Translations under genes and position numbers: made by a program
Notes under the pieces: model-generated
Seen by the model: only the letters and a program-made list of their open reading frames with translations
What the model was told of the DNA's origin: nothing
The model's database searches: none
Shown: in pieces, positions 1 to 64,000 of the stretch
How the letters are laid out: each line of letters begins with the position of its first letter
Numbering within the stretch: the first letter of the stretch is position 1
Origin: Siphonodentalium dalli
Taxonomy: Eukaryota > Mollusca > Scaphopoda > Gadilida > Siphonodentaliidae
Assembly (NCBI GenBank): GCA_032622095.1
Contig: CP136069.1
Location: forward strand, 105,988,278-106,052,277
Direction: 5' to 3'
Length of the DNA: 64,000 nucleotides

Positions 1-846
1 CTACTATTGGTGGGAAAGTTTTCTACCTAGAATGGTTATTCTAACTATTTTAATTGGTAATTCAAAGGTGTCCCATCTAACCACTCCAAGTAGCTATTTT
101 ACCTCTAAAGATAGTAATGACATGTGGACCACAAAATAAGACAATGCAGAAAATAATTTCAATATTTATTAAAAACAAAACAAAACATAAATATTTATAT
201 ATATAGTTCAGAGCATTTGTGCTTTTAGCAAATTGCAATACAAGGTTTCTTACCAGGAATAAGTACATTAGCCTGCACAAAACAATGTCAATTTTGTGAA
301 AATCGATGGATTCTAATAGTTGAAAAATTGACCCAATGCCAGGGAATCTCATCAGACTTCAAATGTCTTAAAAGGACACTAAAACTTATTTCATCCAAAT
401 TGATTATATAACCAAAATGGTTGTTGCAATCTGATTTGTCAATTTTTTAAAACAGCGATAAACTGAAATGGAGTGTCATTTGACCTCAGACGTCTTTAAA
501 AAGCAAAAATGAGCAATAAAGAGCGTTCCTTTAAACATATGTAGCAAAATTGGACAAAAGTAAAACTAGTAATGCATGGTTAATATTTTGGATAGGTGCT
601 GTGGGCATCAAATTATTTATAAATGGGCTACTAATCAGCAATAAAGAGCTTTATTATATTCTTAAAACATAGATGTAACTTTGTCAGGAGTTATATTTCA
701 GCTGCTGTTTATCCCAGATACTTAATTATTTAAATGACTTGAAGGGTCGCAAATAACGCATTCTTAACATGAGCACTGATGCTACCCAGCTAAGGTTGTG
801 CATAAAAAATTGCCCTAGGTCAAGTTTTTTTTGGTTGCTCATATTA
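1..846. other. Non-coding flank left of the Harbinger-like element
   Basis: No reading frame here has recognisable protein features, and the short ORFs on both strands look like chance. The only notable motif is AATAAAGAGCGTTC at 515-528, with a variant near 639; it recurs elsewhere in the window. The stretch ends in TTA at 844-846, the left target-site duplication of the next element. Confidence 0.5.
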
Positions 847-873
847 GGGAGCGTCTCAAAAGTCTTTGCGGAA

Positions 874-1140
874 TCCGCAAATATTTTCCGAAACGTCGAG
901 ATTTCCGCAACGCTATCGTCTGAATTTTTCCGCAAATGTTCCGAAAAACGCCATGAGTTTTCCGCAAAATTACCGAAACGTTACATAAAGATTTCCGCAA
1001 ACGCCATGAATTTTCCGCAAAAATTACCGAAACGTTAAATTGAGTTTTCCGCAAAAATTACCGAAACGTTAAATAAAGAATTCCGCAAACATTCCGCAAA
1101 GTCCGTAACGTCGACATTGCGAAAAGTAACTTTCCGAAAA
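874..1140. repeat. Left subterminal array of TTCCGCAAA / ACCGAAACGTT motifs
   Basis: Short motifs such as TTTTCCGCAAA, AATTACCGAAACGTT and TTCCGAAAACG are repeated many times with varying spacers. The array faces a similar one at the right end (5730-6110). Clustered subterminal motifs in DNA transposons commonly serve as transposase-binding sites; that role is inferred here. Confidence 0.7.
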
Positions 1141-1246
1141 CGTTGAAAATTCATGATTGGGGACTGGACTCCTCGTCGGAAGTAAATTTCGCCGGAATGG
1201 ACATTTCGCCGAAAGTCATTTTCGACGGAGTGACAGTTCGCCGGAA

Positions 1247-1348
1247 TATTATAATCCCGTAATTAGTCATTAGTGAAGACTGATTGACACAGGTATTATA
1301 ATCCTGCGAACTGCTAATTAGTCATTAGTGAAGACTGTTTGACATAGG
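1247..1348. repeat. Tandem duplication, about 50-bp unit, 2 copies
   Basis: Two adjacent copies share TATTATAATCC, ATTAGTCATTAGTGAAGACT and TTGACA[CT]AGG. The first begins at 1247 and the second at 1294, the second being longer by an insertion of about 8 bp. Confidence 0.75.
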
Positions 1349-1370
1349 TACTATGAACACAAACTTCGGG

Positions 1371-1566
1371 CTTCCTTCCTGGCACGTGTGATTATTACCA
1401 TCATTTGTGTTTTACCGACAATACTGTTACCTGAGGTGTGTTCATATTACAATTCACCCGAAGCCATTCTTCCTTCCTAGCACGTGTGATTATTACCATC
1501 ATTTGTGTTTTACCGACAATACTGTTACCTGAGGTGTGTTCATATTACAATTCACCCGAAGCCATT
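1371..1566. repeat. 98-bp tandem duplication, 2 copies
   Basis: Positions 1371-1468 and 1469-1566 are nearly identical, beginning CTTCCTTCCT and ending CACCCGAAGCCATT. The only difference I see is CTGGCAC versus CTAGCAC. This is a recent local duplication inside the nested element. Confidence 0.9.
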
Positions 1567-2461
1567 GGTGATCCGAAAAGTAAGTATAGCCTATAGGCCT
1601 ATGTTGTTTTAGCGGTGGTGATCCGTATAGTAACTAGGTTGTTTTAGCGACTTTCATATGGTATATATATCACTGGCTTTACAACATTTACCATATCCAC
1701 CCAAGATGGATAGAACTACGAATGTTGAGTTGTGTAGGCTATTGCTTGTCATAAAACTGTGTATGCGCACAATAATGCAATAACTTGCGATAAATGTCAG
1801 AAATTTTCAATTGTCCCACAATACACCCACATATAAGTAAATTTATTTCGGCGATTTTTTTTAACAGTCGTCTATTCCGGCGAAAAGTCGTATATCTCGG
1901 CGAAATGTCTTAAATTACGGCGAATAGTCCCGACCTTCGGTGAAGTTATCGTCAGTTTCCGGCGAACTGTCCCAAATCTCGGCGAAGTGTCCGGAAAATT
2001 GTTGCGGCGAAATATACTTCCGCAAATCGTCACGTCGCAATTAAATCTCGAGACAAGACGCATCACAAACGGGAACCTGACACACAGGGCATTAAAGGGA
2101 TTGTTAATCAGCACTGTAAATATAATTGCTCGAATCAACAAACAAACGTGCTATATTTTAATATGATCATTCAACACACTGTATCCACAGTTTTATTATA
2201 AACTCTTCTATCATTACGATAGTTTTATCAGAATAGTTTTACTATTATCGTTTATATACCCGATATACTGGTGTGCTTCTCACCTAAATGAGTGATTTCC
2301 ATAACAAGCAATTAGCTACCACGCTGGACAAAACAAGTGTCCACTTAACCGCGGTGCGGTTTGTGTTTCCACCGCGGCCGAACTGCAACAACATCGCGGC
2401 CACACCGGCTAACTGCAGTTAATGGTCCGCGGTCTAATTGCCGTTCGGCCGCGATGTAGGC

Positions 2462-2605
2462 CTATACTTGCCGTCCGGCCGCGGTATACTTGCCGTTCGA
2501 CCGCGGTATACTTGCCGTTCGACCGCGGTATACTTGCCGTTCGACCGCGGTATACTTGCCGTTCGACCGCGGTATACTTGCCTTTCGGTCACAGTGTACT
2601 TGCCG
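2462..2605. repeat. 22-bp minisatellite, about 6 copies
   Basis: The unit CCGCGGTATACTTGCCGTTCGA repeats head to tail; the last copies are diverged (CTTTCGGTCACAGTGTACTTG). The flanking 2340-2460 carries looser GC-rich relatives of the unit. The overlapping short reading frames on both strands simply translate the repeat and are not genes. Confidence 0.9.
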
Positions 2606-2972
2606 TTTTTAGAATGTGTTGAAAAACACAAAGAGGGCACTATAAATGTGGTTTGATTGAGCCCATTGTTTAGCCAGACGATCTATTCAGTGTGTTGGCG
2701 ATCTGCTACGTCAGGCTACGTCAGGCGACAAGGTGTGATAATCTTATAAGTATATAGTCGACGTCCTACCGGTATACTAAATTAAATTACACTAATTTAA
2801 ACTATAATTATTTGGTTTGAAATTACATTGACTACATCCGTCCATATGGGCCTCCTTTTGGAATTTACTGCCAGCCAGAATTTTCTTCACAATAACAAAT
2901 AAAGAGCGTTTGTGCGTGGTAAGGTATGTTTCGCCCGCGAACATTTTATGAACCAAAGGGGCTTGTTACATG

Positions 2973-3365
2973 AGCCGGGACAACTCGGCTAGCCGAGTCA
3001 ACTCGGTCTGCCAGGACAACTCGGTCTGCCAGGACAACTCGGTCGCGCTGTTAAATGAGTCGAGACAACTCGGTCAACCCATCGACGTATATTTTTAATA
3101 TAGATCGATGGTCAACCGGGACAACTCGGTTGACGTGCACAAAACTAGCTGTCAATCACCGAGTCACGGCGTAATGTGGGTGGTCATTAGACGTCACTCA
3201 CATGACGCGAACATTCTATTGGCTGACGTCATGAAAGTAACAACGAATCGTGTAACGTTCCATATCTAGATGGGATGACTCGCTGTTAGCATAGACTAAA
3301 AATCCTTCCTTCATCTATGCTGTTACATGGACCAAGTTGTCCCGGCTAACAGAGTTGTCCCGGCT
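2973..3365. mobile_element. Small inverted-repeat element with GGGACAACTCGG motifs
   Basis: AGCCGGGACAACTC at 2973-2986 is matched by its exact complement at 3352-3365. Between them are several further GGGACAACTCGGT motifs (to about 3130) and a complementary GTTGTCCCGG copy near 3337. The length (393 bp), lack of coding and paired ends fit a MITE-like element. I cannot identify a clear target-site duplication, so the superfamily is open. Confidence 0.5.
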
Positions 3366-5729
3366 ATTCAATTCAATTAAGTTTATTCTGGTCGTCAATT
3401 ATAGACATTACAGAAGAGTTGTATACATAAATACAATATATATGATTTCGGGAGTTAAATAGAGCGGCTAATTATAAGTGTTTGGTCTCTGATAGAAGTC
3501 GGGTTTCAGATATTTTATTCTTAGTTTGCCAAGTTCCCTACAATTCAGTACCATGTGGTATTCATCGCCGATTTCGAGATTACAGAGAGTGCAGATTCTG
3601 TCCGAATAATCCGTAGGCCTATTCGTCCAAGCGCCGAGTTCTTTTTGGCAGTTTGTGGTTTCTAGTGCGGAAAGCTAAATTATTGAATTTATTGTGAACT
3701 GCTCTATTATCATCAGGGGATATAGGTAATTCTCTCGTTCAAATTTGACTTTATAATCCTGCAAAATGCGAATCTGCTTGTACAGCGTAAACCGGAACCC
3801 GGCACCCAGCGCGCGGTGTATTATGGGAATTGGTGAAATCGAGCATTGTTGACCACCATTCTTGAATGTGTGTTCAAATCTTTTCAATAGTTACTATAAA
3901 GACAAAGTCGCGGGGCATCGTGCCAGTGGACTTTTGATTAAACTTGAATGAGAATATCGCCGAGAAAGTGACATACAATCATGTTCACTCAAACAACGGT
4001 ATACGATGTAGCAAATCATGTTCATTGCTACACAGTCCTCGTGCTGACGTAATTCGCCGCACCTGGCATTTGAGAGATACAGATGCGCGCAAAAATAACG
4101 GCGATTAACAAGTTCCAATCAGGGGTTTTATTCACTTTTTTTGTGGCAATGTTCGTAAGATTACTACTGTAAATGGGCATATAATAGGTTTACCTCTTAA
4201 TGATATAAATATATGAATAATATGATATAGGTCATCAACTGACCACATTGGTAATATTTATTGTCTTGTCAAAGTTACCCAAGTGTGTCAGTGTATGACC
4301 TGCTTATACTGAGATTTGTACTGAATTTCTACCCATGCCGTTTCTGACGGAATTATTAATTGAAGGTCACATTAATTTTCGCAGTTGAATTCACACAACA
4401 TGTCCAGAAAAAAAGTGGTCGGATTAATTTGAATGGACATGTCTTCCAATGCAAATCGCCTGAGTAAACGTTACAGTTGCAAATATAGTTGGGTGTGACT
4501 TAATAATGCAGTATTGGGAACAATACGTATTTATCTGGCTGAAGATACATTTATAGAATGTTGGTCTATTTTTCAATTTAAAAAAAATCAAGTGTAGCCG
4601 TATTAAAGAAAACAACATTCATTTCCAGCTACTTATAACTAGTAGCCCATATAGGCCTATGCACGTGTACACTTGTCAGTTAAATATGACTGCTTCGCGT
4701 ATAACCTTTGCACTGGAGATTTGTATCGAAATTTCCTGCGCTCTTTTAATTTTTACTATCCATCAGGATTCATGAAAAAACTACGGAACGCTCTTTATTA
4801 AATTGTTAGGAGTAAAGACGAATTAAAGCCGGGACCTAATGTATCTAAAATGTAATATGCAAATAAGTGTTTCGGAAGATAAAAATATATGTCATTCTAT
4901 GGCGATAACTAGATTCGAAAATTGGCAGTATTAACTGTATTATATACTATTACGACTGTATTAGGTTCCCCTACTTGCGAAAAGTTGGGGGGGGGGTCCA
5001 CAATAGGCAACATATATCATATATTTAAGTGAAATATAAAGGATGCATGCAGTCACGCCTCATCGCATATTCTGGTCGTTAGCTAACGAAAACGGAATCC
5101 ACAAAAGACATGCACTTTGCATGGGCAGAGCTCGATTTAACCAATCAGTGGTAACTCCATTCAGACTGAGATAGAGGCCGGGTGGGAACAATACCTGAAA
5201 TACTATGATTGACGTCGGTGTTTGTTTGTTGTCTAACCAATCGCAATGCGACTATTAATGAAAGAAGTCAGTAGGCACGGACTTCAATGCATGGGGAGGA
5301 CAGTGTTGACATTGCAAACAGTGTCAAACTGACATCATTGCTATAATTAACTAGGTCAGCCGTGAACTTTTCCAGTGTCATGGAACTTGTTATACATGTA
5401 GCGATAATTGCGCACTCTCGTGTCAAATATATATGAGTACATGTCAGGAGGTTTATATAGGGTACCGGTACTCACTCCCTGCATGCCATATATATACATG
5501 ATTCGTGCTTGTGAATTAAAACACGTTTTGACTATATAGCTGTGGCAATGAATGCTTGATGAAGCCATACCAAGATTCGTCAAGGAAAGGTGTTTTAATT
5601 GCTGTATTGTTTTTATTAAGTTAATAAACACTGTAAACCTAATAAATAAACGAACCCAATAGCAATAGACCTATATACTCTACAGTATGCGGTGATGTTT
5701 ACGATTTTACCGGCCCGACACCCATGAAT
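3366..5729. other. Non-coding interior of the Harbinger-like element
   Basis: No protein-like reading frame is recognised in these 2.4 kb on either strand. There is a G run near 4988-4997 and the motif GAACGCTCTTTATT at 4786-4799, the complement of the recurrent AATAAAGAGCGTTC. This is where a transposase gene would be expected, and none is seen. Confidence 0.5.
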
Positions 5730-6110
5730 ATATTCCGCAAATTTTCCGGAACGAGGTCCGCATGCATTCAAATTCCGATAACGTTAGGGTGAATTCCGCA
5801 ATTATTTCCGCAAATTCCGAAAGAGGAAACTAAAATTCCGATAACGTTGGGGTGAATTCCGCAATTATTTCCGCAAATTCCGAAAGAGGAAACTAAAATT
5901 CCGATAACGTTGGGTTGAATTCCGCAATTATTTCCGCAAATTCCGAAAACGTCGGACGTATTCCGAAAAAAATCCGCAAACGTCGTCTTCTTTTCCGCAA
6001 ACCTTAGCGCTATTTTCCGAAAGAAGGAACGTAATTACCGAAAAATTTCCGCAAACAGTTTTCCGCAAAGTGTTCATAACGTCATTTGTTTTCGGAAAAT
6101 ACTTTCGGAA
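5730..6110. repeat. Right subterminal array, with a 60-70-bp unit repeated about 3 times
   Basis: The motif set of the left end recurs in complementary orientation. A unit containing AATTCCGATAACGTT, GGTGAATTCCGCAATTATT and TCCGCAAATTCCGAAAGAGG is repeated between about 5770 and 5945. The array runs directly into the right inverted repeat. Confidence 0.75.
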
Positions 6111-6140
6111 TTCCGCAAAGACTTTTGAGACGCTCCCTTA

Positions 6141-7130
6141 GAGTGAATCTGTTTTACCAAGAATCAATAAATTTATGTATATATATAAAAAAAATGGAAG
6201 AACTAAGTGCCATAACTCTGGTAGAAAAGATATCTGACAATCCCTACTTTTGAACTCAAATGAGATATTGTTGTGAAAGATCCATATAACCAATATGAAT
6301 GGAATTTGTTGAAGTTTGTTCATGTTATCATGCCAAAGGTCATATATAACATTACAAAACTGACATACTAAGGGCTATAATTCAGGTAAAATAAATCTTC
6401 AAACTCAATTGATATTTTCATGTGAAAGGTCCGCATAAAAAATTCCTGGTCTTTCACTGGGTCTCTACTTTATTCCAAAAAAATCACGTATTGGGACGTT
6501 TTTATCTATTTTAGAGATTTTTATTTGTTCAAACATATTTATATATATTAAAAATATTCACTTTGTGGGCTTTGCAATACTAATGGGAGTGCATGAACTA
6601 ATGGTTGTGTTGTTTATATGCAGTTGTGGACTACACAAGAGTCGATAAATAATTCCAAAGAACATAACATGTTCATAATATTGTTTTATAGCTTTAACCA
6701 ATAATAAAAAAGACGGAAGCACCCTTCAGACATTATATCAGTCTTCAACCCAGAGAACATTACGGGCATGGATTAGTATCCCTCGTCACAACTGGGCGGA
6801 GCCACTCTCCCGTATCATTCATTACGAGCATCGAGACACCAGGTGCGTGGCATCCGAAATAGTATTGTAGCCTCTTTCATACCATTTCAGTCGAGTAGAG
6901 TCACAACAGCCCTCGCACCTCGCATAGCCATTAGCCAAAAGATAATTTTATAATTTTGTGTAGTCCACTTGAGGTAAAACACACCACTCTAGTTGTTATA
7001 TGCAATGAAAAAAATATTATTTACCAAATTGCCTTAATGTTTACAAGGAAAACATACTTTTTTGCCAACAATTGCACAGAGGCTGACATAATTTCATTAT
7101 GATATTTAAAATTTGGCAATGGATAAAAAT
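6141..7130. other. No gene recognised
   Basis: AT-rich sequence with only short chance reading frames. A less AT-rich patch at about 6720-6930 (CCCTCGTCACAACTGGGCGG and following) might be part of a decayed element, but I recognise no protein or RNA in it. Confidence 0.35.
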
Positions 7131-7285
7131 AATACCCATATAGTTTAACGAGATACAAGGCTTATTTTCACTCGTATATATAATTCACCAAATGGGGACC
7201 TTGCTAAAGCTTGGTTCCCCATTTGGCATTTGCTGAATCATACTCGCGAAACAAACCTTGTATCTCATAAAACTGTATGGATATT
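7131..7285. mobile_element. Foldback (hairpin) element, about 155 bp
   Basis: AATACCCATATAGTTT at the left is complementary, with two mismatches, to AAACTGTATGGATATT at the right. Pairing continues inward through GAGATACAAGG / CCTTGTATCTC and ends in the central stem AAATGGGGACC / TTCCCCATTT. The whole sequence folds back on itself, as MITEs of the foldback type do. Confidence 0.65.
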
Positions 7286-9782
7286 CTATATTTAACCATT
7301 CAACCAACTCACCGATGCGCTGCCCGGGAGTGACAACAGTCGTACCTCTCTTCCCTTGTGTCGCTATTCTCTGGGGATGAATTACGCAGGGTAAAGATTC
7401 GCCAACAAGTAAATGTATAAGGGCAATTGAACATCATCACCAATCACCATTATCAAAAGAAAACTGTTTCCACATAAATGGGGCCGACCTAACCAGCAAG
7501 CGACTCAATTGTTGTCAGTGATCTGACATCTGATAGTAGAGCGAGATCTCTTGGAGATCACATTATTGTGGACAACAGCTGCAAACGAGGTAATTGGTCC
7601 AGGTAGAGGACACCTTTAGTACCATATTGGTCAATGACATGGTACCACACGTCATTCCGAAAATTTAACAATGACTGGCAGTCTAAATATATGATTAGAT
7701 GTGTTTTAATTCATGCTAGGGACATGATGACATAGCCATGTCGTTTTCACTAGCCATGTATATTTCACTCTAACCAATTAACCAAGCTTGTGTGGGTATC
7801 GTGCTTTGCTTTTCCAATATATACCAAAATCATCAAATAAAATCATAAATGTGACATCAGATTTCTCCCCTGATGTACCGTTATGAAACTACTGAAATGT
7901 GCCAAAATTGGGTATAAGACAAAACATTGAGTATGTGGCTCTTGGGTTTGGGAGAAAAATAATCCATGACCTGGGATGTGGGCATAGAAAAATCTCATCT
8001 TCCGGACCAGCTATTGGGTCCGGACAATCGGCCGAAATATCTTGCCTCTCGGGGTGAGATCTTTCCATCCCCACACCTCAGGTCAGGATGAATAATATTA
8101 TTTTTATCTCAATCTAACTTCAGCTGAACATGCACTGCGCCCATAATGTTTTGCATTCAGAATTTTTTATTTCTGGTATAGTTACAAAGAGCTTATAAAG
8201 TCAATGAAAATGTCCCTGATTCTAATCAGATGTTCATGACATGCATGTGCTATCAACTGATACAGATGACAATCAGCCATGACATGAGGATACACCTGTT
8301 GCGTTTTGTCAATACAAAAGAACGATCAAGTTTTACATGTGTATATCACCTGGATACACATGTGTATAATCAGTTCTCATTAAAATTAGGCTCTCAGGCT
8401 GGAATAAGCTACACATAACAGTCCTAATGAATATACACATGTAACTATAAGTCACATAACCGCCACTATAAATAGTTTATGCATGCAATTCCTGTTGTAT
8501 AACATCAAAGCGCAGTTTTACGATTGACAGAATGTTATCTCCTGTTACTTGAATTTTGGCGAATAAGAAAAACGGGTGCTAACTGTTGAAATTCTTGGAA
8601 ATACTTAATTCTATTCTCCTTGATGGCTATTATTGATAATTTCTGGACTCTTCAAATGGACACACATTAGTGTTAAATTAGTTGTAATCACAAATTTGTG
8701 AACACTGAAATAAGCATTGTGACCAGATATGACAGGAAACTTATTATGCTATTTTAGCTATGTGTCGAGAAACTCTGGAGCCGATGAAAATCGTCAATAT
8801 ACTGATTGGCTTCATCACTTTACTGTTAAATGTTGTGATTGACTGACATTGATGTAAAGATTCTTGGGGATAATGGAAATACCAGATATTTTCTTCATGA
8901 ATCTTTAATGCATATATAGCTTGTTCAAGAGTGTAATTTAGTTAGAACTGTTGTATTTATGTAATACACACGCTTCACACATCTCGATGATACTGAAATT
9001 AATATATGAAATAATAGAAAAAAACTCTTCAAGGTGACATGCAACAGTTTTAGAGTGATCTGGGCCCCCACATCTGATCCCAAAAAGTGGAAAAGTGTAG
9101 GTTGTGTTTGTGTAACTACCACACTTTTCAGTTAGATGAGAATCCATCCCATATTTTATGAGTTCAAGGAATACTATTTCACATGCGGAATATCCGTGTC
9201 GCACAATAGGCCCATAGCCCCATAGGGGATAGCCCCAAAATTGTCTATTTGATCATATCAGATTTTGAAAACAATTTTGAGACAGTCCGTAAACTCTTCC
9301 TTTTCTGGTCAAATCGTATCATTGGCTCTGTATTCAATTAGAATTATAAGATATACTTTGTAAAAGAATGAATACATGTATCACTTGACTTTTCATGTTG
9401 CAGAAATATGCTATGTGTTGGTAGAAATCAACAGCGAAGGCTTTATCCTCAATCGGTGATGTGACAAAATATGGGGAGATAGCTAGGTCATGAATTTTTC
9501 GCTCAAAATGCGAAACATATCTCAAAACATTGAAATGTTACACCAAACATCACTAGATAGGAGCATTTCTAAAATATCGCATCTGACCGAAGTGGCAACC
9601 AATTAAATTCATTATTTAGCCAAACCGGTTGCATATGTCACCTTTAACTGTAGATTAAAGATCCAAACATTTTCAACGTATTGTTCAGGTTTCTAAATCT
9701 GAGATAAATTGAACACATTGTATGCATTCAATATGTGATTACATGTTATTTTGAAAACTTTCCTGTATTAATATAAGTTTAG
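7286..9782. other. No gene recognised
   Basis: About 2.5 kb without a convincing gene, splice-bounded exon or transposon end. The reading frames of 60-90 codons on both strands have low-complexity or unremarkable translations and no recognised domain. Confidence 0.35.
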
Positions 9783-9917
9783 TTGTGGTGTATTGATGGT
9801 AACATGGCGTGACATTGACAACTTCGGGTTTATGTTCAACCGATTCACAAAGCGACAAGGTTGAACACAGGCTAAAAGTGGTCAATGTCATGACATGTTA
9901 CCATCAATCCACCACAA
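9783..9917. mobile_element. Long imperfect hairpin, 135 bp
   Basis: TTGTGGTGTATTGATGGTAA at 9783 pairs with TTACCATCAATCCACCACAA ending at 9917, and the stem continues through CATGGCGTGACATTGAC / GTCAATGTCATGACATG. An inner stem TGTTCAACC / GGTTGAACA closes a short loop. It is either a small foldback MITE or a locus whose transcript would form a miRNA-precursor-like hairpin; I favour the MITE because no paralogue or expression evidence is available here. Confidence 0.6.
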
Positions 9918-10072
9918 TGGCGTACATGTATTTGTTCTGCCAACAGTCCTGGTCATTCACATTAATTTGGCACTTATTCCGCATAATGATCAGCAGAAAA
10001 TGTCAAAATCTCCTAAACCTCTCTCCGACATATGACATGAAACGGCCATCGAGAGACGATGAAGCGGTCTTG

Positions 10073-10640
10073 GTTTCCGTTATGCTAATGGCTCCAGACG
10101 TAAACATGGGATATGTTGCACGACTGTCTGACCAATCAAAGATGCAGTTTCTTACTGGAAGCAGAACATTGTATGATTTTCATCCTGGTCAGCACATAAG
10201 AAAATTTCCTTCAGTATATACACATGTACATACTCGTAGATGCAACCTGTGGGTACGATGCTGAACATTTTATTCTTAGTACGAACATCAAACTCAAGCT
10301 CAGGATCACATTAGGCGTTTGCGCTGAATTTCTTCTCTGTAGTTCCAAACATGTTTCCGTTATTTTGATGGCTCCAGGCGTAAACATGGGATATGCTGCG
10401 CGACTCTCCGATCAATAAAAGATGCGGTTTCTTACTGGAAGCGGAACATTGTATGAATTTCATCCTGGTCACCACGTTAGAGAATTTCCTGCTGTACATA
10501 CACAGGTACATGTACATAGATGCAACCTGTGGGTATGATTCTTAGTACGAACATCGAACTACACTACCTGAAGCTCAGATCGGGATCATATTATGAATTA
10601 TTCTCTGTAGTTCCAATGTAGTTCCAAACATGTTCCTGCA
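10073..10640. repeat. 280-bp tandem duplication, 2 copies
   Basis: The copy from 10073 (GTTTCCGTTATGCTAATGGC) is repeated from 10353 (GTTTCCGTTATTTTGATGGC) with roughly 85-90% identity through GCAACCTGTGGGTA and the following TTCTTAGTACGAACATC. The first copy is open in one forward frame and the second has an in-frame TAA at the matching place, so conservation of a protein is not supported. Confidence 0.8.
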
Positions 10641-11942
10641 CTGTACCTGCAAATAACGGGCCAAAAGAGATGATATAGATTAATTAATTAAAAGTGTTAA
10701 GGCCAGCGAAAAAATTAGGGTAGGTAAGGAATTTTTATTTTTATTTTATTTCGATATTTTTTAGCCAACTGCAGAAATACCTCGACTGATGTTGCCCAGT
10801 TGAGGGTCAGCAAGATATGGATATATGACGATCCACATCATGCTTACTCCCAAATGGGGTGCACTCAGCCTGGTGTAGGCATAACCTCGTACGTGGCTGT
10901 CTTCCTGCTGACCCCATCATAATATGTATTTTGTCAACTCCGGTTACATAAAATGCTAACCCGTGCTGTGGGGAAAGTATTACTTGATTAACAGTGGAAA
11001 TATACATTATAAGATTAAACTTACTTCATGCTTAAGTAAGTTTTTTATCATTCACATACCACATTTTTTTATAAATTTTGCTATAAACTTGGTACAAAAT
11101 TCATGTCACTAACTTTTTATAAGAATTTTACCAATAATACTGCCATTATACCGTACTTGTATTGTGACAACTACATCCCTTTTTCTGGGGGTAGCCAGTA
11201 TGCCCACCGAGCATGCCTGGTTTGTTAAAACAGTAGCTATACCCCTAACATATGTGGTGATAACCTATATACATGTATATATACAGATACACACCCACCA
11301 TGTCTGTTGATAGTGTTACAGAAGTCCCAAAACAAGACATAAAGCAGGCAGGAGATCAACTCTCAGGAAATTAAAATTGCAAAATGTATGCCCATTAATC
11401 CACAACCCAACACACACCTGGGGCTTTTGAGACAGTTGTCACTTCGTGGTCACTTTTCACAGGGATATGTTAGAAAACATGTGTTTTGCACACTAAAGAT
11501 CATCAATATTTATGAGCATTAAATTTTGACTTTTTCTCAAAATATCAATAAAAAGTTTAGGATCGGCGGGTTATTTTTATGTTCGGTCGATGTATGGAAA
11601 CATAGTATCTCTTTTTTGGCCTAATGTAGCTCAGCTTGGACATGAGATATAATTCTCACAGAAGTTCATGGAATGATGGAGGAAAGATGGAAATTTCCAG
11701 TGATGGAAGTATACCCTCTGTTAAGCGGATTCATGATATATCACACACGGTTCTAGGCCTTATGCCGACCCGTTATAATAAGTTTGGGTGCCCGGAGCCT
11801 GGGTTCCCAAAATTAAGTAAACCGAACCGTAATATTCAGAATTTGTCATGCTTTTGTACATTAATTTTATTTGGGAAAACACTGAAAGATCTAATTAAAT
11901 GCGAAAAAAGCATTGGACGTAACAATAAACAGTGCCATTGTA
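10641..11942. other. No gene recognised
   Basis: AT-rich sequence without recognised coding or element ends. The longest forward frame (11636-11953) has no recognised domain and runs into a repeat at its end, so it is probably fortuitous. Confidence 0.35.
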
Positions 11943-12562
11943 GCTATATATAACACTAGCAGGTGGACCCGACTTCGTCCGGGCTGTTTCCCCTCTGCTT
12001 TTTGGCGAATTGCCCGATTTGACCTTGAATTGTCCATTTTGAAGGTCAGGTGGGGTCACGATTTGACCCGTCCAAAACACTGGCCGGACAAAAGTACCCC
12101 ACAAAAGTACCCGTCGAAATCCATCCGGTTTTACCCGATTTGACATTGAATTGATCATTTTGAAGGTCAAAGTCAGGGTCACAATTTGACCCGTCCAAAA
12201 CACAGTGGACAAAAGTAACCCTATGTATAAAATTTCGTCGAAATCCCATCAATATTCGCGATTTGACCTTGAATTGACCCGATTTCAAGGTCAAGGTCAT
12301 GTCGCACAGGCAAACGAATAGGCTTGCGACACTCCCCATACTAAAGTATCCCCAGACACTAATTTTCATCGAAATCCTGTGATACTCGGGCGATTGACCT
12401 TGAAATGACCCGATTTCAAGGTCAAGGTCATTTCGCACGGGCAAATTAATAGGCCCATGCCACTCCCCGGCTGAAAGTACCATCACATACCAAGTTTCAT
12501 CGAAATCGGTTCGGTCGTTTTCGAGTCCAGACAGACAGACAGATTTCCCAAAATATATAATA
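11943..12562. repeat. Decayed interspersed repeat ending in (CAGA)n
   Basis: It starts around ACTAGCAGGTGGACCCGA and contains three to four diverged copies of a block of about 110-125 bp with GATTTGACCTTGAATTG, TCAAGGTCA and TTTCATCGAAATC. It ends with CATCGAAATCGGTTCGGTCG followed by CAGACAGACAGACAG. Repeats with this tail are common in invertebrate genomes, but I do not assign a superfamily. No coding is visible. Confidence 0.6.
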
Positions 12563-12563
12563 G

Positions 12564-12950
12564 ACTAGCCGATGAGCCCGACGTTGCCCAGGCTATTCAA
12601 AAACCAAATTTCAAGTCGATAGCTCCACCCGTTTACGAGATCTGGTAACCAAATTTCAAGTCGATAGCTCCACCCGTTTCCGAGATCTGGTCTGCGCATG
12701 CGCGAAGCTGGCGTCGCACGGGCTCGGCAACCCGATAAAATTCGTATCCGGGGCAAGATACATTCACATAGCAAATTTCAAGTCGATAGCTCCACCCGTT
12801 TCCGAGATCTCGTCTGCGCATGCGCGAAGCGGGCGCCGCACGGGCTCGCCAATACGACAACGACGACCGCCTGGTCAAAATACATACACGTACCAAGATT
12901 CGTCCCGATCGGTCGAGCATTGTAGATTTGTATAAATGACATACATACAT
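12564..12950. repeat. Second, related interspersed repeat with an internal duplication
   Basis: It begins ACTAGCCGATGAGCCCGA, matching the start of the previous repeat. Inside, CAAATTTCAAGTCGATAGCT followed by CCACCCGTTTCCGAGATCT and GTCTGCGCATGCGCGAAGC occurs two to three times (about 12600, 12645 and 12773). It ends near CGATCGGTCGAGCATTGTAG. It is a tandem neighbour of the previous copy and non-coding. Confidence 0.6.
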
Positions 12951-14345
12951 ATGGGTTATTACAAGTCACTGACGTGGGATATGAATCGATGAATTTACTG
13001 ATCTTTTTTTTTTTAAATTGCATCTTGTCGTGTCTTAATCACGAGGAGATATCTCTTAGCCACGAGAAGATATTTGCAAATAGTGGATAAATATGCCCAA
13101 AGTCGAGGTAGAACAAAGGAGCTAGATTTTAACAATTGAATAATTATTAATCAATAATTATATTGATATCTGTTTGGTTTATAAAGCACAATTGTTTGAG
13201 CATTCACATACTAATATAATAGAAGTAATGTGCCACACACATATGTGAAATGATCAAGAACTTTTGACATAAAACATAGTAAATAACTCATTAAACATTG
13301 CCATTAGCAATTATTTTATGTTCTGCCCTGCCAGTGTGAACCATTTTACATCAGCGTGAATTAAATTAAATAAATTAATCAAATAAAAATGAAATTTAGA
13401 GACATTATTTATCGGAAATTTGAGTCTATATATATACTCCTTAATATTACCAACTTAACTGTGAAGTTATTTTTTTTTTTTTTGTAAGTATCATTGTTAA
13501 TTGATATATTGAAAGCCATTGATAATAAATCAAATTTTGGGAAAATGAACAATTTGATGATACAACTTGAGTATAATATTATGACATACTGAAAAGAATA
13601 ATAAAAGATACTTTAGTAAATATGTGACAGAATTGTTTGGGTCTTGTTAATTGAGAGTACCACTTATCATAATTACGCAATGACTAACAATGCGCATCAA
13701 TGACATTGCAAATCAAATGGTGTTATTTCTTTGTGTGTCAAAATGACGCTGCAAGAAATTATGGCTAAATGTTGGCTGGAGGGAATAACTTTGGTCATAT
13801 GTGCATTGGGTTTTGGGTTAAGAATTTGCTATCTAAAATATGACAATCTACCAACATAATAGCACAATATACTTTAAGGCTTTTGAACATACACAGATTC
13901 ACCCCCCTCCCCCAACCACAAGCCATCACCATTTCTGGCCATAGGACTGTGGCCATCGGGACAGTACCTAAATGGTGCCCAAACATGAAACCTGGATCAT
14001 TGCCTATATATCCAAAAATGTTTTTCAATTTTAATGACGATATATTCTTCGAGAATAAGTTGTATATAGTTTCCAGGGCATAAAATAATAAACATTGAAT
14101 CAAAAACATGACAACATATCCGACCACTAAGCATCTGTAACTTATAATATGGGTAGAATAATACATCAATAATTATGTTTTGTAGTTACTAATTATATTG
14201 TTGAACATCATTATTCGGACAAAGTGATAGCTACACAGATATCTGTTGTCGACATAAATTCAATAGCTATTCTGACAGTACAATGTGACCACACACACTC
14301 TGAATATAAGGGAACTTAACCATTTCATGACGGGAGCTGCGGTGG
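12951..14345. other. No gene recognised
   Basis: Very AT-rich, including a T run near 13470. The 124-codon reverse frame at 13795-14169 has no recognised domain or splice context and is treated as chance. Confidence 0.35.
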
Positions 14346-14453
14346 TACAGTAATGCTCTAATTAATCGACTCCTTAAACACAGCAGAATTATGGGTAACG
14401 TTTCAGGATTTAGTCGGAAATATGGCTTGTTGCCATTCATCGGAAAGCTCTCA
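14346..14453. mobile_element. Half copy of the CAGTAATGCCC foldback MITE
   Basis: TACAGTAATGCTCTAATTAA is followed by CAGCAGAATTATGGGTAAC, TTTCAGGATTTAGTCGGAAA and CATTCATCGGAAAGCTCTC, matching the left arm of the complete copy at 19941. The right arm is absent. It is probably a deletion derivative. Confidence 0.75.
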
Positions 14454-17129
14454 GGCATATATTTGCTCCATTGCTAGTAGACGAAGAATTTGTTGATGAT
14501 TTTGGGATTTGACATGAAAGTCAGTTGTTAGTTGTTACTCAGTATTATTTGCAGAGCATTAACCCTTTCTATACTAATGTCTTTTCCCTAATCAGTTATG
14601 AAAGTATACATTGGAATTCCTTGTTATTAATCTGGAGGGGTGTTCATGAATAATCATCACATAATAACAGATAATATCAGTGCCAAAATAGTTATTTAAT
14701 AGAAGGAAATGTTCAGATAATAAGTTCCAACAAACCAGATGTTGTTTATTGACCTTATTATCTGTATATTTTCTAAGGGAACTATTCATCAATGAGTATT
14801 TAGTATAAAAAGAGGTAAAGCTACCGGTGGTGTGCCTGTCCCAATGGTAAAGTATAAATGTATACTTACTGTATGAAAACTCAAAAACAAGTCTACAATC
14901 CTTTGATCACATTCTTTAAAATGCATGCAGCTTCAATTTTGGAACAACTAGGGATATAGCACATGTGTCCTTTCTCCTGGAAATAACAAAGGTCAAACAT
15001 TCAAACATTTCGCACTCTTCAAATTCCCCCTTCAATTCAACACCATAGAAACTACTCTATTTTTTCATTTTCACTTCCTACTATTTCTCACTATAAATTG
15101 AAAATACTCAAACCTGATTGAATGAGGGTATGTGTTTGCCATCTTGACACAAATTCATGCCATATAATTTGATTCTTGACTGGGGAGGTAAGCATGTACC
15201 ATTTGGCACCCAACTCATCTACTTCTTTGTAATTTTAAAAACTCCAAATTGTTGAATTTTTTTTTAAACATAATATGAGGAAACTACTACTAGTAGCTAG
15301 TGAATATTTAGTATAGAAAGAGCTGAATTAAAATGGTTTCAAGTATGACTATGAGGAGAATAATTATGTGTGTTGTAGTTAATGAGTGATGAGGGATGTG
15401 GCTTGTTGGGTGTGCCAATGAATTTAGTCATGAAAAGAGTAAAATCCAAGATGGCCACTGGCGACCATATTCTTTAACAAATTTCGGAAGCTATCATTCG
15501 CTCCCAACTAGAGATAATGCCCAGGAGATCCTTATGATGTTGGTGCAAAATATCTCAGATCGAAGTACTTAATACATGTGCCGATCAGTCATCATCTATA
15601 TTATTTACTCTGACAGTCAGTGTTTTAATTACAGTGGTTCCATACTGATAGGCCTGGTTCAATCTGAGGTTGATGTCGCAATCATTTTTGATTAAAAATA
15701 ATAGGTTTCATTTATTCCTCCCAATACATGTGCGATATGCCCATTCAGCCCAATTGTGTCCCGTTATATACTTTGTGCTGCCATGGGCATATTTTTCAGA
15801 ATGAATATATTCCACAATCCACATATGATCTTATTGTGGTCGTTTCCAAAAAACAATGAAACAATTGAATTCCACCTGCCCTACTTATCTACCATAAGTT
15901 ACCGGAAACAAAAAAATTTTGTTTTAGGCCTATGTTGCTATACTTACACTTCGGCAACTTTTCGCAATTTGGGCTATGATTGTCATTTTCTTGTTATATT
16001 TTATGCTCTCAAGTCAATATTCCACCTTCTCTCTTAGAATCTTACTCAGCCCCAAAACTTCAACTTAATCCTTTGAAGATACATGTACCTTGATGGAATG
16101 AAAGAATTATATAATTTTTTTATGCAAATGACCTGTGGTCAGATGCCCGTAGCCTGTTTATATATAACTATGGGTATATGCCAGATTTTACCGTTAAAAA
16201 AAAATGCTGTGCTTTTGACAGTGTATTTATCCATGGTGTATGTTGCTGTGGTTGGCCGTGTTATCTTATATTTTGAAGGGTTATCTTGTTTGACTGGTAA
16301 TTAGTTTAGCGGTTTCTATGTTTTGTCTGGTCAGATGTTACCGGTATGTTTGAGCTTTGTCTGAAATAGAAAACACTTTTTATATTAGAATTTGCGCAAC
16401 AGGAGCGCAAGGACATCGCATGTCCAGTGTGTTTAAAGACATATTATGTACTTGTTCGGGTGTGTGAAACTGATAAGTTAGTATGCAGGTGCTACACCAA
16501 CTGGAGGAATGTAACATTCTACTAACATCGAAAATCTCAAGCAAATCTACCGTACCACTCCATTGAAAACATCGTCTGAACTGGGCTAAATTGTAAATAT
16601 TTACTACTAGAATCGGGACGCATCTATCGGCGGTAAACTAACGAAAATGATTTCGCCATCGGCAGTCACTGCATTGAATTAGTATATAAGAATGACAGTG
16701 TTTGTTGTCAATTTAGATATAACATTTGTAAAAATAACTACTTTGAACAAGATTATTCTCCACTTCTATTTGACCACCCTACCGGAGTGTTTCACATCAC
16801 TTTAAGGGCTTTTAGAGACCGAATATATATTATATAGAGATAATGAAATTATATATGTACCGGTATATAGTATTTGAGTTGATTGTGATGACTTTCATGT
16901 AGTTTTGTGGTTATGAGAGCACATTCTTATTGTCCCCTTGATTTCTGTATGTTTTCTACTTTTAAAATATATCTTTTCCAATATGGGTGGCACCAGGATA
17001 TCTCCCAATTATATCTACCGGGCAGATTACTGCAGATCTCCCCGATGGACAAGCTAGGGGTTGTGGTCCCATCCTGTTTTCCAACAAAAACTAATATTGA
17101 TGATTTCTCATCATCAGTGAATGCAAGAC
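14454..17129. other. No gene recognised
   Basis: About 2.7 kb of AT-rich DNA. Frames of 66-115 codons occur (for example 15756-16037 and 16907-17254), but none has a recognised domain. The last one runs into the dispersed repeat that follows. Confidence 0.35.
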
Positions 17130-18012
17130 CACACCTTTGTTATGGGGTGCCAGACAGGGGCGTGATGACAAGGGCTGGTTATGCAGGGGTCTTACCCCCC
17201 CCCCCTATAGCCAAACCTCACACAACATTTAGTTGGAAATTATACCAAAATTAGGTTTGATTTTCCAATGTTCAATTTATTAGTGACATATTTGTTTATT
17301 TTAGAACATTTGCATATATTCCTTTCATTTGCAAAACTTTGGACTCAAATGGCCATTAGTTGGCAATTTTCCAACATTTGGGTGGGTATCAGGTTGGAAA
17401 TTTCCCCCAATTTGAACATCTTGAGGCCAGTCTAGATGCTAAGAATGAACAATTTTCATATTCAGAACCACCGGGCCGTCCGACCTATTTGTCTTGTGAT
17501 GTTCTCAGTGGCCAGTTAAAGCTGTTAATTAATTTTTTAAAACACAATAAATTGGGGTGCGAATTTTCCTGGCATTCATCAATATCACAGACAATTAGGT
17601 GTTGTAATTTTCAGGTTCAGATCTAAATAAATTCGCATACTGGGCCGAACCATCCTTTTCATCCCCTGCAAGGATAGTGGCCACAAGACTACTGATCCAT
17701 TTAGAATATGCTACCATTTACAGTAATGCCCTAATTAATCGACTCTGTAGCCACAGCAGAATTATTGGTAACTTTCAGGATTTAGTCGGAATGTGGCCAT
17801 ATTTCCGACTAAATCCTGCTGTGGTTATGGAGTCCATTAATTAGGGCATTACTGTAGTAGTCTGTGATGGAAAAGTTCAGAAAAATCAAGCCCCATGGGG
17901 TTTTGCAAATTGAATTACGCAAACTTAGTTTGTGTCGTTCAAGGGGTTGGGGGGGGGGGCTTCAGTTGGAAGTACCAAGATGTCGACCCTCCCCACCAAA
18001 CCATCTAGCCAC
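17130..18012. repeat. Copy of a dispersed 'TTGGAAATTTCC' repeat family
   Basis: Hallmarks are a C run after GCAGGGGTCTTAC, AGTTGG...TTTTCCAAC, ATCAGGTTGGAAATTTCCC, CTTGAGGCCAGTCTAGATGC and, at the end, CCATCTAGCCACG. The same order is seen at 33820-34400 and, in part, at 36540-37200 and 53640-54400. A foldback MITE is inserted near its end. The family is non-coding and its class is unknown to me. Confidence 0.65.
17721..17854. mobile_element. Foldback MITE (CAGTAATGCCC family), TA-flanked
   Basis: CAGTAATGCCCTAATTAAT at the left and its complement ATTAATTAGGGCATTACTG at the right are flanked by TA on both sides. The interior is the same as in the 19941 copy (CAGCAGAATTATTGGTAAC, TTCAGGATTTAGTCGGAA) but shortened. 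The TA flank fits Tc1/mariner-type mobilisation, which is inferred. Confidence 0.8.
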
Positions 18013-18640
18013 GTTCTAAGTGCCAAATATCCCAGACTCAACCATTAGGTGCCCCTCGCTTAGTTTTTGCTTTGGGTATATTTATTCTATCCGAGAATAC
18101 TCTACACCCACAGCAAAATATGGACATATATATATGTACTCTTAAAAAGCATTGCCGAAGCATTTTGCTGAAGCAAACTGGGCCACGGCATACTGTTGCT
18201 GTAGCAGATTGCCGAAGCCAAACAATCTGAATTAAGAGGGCTGCAACTGGCATATAAAATTTTTTTTTAACAATTTTATCCGGTGTGAACAAGCAATGGG
18301 TTAACCAAAAACACACCATGTGACCCAATTATGGGTCAGGCGCATGTTTTGCCAAAATTATATTTCAAAATGGAATTTCTCAAAATCTATCTGGAAGTTA
18401 TTTTTTTTAATTTGGTACAAGCGACTATTGTCACACAATATATGTACGAACTTCCAACTAGTTTGAAATTATAATCAAATTTACTATACTTTTATGGCAT
18501 GAAATACATGTAAAAATTTCTAAGTCGAAAAAATTGACATAACTCTGTCAAATATCATTGGACCCTGACCAAATTCGACTTGGCCTGAAACACAGCTCTA
18601 TTCATCGGTTTGCGTATCCTTCCCCCACATAGAATGTAAG
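18013..18640. other. No gene recognised
   Basis: No coding features. The reverse frame at 18038-18328 has no recognised domain. Confidence 0.35.
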
Positions 18641-18644
18641 TTAA

Positions 18645-18867
18645 AGGTACTCCATACAATCAAATACCATTTCTTGGCTTCGGGGGTGAAAAATACTTTA
18701 ATCCAGTCTTGGAACACACCCATCAAAGCTCCGATTGAACAGATATCAATTTTTGAAGTTTGTTATTTCTCGAGAGGTGTAATAATGTGTCCCAGACACA
18801 CGTCATCAAATGGAGGGTCTTGGACAAAATTATGGATGTAGATGGACAACTCTAAATCAAGTGGTAA
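18645..18867. mobile_element. TTAA-flanked MITE, 3'-truncated copy
   Basis: TTAA at 18641-18644 is followed by AGGTACTC and a body that aligns with the complete copy at 23149-23586, including TTGGCTTCGGGGGT, CACCCATCAA and TAACTCTNAAATCNAGTGG-type matches. Similarity stops near 18867 and no right end is found. Confidence 0.65.
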
Positions 18868-18927
18868 TGCGGTTAAATGTCATGATACTTTAGTGATACA
18901 TGTAGGCCATATTGGGGACATTCTTTA

Positions 18928-19045
18928 TTCCAAGGTTTGCTATTCTGAAAGTTCACTATTTCAAAGGTTCTCTAGCTATTATGAATGTTCGCTATTCCAA
19001 AGGTTCACTATTCTGAAGGTTCACTGTTCCGAAGATTCGCTATTC
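18928..19045. repeat. Degenerate 15-16-bp minisatellite
   Basis: The unit resembles TTCGCTATTCCGAAGG, with variants such as TTCACTATTCTGAAGG and TTCACTGTTCCGAAGA. About seven diverged copies run head to tail. Confidence 0.8.
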
Positions 19046-19938
19046 CGAAGGTTTTTGTTATTTTAAAAGTTAATTCTATATTCTAAACTAGTATTGAGAG
19101 GATCTTTATCACAAAGTCCTTTTATGAAGGAAATAACTTAATACATTAAAACAAAAAATTTGATTTTTATTGGTTTTCGCTATTACATTATGATGTTATT
19201 TCTCAATAGATATTCACGTCACGCAGCCCATAAATTACTTTTTCCATGCAATTTAATGTCATTATGGGTTATAACAGTTGTGATATATAATGAATACTGG
19301 AGTGCCATAACATCCTGATTAGCAGAATATACCGGTAGCTGGATAGACCGGTATGAGATGAACAGCAATTGTGACATTGTGACTTTAAAGGTCCATCTAA
19401 TTTTGGAGCCACTAATTATTTTATTTTTTTTATAGAGCCTTCATATACGGTTAATAACAATCTATGCCATAACATATGATTAAAACACTATAATATCACC
19501 ATTTGAAAAAATCTATGTCTCAGAAGATGCCAACAGAGAAATAAAAAACAACTGAAATCATAGATAGGTGGTATTTTACCTCAAATTTTTTTATAGTGAT
19601 GGTGCCTTATAATAGTGATGGCATGGGGTGATAGTCTGAGGGTACAATTTAGATAATCTCATGCAACAGAATGTTCGTATTCTTAGTACCATAAAATAGA
19701 ACCAGATATAAGTATACAGTGTGTTAAATGCACCACAACCCTGAATATTATATACATACTACTATCATTACTATATGGAATGGTAGTGATGAATCGATTC
19801 GAGGTAGGCCCATTACCAGTTATGACTACTAAGTAATATGTGACAACACAATATTCGAAGACATGAATGCAATTATAATTTATGTCGCAACAAGTGAAAA
19901 GAAAAAGATGTATTTGTAGGGCTGAAATGGTTAGGGCC
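19046..19938. other. No gene recognised
   Basis: AT-rich sequence with no recognised coding, element ends or RNA. Confidence 0.35.
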
Positions 19939-19940
19939 TA

Positions 19941-20157
19941 CAGTACTTAATGCCCTAATTAATCGACTCCATAACCACAGCAGAATTATGGGTAACTTTT
20001 CAGGATTTAGTCGGAAATATGGCTTGCGGCCATTCATCGGAAAGCTCTCGGCGAAAGCTTTCCGATGAATGGCAGCAAGCCATATTTCCGACTTAATCCT
20101 GAAAAGTTACCCATAATTCTGCTGTGATTATGGAGTCGATTAATTAGGGCATTACTG
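19941..20157. mobile_element. Complete foldback MITE (CAGTAATGCCC family), 217 bp
   Basis: This is a nearly perfect palindrome. The left arm holds ATAACCACAGCAGAATTATG, AACTTTTCAGGATTTAGTCG and CCATTCATCGGAAAGCTCTC; the right arm is the complement of the same blocks in reverse order, with only a few mismatches. It begins CAGTACTTAATGCCC and ends GGGCATTACTG, and is flanked by TA at 19939-19940 and 20158-20159. It is non-coding. Partial relatives lie at 14346 and 17721, and more distant ones at 56342, 56517 and 56684. Confidence 0.9.
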
Positions 20158-20217
20158 TACGGTACGTACGGGATATTCATGACCGGTTATATGGGAGGCC
20201 AAATTCACATTTATTAT

Positions 20218-20533
20218 TAATTGCGCTGAAGCGCAATTCAATTGCGCTAAGTTTAGTCGGTGCGACTCTCGATAGCATTACTGGTACCTTATGTTTTAGT
20301 TGGGCTGATTGCTGAAGCGCAATTCAATTGCGCTGTCAAAGTGCAATCCAATTGCACTGAAGCACAATCCAATTGCGCTGAAGTGCAATTCAATTGCGCT
20401 TCAGCGCAATCCAGCTTGATTCATGTCAATTGCGCTTCAGCGCAATTCTTTTACAAGCTTACACCCCTGAATAGATAGGTTATTCCATTATCAATTCATA
20501 TGGGATAACCACCAATTGCGCTTCAGCGCAATT
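20218..20533. repeat. Array of AATTGCGCT / AGCGCAATT palindromic units
   Basis: AATTGCGCTGAAGCGCAATT, itself a near-palindrome, and halves of it in both orientations occur about 15 times at irregular spacing. The array runs from TAATTGCGCTGAAGCGC at 20218 to TTCAGCGCAATTATTATTA, where an ATT microsatellite takes over. The forward frame at 20260-20478 translates the repeat and is not a gene. Confidence 0.8.
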
Positions 20534-20739
20534 ATTATTATTATTATTAAAGTTAGGTTGAATAGGTGCATGGAGAAAATTAACTGGTATCGCATCGCAA
20601 TTTGCTACCCAAATTTAGATAATAGCTATGCAATTTGGTATGAATTTTATATGATTTCAGAACAATGCTATCTAATTATGTTATTATGAGGTTATTTGCT
20701 AATCAAAATTTCAAATGTAATATTTGCTCCCTGAATAGG

Positions 20740-21400
20740 TGGGTTATTCCATTATCATAAATTCACCACATAATAGCATTCCCTTCAGGGCGACTCACAA
20801 AACATTTCCTTCTGGTTTAGTCAGTGCGACTCTCGATATAGCATTACCTGATGTATTATTCGGGGCGAAAGCAGTACCTTCTGTTTTAGTCGGGGCTTCT
20901 CATGATAGCATTAATTTTTATAATCTGTATGAATCGGGCCGACTCAGTATGGCATTGCCTTCTGTATTAATCAGGAGGACTCACAATAACATATTTCCTT
21001 CTGTTTTAGTCTGTGCTATTCGTGATAGCATTACATTCTCTATTAATCGTGAAGACTCGCAATAGAATTTAATAGCTTCTGTTTTAGTCAGGGCTACTCA
21101 TAATAGCATTATCTTCTGTTTTAGTTGGGCTGACTCGCGATAGCATTATCTTCTGTATTATATGGGGTGATTCAGTTTTGGATTATCTTCTTTATTTGTT
21201 TGTGCTACTGTCGATGGGATTGATTAGTCATGGCGACTTGCAATAGCATTATGTTCTGTTTTAATCAGGGCCCCTCGCGATAGCATTACCTTCTGTATTA
21301 GTCGGGTGGCTTGCGATACCAATTCAGGGGGAGGGGGTGATACCATCGTATTAGTCGGGGTGACTTGCAATACCTGTACCTTCTCATGTACTTCTGTTTT
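20740..21400. repeat. Degenerate minisatellite, about 38-bp unit
   Basis: The unit reads approximately GACTCGCGATAGCATTACC followed by TTCTGTTTTAGTCGGGGC, with heavy divergence. I count at least a dozen recognisable copies, and a stray copy lies near 20262-20310. The two short frames crossing it (20739-21065 forward, 21224-21487 reverse) are by-products of the periodicity. Confidence 0.8.
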
Positions 21401-22535
21401 GTCCTGGACGGAAATTGCATTGGCTATTAAGCACCTGAGCGCTGACAATGTATATTCAATATTGCCATTATTATTTCCCCGACACAAATCTGAATACGCT
21501 GGTCGTGATGCTCATCTGTTATATTTGAACAGTTTTTATATGTGGTTGTTTGGGTAGCCTTTATTGTCGTGTTGAGCGACTTCTTTTTGCAAGAATACCG
21601 GCACTATAAATCGAAATTATTTTTCTGTGTGGGTGCTGCGTTTCCCGGCGATAAAAATAATATCTGGAAAAAACAGTAGTTTTAAAAACCGGAATATGGC
21701 GGAAGGTAAAAGATATTTTTTGATCGGGGGTTAATGTCGTGGCATTGTCTGAAAATCTTATCAAATGAATTTTGTTGCGTAAAACTTGTGTTTATCAGCC
21801 ATAGGTGTAGTAATTTTCTTCATTCCTCAGTGGATCGTGAGACTAAAAACAGGCAGTGTTGTACGATGTAGGTTTTGGAAATTCCGTAATGCTGTCAGAT
21901 GTCAGCATTGTGCTTGTTTTCATGTCGAAATAATTGACAGATTTCTTCAGTTCTGTTCACACAAAAATTACAGAAGATAGCACTGATAATACAGACGTAC
22001 CAAACAAGATTTTTTCCATGTAAATCGGATGATATTGGGTGCGCAAAAAATAGTACTCTTGGGTACCAAATAAACGTGCTGGCACGCTTATTAATTTTGG
22101 AAGAATATGCTGGCCATCACTATTATTTGGTCATGATATATATAAAAGTGAATGATCTGGTTGTTTATTATCTCATGAATGTAGTGGGTTATTATTAACC
22201 AAGCCTGAGTATAATTTGTCTGGCATTTTCAGAATGAGATTCTCATAGGGTGAATTTAGTAATGATTCTTTTAAGACTGTTATACATGTAAATGTTTTCT
22301 ACAGTCAATGCAATGGTTGTATTGTGTATACGCTTTATTAAAGCGTGCATATTGCGCTTTGATATAACAGATTTATTATTTTGGCAATCGATTTGATTGC
22401 GAGTAACGATTAATATTCGATGGGCTATTATCGACCATTGGCAGCCGATTCCAATTATCGGAACATGGCTTAATTGACAGATTGAGAATGTTGTGCAATT
22501 TTTGACCACACGACTCACAAACGGTACCCCATATG
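21401..22535. other. No gene recognised
   Basis: Non-coding as far as I can see. Short frames around 21561-21980 show no recognised domain. Confidence 0.35.
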
Positions 22536-22537
22536 TT

Positions 22538-22745
22538 TAAAGTCGAAAAAGGGGGATAACTCCACCAAAAAAGTCTGACAGACGCCATAATCGCAGGTGC
22601 TCAGGTTCCCATGGTGGTTGATGTCTCTGCCAAGTTTCACGGAAATTGATAAAAAAAACGACTGTCTGAGAAAAACTCCGGACAAATTTGTGTCCACACA
22701 CGAACGATGGACGAGCTGATTTCACTATACCACCCCAACATTGTT
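22538..22745. repeat. Decayed interspersed repeat of the 'AAGTCGAAAA...GGTACC' type
   Basis: AAAGTCGAAAAAGGGGGATA followed by ACTCCACCAAAAAAG, CAAGTTTCACGGAAATTGAT and ACACACGAACGATGGACGAG resembles, in order of blocks, the repeats at 34817-35210 and, more weakly, 12-13 kb. Non-coding. Confidence 0.45.
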
Positions 22746-23100
22746 GCAGGGGGTATAATGAGCACAATGTATTGAATACCATTAGCATCACAGTTCTCAG
22801 CAATGTTATGGTTATAATATTTGTGAGTTCATTAGAATGAACATAGCGATTAATTTCAGTGTTATGAATAGCCAAATATATACAAACAATATAAAAGTAG
22901 GAATGTACGATGGACCGCCGGTGGTTCCTAAATAAAGGAATCGAATCGGAAATTAAAAGTTTCATCAAACTACCAGATAGTGGTTTATAACAATTACAAT
23001 GGACTATAGTTTTGTGTATAATGCAAAGTAAATCGTGCATATAAAAAAATTGCATGCAACGTCTCGGTCAGGGCATGATAATTGATATTTCAACTTAGAT

Positions 23101-24210
23101 TCAACGTACAGCATGTATCAACATTCAGTGTTAGGTTTCCCACATTAAAGGTACTCAATCCTAATTAACACTCACGAATTACAATATCATTGGCTTCGGG
23201 GGTACAAAATATTAAACTTGAGTCGAGGAACCCACCCATCAAGGTACAGTAGGAGTAATCAGATATCGATATTTTAAATCTAGTATTTTAATTATAAGTG
23301 GCCCAGTAAACTGTCGGCGAGAAGAACTTATCTGACAAGATAGCGGATGAAGATCGATAACTCTCAAATCGAGTGGCTTTTTGTGTCAGATATTTGACAA
23401 CCAATAAAATTTTGTTGAAAAAAACTTTGATAAATAACAGGTTTTGTGCAATTTTATAGTTGACTGTGGTTCTAAAGCATTGTTTTGGGCAATTAATCTT
23501 TTCTGATAACTGAAATGGCATTTAAAAAAATGGTGTTGTTGTTGGAATCTGATGATATGGGGACCGTCGAATCGGATTGAGTACCTTTAATTCAACATTA
23601 GATAACATCTCGATATTCAACATTAGGTTTCCAACTTTATTTCAACATTGATTCATTGTTGAACGATTGTCAAAATTTAAACTGTTAGATTTCTAACATT
23701 ATTTCAATGTTGATCGAACATCACAAAACTTGACAAAAGTGAACATTAGCTTTCAAACGTAATCCCAATGTCGATTCAACGCTAAATTAATGTCCAGAAA
23801 TTAAACATTAGGCTTCCAGCGTTATTTCAACGCTGAGCGAACATAAAACAAAATCAACATTAGGATTCCAATGCTATTTCAAAATCGAGTGATCGTCCCA
23901 ATATTCAACATTAGTTTTCCAAAATTATCCCATTTTCAATTCAATGTTGTTGATCATATCGAGCGAACATAACAAAAAAAATACTTTTTTTTATTCCAAT
24001 ATTATTTTAACGTTGAGCGAATGTCAAAAAATTCAACGTTAGCTTCCCAATATTATTCCAATGTTCAAAGTTAGTTTTTCAATGTTGTCTCAAATGTATA
24101 TTCTAATATTTCTATGTTCACTTCAACGAGCAAACTGGACCAATCGCCAACGTTATTTCAAATTCAACGTTGAAACAAAATTTGAGACAACCGTTTACTT
24201 TAGTCTTTAC
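23101..24210. repeat. Degenerate TTCAACATTAGG...CCAACGTTATTTCAACG minisatellite
   Basis: Blocks such as ATTCAACATTAGGTTTCC, AACGTTATTTCAACG and TGAGCGAACATC recur with a spacing of about 55-65 bp, mostly between 23590 and 24200, with a short outlier at 23085-23148. A TTAA-flanked MITE (23149-23586) splits the array into these two parts. Non-coding. Confidence 0.7.
23149..23586. mobile_element. TTAA-flanked MITE, 438 bp
   Basis: AGGTACTCAATCC at the left is exactly complementary to GGATTGAGTACCT at the right. TTAA lies at 23145-23148 and 23587-23590. A TTAA duplication is typical of piggyBac-type and Kolobok elements; which of these mobilised it is not decidable here. The ORF at 23288-23521 on the reverse strand lacks recognised features. 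The element sits inside the surrounding minisatellite. Confidence 0.8.
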
Positions 24211-24360
24211 ATTGGATCAACATAGGGATGCTATCGGCCTGGTGAGGCCATTTGGCATGATTTTGGGAAACATTGGGACATAAATATTATACAGACTGGA
24301 ATCAGTAGGCCCTATAGCTGATTTCACCTATTGTCGCGGATTTTGTATACAACTACTTGA

Positions 24361-25544
24361 ACAGGTCTGGCAAATGTGAGAATACAGCTACAATAGCTGT
24401 ATTCAGCTAACCTAGCTGTATTCAGCTATATATTATACTCTCAAACCGGTAATAAACTAGAAGCGCTAATTTGCGCATCAAAATTAGGCTACCATATTCT
24501 CCGGTCACCCTCAACCAAATCAAAATCGTCGCTTGTGTTCTGACAAAGTGTTGCCTTTTGTCGACACGGCAATTCTGATTTTGTGTGAAAACTTACTACG
24601 GTGGTCGATGTCAGTAAATATTCTGGGGACTATTTTCTGCAAATGCATTCATTAACTAACTTATAAAATAAAGATCAAATTCATCCCAAACACTCGTTTA
24701 CTTCTTCCCGATGCTAAACCGGTAGGGGGCGTTAGAATGGTGTACCTATATCAAGCATTTAGAATTACATACCACTAGCGGTTTGTGAGCGATACTGGTA
24801 ACTATTCATAACTGTATATACAGATATTGTGCGGCATATTGCAAATGTATGGCACAACATAGGGACAACTGAAATGAAAATGCGACTTATATAATTTCTG
24901 AAGTATTTCAAACATGAAGTCCTGGTCGTTAGCGAGTCAGAACTATTCAATCTGTTTTGGCGGGAAAATATATAATGTGTGAAAACTTACTAAACATAAC
25001 ATTGGTATTTGTATTTTCACGATTCGACATACAAGTATGCGTTTCCGTATTTTTGGAGAGAATCAGCTCAAGCAGTGAGTGGAACTCGCTCGGTTAAACT
25101 CTGGCTAGAGATGTTCCCCTTTTTACCTGTTTTAACGCACCAACCAAACTGCGTTTTAGCAGCATCATATTGATACTTCCGGGAATGATTAAGATGTTCC
25201 ATCTTCGGTGATAAATATTGTATTTAATGTATTTTTCAAGGTATTCCGCATTGCATAAGAGAGTTATTAACCGTTATGACCGACATCGACCGCCGTAGTA
25301 AGTTTTCACACATAATCACCATCGCCGTGCCGACAAAAGGCAATACTTTGTCAGAACACACGCGACGATTTTGATTTGGTTGAGGGTGGCCGGAGAATAG
25401 GGTATCCTAATTTTGATGCGCAAATTAGCGCTTCTAGTTTATTATCGAAAAACAGCCCGTTTGAGAGTATAATATATAGCTGAATACAGCAAGGTTAGCT
25501 GAATACAGCTATTGTAGCTGTATTCTCACATTTGCCAGACCTGT
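24361..25544. mobile_element. DNA element with about 275-bp inverted arms
   Basis: The left arm runs from ACAGGTCTGGCAAATGTGAG to about 24640. Its complement ends at 25544 (CTCACATTTGCCAGACCTGT). Matching blocks in order include AATACAGCTACAATAGCTG, TGCGCATCAAAATTAGG and GTGAAAACTTACTACGG. TGA on both sides (24358-24360, 25545-25547) may be a 3-bp duplication. The middle (24640-25270) has no transposase-like frame. It is non-autonomous and its superfamily is unknown. Confidence 0.75.
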
Positions 25545-25547
25545 TGA

Positions 25548-26084
25548 ACTAGTGAAATTATGTTTATATGATTACAGTTACCAGTAGGCTACAATGTGAA
25601 CACAGAACATATAGATATACGTCAATATAGAAACAAAAGCGACATGAGCGCAAATATATTACCTCTCCTTGTCACAGATTCAAATTTCAAAAATAAACTA
25701 TTCTGAATCTGAATTGGGAATTTGGATCAATTTGGTGACGTCTAAATGTCGTATCAATAATTTGTAAATTCGTTACCGGATGTCCTGCATGTACCTAAGA
25801 TTATAAATAACCATGACTTGTCACACAGAAGTTATACATTTTACGCCTTTCAAATTTTAGTCTAGCTGGATTGACAGAAACAGTAATTGTGCCTTTTCTC
25901 GACTCGACTGGGAAGCCGCCATTATTTTGAATAGGTTGTCACGTGCAGTTATAGAACCAATCACGAATAGACATCGCTTAACTATCCCCGATCCGTCTTG
26001 TAACTACTTGTCAAGTAGCAAAAATAGCATATTTAAGTAGCTTATAATGCTATAAAAGTCGTTGGAATATTCTAACCACCCAAA
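25548..26084. other. No gene recognised
   Basis: No recognised coding or element ends. It borders the 3' edge of a LINE fragment. Confidence 0.35.
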
Positions 26085-27524
26085 TTTAGCTACTCGAGAT
26101 TTAGTGTGTAGTCAAAACTAGGGACCATAAGCTTGCTAGACTGTCTAGTTTCACGTTGTGATATCTGCCCGTGAGTAGGAGGAACTAGGTTTCTGAGATA
26201 GACAGGTGATTGACCTTTCACCATTTTATAAAATAATTTTAGTTTATATTTTTTCCGTCGTGATTTAAGGGTTTCCCAACTTGTTTCTCTAAGAAGAGAT
26301 ACATTACTAACAGACCTAGTCGCGCCTGTCACAATACGAGCTGCTTCGTATTGTATATCTTCGATGTTGTCAGATTCTTGCTGGCTACAAGGATCCGGGC
26401 CCACTCGCCCCAGGGCCAGCTCGCCCCAGGCCGTTTTTGGGGCGAGCTGGCCCACCTTTCAGGGGCGAGCTGGCCCGGGTATTACATTTGTATTAAAGTT
26501 GTAAATAAGTTAATATATATTAATATATTAATTTCTTAAGTTCAGATTATGATATATTTCAGAGTTATGTCCATCAATTTTGACATTTAGATTACTTTAG
26601 CCACGTTTGTTAGCAAAGATAATAGCCATGCAGTTTATCACACTAGTTGGTTTGAACGACGAACCGGCGAATTCATAAATAACAAAAATGAACTGTTTTC
26701 ACATTCTGGATATTAAAGTTTCTCTTATTCTCTGAGTTCATCTCACTATCTCTGGAGTTTGGGAAACCATTAGAAGCCGTTAGTATATCCCCATTCATAT
26801 GATATCCTATCAAAACAATAGAAGCAGGTTGTTTACACAGTAACCAATCGACTAATCACACTTCACAGGATGAGATGGCTTCAGTGTGATAGATAATCAC
26901 TTTCATATGCCGACCACATACCGTATATAAGCAGTGCAATATTTATCTGACATCATAACCACAAATATGTTCCGTTGTATCTGCGACTATATACAACGGC
27001 AGTGGCTCGACTCAAGTCATTTTCGATCGAGGAATGGAGTATATTCCGACATGACGTTCGGACAAATAATGATCTCGAATGTTTGTATATTTAATTCAAC
27101 ATTCCAAATTCAATGATACACATCTTGGGTCTCAGTTGACCGATTTGGGTATCACTTTGTATGGTATCACTTGACTCGGGTATCACTTGACTGTAAGTCA
27201 GAGAAAGCAAGCAAAACAACCCCAAAACGACAACTTAAATAAGACATTATCCCTTGGGGCGAGCTGGCCCGGGGCGAGCTGGCTCGGGGCGAGCTGGCCC
27301 AGGTCGACTGGGGCGAGCTGGCCCTGGGGCGAGTGGGCCCGTTTCCGGCTACAACCATCCCAAACAACACAAGAATATTCGAGGATTGACCTTATCATTG
27401 TAAAATAACATTTTTCTAGAGCTGCTCTGTCGAGATAGAATCGATATTTTCTCAAGAGTGAAATGCGTTTCCATGCGGTTTTCATCACTTGTTCAATATG
27501 GGGTCCCCAGCTTCCTGTTTTAGA
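26085..27524 (-). pseudogene. CR1-like LINE reverse-transcriptase fragment, split by a hAT-like element
   Basis: Reading on the reverse strand, 27524-27347 encodes the region just after the polymerase core (WGPHIEQVMKTAWKRISLLR, then LEYSCVVWDGCS). The continuation lies at 26390-26090 (QQESDNIEDIQYEAARIVTG, then KLKLFYKMVKGQSPVYLRNL). Both align with the full CR1-like LINE of this window at roughly 60% by eye, so this is a related but distinct subfamily. The fragment is truncated at both ends: it starts at the Helentron border near 27525 and ends at FDYT near 26095. The gap in the middle is an inserted element (26391-27346). It encodes no working enzyme, since the catalytic core and endonuclease are missing. 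Confidence 0.85.
26391..27346. mobile_element. Non-autonomous hAT-like element, 956 bp
   Basis: The ends GGATCCGGGCCCACTCGCCC and its counterpart (complement of GGGCGAGTGGGCCCGTTTCC) are inverted repeats. After two mismatches at positions 4-5 they match perfectly for 31 bp from GGGCCC. The 8-bp GGCTACAA occurs on both sides, at 26383-26390 and 27347-27354. An 8-bp duplication points to the hAT superfamily, with P-like as an alternative. GGGGCGAGCTGGCC is repeated near both ends, about seven copies in all, as expected of subterminal binding sites. The AT-rich interior has no transposase frame. Removing the element plus one duplication rejoins the LINE frame exactly. Confidence 0.88.
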
Positions 27525-27527
27525 TAA

Positions 27528-29259
27528 ATTTCAGATAGTAAATCAAGAAAAGAACAACGATCTGATCCTGATGTTAGGAAAGCTGAGAAAATTTCAGATA
27601 GTAAATCAAGAAAACAAAAACGATCTGATCCAGAGTTTAGGAAATCTGAGCGAATAGCAGATAGTATAGCAAGAACAAAAAAACGATCTGATCCTGAATA
27701 TCGCAAATGTGAAAAAATTTCAGAAGTTTTTTCAAAGAAAAGAGAACGTGCTTCTCTAAAATTTCGGAATGCTGAGCGAAAATCGGAAAGCTTAACAAAA
27801 AAGCGAAAGAGAACAAATACTGAGTTTTCTGAATCGGAGAGAATAATTGGAAGAGAGTCAAAAAAGCAAAAGAGAACAAATACTGAGTTTTCTGAATCCG
27901 AGAGAATGCTTGGAAGAGAGTCAAAAAGGCAAAGGAGAACAAATACTGAGTTTTCTGAATCGGAGAGAATGCTTGGAAGAGAGTCAAAAAAGCAAAAGAG
28001 AACAAATACTGAGTTTTCTGAATCAGAGAGAATGCTTGGAAGAGAGTCAAAAAAGCAAAGGAGAACAGATCCTGAGTACCGCAAAGTTGAGCTCATGATT
28101 GAGTCAGAAGCTAAACAAAAAAAGAGAAATGATCCTGAATATTGCCGCATCGAATCTCATTTCAATGCAGATTATATGAGGAAGAAAAGTTCAAATGTTC
28201 ACTTTAGGGAGATGGAAAGAATTAAGCAAAATGCTAAAAGGCACCAGCTAAATAAAGAGAATATACCTTCTGTTCCAAAACCCAGCACACAGGCACCAAT
28301 CTCAAGATCAGTTGACACCCTTGTTAAACAATTCCACAAGCTTGTATCTCAGGGATGTACATATGTTTGCACTTCATGTGATCAACTTTGGTACAGACAT
28401 AGTGTTGTCAAGGCATCAAATCTCCAGAAAAAGTGTAATGACGCCATCTAGTTGTGTCTAACTGGCTACAAAAGTGAAGATAATGAGGAATGGGTGTGCT
28501 TAACATGTCAGCGTCATCTCCTGAAAAATAGAGTTCCACCTTGTTCAGTAGCTAACAGTATGGTCTTTCCAGAAAAGCCAAAAGAACTTGATCTCAGACC
28601 ACTGGAGTGGAGATTGGTCTCGCCAAGATTGATGTTCCTTAAGTTATATCAGACTCCAAGAGGCAAACAGTTTAAAATAGAGGGGAATGTGGTGAATATA
28701 CCAACTGATGTTGTCACAACAGTAACTCAATTGCCTAGACTAGAGAATAACATGGAGACTATGAAAATCAATTTGAAAAGAAGGCTTTGTTACAAGAATT
28801 CAACAATGTCTCAAAATGTTAGACCTGGAATGGTTCACAAAGCTGCAGAATGGTTGACAGAAAATGGAGCCCTGTATCGTGAGAAAGGTATAACTCACAA
28901 TAGAAACATTGCTTTGTTGTTGAACGATGGGGAACCTCTCCTTCAAGAATGTGACTCCAGTCTAGATAATGTTCCTAGTGAAATTGAAAGTGAAATTTTT
29001 GATTTTGATGGACAAAGTGCTAATGAGTTCTACCTTATCCTTGATAAGGTTTATAAATATCATGCTGCTGATGATCTTGATAACTTTATGGATGGTCAGA
29101 ATCTAAAGAGAAACTGTGTTGTTAAAGAAGGGTTTCTTTGTTTGAAAAATAAAGTATCTCCTCGTACAGTAGTGAACAGTGAATTCTATGAGATGGAAGC
29201 AAGTTCTAGTGATTTACATGAAAAAGCCTTCCTGTGCGTGGTTCCTGGATGTGTGTATT
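27528..29259 (+). pseudogene. Helentron Rep-helicase polyprotein, N-terminal part (repeat region plus DUF6570-like domain)
   Basis: This is the amino-terminal portion of a rolling-circle transposon protein. After the left truncation at the LINE border there are ten 21-residue repeats (27558-28187; example RTNTEFSESERMLGRESKKQ), strongly charged. Next come the paired-cysteine segment CTSCDQLWYRH and, after an in-frame TAG at 28449-28451, CLTGY...EWVCLTCQRHLL, then SPRLMFLKLYQTPRGKQF and GNVVNIPTDVVTTVTQLPR, the block I recognise as the DUF6570-type domain found in front of Helitron/Helentron Rep proteins. It ends in FLCVVPGC, the first half of a zinc finger, at the 9-bp duplication 29251-29259. 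The remainder is at 43050-47579. The start codon is lost and the TAG blocks expression. Confidence 0.85.
29251..29259. repeat. Target-site duplication of the LINE, left copy
   Basis: GTGTGTATT here is repeated at 43050-43058 and brackets the LINE. Joining the two flanks with one copy gives an uninterrupted Helentron frame through CVVPGCVYFDITDHMKTIH, a plausible C2H2 finger. Confidence 0.88.
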
Positions 29260-30127
29260 CATCCTTCAATTATTTTAGTTTAAACAGTATTTATTCCATG
29301 AACAATACAACATAAATTACAACATATCAGAATATAACATCATGGACCGGATTCGACATCAAGCGTGTGTGCTTATGTGAGTCGTTTCCGGGAATCAGTT
29401 TTTGTCCATCCCACCCAGCGAGAGAGCGACTGTCTGATTTATATAATGTTGTGTCGTACGATATACATTCCGTAATTCAGATACTACTGTCGTTCCATGT
29501 AGCCGATTATTACTCTCGCCAGGTGGGGTGGGTGTAGGTACGTCAGGTAATGGCATTATGTAATTGTGTATAGGCATGAATAATAATTAATGTTTTATAG
29601 ATAATGATGGTGTATCTCTTCCCTATGTTTCTGTATAGATTCAGATATGTAGATGTAGAATAAACATCGTGTCGCAAAAGCGTCCAACATATTTCTTTTC
29701 ACTGGCTCTTCTTTCCACTTTTTTCATTAATGTGCAATTATGTATGGTTTATATATTAAATAGATATATAAGTAGATAAAATGTGGTCTTTTGAGTCTAA
29801 TTTTAAAGGATATAACAATAACGTTTCGTGTTCGAAATGCTGCTGGCAATGTTGATGGGAAGAGATAGATCACCAGTAATGGTAATGGTAGAACGGTATA
29901 AGTCTAAGTTAATAATAGGAAAGCAATGAGCTTAGAGTAGTAAATTGGGTTATCTCAGATATGGTTCAGGGGTTTTAGAATGGGTTTTTAGTGTTTTAAA
30001 TGACTCGGTGACCTCGTACCAACGGACTCTATGGCATTGATACTCGCGCGAGTTATTGCTAAGTATACATTCATTCTTTTATGTCTGAGAGTATTAGATC
30101 ATTTAACATGGCGATATACAAACTTAT
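29260..30127 (-). other. 3' untranslated region of the CR1-like LINE
   Basis: It lies between the ORF2 stop and the left duplication on the reverse strand and ends ...AATTGAAGGATG, without a long A tail. It contains no coding. Confidence 0.7.
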
Positions 30128-32617
30128 TTAGTGGGCGAAGCGCTTTGTCCTGGAGATGTATTTTTGTACTTCTCTGAAAATTTTTGCGTTGGTTTTGGGT
30201 GTTAATTCGGGGCATCCATACAGAAGTTTGTGTGTTGTCAGGTTGCATATATCATTTAATGACTGGAGAAGTGAGTTTCTTTCAGCTGTGTATCTATCGC
30301 AATTCATTAGGTAATGGTCGTTGTCCTCTAATTGTCCGCATAAACAATATGGGTGATCGGCGATGAAATTTGTGTACTTGTGATAATTTAGATCGCTGCA
30401 GTTGAGTCTGAGGCGGGTGTGGTTAATTTGTGTTTTTCTGGTAATAGCTTCATAGTAATATCGGGGTACTCCCTCTCTAGTACAGTTTATGGACTTTGTG
30501 AATGATGCAAGGGACTCATAACTTGTTGCGTTCGGGTCGAGTTTATTCCAGAGGTCTGTTGTTGAGGGGATGAAGGATTTTTTGAAGGAAGTGGAATCGA
30601 ACTTTGGGGCTCTCAGGGAATTAGCCTGTCGGGTGTTAACATTTGTTATTTCAACGTTTGTTGGGGGTATTAGATTTCGCAGATAAGGAGGGGCTTGGCC
30701 AGACATCATTTTGTAAAAGAGACGGAGCTTTAAACGTTTCCGCCGTACGGCGAGGAGTTCCCATCCGGTTTCCGTCAGGAGAGATTTGTTACTGGCAGAT
30801 CGGGTTGCACCTGTTGCTATACGAGCTGCTTCATATTGTACTTTTTCTATGTCATCGCTTTCTTCTTTGGTGCAACCATCCCAGACAACACAAGCGTATT
30901 CTAATACAGTGCGTACCAGGGTAAAGTAGCATCTTTCTAATGATGCTCTATTCAACGAGAAACGATGTTTTCTGATAAGGGCTATTCTTTTCCATGCTGA
31001 GCTTAATAAATTATCTATGTGTGGCTTCCATTTTCCGTCGCTACTTAAAACCACCCCAAGATGTGTATGAAGTTTTACTTCCGTGATGGGTTCATTGTTC
31101 ATATAAAGGGTTGGGTGGTGGATTAGATTTCTCTTCCTAGTGCAAGTTAACGCTTCAGTTTTTAAGACATTAAATTCAAGTCGTTTGACATCCTGTTGTA
31201 ATCTTAGTGCGCAAACAGTCGGATCTTCTATTGAAAGAGATATAGATGTATCGTCAGCGAAAAGGCGGATATTACATGATATGTCGTTAACAATGTCGTT
31301 AATAAAAACAAGGAATAGGATAGGGCCTAGTATAGAGCCTTGTGGAACTCCAGCTGTAATGGTTCCCCAGTTTGAGACTTCGGATCCCATAACTACACGT
31401 TGGTGTCTTCCACGGAGGTACGATCCGAACCACTTTAAAAGATTGTCGCGGATACCCACCGCGCTTAGCTTATATAATAAGCCATCGTGCCACACTTTGT
31501 CAAATGCCTTGCTGATGTCGAAGAATAGTAGGCGGGCGTCGCGTTCATCATCTAGTGATTTCGCCAAGTGATGGTATATGTCGCATAACTGATATGATGT
31601 TGAATCTGATGGCACAAACCCCGACTGTCGTTCGGTTATGATATTATTTGACTGGAGATATGACATTAAATGCTTTGCAACACACTTCTCAAAAACCTTT
31701 CCAAAAACTCCTAATAAGGAGATTGGTCGGTAGTTTTCTGGATTACTGCGGTCCCCTTTTTTATGGATTGGGACTACGTTTGCTCGTTTCCATTCAGTTG
31801 GAAAATATGCTTCTTTAAGAAAACGATTGTATATTATAGAAAGGGGGGTGCTGAGACTGAGACAATTCTTCAGAATACGCGGGCTTATTTGGTCGGGTCC
31901 AGAGGCTTTGTCGGCTTTTGTTACTTTCAGGGCATTAAAAACGTCAATTTCACTAATTAGGATATTATTTAGCATGGGGGTGTTTGTCTCGTCGGCAGGC
32001 GGGTCTGGCAGATCGTAGGTCATATTCAATGAGGCAATATTGCAAAAATAATCATTTAGTACAGTTGCTTTCTCGTAATCTGAGGAAGAAACTATTCCAT
32101 TCCTCGAGAGGGGCGGGACCGAATTAACTTTTTTGCGGGACAGTTTGTTGAAAATCTTCCACCATTTTAAGTCGCCAGTTTCTGGATCTTGAAGGATTGA
32201 TTCCATTTTTTGTCTATGAATTTTCTTTGAGTTTCGTACTTCAGTAATTACTTCATTGCGGATTGTCCGATATTTTTGCCATATGGCTGGGGTGTTTCTA
32301 GCTTTTGCAGTTTTGTGTACCATTTTCCGTTGTCTAATGAGATACTTAACTCTCGGTGTCATCCATTCAGGCTCGTTCTGACGGCATTTGACAATTTTGC
32401 TGGGTACATATTTGACGATAAGATTATTCATATATGATGTGAATGTTGAGCAGATTTCATCAGTTCCCAGGTTGTCAATTATTCGGTTCCAGTCACATGA
32501 ACGAATTTCATTGTTTAAGGAAATAAAATTAGCCTCATCATACATGTAAATAAGACGATTAAAAGATTTGCTTCCTTTCTGTTTGTCTTCGACTTCTATC
32601 GTGGCATATACCGGCAC
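30128..32617 (-). pseudogene. CR1-like LINE ORF2: reverse transcriptase and C-terminal domain
   Basis: An 829-codon frame that reverse-transcribes the element's own RNA at the target site. Polymerase motifs are visible: WKRANVVPIHKKGDR and ENYRPISLLG near residues 275-300, motif A FFDISKAFDKVW near 362-375 with its catalytic Asp, motif B GVPQGSILGP near 423, and motif C RLFADDTS near 450-457 with the DD pair. After DVKRLE the text jumps to FNVLKTEALT; related proteins have about a dozen more residues here, so I infer a small in-frame deletion. The C-terminus has a Cys/His cluster (CLCGQLEDNDHYLMNC). The reading frame joins the endonuclease part upstream through a one-base shift in the A6 run at 32638-32643. 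Confidence 0.9.
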
Positions 32618-32938
32618 ATGATAGCGGACTAGATCGGAAAAAAGGGATCCAGGGTACCAGATCCTTTCAGTTCACATAGATCATTTATGAATATTAGATC
32701 TATTATGGTTTCAGAGTATTCTGTGAAGTTTGTGGAGTCGTGAATAACTTGTTTCAGATTACATTCTGCGACTATGGTTTGTACTTTCTTGTTTACAGGG
32801 TTGTATTGATTTTCATTAAAGTCTCCAGAGACAATTAGTTTGTGTGTGGGATACGAATTTATGGTGTCACCGATGTTTTCTAATATGTTGTGCCAGCAAT
32901 TCACATTTGGGGGGCGGTAAAAAAAACCAATCAACACT
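32618..32938 (-). pseudogene. LINE ORF2 endonuclease domain, C-terminal half
   Basis: It encodes VLIGFFYRPPN, then KLIVSGDFNENQYNP and IIDLIFINDL, the conserved mid and late blocks of APE-type endonucleases, where the GDFN Asp/Asn pair is catalytic. The frame breaks at LDPFFPI*, where a homopolymer (A6 on the plus strand, 32638-32643) is off by one; the other frame continues as DLVRYHVPVYATIE. On its 5' side it is cut by the DNA transposon at 32940/32941, and the preceding codons are at 40682 and upward. Confidence 0.88.
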
Positions 32939-32954
32939 CTCCCAGATAGCACAC

Positions 32955-33370
32955 GTACGTTGGGCCAACGTTGGAATAATTACGTTGGCCCAACGTCGGC
33001 TTTTGTGGTTGGTACGACGATGGCCCGACGTCGACTTGCGTTGGAATAATTACGTTGGCGCAACGTCGGATTTTGTGGTTGGTACGACGATGGCCCAACG
33101 TCGACTTGTTGGAATAATTACGTTGGCGCAACGTCGGATTTTGTGGTTGGTACAACGATGGCGCAACGTCGACATGCGTCAGATTTTGCACGTTTCAAAC
33201 ATGGCTACGTTGGCCCGACGTTGGACAACCAACGTTGGGCCAACGTTGGTTTTACCGCTGGTTTAACGTTGGCCCGACGTTGAAAACATAACGCACTAGG
33301 CGATATGTGAGGTTAGTAGGTGCGTTAGATGTCGACGTTGGACCAACGATGGCCCAACGTTGGTCATAGT
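32955..33370. repeat. Left subterminal repeats of the 7.7 kb transposon
   Basis: A unit of 68-70 bp starting GTTGGAATAATTACGTTGGC and containing TTTTGTGGTTGGTACGACGA occurs three times (from about 32970, 33040 and 33108). Looser copies of GTTGGCCCGACGTTGG follow to about 33365. Most cores are palindromic (CCAACGTTGG), so they are potential symmetrical binding sites. Confidence 0.9.
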
Positions 33371-33504
33371 GTGGAGAAATCGGTCGATTACGCCGTAGCG
33401 TCATTTTAACGTCATTCTTAACTGGTCGCGTGTTTCTTTTTCAAATAACGCTTTGGTTTATTGACTGAACTTGCATTTGTGTTCTGAGTGAGCTTCTCGG
33501 TTTA

Positions 33505-33572
33505 ATGGATTATTATTTGGATAATGCACCACGGAACACCATCACCAGCTATAGGGACCCGAAGAAGTACCG
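33505..33572 (+). CDS. Possible first coding exon carried by the transposon
   Basis: ATG at 33505 opens a frame that starts MDYYLDNAPRN and continues to DPKKYR. It is followed directly by GTAAGT at 33573, a perfect match to the metazoan splice-donor consensus. It lies about 560 bp inside the left end, just beyond the subterminal repeats, which is where a transposon gene would start. I do not recognise the peptide, I have not found matching downstream exons, and a chance ATG plus donor is quite possible. Confidence 0.25.
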
Positions 33573-33819
33573 GTAAGTACTTTAGTTGAGAATATCATGC
33601 CGAATAACTTGGAATTTCAACGATAAGCGTGCGTCGTCGGATTCATTTCCTCCACAACCAACTTAAAGTTTGAATTTGAAGTTTAACCCTTCAATTGTCA
33701 GAAACGAAAACAAATAAATTTATGTCAGTTTCGTGTGATGGCATCCGACTGTATGAGGAAGAAAATGTCATTCTAATTACTATCTAAATTTCACGATCCA
33801 TGTGTGATAATGCATGGAT

Positions 33820-34400
33820 TTAGGGACATGGCGGCAGGGGTGTTGCACGTGTGTCTCGCACCCCCCACCCCACCACAACTTTGGTCAAAATTGTCAACAG
33901 TTGGATATTTCATACATGACACAACATTAATTGGAACTTTCGCACGGTCACACCAACAATATTATAGGTTGAGATTGTTCTCGTAGTTTGATTTTCCAAC
34001 AATTATTACTTGTTTATGGAACATCATTTGCACATTGTCCTACTTTTGGTATAAAAAATTGACTGAAATGGCATCAGTTGGAATTTTTTACGACCTTAGG
34101 GTGGGGGGGGGGGGGGTCTCAGGTTGGAAATTTCCAACAATTGGAATTCTTGAGGCCAGTCTAGATGGTAGGAGTTTGCTATTTTCAGAGGTTCTGATCT
34201 CAAAATGTTCTCAGTGTATTCCGTTCCTCTTCTGGTTGTGGCAACAATACTACTGATCCATTTAGAATAATGCTAACATCCAGGCTGTGAGGGGCCAGTA
34301 ACTTTTGGGGAAATCAAACCCCAAAGGGGTGGGGTGCAGTTGAAAATTTCAAGGTGGATGTACCCCTCCCCAACGCTGAAACCCATCTAGCCACGTCCCT
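33820..34400. repeat. Copy of the dispersed 'TTGGAAATTTCC' repeat, inside the 7.7 kb transposon
   Basis: In order: GACATGGCGGCAGGGGTGTT, CACCCCCCACCCC, TTGTCAACAGTTGG, GAAATGGCATCAGTTGGAA, a G run, CTCAGGTTGGAAATTTCCAA, CTTGAGGCCAGTCTAGATGG and, at the end, CCCATCTAGCCACGTCCCTG. The block order matches 17130-18012. Confidence 0.7.
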
Positions 34401-34816
34401 GTCATGGATTTCCATGGATAATTAAGTTCAGCCTACGACAGTGGATACCGTTCCACTTTCAGTTGTATACCCTATAATAGGCTATTATGCTTATAGCTGT
34501 TGGGGGGGGGGGGGTGTACTACCAGAATAGGAATTTACGATTGCACCACCCCCTTTCGTTGTATAAAATGCTCGAGCTGCAAACCAGAGTTCAGTCCCCT
34601 CGCTACGGTGTCTGACGCCCTGTTATATAGGAGATTGATTTATGCATGGAGTTCGAACAACCTCCCCTTAATTCGGTATTTTCCAACCGGTACCTTAAAT
34701 CCACTTGTCGGTTTGCGCTCCAAAATACACCTAATAAAAGGTCAGCAGACCACAGTGTCCCCCGACAACATGGCAAGTCGATGCCGCTTTGTTAAAGAAA
34801 TTAAAAAAAAATGTTG
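34401..34816. other. No gene recognised
   Basis: A G run at about 34501-34512 and otherwise unremarkable sequence. The frame at 34500-34817 begins in the G run and has no recognised domain. Confidence 0.35.
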
Positions 34817-35245
34817 AAATTTCTAAGTCGAAAAGGGTTAATAACTCCATAAACAAAATATTAGCTATATAGATGTTGCAAATCACCAACATGTTAGGAA
34901 CAATATCCCAGAGTTTCAAATCTCTACATTTAAAACTGTAGGAGGAGTTGATTACACCATGAAGGTACCCAATCTCATCCAAAAGGCAAAAATGTTCCAA
35001 ATTTTCTAAGTCGAAATCCCCCCAAAAATATGGAAAAAATTATATTTTTGATTAGCTATATAGATGTTGCAAATCACCAACATGTTAGGAACAATATCCC
35101 AGAGTTTCAAATCTCTACGTTTAAAACTGTAGGAGGAGTTGATTACACCATGAAGGTACCCAATCTCGGACGCACGGACGCACGGACGGACGGACGCACG
35201 GACGGACGGACGAGGGTCATTTCTATAGTCCTCCGACGGAAACGT
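34817..35245. repeat. About 190-bp tandem duplication ending in (GGAC)n
   Basis: AAATTTCTAAGTCGAAA, then GCTATATAGATGTTGCAAAT, CACCAACATGTTAGGAACAA and GTAGGAGGAGTTGATTACAC occur twice (from 34817 and from about 35005) with almost no change. The second copy continues into GGACGCACGGACGGACGGAC and CCGACGGAAACGTCGG, a small hairpin. It is a recent duplication of an interspersed repeat whose relatives lie at 22538 and 12 kb. Confidence 0.8.
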
Positions 35246-36539
35246 CGGGGGACAATAATATTCTCTTGTGAATTGTTTCCCGTGTCGAAATAGGTCGATA
35301 AATACATGTCACAATAAGATGCATTGAAGTCATAACAAATACAAGTTTGAACACGATGTTTGGGTCCCAACCAAAAAACAGCTATTTACACGGAGCGTTC
35401 CGTGTTAGTCTATATATTCCTGATATATGTTATAAATAAAGAGCGTTCGTTTCACTTCTCTGCGAAAAATTTAAAACAGCTGGAAAATGACAACGGAAAG
35501 TACTTACCAGAGCATATGGCGCCAACGTATCAATATTCTGTCAACCAGGCCATTCTTGTGTGATTACCATGCAGTACATACTTAATCGGAGGGGGGCTTA
35601 TATTGACGTGTGAAAGGGTCTATCTGCTCTTTCGAGTATGCATGATTCCCGGGGAAGTTTTTAGTTTCTGAAATATGTACATGTACCTATTTATGGTCTC
35701 CGAATCAGTGACGTGGCTACATGGTCTTTGTTATGGTGTGTCAACGTTGAATTTCCTCTTGAACCAGACACCAAACTCCTTCGCGAGTTTCAATTTGCAC
35801 CCCCCCCCCCCCCGCTTTGCATTGAAACTTTCCAACCGGCACCCAGGCTTTTCAACTGTTGGCAATTTCCAAACTGAATAAGACTGGAACATTTCCAAAA
35901 TGGTGTTCATGTCAGACAACAATTTTTACTAAAGTCTAAAAGTTTTAAAAATATGATACCGGAGGTGTAAACAAAAATATTCCTACTGATTGTTGGAAAA
36001 TCAGGCAATGAAAACACGTACTTAAAGTTACCATGTAGTGATGTGTCAGACATGAAATTTTCAACTTTTTTCTACAATGACTCACGTCACAGGGGTTTGA
36101 AACGCGATCCGCTGTCCAGCAATTGGCATACACCCATAGTTGCAAAAAAATAATTTCATTTTACAAACTTTACATTACGTGCGTATCATTTTACATTGTT
36201 TACGTCAAAGAATCACGTCATATTGATACGTTGTGTCAATGTTCACATGACTGGAGCTGTTGGAAGGAAGTTATTACGTTGTCACACTGTGTCACAATAA
36301 TTATTTCAGCTGTATTGTGGGCCTATAGTCGTAACGTTGAGTAATATTAGGATTTATGTATTTGGTTGGGGTCAATTTGTGTATTGGTGCATCCCCCACA
36401 AACGACCAATGACTACATAATGGACGTTGTCACTGTATTAAATGCCGCGTGTCCCTAAAACATAAATTTGAACCCCCCCCCAATAATAGACATGATTAGA
36501 TATTATTGTGCGGGTAATTTAACTTTTTGGGGATATGTG
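35246..36539. other. No gene recognised
   Basis: Contains AATAAAGAGCGTTC at 35435-35448 and a C run near 35801-35813. No frame with recognised features. Confidence 0.35.
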
Positions 36540-37215
36540 GGACGTGACGGCATGCAGGGGGTGGCGACATGCACAACTTTTGGAAATTTTTAATAATTTT
36601 GGCGATACATATGGGGCATTTTTTACCAATAAACAAATATTACCCATCCCATATTTTGTCTGAGGTATTCATATCAATTAATTACTTGGCTTGGGGCTCA
36701 CCAAGCTACCAACTGAAATAGTTTGTTGTTCTAACCAGTAGGCCTACATTTAGAGCAGTTTGGCAGAAAGGCGGTCTGCTATCAACATGCTGTTGTCAAG
36801 CCCCCACCCCCGTTGTCCTCACGCCCCTGACAGTAAGAATTTAATATCTGTGACAATGTGGGTTGGAATAAATATGGTAATGTGTGCAAAAATGGATGTG
36901 GCGACAGGGGTTTGAACATTGAGGTGTTACCACCCCTCCCCAATTTTTGTCAAACTTTTCAACATTTTGGAATTTTCAATAACTTAAATTAATGTCGTGT
37001 CAGTCATGAAATGACTAACTGTTGAACATTTTGGTCAAAGTTAATGGGGCGGGACAACCTTACCCATATTGTCACTGACCTGACAGTAAGATTGCCCACT
37101 CTAGGAGGTTGTGGGTTAGAACAAATAATTAGGGTGATCGCAACATGGATGTGGCGATAGAGGTCGAGGTATTACCCCCCCCCCCCCCCCCCCCCCCAGA
37201 TAATTTCAACATTTT
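36540..37215. repeat. Degenerate relatives of the dispersed repeat, about 250-bp spacing
   Basis: ATGGATGTGGCGACAGGGGT near 36893 recurs as ATGGATGTGGCGATAGAGGT near 37144. Each is followed by GAGGT[GA]TTACC, a C-rich run and TTTCAACATTTT...AATTTTCAATAACTT. A less similar copy starts near 36540. The C run at 37177-37198 is unusually long. Confidence 0.55.
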
Positions 37216-39945
37216 AAATTTTCAATAACTTTATAAGTTGAACATCTTAGGCAAAATTTGTTTGAGATCATTTCGATAGTTTACATTTCCAAATTTCTAA
37301 TGAGTATCGTTTTGGTCATTATTATGCGGTGAGCTAATTTCAAGATTTGGAATTTTCAATATCATAAGTTGAATTTCAGGCAAAATCTTTCTGAGATCGT
37401 CTGGATAGTTTCGGTTCCCAACAGATATGTAATATTTAGAGTACATTATATTATTTTCTACAAAGACTATATTATAGCTATTAAATGGTAGTGTGTTGGA
37501 TTTCAAACTCAGCATCGAATGGGAGACCAGATGAAACTTGGTCAAGTTGGGAAAACAGATTGGAGGAAGGCTTCTGTCAAAGTCCCTGACATATTACCCC
37601 CCACCCCGTTCTCAAACCCCGTTCTTCATATCCATTCCGATTTGTCACCAAATGCTGAGATTTTTTATAAAGCAAGTTTTCAAACCGCTGTTTAATATTC
37701 ATCGTACTAGTAAATGGGCATTGAAACACAAACACTCTTTATCGTTGATGATACGGCTGACAACAATTCAAAACATGCTAAAATAATTACTCGATATCTC
37801 ACTGGATATCTTGCGAATTTACTAATATGTTCGGTCTCATATTTGCTGGGGAAAATTTCCAATGAGCAGAAACTTACCATGCGCTGGCTCTTGTGGGATC
37901 TATGCAATGTTATTAATGAACTGATTGACAGTTTTGCTAGAAATTGACACCGACGAGAGTGAGCAGTACGTAGGCTTAGCGAGTTTTGATAATCCGTGAC
38001 CAATTGGTTGATTGAGACGATCCTGGGTATTGGGTATATAAGATAATTACCTGCTGTTCTCAGAGATATTCATGAGTTGAGAAAAACTTCGCGCGCGCAT
38101 AGCACCTCCGCCTACCGGCGTCGGTGTCATCAGCACGTGCTCAAGTCCTTCCAACTCACGAATTCCTCGAGACCAGTATATGTAACGATTACGTACCACG
38201 TGCAAAGGTATGGTACCTATATATACTATCGGGAACCGTTCGATTAATTAAAGTACCATATGCATACATATTTTATATATATTATTGGCAACCGGTCAAA
38301 TAATTAAAGTACTCTCGTGCATGCAAATGCATGTAGGAATTTCCCGGATTGGTCTTGTTCTTATATATCAAGATGTGTACAGTGTGTGACAATGTCAAGC
38401 TGCACACAGAAAATGCATTGGGCTAACGGTATTCTCTGTTTCTTTCAGGACTTATTTACTTGCTATCCTGTTTCTGGATATGGATATTTTGTGTATACAT
38501 ACGCCACGGTACTATACAAGCGGATTCGATCAAAGTTTACTCGTCTGTCGAAACCATCAACGGCTTGGGGATATGAACTTACATGTACCAGTATTCCAGC
38601 ATCATGGCAGTATGGTCTATATCGTGTTGCACATCGTTATATTGTGAATATTATTGCACGACTGACACCAGCGCGACCGACATAACACCATGTACGACAT
38701 GAATTCGTCAGTTTATGGTTATTCACTTGGATGGAAATTCTTACTTGTCCTGTGTTGTGTATTCAATCAGATGCAAAAAAAAAACTCGGCATTCATCGGT
38801 GTATCGATAATCGGCACTGAAAGGATGATGTTGTGGCAGTTATACATCTGATACATCAGTTATTAATAACGTAATGATAACCTATGAAAATGGTAAATTC
38901 CAGATATTCAAGGAGGTGAATATAAAATGGTTTCTCTCGATTTCTTCAGAAGAAATGTCAATCAATGTCCTACAAAACAGTTGCTTCATACAAGCCAAGT
39001 TCCTGCATACATATATGCATGAGCCATGAGTACACTGAATCCAGTTCATGACAGATCATGGAATGATGAAAATATTATATTTCATATAATATGTTGGGTT
39101 TTGTATACATAAATTAATCTTTATGGATCCATGGGTTTAATTTCTCCCAGATAAATCATTCCAACATATGCAACAAGTGGCATACATATGTGCATAGATA
39201 CAAATAAGCTTAGTAATTGCTCATTTCATAATATGTCAACAGATAAAATTAATTGCTGTACATGCATGTATTGAATTTATATAATCAGAATCTACAGTAT
39301 CATGGACTAATTAGAAAACGGATTGCAAAAGCGCGATATTCTTTCTTATGTGACATTGTATATCACCATGCACAGAGTTCCCTCCATATAATAGCACTGG
39401 TACGTAAATGAGCAATTACTAGGTTTAATTTAATCATATGTACTTTGAGCCGTTTCAAATTTTGCACATCTACATCAGATCACCCTCCAGAATAATGATG
39501 TTCGAAGAAGATGTAACCTGACCAAAGTTTAAAGCCACATAATGTTTGAATATTTTGTTCCCAACATTATCGAGAGCACAAAATCGCAAATTAAGCTGAA
39601 ATAAAGACATTTCTTTTGTATGGTAAAGGGATATATAATCTAACAAAAATATGTAGCATTTTCGATAACTTTATTCAGGAGACCAATAAAAAATATTTTT
39701 CTTTAGAGTGAGTAGATGGTCAAGATTCTTAAAATCAACAACTAATGACATGTCATTTTGTCTTTATTTAAATCGGCATACACTTTTTTTTCTATATGTT
39801 TCATTTTATTCTGGTTTCATATTTGTGAAATTGAATGTTGTTTCCAATTATAATACTTTGAAGTTGCAAACATTATGTCGGACTTTAAATTTATTGTTAT
39901 GTTGTATCTCATCGGATGTTAATTTTATAAGGACGCCCTAATGTG
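37216..39945. other. Interior of the 7.7 kb transposon, no recognised gene
   Basis: Frames of 60-122 codons occur, the longest being 38317-38685 on the plus strand, but none shows a DDE-type motif, zinc knuckle or other domain I recognise. A 58-bp imperfect duplication is visible at 38218-38312 (GGGAACCGTTCGATTAATTAAAGTAC and a diverged copy). Confidence 0.35.
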
Positions 39946-40004
39946 AGGGGAATCGACCCTACGAATGGAGCCTCGATCCGTCCCTGTCAATGCCCAAACA
40001 CAAC

Positions 40005-40667
40005 GTTGGCCCAACGTTGCCCCAACGTCGTATTCTTAGTGGAATTCACCGTTGATTCGACGTCGTTTCAACGTCGGGTGCCCGACGGCGCACCAACGTC
40101 GGCTCGACGTCGAACCACCATCGAGTCGACGACGGGATCCGACGTCAAGCCGACGCCGAGCCAGCGACAACAGCCATAGTTGGCCCAACGTTGGATTCCA
40201 ACGTTGATAGAAATGACGTTGGCCCAACGTTGGCCCAACGTCGTATTATTAGTGGAATTCACCGTTGGTTCGACGTCGTTTCAATGTCGGGGTGCCCGAC
40301 GGCGCACCACCATCGGATCGACGTCGAACCACCGTCGAGTCGACGACGGGATCCGACGCCGAGCCAGCGGCAACAGCCATAGTTGGCCCAACGTTGGATT
40401 CCAACGTTGATAGAAATGACGTTGGCCCAACGTTGGCCCAATGTCGTATTATTAGTGGAATTCACCGTTGGTTCGACGTCGTTTCAACGTCGGGTGCCCG
40501 ACGGCGCACCAACGTCGGGTCGACGTCGAACCACCGTCGAGTCGACGACGGGATCCGACGTCGAGCCGACGCCGAGCCAGCGGCAACAGCCATAGTTGGG
40601 CCAACGTTGGATTCCAACGTTGGCCCAACGATAGAAATGACGTTGGCCCAACGTTGGCCCAACGTGG
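40005..40667. repeat. Right subterminal repeats: three copies of a 202-214-bp unit
   Basis: GTGGAATTCACCGTTG starts at 40039, 40253 and 40455. Each unit continues with CGACGTCGTTTCAA, GTGCCCGACGGCGCACCA, GAGTCGACGACGGGATCCGA and AGCGACAACAGCCATAGTTG (or a close variant), then GTTGGCCCAACGTTGG. The arrangement differs from the left end, so the two ends have expanded independently. Confidence 0.92.
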
Positions 40668-40681
40668 GTGTGCTATCTGGG

Positions 40682-41334
40682 CTTTCTCTCGGTAATATAA
40701 CTTCAAGCCAAATGCTTTCTAAACCAGGTTTCTCGATATCTTTTCTGCGTGTATAGGCTAAATCGTTTTTGATATAAGCGATCACGCCCCCACCTACACT
40801 GTCCGTTCCTACTCTGTCGGCTCGCTCGGGTTCGTGAAATCCGTGTATTAGTAAATCATGCTGGTCCGTTTTATCGCTCAACCAAGATTCCGTAAAGCCG
40901 CATATATCGTAATTTTGTATTTCGGTGGCAAGTATGTCGATTTTAGGGAGGAAACTTTGTACGTTCAAATGGAATAGTGACAGTTGACCATTATTGGTGG
41001 GACCAGGATTTGGTTTAACATCACCAGAAGTGATGAGAAGATGCCTGAACCAGAAGGGAATTCCAATTTGGGTATTGACCAAAAGATTGTGTCGGACGTT
41101 TTTTCGCGTGTGCATAGATGTAGTTGAGATTTCAATTTTGTCGTTGTATCTCACCATAAACAGCATGAGTAAGGCCAGTAGTATTTCATTTTTACCAGCG
41201 CCCTTTAGTTGTAATCCAATGTAAAAGATGAGTAATTCCGATATCAATGGGTCGCATCTATGTTTTCGCTTAGCATAACGCGCGCGAGTATAGAACATGC
41301 CTACTCGTGAACGGTGCGCGTCAGCCAGGATCAT
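40682..41334 (-). pseudogene. LINE ORF2 N-terminus: leader, 2A-like motif, endonuclease domain (first half)
   Basis: A reverse-strand frame from ATG at 41334. Residues 1-102 form a leader with a hydrophobic stretch (about 31-62, including EILLALLMLFM). GDVKPNPGP follows at residues 104-112. The APE-type endonuclease then begins: LSLFHLNVQSFLPKID, then DICGFTESWLS (catalytic Glu) and GVIAYIKND, up to LEVILPRES, where the DNA transposon interrupts it. The domain resumes at 32938. The enzyme nicks target DNA to prime reverse transcription. The small upstream ORF at 41321-41524 overlaps this start by 14 bases. Confidence 0.85.
40999..41028 (-). other. 2A-like peptide motif in LINE ORF2
   Basis: SGDVKPNPGP matches the 2A ribosome-skipping consensus D-(V/I)-E-x-N-P-G-P except for Lys in place of Glu. 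It lies just before the endonuclease domain, the position reported for 2A-like sequences in APE-type LINEs of marine invertebrates. If active, it would release the leader from the enzyme during translation. Activity with Lys at that position is uncertain. Confidence 0.7.
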
Positions 41335-41524
41335 CGGTGTATATCTTAGTATATTTTAAGCGGGTAGGCAGTTCATTCCTGTCATCGGTTCGTCGGTTTG
41401 AGGCCTGAGTCAATAGCCGGGGATTGTATGAGTAATCATAAAGATGTAAGGATAGAGAGGGTGTGGCGATGGATGTAAGAATAAAGGTAATAATGATAAG
41501 CATGGTATAGAGATATACACACAT
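41321..41524 (-). CDS. Short hydrophobic ORF overlapping the ORF2 start
   Basis: 67 codons beginning MCVYLYTMLIIITFILTS, a signal-peptide-like hydrophobic N-terminus, followed by a polar tail ending TDDPG. Its stop lies 14 bases inside ORF2. It resembles no ORF1 protein I know and has no CCHC or RRM-like motif. It could be a leader ORF controlling ORF2 translation, or chance; I lean to chance. Confidence 0.2.
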   Translation of the reverse strand: MCVYLYTMLIIITFILTSIATPSLSLHLYDYSYNPRLLTQASNRRTDDRNELPTRLKYTKIYTDDPG

Positions 41525-43049
41525 GAAAGTAGAAAATCATAAACAGTTCTGAAAAAAAGATTATATACACTGCAATACTTATGTGTTTGTTTGTAAGTTC
41601 AATATATAAAACGGTGACCTAAGATACCAATATTGTCGTGTGAATTAATTCTACCAATATTAGTACAGATTGTGTGAGCGTTTATGGATGAGAATGATCA
41701 GATGTGAGCTTACAATGTGTAGTAAATGACGGACATCCGTGTGTAAATATATTATGTAAATATATTATGTAACTAAATTACGGATGTATTGTGATCAAAT
41801 TGGAAGTCCACTGGTTATGTAACCAGTTGACTTCCATTTTGATCACAACACAACCGTAATGTACGTAGACATACAGTCCCAGACTTATCACCAATCGGTT
41901 ACAATAATAATAGTATTCGTGTTTGGCGTGCATATCCAGGTGAAAGATCGGTCACTCTACGTGAGTACGAAGAACGATAACACAACATGGGCTTACGGTC
42001 GAAAGGGAGATAATTCTACGGTCGCCAGCCAGTTGAGAAAATTATTTCATAAGGAGAGTGATCTGAATGGACGCCGCGAATAACTGCATCGGTGGAGTAA
42101 GTTAGGAGTTTCCAGGCCATCCGGCATTTCAGTGGGAAGAGCTTTCATGAGAACACTAATATCAGGTGACAGTGAAGTCGATAACGCTTGCATTTCGCGC
42201 ATTCGAGAGTAAAATAAATTTTGCTATAAACTGTCGTTGCCAAGGTGTAGTAGATCGATACATTGTATGATTTGAGGTGTGGTTGACAGCAAGTCGCGTG
42301 TCGTGCGTAAACGAACACGTTGATGCGCATGTGTGTTTATATGTGTTGTATATATAGATATACACCAAGTCAAGTAATCGTCAGTCACTTTAAACGATGT
42401 GTGTTTTGTTGGCCAGTCAGTATGTCTATAAATGTAACTAGAGCTAGGGATGTAACTTTTTGGATAGAGTTACCTCCATTGGCATGTCTGATGCCGTCGG
42501 ATTCTTTCGTTAATCAAAATGTGTTTAGTGGACAGGTCGGTCACATGAGTTATATATACTACAGGAATAGTATTAAGCTTGTGTATAAAGTAGCATACAT
42601 TTCTTAAAGATGCAATCACGGTTCCAGGTCCCAGTAACAACATCTGCTGTTGAAGACAATATGTAGAATTGATTATAGCGAGGACATTGTGATCATGCAT
42701 AATCACCGACACAAAGAAGAGTAACTCTATCGGTGTCGGTGCACCTCGATATAATGCGGATAGATCCTAAGATGGCCGATAAAATAGAGCTGGAATGTAT
42801 AGTATACCGTAAGTGAGCGTTTGATTGATTTGGCGGAGTAATATCGCATGTCGATTTTTATTAGCAAGGACATAGATGGCTAGTTTGATGCCCTATTGCA
42901 TCGAATTATAATATATAATGATATGGTGTTTATGCATGGTATTATTTAATTCCTCGTCCCTATAATTATGCCAGCTAATGGAACTTGTTTCAAGTGCTTA
43001 TTTATCGAATACGGCTTACTGTGCGTATTCGATTAATTTGGTGGTTGTA
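41335..43049 (-). other. 5' region of the CR1-like LINE
   Basis: About 1.7 kb between ORF2 and the right target-site duplication. No ORF1-like protein is found. It contains an 82-nt palindrome (41778-41859). As the 5' end of a LINE it would normally hold an internal promoter; I see no element I can name. Confidence 0.6.
41778..41859. repeat. 82-nt near-perfect palindrome in the LINE 5' region
   Basis: The left half has TTACGGATGTATTGTGATCA, AATTGGAAGTC and CACTGGTTATG; the right half reads as its complement: AACCAGTTGACTTCC, TTTTGATCACAACACAACCG, TAA. Only about four positions fail to pair. It could be a small MITE inserted in the LINE or a structural part of the leader RNA. Confidence 0.8.
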
Positions 43050-43058
43050 GTGTGTATT
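43050..43058. repeat. Target-site duplication of the LINE, right copy
   Basis: GTGTGTATT, identical to 29251-29259. The Helentron frame resumes here with codons for VYFDITDHMKTIH. Confidence 0.88.
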
Positions 43059-46000
43059 TTGATATCACTGATCATATGAAAACAATTCATAAAGAAAGTA
43101 AACACCAGGAAATGACACAATCACAAGATAGCTCTATTCCCACTTGTTACCTCTGCTTTGTTTGTTTCCATGAAACATTTTCTGATACAGAAATAGGTGA
43201 CCACATGCGAATTGTACATGATCTCCCAACATTATCTGATGTCGAAATTCATACCAAACAACTGAAACAGGACACAACAATTAATGTGCACACTGTGCTT
43301 CTCCCTGAGAGGGTGGTTCTATTTGATGTAGAGAAATTCAACTCAAATTTGGATGTAACCTGCAGATACTCAATTACTACTCCATCTCAACTGTTTCTGA
43401 AGAAGCAAACAAGTATTGAGAACATTGATAAGACTTCAACATAAGATGAATGTTCTGATGTGAATAATGTGTTGATTACTGAAGAAGCTTGTGATAGCGA
43501 CAATGAAGAACCAAAATCTGGTGTACTTGACACTCTGTTGACAGGCCCGGACTTCTTAGATGATGATGAGCGTAACAAAGCAACATCATTTGCACCTGGT
43601 GAAGGGAGTAAACCAATCAGTGTCTTCAAAGATGAACATTGTGAAGAATTAGCATTTCCAGAAATATTCTTTGGTTCATCAAGAGAGAAAAACAAAAACA
43701 GACATGTACCTGTTCATTATAGTGAAACTTGCAAATCTGAATTGAGACGACGAGACAGAAGAGCAGCCAGGTGTATAGATAATATCTTTTTCAAAGCAAA
43801 GAAATTACAAATGAAAGCTGTAATTAGCAAAACAATGTTAGCAGTAAGGAAGCATAAGACCCGGGGTAAAAAGTTGACAGCAGGATACTTAAAGAAACCT
43901 GATGCCATTAAAAAGCTACTACATCTCGATGAAGGATATGCCTTCCTGAGAAGTTTGAGAGGATCTCCACCATACTTTGAGAAAGCAAAGAAAGATCTGT
44001 TTGCTATGCTGAGACAATTGGGGCCCGCCACTCTATTTTGTAGTTTTTCCTCAGCTGAAACAAAATGGTTACATTTACTAAGGATACTCGGGAAATTAGT
44101 TGATAATAAAGAATATACGGACCAGGAGTTAGAGGATATGTCTTGGGATGAAAAATGTCGACTAATCTCCAGCGATCCTGTTACATGTGCTCGACATTTT
44201 GACTACCATGTACAGTGCTTGATAAACAAATTTATCCTGACACCACTCAACCCAGTTGGTGAGATATCAGACTGGTTTTATCGAGTTGAGTTCCAGGCTA
44301 GAGGAAGCCCACACATACACATGATGCTCTGGGTGAAAGATGCACCAGTATATGGTGAAAACACTGAAAGAGAAATAATTGAATTTGTTGACAGATATAT
44401 TTCATGTGAGAAACCTCAAGACATTGAATTGGCTAACCTTGTTTCACGACAAGTTCACCGACATTCAAGAACATGTCATAAAAAGAAAACTGGAAAATGT
44501 CGCTTCAATTTTCCTCAGCCACCTTTGAGGAAGACAGTTATTTTAAAGCCACTGAATTCAGATGATGAGTCAAAGAAACACATTGCAGAATGGACACGCA
44601 TTAGGAATATCCTGAACAACATGAAGCTAGGAGAAGATATTTCTCATGAGGAATTTCTAGAGAAAATAGGAACCACTGATGAACTATATACTATGGCTAT
44701 AAGATCATCTATCACCTCAAGTACTTTATTTCTAAAACGGACGCCCCTTGAGATTCGTATAAACAACTACAACAAATTGTGCTTGTCTGCTTTTAGAGCT
44801 AATATGGATTGTCAATTCATCTTAGATATGTATTCATGTGCCACATATGTTGTGTCTTATATATCTAAAGGAGAGCGAGGTATCAGTGACCTGTTATACA
44901 AGGCATGCAAAGAAGTCCGAGAAGGGAATTATACTATCCGAGAACAAGTCAGGAAAATAGGGAATAAATTCTTGAACAATGTTGAGATATCAGCACAAGA
45001 AGCAGTTTATATTGTACTTGGATTACCAATGAGAAAAGCTTCCAGAGAGGTTATATTCATTAACACTGCTCCTCCCGATGAGAGAACTAAGTTACTGAAA
45101 CCACTGAAAGAGATAAATGAGATGAGTGATGATTCAGAAGAGGTGGAGTCAAATAACATGTTAACAAGATATGCAAAAAGACCCAAAAAGTTGGAAAAAG
45201 TCACGTTAGCTGATTGGGTGGCCATCTATGATAAAAGAAATTTCTGGAAGAAGAGAAATACAGCAGAAACTGATACTGATGGTTTTCCTGTTGATGATGA
45301 CCCTGAAGAAAACTCGGATGATGAAATGCCTCAAAATGAAAAACCAACTGATTCTGTGCACAGAAAAGTCATACGAAGTGTCTGGTTCAATAAAGACATG
45401 TATCCTGAGAAGCACTACAGAGAATTACTCATGCTGTTCACCAACTGGAGATGTGAAGATACTGATCTATTACATCGATGTAATACATATGAAGACAGAT
45501 ATTTGCAACTTAAAGGGGCTATAGATGAACAAATGAAACTCTATGCACCTTGTCAAGATGCCCTCGATGATGCTATGGTTGACTTACAAAACAGAGAGAA
45601 CATGAATGACATCATTGTTGCTCCTACCGCTCAACATCAAGATGACATAAATGAAGATGAAGGAATGATAGCTGTGACAGAAGACCCAAAAATCACATAC
45701 GATTTAGCAGAAGATCTGGGTGTCGGAATTAAAGTGCAAGTTGAAGATGATGACATTGAGTCAGTGTTGACTGAAACTGAATTTAGAAGTCTCATGAGAA
45801 AGATGAACAAGGAACAACTTTCATTCTTCTACCATGTCCTTTATACAGTCAAAACATATGATGAGCCACTCTATTATTTCCTAAGTGGTGGAGCCGGTGT
45901 CGGAAAAAGTTTTGTTGTGACACTGCTATGTCATGCCATCAGAAACTACATGACCAGTGAAGAAGGTGGTGATTTCAATCTGAAAAAAGTTCTGCTTGTG

Positions 46001-46903
46001 GCTCCAACTGGCAAGGCTGCTCACAATATAAATGGTCGAACACTTCACAGTACTTTCGCTATACCTGTCAGTCAGTCGCTCAAATATAAACCCTTGGATA
46101 GTGATCGGTTGAATACACTCCGCAGTAAGTATGGATCTATCAAATTAATATTTTCTGATGAAATATCTATGGTCGGAAATAGGATGTTAAACTTCATCAA
46201 CATGAGGTTGAGAGAAATAAAAGGAAATAGCAAAGACTTTGGAGGAGTCAGTATTATAGCAGTCGGTGACATGTTCCAACTGAAACCTGTATTTGATCAA
46301 TGGGTTTTCCGGCCACTTGATTTGGACTACGGACCCCTTGCTACCAATCTTTGGTTTGAACATTTTAGTCTGTTCGAACTTACAGAAATCATGCGCCAAA
46401 GAGAGAATAAAACATTTGCAGAATTGCTTAATAGATTGAGAGAAGGGAATCAGACTCACGAAGACATACATGCTCTCGAACGAAGGACCATAGATTATAA
46501 ACATCCAGATTATCCACATGATGCTGTCCATCTATTCACAACCAACAAGAATGTAAATGCATTCAATGAAGAAAAATATCGGTTAAGCAAGGAGATCAAG
46601 TATGAAGTCCAGGCTGTTGATTCGGTTGTAGGTGTCACTGGGACCAACCTTGAGAAGAATATTATCGATAAAATATCAGATGATCCAAGGAAAACAATGC
46701 AACTCAGCAAAGTTCTGAAACTCGCTATTGATGCAAGAGCAGAGATTTGTATTAACACTGATGTGGAAGATGGGTTGTCAAATGGATCCTCAGGGATTGT
46801 TAAACATGTGCAGCTAACTGACAAGAAAGGAATTGTTTGGATCGCATTTGACAGTAAAGATATAGGTAAAAAAAACAAGAAAAAAATACCAACATCTATA
46901 TGA
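43050..46903 (+). pseudogene. Helentron polyprotein, central part: zinc fingers, Rep (HUH) nuclease and PIF1-like helicase
   Basis: The rolling-circle transposase. From the left: the second half of the split finger (DHMKTIH), another finger-like C-x2-C...H-x4-H (CYLCFVCF...DHMRIVH), and an in-frame TAA at 43442-43444 followed by an open frame of 1147 codons. Counting from 43460, the Rep HUH motif GSPHIHMMLW has its His pair at residues 285 and 287. The tyrosine motif CATYVVSYISKG has Tyr at 463 and 467. The helicase Walker A GGAGVGKS is at 810-817 and the Walker B-like IFSDEISM has Asp-Glu at 900-901; GDMFQLKPV follows. The frame ends at TSI* because of a shift in the A-rich stretch 46866-46887; the next frame continues the helicase. 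The HUH residues and both ATPase motifs are intact. Confidence 0.9.
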
Positions 46904-47579
46904 TAACACCGTGGAGTCAACCTGGACACCTATCTTTCCAGATTCTAGACAGTTTAGAGTTGGGCGCAGTGCACAACACCAAGTCATTCGTAAGCAGTTT
47001 CCACTTAGATTAGCTGCATCTAAAACTGTACATAGATCTCAAGGAGACACTGTGAATAGTATTGTTGTCGATCTGAGTGGACGTAAAAGGGAGCATATTC
47101 ATTATGTGGCTCTCAGTAGGGTAACATCTTTGCAAGGACTCCATATTCTAAATCTGAATCACAGAAAGATAGCAGTTTCAGATGAAGTCAAGATAGAAAT
47201 GGAACGACTGCGAACTACAAAGAACATTTCAATAAGCAGAGTGGTACAAACTCAAAATTCTTGCAGGATAGTCTATCTGAATGCCAGGTCATTGCACAAG
47301 TACCTGGAAGATGTAAAGGCTGATCCAAGATTTACATCAGCTGATATCTGTGTTTTCTCAGAAACAAGATTTGAGAAGAATGATCCTGAACTTGCTGTCA
47401 ATATACCGCCATATTCTCTGCATCGCATGGACAGCAAAATGAAAAGAAATCATGGATCTGCAATTTATTCGAGATTAGCATATGAAGATGGTTATCCCAG
47501 GAATGTGCTGCACTCTGATATCGCAGAGGTGTTGGGAATTAAAATAAAAAAACTGAAAAACACTATAATTTTATATTCG
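46904..47579 (+). pseudogene. Helentron polyprotein, C-terminal part: helicase end and endonuclease domain
   Basis: It continues the PIF1-like helicase in another frame: WTPIFPDSRQFRV, FPLRLAASKTVHRSQGDTVN and IHYVALSRVTSLQGLHIL are late helicase motifs (V and VI). After a linker it encodes RIVYLNARSLHKYLEDVKAD, then ADICVFSETRFEKND and GSAIYSR, the start of an APE-type endonuclease. A C-terminal endonuclease of this kind distinguishes Helentrons from canonical Helitrons. The domain stops near IILYSK (47580), where a LINE 3' fragment follows, so its second half and the transposon's 3' terminus are missing. Confidence 0.87.
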
Positions 47580-48234
47580 AAAATTGTGCTTTGTCGGGCA
47601 ACTCATTCGCCTGCCAGAGTCACATCAGTTACCGCTCCGGATCTTTGTAACGAATTGTCACATATATAGACTGTTCAATCGCCAAGCTACTGGCTCTGTT
47701 TCAGATATATTCGCCATTATGGACAAATATAAATTGCGTCACTATTTGGATGATTATTTGGATGAAGGGACATTTCCTGCGAAATCCGTGTGGAAAAACA
47801 TTGTCAAGACTGCTGTTCAAAACACATATGTGTCTTCTTGGCAGTCATCTGTCGCTAGTGATCCTGCTCTAGTTGTTCTCTGGAAAACACATCATTATCC
47901 TTTGACATGTTGGTCTTTTTGGAAACGACTGCATGGTAATGATCATCACAGTACAGCGATACAAAATCTTGCGTTCCTACTGCACAGAACCACATACCCG
48001 AACAACCTTCAGTGCCGTCTTTGCCAATCAAGATATAACAATGAAATTCAGAACATATTATTCACTTGCCAGTCATTACCTCTGCTTTATCTTCGGAACC
48101 AATTCTGGGACGGAATACTGACACGCTATGGCGTGGTCACTTCGATGGAACTGCTTGCTCTTGTAGACCGGCCCCCAGATGAGGGTAGTGTCACACGAAA
48201 GGGTAGAAATGATGCTATCTCCAATTATCCTTGA
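47580..48234 (+). pseudogene. LINE 3' fragment (relative of the LINE at 60788)
   Basis: It encodes CFVGQLIRLPESHQLPLRIF, a block aligning with the C-terminal region of the LINE at 60788-63973, then KYKLRHYLDDYLDEGTFPAK and VWKNIVKTAV, which align with HRLMHYLTKYVSKCAFPERS and SWKQIVRNAI there. A Cys/His knuckle follows (CRLCQSRYNNEIQNILFTC). Everything upstream, including reverse transcriptase, is missing, which is typical of 5'-truncated insertion. The left border falls inside the Helentron endonuclease domain. The 3' end is uncertain; coding similarity fades near 48180. Confidence 0.8.
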
Positions 48235-49180
48235 CCCATGGGGGTTCCAAAACACTGAGGTATCCAGGGCGGAGCAGGTGGAAAATATATTTTTTTGACC
48301 TTTTTGGTGTTTTTGACCTGCAAATTTCAGTATAATCAGGAATACCAATAAAACAAGACAAATGTTAAATTAAATGTACTTGAATATCATATACTTATTC
48401 TATCTGGGTTGCTTAACATTTATAATGTGCAAAAAGTTATATTATCCATACAATTTTTGTGAAAAATTCACGAACATACCAAAAAAATGCATAAATTGCA
48501 GTGCTTTTTCAAAAAAGTTTTCCAGAAGATTTCCTATAAAAAATTTTGGTATAAAGCTCTCAGTGGTGCACCACAATTTTCAGCATTATATACCTGATTT
48601 ATTAATATCAACTTCAGCAGCAATGATTTCCAACAAGCCGAGATATTTCCAAAAACTTAACCCACCCCCCTAAAACTTATTTTCTATCTGAAAATACCTG
48701 TCAAGTCAGAATAGCCCGTTTTCGTTCCATTTTGTTAACCAATTCAGGGTCTTATCATATATCATGGAATTAGCATGTATTTGAGGAGGTTTATGTTATG
48801 GTAGAGTCTATTTTTGTTTAAATTTTGATTTTTTTGGGGTAAATTAGCTAAAATTTTGATTATTTTTAAGTTAAATATTTCTGAAAAATTCCCATGACTT
48901 GGTCAGTTTTACGGATACAGCTGCACAACATGCACCACAATGAACATAAATTCTTCCCCAATATCAGACATGAAATGCTATAATCATGTACCAGACCAGA
49001 ATTAAGAAATAAAGTAAAACTTAACCCTACCCCAAGATAGTGTTCTCAATGCTTTCAATTTTATGCTATACTAAACTCGAAAGGTCGTTCATACTAGTTG
49101 ATAGAATTCATATCATAAATTGTAATAGTTCTGCCCACGGATTATGCAATCTCATCTTCACTGTCGCTGTCAATTTCATC
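48235..49180. other. No gene recognised
   Basis: AT-rich, with T-rich stretches (48285-48315) that may include the 3' tail of the preceding LINE fragment. No recognised coding. Confidence 0.4.
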
Positions 49181-49189
49181 AAATGTGAT

Positions 49190-49540
49190 GGTAACAGTCA
49201 ATATAATTTCTGTGCAACATCTTACGACTCAGGCTGCCTATCAGCCGTCCATCCATGAAGTGCTACACCGGGAGTGGTTGATTTGGCAATGGTTGCAAGT
49301 CTCCACTGTTTTGCTATCATGTTGGCTCGTTTTGAGTGTAGAATTAAAGATTCCTCACATGATGGAAGTGCAGAAAGATCAAGTACATTCTACTGATTCT
49401 CGAACTTCTGCTGGAACATTATCCACCTAGCTTGATTCACTTTTCTCGAAAGTTGAACATAAGGCACATGCTAACTCCTCGAGTGTAGTAAGCGTGTCAC
49501 TGTCCAAAATCCATTTCGTTCCTAAATAAGCCATGACTTC
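49190..49540 (-). pseudogene. Relic of a transposon-associated ORF of unknown function
   Basis: On the reverse strand one frame reads MAYLGTKWILDSDTLTTLEE then LACALCSTFEKSES*. After a frame change comes LHSKRANMIAKQWRLATIAK, then STTPGVALHGW. The pattern, a Leu/Cys-rich 'ELACALC' block followed by 'H-x3-RAN-x3-W' and a Gly-Trp, resembles the C-terminal part of a widespread uncharacterised ORF in transposon-rich animal genomes. Several stops and shifts are present. The resemblance is from memory of the motif order and is weak. Confidence 0.3.
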
Positions 49541-49629
49541 CATATATTTTGATCATCTTTCCAGCGAAGGAATGTGAAGGAATGGAACCCTGACGAATAT
49601 GAAAAGTAGCACGCCGAGTTATATGGTTT

Positions 49630-50302
49630 ATGGAGAGTTAGGCCGATGGCCTCTCTATTGAGATCAAGAAGAGAATGATCTCATATTGGTGCCGTATTAT
49701 AAAGAAAGATACAGGTATAACATCAGTACTTTATAAATTATTGCTTGAATTGCACAAAACTAAACGCGTACGTTATATTGATCATATTTCAGGAGTTCTC
49801 GAGTCCGCAAATCTCAATGATAACTGGGACAACCAAACTCCTCTGCCATTCAGCTCCTTTAGAAGATTTAATGATACACTAATTCAAGAGTTTAGAACTC
49901 AGTGGCGAAACGATGTTGATTCTTCGGATAGAGGGGAGTTTTATAAACACATGAAAGTACAGCCTTCAATTAGCTGGCACTACATGAACATGCCATTTGG
50001 CATGATGGTTTACGTTCAGAAAATGAGAACGTCCAATCATAGATTAGGTATTGAGACCGGTAGATGGAAAAAACGGAATCGCAATCATAAAAGCAGCAAC
50101 AAAGATAGTTCATGCGCACTTTGTAACGCCTTGCTATGCGATGAATTCCATTTTATTATTATGTGTCCGCAACTTGAACAATTACGAAACAAATACATTC
50201 CGAAGGCATGTTATGACGAACATTCGAGCTTCTTAATTCGACCAACCCTGACATATTAAACAATTTGGCAATCTTTATAAAACTCGGGTTGAACAAATTT
50301 TA
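49630..50302 (+). pseudogene. LINE 3' fragment of a second lineage
   Basis: It begins YGELGRWPL; a one-base loss near 49653 changes frame to SIEIKKRMISYWCRIIKK. The frame then stays open from 49675 through NHRLGIETGRW and a Cys/His cluster (CALCNALLCDEFHFIIMCPQ), the typical end of a large group of invertebrate LINE proteins. Near 50243 a second shift leads to NPDILNNLAIFIKLGLNKF*. The reverse-transcriptase and endonuclease portions are absent. The untranslated tail runs on to a (CATT)n end near 50586. Confidence 0.8.
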
Positions 50303-50586
50303 GTGGAAAGGACACAATCATGAAAAATGAATAAGGTTCGTAATAAATGCAAATATTGTTTGTTTGTTTGTAGCTTAATTGTGCGTGTTTTGTATATGTT
50401 TACTGTATGCTAATGATGCGTGTTTGTTTGTTTCAATTTGTCAAATGTATCTTGTATGTTTACAACATCTAGTTTATTGTGATCATTATATATAATGTTC
50501 TATATGTGTAAATAGTGTAAATAGTTAACCATCGCTCATGTTCCATGTAAAAATGGCTGAGATTAAAGCATCATTCATTCATTCAT
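50303..50586 (+). other. 3' tail of the LINE fragment, ending in (CATT)n
   Basis: Non-coding sequence ending GCTGAGATTAAAGCAT followed by CATTCATTCATTCAT. A short microsatellite at the 3' end in place of poly(A) is usual for several LINE clades. It marks the original 3' terminus. Confidence 0.65.
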
Positions 50587-50779
50587 AAGTGCATTCTCCT
50601 GTATATTTGAAATGTCGATATCACTGACTTGAATCACCTGCCCATTAGCATAAAAATTGATTAACTATTATCAGGGGGAAATCATTTGACGTTTCCTCCA
50701 TCGTGCATAAACGCCATCAATATGGAGAACTCTCTGACATGACCTCTCTGTCGATTAATATATCGTTGAGTTATTGTAG

Positions 50780-52270
50780 AAAGCAAATTAGCAACCCAAG
50801 ATACACATGTACAATCAACCCAGTAACATACAGTCACTCCATATACACAAATACACAATACAAATGTCAAGATAGTCACTCACTCTATACACATACACCT
50901 GGCCCATGACCATATGGTCACTCCCTGTATACCTATTCACCATGGACAAAATAGCCATTCAAGATAAACATATACACCCCATCTATGACCATAGAGTCAC
51001 TCCATGTATACATATGCATCTCACCATTGGCCATATAGCCACTTGCTTTATATACGTATCCCTCACCATGACCATATATATCCACACTCGTGTATATCTG
51101 TACACTCCACCATGCTCATGCAGGCACACTAGGTATACGCATACACCTGACCCATGACCATATAGCCACCCCCTGTGTACCTATTCAACACATTCATGAT
51201 CATACAGTCAATCATTGTATACCTATATATATTCACCTCACCGTTGGTCATACATCACTCGCTGTATACATGTTCACCAAACCCATGGCAAAATAGCCAC
51301 GCAAGATATACATATACCCCCAACCATGACCATAGAATGACTCCAGGTAAACATTTGCACCTCACTAATGGTGATATAGCCACTCACTTTATACCTCTCC
51401 ATAACCGTACAGCCACTCTTGTGTATACCCGTATACCATACACATGACCATACAGCCACACCAGGTAAACTCCTACACCTGACACATGACCATATAGTCA
51501 CTCCCTGTATACCTATTCATCACATTCATGATCATACAGTCACTCCTTGTATACCTGTTCACATCACCATTGGCCAAACAGTCACTCCATGAAAACATAT
51601 TCACCTCACTATTGGCCATAGAGTCACCTACTATACATATTTGCCATGTCAATAGCCATATAGCCACTTGATATATACATATACACATCCACACATGACC
51701 ATCCACACGCTCGTCAATGACCATTCAGCGCATATCAGTTACACATATACACATTATGACTACTGCCATTCCATGTACACCTATACGCATTACACATAGC
51801 TACACATCTATTTATCCATTCACCCCACCATGACCATACAGACAACACATGTATACATATACACCCACCTGTGACAATACAGCCACACAAGGTACACCTG
51901 TACAGCCCACCCATGACCATACAGTCACTTCATATATACATAAAAACACATATGACCATGTTAGTACATGTACTCTCGTTATTTACATAAACCACAACAA
52001 TGTCCATTGAGCCACATTGTGTACACATGTGCTGGGTAGTCATAACCATACAACCATACAGTCACTCCCTGTATACCTATTCACCTCACACATGACCATA
52101 CACTCACTCCTTGCATACCTATACATCTCACCATGGCCACCCAATTCATGACCATATAGCTAACCATGTACAGCCATTCGCATCATTCATGACCATACAA
52201 TAACTCCCATTATACATATTCACCTCACCTTTGACCACACGGTAACTCCCTGGTTGCCATGTTGACCTCC
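50780..52270. repeat. Degenerate minisatellite, about 38-bp unit, about 1.5 kb
   Basis: The consensus is roughly CATGACCATATAGTCACTCC followed by CTGTATACCTATTCACCT. Dozens of diverged copies can be traced, with variants such as CACCATTGGCCATATAGCC and ACCCATGACCATACAG. Reading frames on both strands across this block merely translate the repeat. Confidence 0.9.
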
Positions 52271-53074
52271 ACCCTGTATCATGTTGATCAATTTTTATCC
52301 TTTTTGTTTTGTTTTGTTTTGTTTTAATTCTTTTCTTTCTTTTTCTTCGCAGAAAGAATGACAAAGGAAGAAAGACACAAATTCACAGGCATTCATTCTC
52401 TCAATCCAAGGCTTGGAAGAGTGAGACTCTACCATGCCCTGGCCTACTTTCTTACATATAATTCTAAAATATTTAAAGGCACACAGTGTGTTTGGATAAT
52501 TTTAACAAAGAGTGTTCAGGTTAAAAGTGAATTGTAGGCTACGCTGGTATAATTTATTTTTCTCCAGACAATTGGCTCTATTTTGCTACAACCATGCTGA
52601 TAACATAATTTTTTTTTTTCTTCTTTTTTTTTTCTTCAAAATATTTGGTTACATGTAGTATTTAAAGTTTGTATAATCAAAGTTCCAAACACTATGTGCA
52701 GTTTTAAATATTTTTACATTCTGAATTTACCAAAAAACAATATAAATAGACAATCTAACATATTGCAACTGTATTGCAAATATTGTAGTTGTTGTAATTA
52801 TTGGTTCGACAGCACTCGGGGAAAATACACAACGCTCTCTTGATGTTTCGGACTGTGGCTGAAAAAAAATTGCGGTATTGTTAAGCAAACCGGCATATCT
52901 ATTGACGTTCTCGGGGAATATGATTGGAAAGTAAAAATGATCGGTGTACTGAAATTGTACAGATATTGTATAAGTGTCTGCCGCTCGGGTACCGGGTAAT
53001 TGATTTCTTTTGTGTGTTGTCCAGTCATTGTTAAGCTTGGGGTGTACTTTGTGCCTGAAAAATCTTGTTTTCAA
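52271..53074. other. No gene recognised
   Basis: Contains (TTTTG)n at 52303-52324 and T-rich runs near 52605-52635. The 115-codon reverse frame at 52727-53074 has no recognised features; it adjoins the LINE fragment that follows and may cover its 3' untranslated part. Confidence 0.4.
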
Positions 53075-53689
53075 TTACACTATTATTTTTAAGGCATTTC
53101 GAAGTGTCAGCCATTGGTTATCGAATTCATAGTTCATGTTACATTTTGCGTTGTATCTCTCGCATTCATACCTAAATTGAAGATCACAAAGGAACGGTCG
53201 AAGTGATAGTTGTGTGGGCGTGAATTTTGTTCTATATATATATTTTTTCAGCACTAGTAGGAACAGATTACTTTTTGAATTTTTGTATTCATGATCTATG
53301 CCAATAATTATATTCTTTTTTGTTAGATCAATGGGAAATTGGTTGTTTCTTGCCCATGTTTCAATTTCTATCATAAAGGTTTTGACGTGGGGACAGTCCC
53401 AGAAAATGTGAGAAATGGTTTCCTGTACGCTATGACAACGATTGCAAAAATCGTCGACTCGAAGGTTAGCCACCTTCAGAAATTTATTGGTACTAATAAT
53501 TCGTGTGTTTATTCTGAATTGGAGCCACTGTAATTTCGTATCCGTTGTCGTTTTAAAGGGCATGCTCAAATATTCTTCCCAATTTTCTATTTTCTCGCCA
53601 AATTTGGATTCCCATTTTTGACATGCATTCGGCATGGTTTTCTCAGGGTGTGGGGGTGTCTCACCCCCAACTTTGGTCCAAATTTTCAA
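53075..53689 (-). pseudogene. LINE 3' fragment, L1/Tx1-like
   Basis: Reverse-strand frame of 204 codons. LQWLQFRINTRIISTNKFLK, then FCNRCHSVQETISHIFWDCP and VKTFMIEIETWARN, are the C-terminal blocks of Tx1/L1-clade LINE proteins, in which a C-x2-C...H-x4-C knuckle precedes a tryptophan-rich tail. The last part (KKYIYRTKF...LCDLQFRYECER) also fits. The polymerase is absent. The 5' border at about 53640-53689 meets the dispersed repeat that follows; the first residues (MKIWTKVGGETPPH) belong to that repeat, not to the LINE. Confidence 0.8.
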
Positions 53690-54400
53690 CAGTTGGAAAT
53701 TTCATTTCACACCAACAATGGGTTTGAAAATGTTCTTGTCGTTTGATTTTCAAACAATTTATTGAGGGAAATTAATTGTTTTTGGACCAATATTTGCATA
53801 TGTTCCTATTTTTTGTCAAAATTTTGGACTGAAATGGTCATCAGTTGGAAATTTTCCAACCTTAGGGGGGGGGGTGATAGGTTGGAAATTTCCAACACTT
53901 GGAAAGCTTGTGTCCTGGTCCTCCCCCGTGGCTAGTCAAAACTGCTACTAAATTTAAGAAAACAATATTGTCATACATTTGGTCAACATTGTCATTAGAA
54001 TTGTCATCAACCTGTCATCAACCTGAAATTTCCAACTCTAAGAAGACTTGATGCTAGTCTAGATGCTAGGATTTTGCGATTTATCTTGTTCATATTTCAA
54101 AATTTTCGAACACCAGGCCGAACCATGGTCGGCCCGGTGTGTCACTGACCAATACAAAACTGCTAATTAGTTTAACAAACAATAGTTTAGTACATTCGGT
54201 CAAACGTGTGGGCTGAAATGGTCATCAGTTGGAGAATTTTCCAGAGAGTATGAGGTTTGAAATTTCCAACACTAGGGAAGCTTCAGCTGAGGCCAGTCTA
54301 GATGCTAGGATTTGCGATTTTCTTGTATAGTTTTCCAAATTTTCTCACACCGGGCTGAACAAACATGGACGGACACAATGTCCTGGTGTCTTACTCGTAG
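53640..54400. repeat. Tandem copies of the dispersed 'TTGGAAATTTCC' repeat
   Basis: TCAACAGTTGGAAATTTCA, GAAATGGTCATCAGTTGGAA, a G run, ATAGGTTGGAAATTTCCAAC, CTAGATGCTAGGATTTTGCG and ACCAGGCCGAACCATGG appear once, then many recur at about 54215-54370 (GGTCATCAGTTGGAGAATTT, CAGTCTAGATGCTAGGATTT). Related to 17130 and 33820. Confidence 0.65.
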
Positions 54401-54544
54401 CCGTGTGCATTTGTCTGGAGTAGGCTACTAGATGTTAGGATTTATGCAATTCTCAGGTTAAAGTATCTGAATTTTCTTATACCGGGCATATAGAACAACA
54501 TAGTTTATGAATACATAGGATATTAGGCCTGAGGACTGATGTGC

Positions 54545-54735
54545 AAGGGGGTGCAAATGGAATTATGCAAAACTTGTGTTTGGTCTGTGATTCTGATTCA
54601 AGGGGGGTGCAAATGGAATTATGCAAAACTTGTGTTTGGTCTGTGATTCTGATTCAAGGGGGGGGGGGGGTGCAAATGGAATTATGCAAAAAGTTGTGTT
54701 GGTGTGATTCCGACTCAAGGAGGGTGCAATCCAGT
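54545..54735. repeat. 57-60-bp tandem repeat, 3 copies
   Basis: The unit GGGTGCAAATGGAATTATGC continues with AAAACTTGTGTTTGGTCTGT and GATTCTGATTCAAGG. The first two copies are near identical and the third is diverged. The G tract between copies 2 and 3 has expanded to about 14. Confidence 0.9.
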
Positions 54736-55660
54736 TGACAATCCAGTTATGTGATGAGTGGCGATCGAGATATCAAGAATATTATTCATTTGAGTATTAT
54801 GGACCATTGTATACTTACCGTGTTTGAAACATAAAATGGTCGTGAATATTAAGAAATATATGGTGAATACAGGACGAATATGCACATCCCATATATTGTG
54901 TGTCTATCAACTCCATGACAACTCTTCCCTCAAATGCCTGGGTGATAGGCTATTCTAAACTTCATTCGACTTGGTCCTTTCGCATGGAATTTTACAAGTA
55001 TTTGTCGAACCCTATATAGTTCAAAATTTGACAGAAAATATTCTAAAACGACATATTTGACATTGAGTATTGTTTGAAAAAGGACCTCTCATAACAACAA
55101 TAACCTGTTCCCAGTCTGGACTTTTAAAGTGTTGATGATGCTTGCATGAACTTTACACAATGTCCCCCTATTTTGTAATGAGACACATCAGCGCCCCTTT
55201 TCGCCATGTCCTTGATTTCTTCTGACATGTTTTTGGAGTTCAATGGCACAACCGCCCCTGTTTCAAAGCTGTTCGATTGTGGTGTGTCCGTGAACGATAT
55301 ATCACACGCTGATTAAGTTTTGCGATAACCAATAACTCACAAGAAAACCATAGTCAGAAATGGTAACGCCACCAAGATTATAGTATTACATATAAATAGA
55401 AAAAATACATAAAATATTTTGATAACAATTGCGTTTAAACAAGTAATCCTTCAAATTATTACCAACAAAGTAAACGACCGTGGGGTCACTCAACAGATTA
55501 TAAAGATTTGGGCATAGTATACTGTAAATACTAAAATTTAAATGAAATAATTAAAAGATAAAATTTAGCAAGTAGTAAAAGTTAATTTTCTCATTTAATT
55601 TTTTGTTTTTGATTAAATAAAGCAATAATTTAAATGTAACATTTGGTTTTTTTTAAATGA
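54736..55660. other. No gene recognised
   Basis: No recognised coding or element ends. Confidence 0.35.
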
Positions 55661-55664
55661 TTGA

Positions 55665-55935
55665 CCGTGGCTCTTCCAATAATTGCGCGACTGACCTAGT
55701 CAATTGTTCTTAAGAAGTTGTTTTGAGAATTACTATGGAGGGAAATAGTTATGACTGTGGCTTCGCAAGTAATTAACTTGGTGACGTGATGTTAACAAAT
55801 CTGAAATCCAGTTAACGAAGGACGCTTCATACCAAATATAAGAAGAATTAATAATTCTTTAGAAGTTGTTTTAAGATTTACTATGGAGGGAAAGAATTGT
55901 GGTGCTGGCTTCGCAACTATTTGACCTCATTGTAA
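55665..55935. repeat. About 150-bp diverged tandem duplication
   Basis: TTCTTAAGAAGTTGTTTTGA near 55707 and TTCTTTAGAAGTTGTTTTAA near 55856 are each followed by TTACTATGGAGGGAAA and TGGCTTCGCAA. Non-coding. Confidence 0.65.
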
Positions 55936-56295
55936 CAAATATAAATATTAGTCACTCAGGCAATAGATGTATCTATTCTGTATATTAAGTTATTGGGTCT
56001 TGCGTGTCTTGAGATGTCTAAATAGTTTTCGATGGACAGATCGCGCAAGGGACCCACGCCAATCTTCTCTGTTGTGATTCCAATTGTTGGCTCATTAAAT
56101 ATGCACATATGCTTAAGATACAGTCGCACGATCCCGTAAGTCGGGTTTTGGATGCAAGTTAATGAAAATATCTTCCCCCAATAAACATCCATATATTCAA
56201 TATACATGTTTTTGGAGCAGAATTAGGCAGTCCATATTGGACGCCATCATGGAATTTATTTTGTTTTGTTTTAATTTTCACACATAATTATTAGT
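55936..56295. other. No gene recognised
   Basis: One reverse-strand frame (55956-56207) without recognised features; otherwise empty. Confidence 0.35.
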
Positions 56296-56830
56296 TATGC
56301 GGATGGAGTTCTCATTAAACCTCACATCCTTGTATTGGTTACAGTAATGCCCAAAGTAATTGACCACTTAACCACATCAGAATTATTGGTAATTTTTCAG
56401 GATTTGAAATCCTGAAAATTTACCAATAATTTTGCTGTGGTCAAGTGGTCAATTACTTTGAACATTACTGTATGAGGATAGAGTTATCATTGAACCTCAA
56501 ATCCTTATATTGGTTACAGTAATGCCGAAAGTAATTGACCACAGCAGAATTATGGGTATTTTTTCAGCATTTACAATCCTGACAAATTACCCATTATTCT
56601 GCTGTGGTCAAGTGGTCAATTGTTTTGAACATTACTGTATGATGATTGAGTTATCATTAAACCTCAAATCCTTATTTTGGTTACAGTAATGCCCAAATTA
56701 TGGGTAATTTTTCAGGATTTAGAATCATGAAAAAATACACACAAATTTGCTGTGATTAAGTGATCAATTACTTTGGACATTACTGTATGTAGGTGGAGTT
56801 AAACCTCACATCAGTGTGTTGGGGATTTGG
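56296..56830. repeat. Tandem array whose unit contains a foldback MITE (period about 170 bp, 3 units)
   Basis: Each unit consists of a linker like GATGGAGTTCTCATTAAACC followed by TCACATCCTTGTATTGGTTA, then a hairpin CAGTAATGCC...ATTACTG (56342-56470, 56517-56637, 56684-56785). The hairpins carry GTAATTGACCAC, CAGAATTATGGGTA and TTTCAGGATTT in mirrored order and are relatives of the 19941 MITE. A fourth linker follows at 56786-56820 without a hairpin. The linker is part of the repeated unit, so the array arose by tandem amplification and not by repeated insertion. Confidence 0.88.
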
Positions 56831-57059
56831 ACCTTGACTTGGGACCTTTGGTTTTTAACGCAACAAATTCGCGTACACCTTATACACAAATTTCTTATGT
56901 AACCAGAGTTTTTCTTGGATAAGATGAGTTTGAAGCCTGCTTACATTTCAAAATGTTGTCAGTTTTGTATTGTCTGCAGCGAACTCGACGCGTTGAAGCA
57001 AAAGTTACAAAAGATAAAATGTGTATGTGACGAGACTATAATACAAATGAAAAAATAAA
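56831..57059. other. No gene recognised
   Basis: No recognised feature. Confidence 0.35.
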
Positions 57060-57790
57060 TTGAGGCAGGGGTGGGCGATACAGGGAACTAAGGGTTGAAC
57101 CGATATAAATTTGTAGAGCGATAACGACCAATGTTGACATATTATGCATATCAACTCTACTGTTGCAACAAGGCTATAAAATAGGGGGGTGTCAGAATCT
57201 TAGTCATCTCTATATAGTGCCAGAATAGTCATTTATGGAGTTCTATAAGATGTTGCGTTGGTTATATGGACTCGGAGAAAAGGGGTTTGTACCGATGAAC
57301 TGACATAAATTAGTGGATCAATGTTGCCATGTAATGCATTGCGACTGTACTAAAGCAGCAATGATATCAAATTGAGGGGGGGGGGGGGGGGGGTATGAAA
57401 TTATCTCTATAGATGGCACCAGGATTATATAGAAAGGAAAAGCAATTGATATACGTATACAGTATACTATAGTAATACCATAGACATATAAGTACAAGTA
57501 TCACGAAATAAAATATTACGTAACATGACTATATACCGATGAAAGAAATAAATAAATTGGACCGGGATTAGAGGTTGGGTTGGTTATATGTGGATAATTG
57601 GATATGGAATTCATACCGATGAAACGATACAAACTAGTGGAGCGATAAAGACCAATGTTGACACTTAGTCAGGCTACGCGGGGGAAATAGGTGTTGATAC
57701 GATAGACCGAAATAAATTTGTCGAGTGATAATGACCAATGTTGACGTATAAAGTAACGCGACTGTACTGTCACACAATTATCAGGGTGAA
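57060..57790. repeat. Degenerate tandem repeat, about 200-bp unit
   Basis: Blocks such as TTGAACCGATATAAATTTGT, AGCGATAACGACCAATGTTG, AGTAACGCGACTGTACTGTC and TTGGTTATATGGACTCGGAG recur three to four times with divergence. G tracts lie at about 57185 and 57376-57393. Non-coding. Confidence 0.65.
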
Positions 57791-57845
57791 CCGGTCAAAT
57801 ATGGACTCTAGTGCCCAATATCGAACAGCTCAGAAAACATTTTCA

Positions 57846-58498
57846 GGGCCGGTGGCCGAGAGGTAGCGTACTGGTCTCTCGTGCTATCGGACCGGGGATC
57901 GCAACCTGGTCAGGGTGGGTATTCTGACAAAAATCAGAACTCGGTCAGATACCAAGTTTGTCAGGCTGAAAAGTCTCATTCGAGATAACTGAATAAAGAT
58001 CCGAATGCAAAAATGCCGACTTCCCCCCATTACAACACTTGTCCAGGTATGTTGTCGTGGGTGCAGTACGCTGTCCGATCGGGCGCGGACATTAATGGCT
58101 GACCCGTGTACACGCCTCGGTGTGTGCACGTTAACCCTTTGAGTGCCAGGTCGATTTTTGTATCAACCCATATACCCTGTGTCAATGCATTCTCTTATAT
58201 ATGGGAGTCGACCATAGGTCGCCTCGCATATATAAGAGAATGCATTGGCCTCCCAATTTGTTTTTTTGTTTTTTTTTTATAATTTTTTTTACAATTTTAA
58301 TAATTTATTCTTATATTATGTAACATACTTATTTGTAGGTTTAGGGCCGATGAGATCGGCCCCTGACACTCAAAGTGTTAAAGAACGCTACTGGAGTCAC
58401 CACAGGGTTATAAAGTTACTCGGCCGTGGTAGCACCTGGACCTCCACATAATCCTCAGCACATTGAGGGCGATGGAGTATCAAGTAGATAGATAGATA
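57846..58498 (+). mobile_element. tRNA-derived SINE, interrupted by a MITE
   Basis: The head GGCCGGTGGCCGAGAGGTAG, CGTACTGGTC... carries an A-box-like segment (TGGCCGAGAGGTAGC, of tRNA-Ser/Leu style) and a B-box-like GGGATCGCAACC about 45 bases on, so RNA polymerase III transcription is expected. The body includes CGTGGGTGCAGTACGCTGTC and CCCGTGTACACGCC, then GTGTGCACGTTAAAGAACGC across the interruption. The 3' end is (GATA)n near 58480-58496. The insertion at TTAA (58131) accounts for the extra 243 bp plus duplication. SINEs encode no protein and depend on LINE enzymes; which LINE in this genome serves it is not known. Confidence 0.7.
58135..58377. mobile_element. TTAA-flanked MITE nested in the SINE, 243 bp
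   Basis: TTAA at 58131-58134 and 58378-58381 flank the ends CCCTTTGAGTGCCAGG...CGAT and the complement of GATCGGCCCCTGACACTCAA, imperfect inverted repeats of about 22 bp. Inside is a smaller palindrome (TGCATTCTCTTATATATG / CATATATAAGAGAATGCA). Removing it with one TTAA restores a continuous SINE body. Confidence 0.85.
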
Positions 58499-58532
58499 GG
58501 GCCATAAAATTTATTTAACATGGCATCTGCCA

Positions 58533-58870
58533 TATACAAATCCATTTATGTCGATAAATCTCTTATTTTTCAAAAATTTAAGCTCAGACTTGGTGTCTGT
58601 GTTTGGGATACTTATATATTCCTAAAATCACAGGGTACAGCACGTAATTATTTTTTAGATCGAAGAAATGATTTTTTTTTCGATGATAAAATTTAACCCA
58701 GGATTTCCCATTAAAATCGATTTATGTTTATAAAACTGTCATTTTTCAAAATTTTGAGCTGAAACTTGGTGTATATGTGTGTAATACTACTATATTCTTA
58801 AAATGACAGAGTTCAGCGCGTAATTATGTTTTAGATGGAAGAAATTGAATTTGTTTTCGATAATAAATTT
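58533..58870. repeat. About 175-bp diverged tandem duplication
   Basis: ATCTCTTATTTTTCAAAAAT, GAAACTTGGTGT-type blocks, ATATTCCTAAAATCACAGGG and CGTAATTATTTTTTAGATCG in the first copy correspond to AAAACTGTCATTTTTCAAAA, ATATTCTTAAAATGACAGAG and CGTAATTATGTTTTAGATGG in the second. Non-coding. Confidence 0.65.
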
Positions 58871-59139
58871 GCAGCGTGGACGGCTCCGACGGGTCATCGA
58901 GTGCGCTCAATTTGTAAACAAAGTTTTGTCAATAGTCGTTTTGGTCAAACTATCCATTTTTAGACCGGGAGAGCAGATCCGAATAGTAGCTAAGATGTAT
59001 TTAGATAGAATTATCAAAAGAATTTGACCGATCAGGGTAGATTTTAAGAGAATAGAGTGGAGAAATCTTGGTGATAATTCCAGAAAATAAAAATGGAGGA
59101 GAAACAAAATTAAACTACCACAATGCACTTCACTAAACT

Positions 59140-59655
59140 AGGGGTTCACAATGGGTTACACATTATTTTCAGTCTATCAGATTATTTATATTTTCAACAA
59201 CAAGTGACTTTAAGTTTACAATTTCAGCCTGTCCTGACTCTATCGATACGGTTTATCACATTTTCAAAAACATATTGTACACCGGTGGCGTTAACTTTAC
59301 AATTTAAGCATCTACGTGATTCTATCGGTACGATTGAGTAAGGTACAAATAAAAATATAAGGGGCTCCCAATAGGTGATATATTATTTTCAGGCTATCAG
59401 AGTATTTATATTTTCAACAACATATTATTACACCGGTGACTTTAAGTTTACAATTTAAGCATCTACGTGATTCTATCGGTACGATTGAGTAAGGTACAAA
59501 TAAAAATATAAGGGGCTCCCAATAGGTGATATATTATTTTCAGGCTATCAGAGTATTTATATTTTCAACAACATATTATTACACCGGTGACTTTAAGTTT
59601 ACAATTTCAGCATATACGTGATTCTATTGGTACGATTGAGTAAGGTACAAAAATA
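59140..59655. repeat. 151-bp tandem repeat, about 3 copies
   Basis: GGGGCTCCCAATAGGTGATA begins at 59361 and again at 59512 (period 151), with virtually identical text through ACACCGGTGACTTTAAGTTT and GATTCTATCGGTACGATTGA. An earlier, longer and diverged copy starts near 59140. The third copy ends at GTAAGGTACAAAAATATCC. Confidence 0.9.
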
Positions 59656-59915
59656 TCCAAGAATATATTTCTCCATTCGACCATGAGTCTATACAGATCT
59701 GTACACCAGTGTCCACCCACTTCGTGGCGGGAATGAGTTGATCCTAATAATATAATGCGTATATGGCTATTGTTCCACTCATCACCAGCGAACTTAGTTC
59801 ACCTTAAATGTGGTAACTAATTAACGCGCGCTACCTATTTTGTGTTCACGAGAATAAATGCACCCACAACGTGGTGGCATTCTAGACGTCATTCTAATAT
59901 CTACACACAACCACC

Positions 59916-60458
59916 TTGGACTCGGATGATGAGTTTAAAAGAACAATGACACAATCAACAAATAAAGACGAATCGACATCAGACGAGGATCCTGTTTCCT
60001 TTGTCGGCATTTCAAAGCAGGATATACTTTCGGATGTATTGGAGTTGGAAGCAGATTTTAACGTCCACAATGTTTTACTGGACACAGTGGAGTCTGCAGT
60101 ATCATCGTTGCATCAAGACCCTTCGCTCATAGACAGAGGCAACATTACCACCACAGGAACCAACACGAGATTCAGGATACCTTTGTCTGACGACTCCACA
60201 GAGAGTGTCACCAGCGACAGATTGTCAGCAAACACCAAGAAGAAAATTAAATGGGCATTGACCACCTTAAAAGCTCCATGGTCCGACTTGACACCATACC
60301 AGCAAATTATATCGTGCGAGTGCTTCCGTATTCTAAGAACGCGCCACATTCGTAAGTTTTACATTATTAGAACATGTCTCAAATACAATGTACATGTGTC
60401 GTTAAAGATACGGGCGGCGTTGGTGGTGGGCATGCTGTTAAAATATTCACATCCGTAA
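59916..60458 (+). CDS. ORF of unknown function, possibly an exon ending at a splice donor
   Basis: A 180-codon frame preceded by a stop at 59895; the first ATG in frame is 59946 (MTQSTNKDESTSDEDPVSF). The N-terminal half is acidic and Ser/Thr-rich. The C-terminal half is basic (TKKKIKWALTTLKAP, then YQQIISCECFRILRTRHI). At 60351/60352 ATTC|GTAAGTTT matches the splice-donor consensus well, so the true coding may leave the frame there and the rest (KFYIIRTCLKYN...) may be intron. I do not recognise the protein. It could be a host exon, a transposon gene, or chance; its length and the charge segregation argue mildly against chance. Confidence 0.4.
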   Translation: MDSDDEFKRTMTQSTNKDESTSDEDPVSFVGISKQDILSDVLELEADFNVHNVLLDTVESAVSSLHQDPSLIDRGNITTTGTNTRFRIPLSDDSTESVTSDRLSANTKKKIKWALTTLKAPWSDLTPYQQIISCECFRILRTRHIRKFYIIRTCLKYNVHVSLKIRAALVVGMLLKYSHP

Positions 60459-60787
60459 AAAACCGCCATAAATATAAATAGTAAAATATTGACAGACATT
60501 GTTCTTATACCAATCAGAAATATAACATAAACAGTATGTTGTTGTCAATTTTTCCCCTGTATGTAAACAAAAGCAAAAAACGTTACGTTTCCTGGCTTTT
60601 GTGTAGATCCGGATATTGTAAACATAAAGAGCGTTCTTTATTACTGTTTTCCGTATATGGAAATAATATAGAGCGTTTATATCATTTTGTTTTATTAACC
60701 AATTTAATTGCGCTGTGTTGTGTAAACAGAAACACATCTTATGTAACATGAGCACGCTCTTGTTTACGTGCACAAAATTATATATAT
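60459..60787. other. No gene recognised
   Basis: Contains CATAAAGAGCGTTC at 60623-60636, a one-mismatch copy of the recurrent 14-mer. It ends where the LINE coding sequence begins abruptly. Confidence 0.4.
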
Positions 60788-63700
60788 TTGAATATACATC
60801 AGCGTGGGAGATACAAAGGCGGCGTAGCCCTCATATGGAGGGACATTTTAGATCCTTACGTATCAACTATACAACTCGAAGACGATAGAATATGTGGAAT
60901 CCAAGTTGAACTTCCTGGCTCAGAATACCTGTACATATTCCAAGTTTACCTGCCATCAACAAATTATACCGATGACTTTCATTTGCAATATGTGAACGCA
61001 CTGCGTGATATTATCGATCAATATTTCGACTTGGGTCACGTCATTATTATGGGCGATTTTAATTGTACGCTATCCAAAACACGCGCAAGGGACAATTCCC
61101 TGCGTGATATTCTGGCTATAAAAAGATTTATATCAGTAAATGGAAGTTCTCTCTGCATAGTAAACCGCAACACTTATGTTCCGACTATGAACGGGTCGGG
61201 TTCATGCATTGATTATATATTTTATTCTGAATTTGATCCATACATTTCTCTCACATATGCAGAAATTATTGAAGATGTATTGTCTGGCGCATCGAACCAT
61301 AGACCGATTGTATGCCAATTTAAATGTGACGTTCCAAGCGACATACCAGACCGGCGACACGATAGCTCAACACCGACATTTAATTGGAAAAAATTTAAAG
61401 CGGCTCCTACCTTAATCAGCCAGTATCAATGTTGTTTAAAAGAAATACTCCCTGCAAATCACACAATCGTCAATAATAGTGACTTGGACACATTATATGA
61501 CTCCATTGTGGCTGCTATACTGCTAGCCTCCAATCAGACTGTCCCTCGTAAAACATATAAAAGTTATCTCAAGCCGTTCTGGAATAGTCGCTTGAAACAA
61601 TTGCATGTTAATATGATATCAAGCAGACGACAGTGGATTTCCGCTGGTCGACCAAGAGATGAAAATGATTTAACTTATACAGATTATAAAGCGCAGAAAA
61701 GACTTTACCGACGGGAATATAGAATGTGCTGTAACCAATATATGATTGATCGAAATAACGAACTTGACACAGCCGCTGAACTGGACCAAGGGTCCTTTTT
61801 CAAGATCCTTAACTCTAGGCGCAATCAAGATAAGAGGCCGAACAAAATTTTCAAATATGATGGGTCAACCTTGAGAAATTCTTCTGAGATTACTAATGGC
61901 TGGGCGAATTATTTTGAAAAGCTGTATTCGCCTTTATCAGACAGCAGTTTCGACCAAGATCACTCCCATCTCGTAAATGAACATGTAGAACTACTAGTGA
62001 GTGGGCAATATAGCAAACAAGGGTCCAGTAGCTGCAAGCATATCACCGAAAAGGTTGAACCTGGCGAACTTGAAAGTGCTCTCAAAACTCTAAATTTGAA
62101 CAAGGCAGCAGGGTGGGACAACGTTTACAATGAACATTTGGTATTTGGTGGTCCAGCTTTGATAACATGTCTGTCCGCTTTGTTGACTGGAATATTGTCT
62201 CTCTCATATATACCGGAACCTGCCAAGAAAGGCGTAATTGTACCTCTCTACAAAGGTGGGAATAAACCACAAGCAAATTTTGATAGCTACCGAGCAATTA
62301 CATTGCTTCCCGCTCTCTACAAGTTATTAGAAAAAATCTTAATGAGAAGACTAGAGTGTAATGTTCCAGACATGGTCAAAGTTCATAATCTACAGCATGG
62401 ATTCCAGAAGGGTATCAATTGTCTTATGAACTCACTCATAGTACACGAATCGAAGATATTCGCACGTGAAAATAACAGTAAATTATATGCATGCTTTCTA
62501 GACGTTCATAAGGCATTTGATACCGTTTGGGTAAATGGTCTCCTTTATAAACTTTACATGTTAGACTTTGATCAGAAAACCTGGTTAATTTTTTACCAAA
62601 TGCTTAAAGGATAGTATGGAAATACTCTCTCTAAGCAGTTTCCAATAGCACAAGGAACAAAACAGAGAGGAGTCGTCTCCCCTCTACTTTATATGCTATT
62701 TATAGATCAACTATTGTCAGAATTATCCGTATCTGGAGCTGGGCTCAATATGTTTTCCGTAAATTGTTCATGCCCAACGCAAGCGGACGATATGACATTG
62801 CTCTCGGTCTCTGAAAGTGGTTTACAACACCTTATGAATATTTGCACTAAATACAGTCGTAAATGGAGATACAAGTACAACGAGCAAAAGTCAGTAATTA
62901 TCGTCTTTAATGAAAACAAAAATGAACACGCAAAGGCTTCAGTTGATAGATCGTGGATTCTCTGTGACAAACATGTAGCTGAAGTCGATAATCTGACACA
63001 CCTTGGAATCCCGCTCCATAAATATAACCAGACGAGTAACTTCACAACAGAAATTAAACAAAAACTCCGTTCAAGCTATTTCGCACTAACAAACGTAGGC
63101 ATGTATGCTGGAGGAATAACACCCACTAGCAGTTTAAAAATGTACACGTCAATCATTGTGCCACGAGGCCTATTTGGGTGTGAACTATTATGTGGCATGT
63201 CAGACTCAGACACCCTATCATTGGAAAGATCTCACCGTTTTTGTCTAAAGAAAATACAAGGTCTTCGTATGCACACGCGCACAAATGTAGTGGAAGGACT
63301 CCTGGGTATCGGCAATGTCAAAAGCTTTGTGGATAAGAAAAAACTCCTACTTCTGGGCAGTCTATGTCATTTATCTACAGACAAGGCAGCGAAATCTGTA
63401 TTTTTACTTAGGCTACACTCATACTTTATCTCCGGCGTATCAGCCGATTCATTCATTGCCGATATCGCAGATGTCCTTGCAAATCACCGACTTATGCATT
63501 ATTTAACAAAGTATGTATCAAAATGTGCATTTCCGGAAAGGTCATCATGGAAGCAAATCGTTCGAAATGCAATCGTCGAAACCTCTAACTCAATCTGGGA
63601 ACTCTCTGGAAACGCGGATCCAACACTCCACCGTTTCCATAATATTCACCCTACACTCTCACTGTCGTGCCTGTGGAAGTCCTGTCGCAAGTTTCCGACA

Positions 63701-63973
63701 AACAAGGCGGCATACCTAACTGTTGCAAACATAATAGCCTGTACCGAACAGACACATTGTAACTGCAGATGTGGTGCGGAGTTTGACGATCTGCCCTTAC
63801 ATGTAATCATACATTGTCCTATGATTCTGGAACTTAGAAATGACATATGGTATGAATTACTAAATTTCTTCGGTATTCCGTGCTCACTTAAAATGGATAG
63901 CTACAATCCGCGTACACAACTGGAAGTATTTTTAACTGCACGCACGTCCGCCGGATTTGTTCGACGAAATTGA
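60788..63973 (+). pseudogene. 5'-truncated LINE ORF2: endonuclease and reverse transcriptase with one in-frame stop
   Basis: Coding starts abruptly with HQRGRYKGGVALIWRD, inside the endonuclease domain, so the first catalytic block is missing. The domain continues with VIIMGDFNCTLSK (near residue 89) and ASNHRPIVCQF (near 169). Reverse-transcriptase blocks follow: KGVIVPLYKGGNKPQ, FDSYRAITLLPALYKLLEK, motif A LYACFLDVHKAFDTVW (near 570-580), motif B-like AQGTKQRGVVSPLL and motif C with ADD (TQADDMTLL, 62783-62791). A TAG at 62612-62614 interrupts the frame between motifs A and B (MLKG*YGNTL), where Trp (TGG) is the simplest ancestor; the same frame continues to 63973. The C-terminus has a Cys/His knuckle (CNCRCGAEFDDLPLHVIIHC). 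The fragment at 47580 is a relative. Confidence 0.88.
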
Positions 63974-64000
63974 AGAGCCAGACCTGTTCACAAACTTCAT

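Follow-up and report, generated by a model that had tools for sequence, protein, structure and literature searches.

Elements at the locus

The window (the whole 64,000-nucleotide stretch of DNA analyzed here) contains a Helentron on the plus strand, a LINE on the minus strand that separates the Helentron into two parts, and an element with terminal inverted repeats (TIRs) that in turn separates the LINE into two portions. The features delimiting these elements are given below; position 27528 is the start of a listed open reading frame (ORF) only and not the start of the Helentron, the 3' end of the LINE lies at 29277 (or at 29275 if the TT is counted) and its 5' truncation point at 43054 (or at 43056 if the shared TA is counted).

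27528–29276, plus strand: upstream Rep/Hel part of the Helentron, with 21-aa tandem repeats, DUF6570 and the Cys pair of the first C2H2-like finger
29251–29259, plus strand: left copy of the 9-mer GTGTGTATT, plain Helentron sequence, with 11 nt between the 9-mer and the duplicated site
29271–29276, plus strand: left target-site duplication TATTTT, from the overlap of flank matches in 8/8 copies; its last two T may be those of the LINE
29277–32940, minus strand: 3' portion of the LINE, with the remaining endonuclease region, the reverse transcriptase (RT; RVT_1, E 2.1e-29), the C-terminal part and the 3' UTR
32941–40681, no strand assigned: TIR element of 7,741 bp in the LINE endonuclease region, with 14-bp perfect terminal inverted repeats and a 2-bp duplication
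40682–43054, minus strand: 5' portion of the LINE, with the N-terminal part of the endonuclease frame and sequence upstream of the frame
43050–43058, plus strand: right copy of GTGTGTATT, with GTGTG from the LINE, TA common to LINE and target, and TT from the target
43055–43060, plus strand: right target-site duplication TATTTT, from the overlap of flank matches in 8/8 copies; its first TA may be that of the LINE
43061–47666, plus strand: downstream part of the Helentron, with the His pair of the first finger, a second C2H2-like finger, Rep (Helitron_like_N), a PIF1 helicase and the start of an endonuclease-like stretch

Comparison of the outermost element with Pfam families revealed DUF6570 in the upstream ORF (E 4.6e-16) and, in the window ORF at 43445–46903, both a Helitron_like_N Rep domain (E 7.1e-25) and a PIF1-type helicase (E 7.6e-28), as in Helentrons (Helitron2-like rolling-circle transposons). 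A C-terminal endonuclease is given as a defining Helentron feature in passages of two publications (PMC4067079; PMC5148889). Such a domain is present in L036, which belongs to the eight uninterrupted copies described below and has an open frame spanning DUF6570, the fingers, Rep, the helicase and a C-terminal Exo_endo_phos (E 1.5e-7), whereas in the window only the start of the corresponding stretch remains, and Pfam gives no match there. The window copy is also damaged apart from the insertion, with in-frame stops at 28449–28451 and 43442–43444 and a frame break in the ORF overlap at 46866–46903; a frame break is also present in L002, the copy closest to it at the junction. The 21-aa units are encoded by 63-nt tandem repeats at 27527–28110, close to where the Helentron frame begins.

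The two LINE portions together comprise 6,037 bp (3,664 + 2,373). This family is similar to other non-LTR retrotransposons in having endonuclease and RT in one frame, an upstream ORF (in copy L007), 5' truncation and target duplications of variable length, and unlike them in that no poly(A) tail was seen at the 3' ends of the seven aligned copies (window included). On the LINE strand, six of these seven copies have the same 3' end, ...GTTTAAACTAA, or differ from it in one letter; at the 3' junction, TTAG and the bases following it are shared with the window by five of six other LINE copies, the C6 copy being different. Target duplications elsewhere in the genome reach up to 14 bp (copy C5) and up to 11 bp (C4:211.5 Mb), with letters other than TATTTT; for the LINE copy on C1, a 13-nt duplication probe was not found at the 5' side. 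ORF2 forms a single 1,169-aa frame in copy L011 (RVT_1, E 1.8e-33; Exo_endo_phos, E 6.4e-6). On the minus strand of the window, ORF2 is fragmented, being interrupted at 40682/32940 by the nested element, with a frame shift near 32640 relative to L011 (common to L010) and with an RT that is without nine residues present in both L010 and L011; its Exo_endo_phos match (E 6.5e-5, 23.2 bits) is under the family cut-off of 24.5. The ORF upstream of ORF2 in L007 is 306 aa long and gave no Pfam match. In L010 (L010:4884–5564), the 3' end of the same LINE runs into what is, as judged by eye, a likely integrase frame of an LTR element.

The TIR element starts with CCCAGATAGCACAC and ends with its exact complement (hence the perfect 14-bp TIRs), is flanked by the target duplication CT (AG on the LINE strand) and carries tandem ACGTTGGGCCAACGT-type arrays near its ends. 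Both limits recur in other copies. For the left end, among the best 40 of 418 candidates, which were scored, 34 of the 39 other long matches start at query base 59 to 62 (base 62 being 32941), i.e., no more than 3 nt off, and the remaining five start at query base 90. For the right end (best 40 of 412 candidates scored), stops at query base 112 to 116 (112 being 40681, thus at most 4 nt off) were recorded for 37 of the 39 best other matches (exactly at base 112 in 29 cases), and the two others run to 125 and 132. Six further pairs of ends were fetched from copies visible in both end lists, the ends being paired by position only; together with the window, the 2-bp duplication is found in six of seven copies (CT, CA, AG, TT, AC, CT) and is missing from one (AT vs. 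AC).

In its perfect 14-bp TIRs, its 2-bp duplication in 6/7 copies and its many genomic copies, this element is comparable to TIR DNA transposons with 2-bp target duplications, and superfamilies with such short duplications exist. It differs from an autonomous transposon of this kind in that no transposase was matched at E up to 1 in the ORFs scanned (10 of the 21 ORFs of at least 80 aa over 32900–40700). The element is apparently non-autonomous; a spliced or decayed transposase gene may be present within it. We consider it improbable that it represents an undescribed TIR group, characterized by 2-bp duplications and by large near-palindromic ACGTTGGGCCAACGT-type arrays near the ends, which would seed satellite-like arrays genome-wide; still, the 7.7 kb middle element is the least familiar part of the nest. 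Two repeat features were recorded inside it: a 117-nt repeat spaced 191 nt, with a CGGA microsatellite, at 34860–35212, and an array with a unit of roughly 203 nt at 40003–40665, at one end of the element, which has similar counterparts in other copies with varying match numbers.

Paralogous empty sites at the Helentron–LINE junction

The position of the LINE within the Helentron was derived from paralogous empty sites, which have been employed for Helentron-like elements according to a passage in one publication (PMC4067079). The searched genome comprises 2.23 Gb in nine contigs, and both queries were left uncut through the respective junction. The left-flank search (window 29150–29350; 40 of 571 first-look candidates scored, so that the copy count is a lower bound) yielded at least nine rows on the Helentron side, i.e., the window itself and eight other copies, all eight of which match as far as query base 127, corresponding to window position 29276 and not to 29259. 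The right-flank search (window 42850–43110; 18 of 18 candidates scored) yielded 18 matches, including the window, eight LINE-side rows and nine Helentron-side rows; all of the latter start at query base 206 (window 43055), and eight of the nine adjoin the eight copies of the left-flank search. In every one of these eight close Helentron copies, the two flank matches have precisely 6 bp in common, TATTTT. A ninth, more distant Helentron copy (L030, C6:9795328, 88%) is likewise uninterrupted. Since uninterrupted paralogues exist (eight close and one distant), the Helentron is older than the LINE, which bears out the order proposed in the preliminary description of this locus, Helentron first and LINE second.

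All eight uninterrupted copies were aligned, and three of them were also read directly. They carry either GTGTGTATT (4/8: L002, L027, L028 and L029) or GTGTATATT (4/8: L003, L004, L025 and L026), then 11 bases, then an unbroken TATTTTGATATCACTG. The run of six TATTTT columns across the ten rows of this alignment is there by construction, the window pieces having been cut beforehand at 29276 and 43055, and adds no evidence to the flank searches. A longer pattern spanning the true junction was found at eight places in the genome (six exact and two with two mismatches) vs. none for its reversed control. The TA of TATTTT at the 5' junction and its TT at the 3' junction occur also in other LINE copies; because two nucleotides at each end of TATTTT may thus be LINE-derived, the strict duplication amounts to 2 to 6 bp. 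Judging from the paralogues, the Helentron junction prior to the insertion would have been CATCCTTCAATTATTTTGATATC, and an empty allele is expected to read GTGTGTATTCATCCTTCAATTATTTTGATATCACTG.

The LINE side of the right junction is documented by the remaining rows of the same search, where query base 207 (window 43056) is the last matched base in seven of the eight other LINE-side rows and base 122 in the remaining one. All six LINE copies that were fetched beyond this point have GTGTGTA and then CTAGTGCGCGTCGG; because they continue 5' past it, the window LINE is 5'-truncated at 43054 to 43056. With a length of ~7.6 kb for copy C5 (by coordinates), the window LINE is ~1.5 kb shorter at its 5' end, which is where the upstream ORF sits in L007.

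A different junction was put forward in the preliminary description, with a breakpoint at 29259 and with GTGTGTATT as a 9-bp target duplication. This 9-mer is indeed found at both 29251–29259 and 43050–43058, but its interpretation as a target duplication was rejected, with the paralogues being uninterrupted, their flanks overlapping in TATTTT and the right-hand copy being largely LINE. On its own the 9-mer is weak evidence of an insertion, with four copies in the window (both strands) vs. 0.93 expected by shuffling, and with four copies reached in 4 of 100 shuffles. On the left, Helentron homology extends 17 nt beyond the supposed breakpoint, continuing to 29276, in 8/8 copies. On the right, the LINE 5' sequence contributes 5 to 7 nt to the 9-mer, the rest being target, and the 9-mer is mostly LINE sequence because GTGTGTA is present up to 43056 in all six fetched LINE copies. 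The repetition of GTGTGTATT at both flanks is therefore a coincidence. Intact Helentron paralogues with a different sequence at this point would, on the preliminary description's own terms, refute it, and they differ from its exact junction in all eight cases: before GATATCACTG they have, after the 9-mer, either CATCCTTCAATTATTTT (5/8) or variants of it with 1 to 4 differences (3/8). The junction predicted by the 9-mer join, GGATGTGTGTATTTTGATATC, is absent from the genome at 0 or 1 mismatch; at 2 mismatches it has three matches, none of them at the Helentron copies found, vs. five for the reversed control.

Reading frame and finger spacing

Joining the Helentron flanks as in the uninterrupted copies gives the pre-insertion peptide CVVPGCVYSSFNYFDITDHMKTIH. 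The alternative join, with one copy of the 9-mer, loses five codons (15 nt) relative to the true one, and it keeps the frame because 15 is divisible by 3. Thus the earlier observation that a one-copy join gives an open frame through PGCVYFDITDHMKTIH holds, but PGCVYFDITDHMKTIH is not the true peptide, the correct join being open as well. Both joins are in frame, over 1,206 nt (true) and 1,191 nt (alternative), and the frame cannot separate them because they differ by 15 nt. For this reason the open frame was rejected as an independent proof of the breakpoint. The independent agreement between duplication and frame that had been claimed is likewise lost, with the duplication being a coincidence and the frame being blind to the 15-nt difference.

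The flanks of the paralogues also bear out that, in a C2H2-like finger of the Helentron, the LINE separates the Cys pair from the His pair. Within the window itself, the match in finger spacing is a better argument for the true join than either the frame or a regular expression: in the true first finger, 12 residues separate the two pairs (vs. 7 in the alternative join), the same number that lies between the second Cys of the second finger, CFVCFHETFSDTEIGDHMRIVH, and the His of its DHM. A C2H2 regular expression with 12 residues between the pairs accepts both joins, the alternative one by means of a later His pair (HKESKH). The term "C2H2-like" refers here to spacing only, because this expression accepts both joins and no zinc finger was detected by Pfam at E up to 1 in L002, a copy without the insertion.

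Order of insertions and alternative explanations

The insert of 13.8 kb had been described as a LINE in its entirety. This reading was rejected, since the LINE copies L010 and L011, both without the 7.7 kb element, are continuous across its site, with GAGAAAGAGTG in L010 and GCGAAAGAGTG in L011; the LINE measures ~6.04 kb and is split by the separate 7,741-bp element at 32941–40681. Comparison with paralogous empty sites confines the Helentron breakpoint to a few shared letters and exposes a third nested element.

Overall, three nested elements, i.e., a Helentron, a LINE inserted into it at TATTTT and a 7,741-bp TIR transposon inserted into the LINE, provide in our assessment by far the best explanation of the locus (probability of roughly 0.97). 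The sequence of events began with a rolling-circle Helentron equipped with Rep, a PIF1 helicase and, in an uninterrupted relative, a C-terminal endonuclease. A LINE of ~6.04 kb then inserted on the opposite strand in a 5'-truncated form, presumably by target-primed reverse transcription; its target, TATTTT, lies where the Cys pair of the C2H2-like finger is followed by the His pair. Later, the TIR transposon entered the endonuclease region of the LINE, probably by a cut-and-paste mechanism, leaving a 2-bp duplication.

A misassembly or chimeric join that brought LINE and TIR-element sequence into the Helentron appears highly improbable. Repeats are prone to assembly errors, the three elements are all of this kind, and the junctions are known from the assembly alone; against this, a short target duplication is present at each level of nesting, as insertion predicts, the ends of the TIR element are clean, and the LINE has the same orientation on either side of it. 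A misjoin is not expected to yield matching duplications at two levels, and we infer that the pieces were correctly joined. Less probable still, and in effect dismissed, is a single 13.8 kb LINE with GTGTGTATT as a 9-bp duplication and PGCVYFDITDHMKTIH as the pre-insertion peptide, which accommodates the 9-mer at both coordinates, the in-frame join and the loose C2H2 expression satisfied through a later His pair, but is contradicted by a junction seen in 0/8 paralogues, by a predicted empty site without genome matches at 0 or 1 mismatch, by Helentron homology past the supposed breakpoint, by the chiefly LINE-derived right 9-mer and by the second element within the insert.

The three nested elements amount to an ordinary case of transposon nesting, which is a common phenomenon. 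The locus provides a clear illustration of ordered stacking among three types of element and leaves the knowledge of those elements unchanged; its value is mainly cautionary, as a short repeat and an open frame resembled two independent proofs of a breakpoint, of which the repeat proved coincidental and the frame undecisive. Two additional retroelement-like features are located elsewhere in the window. On the minus strand, an ORF at 53075–53701 with a zf-RVT match (E 1.6e-6) is possibly the end of another retroelement. On the plus strand, a second LINE-like frame at 60752–63973 carries endonuclease and RT in two neighboring ORFs with one stop between them.
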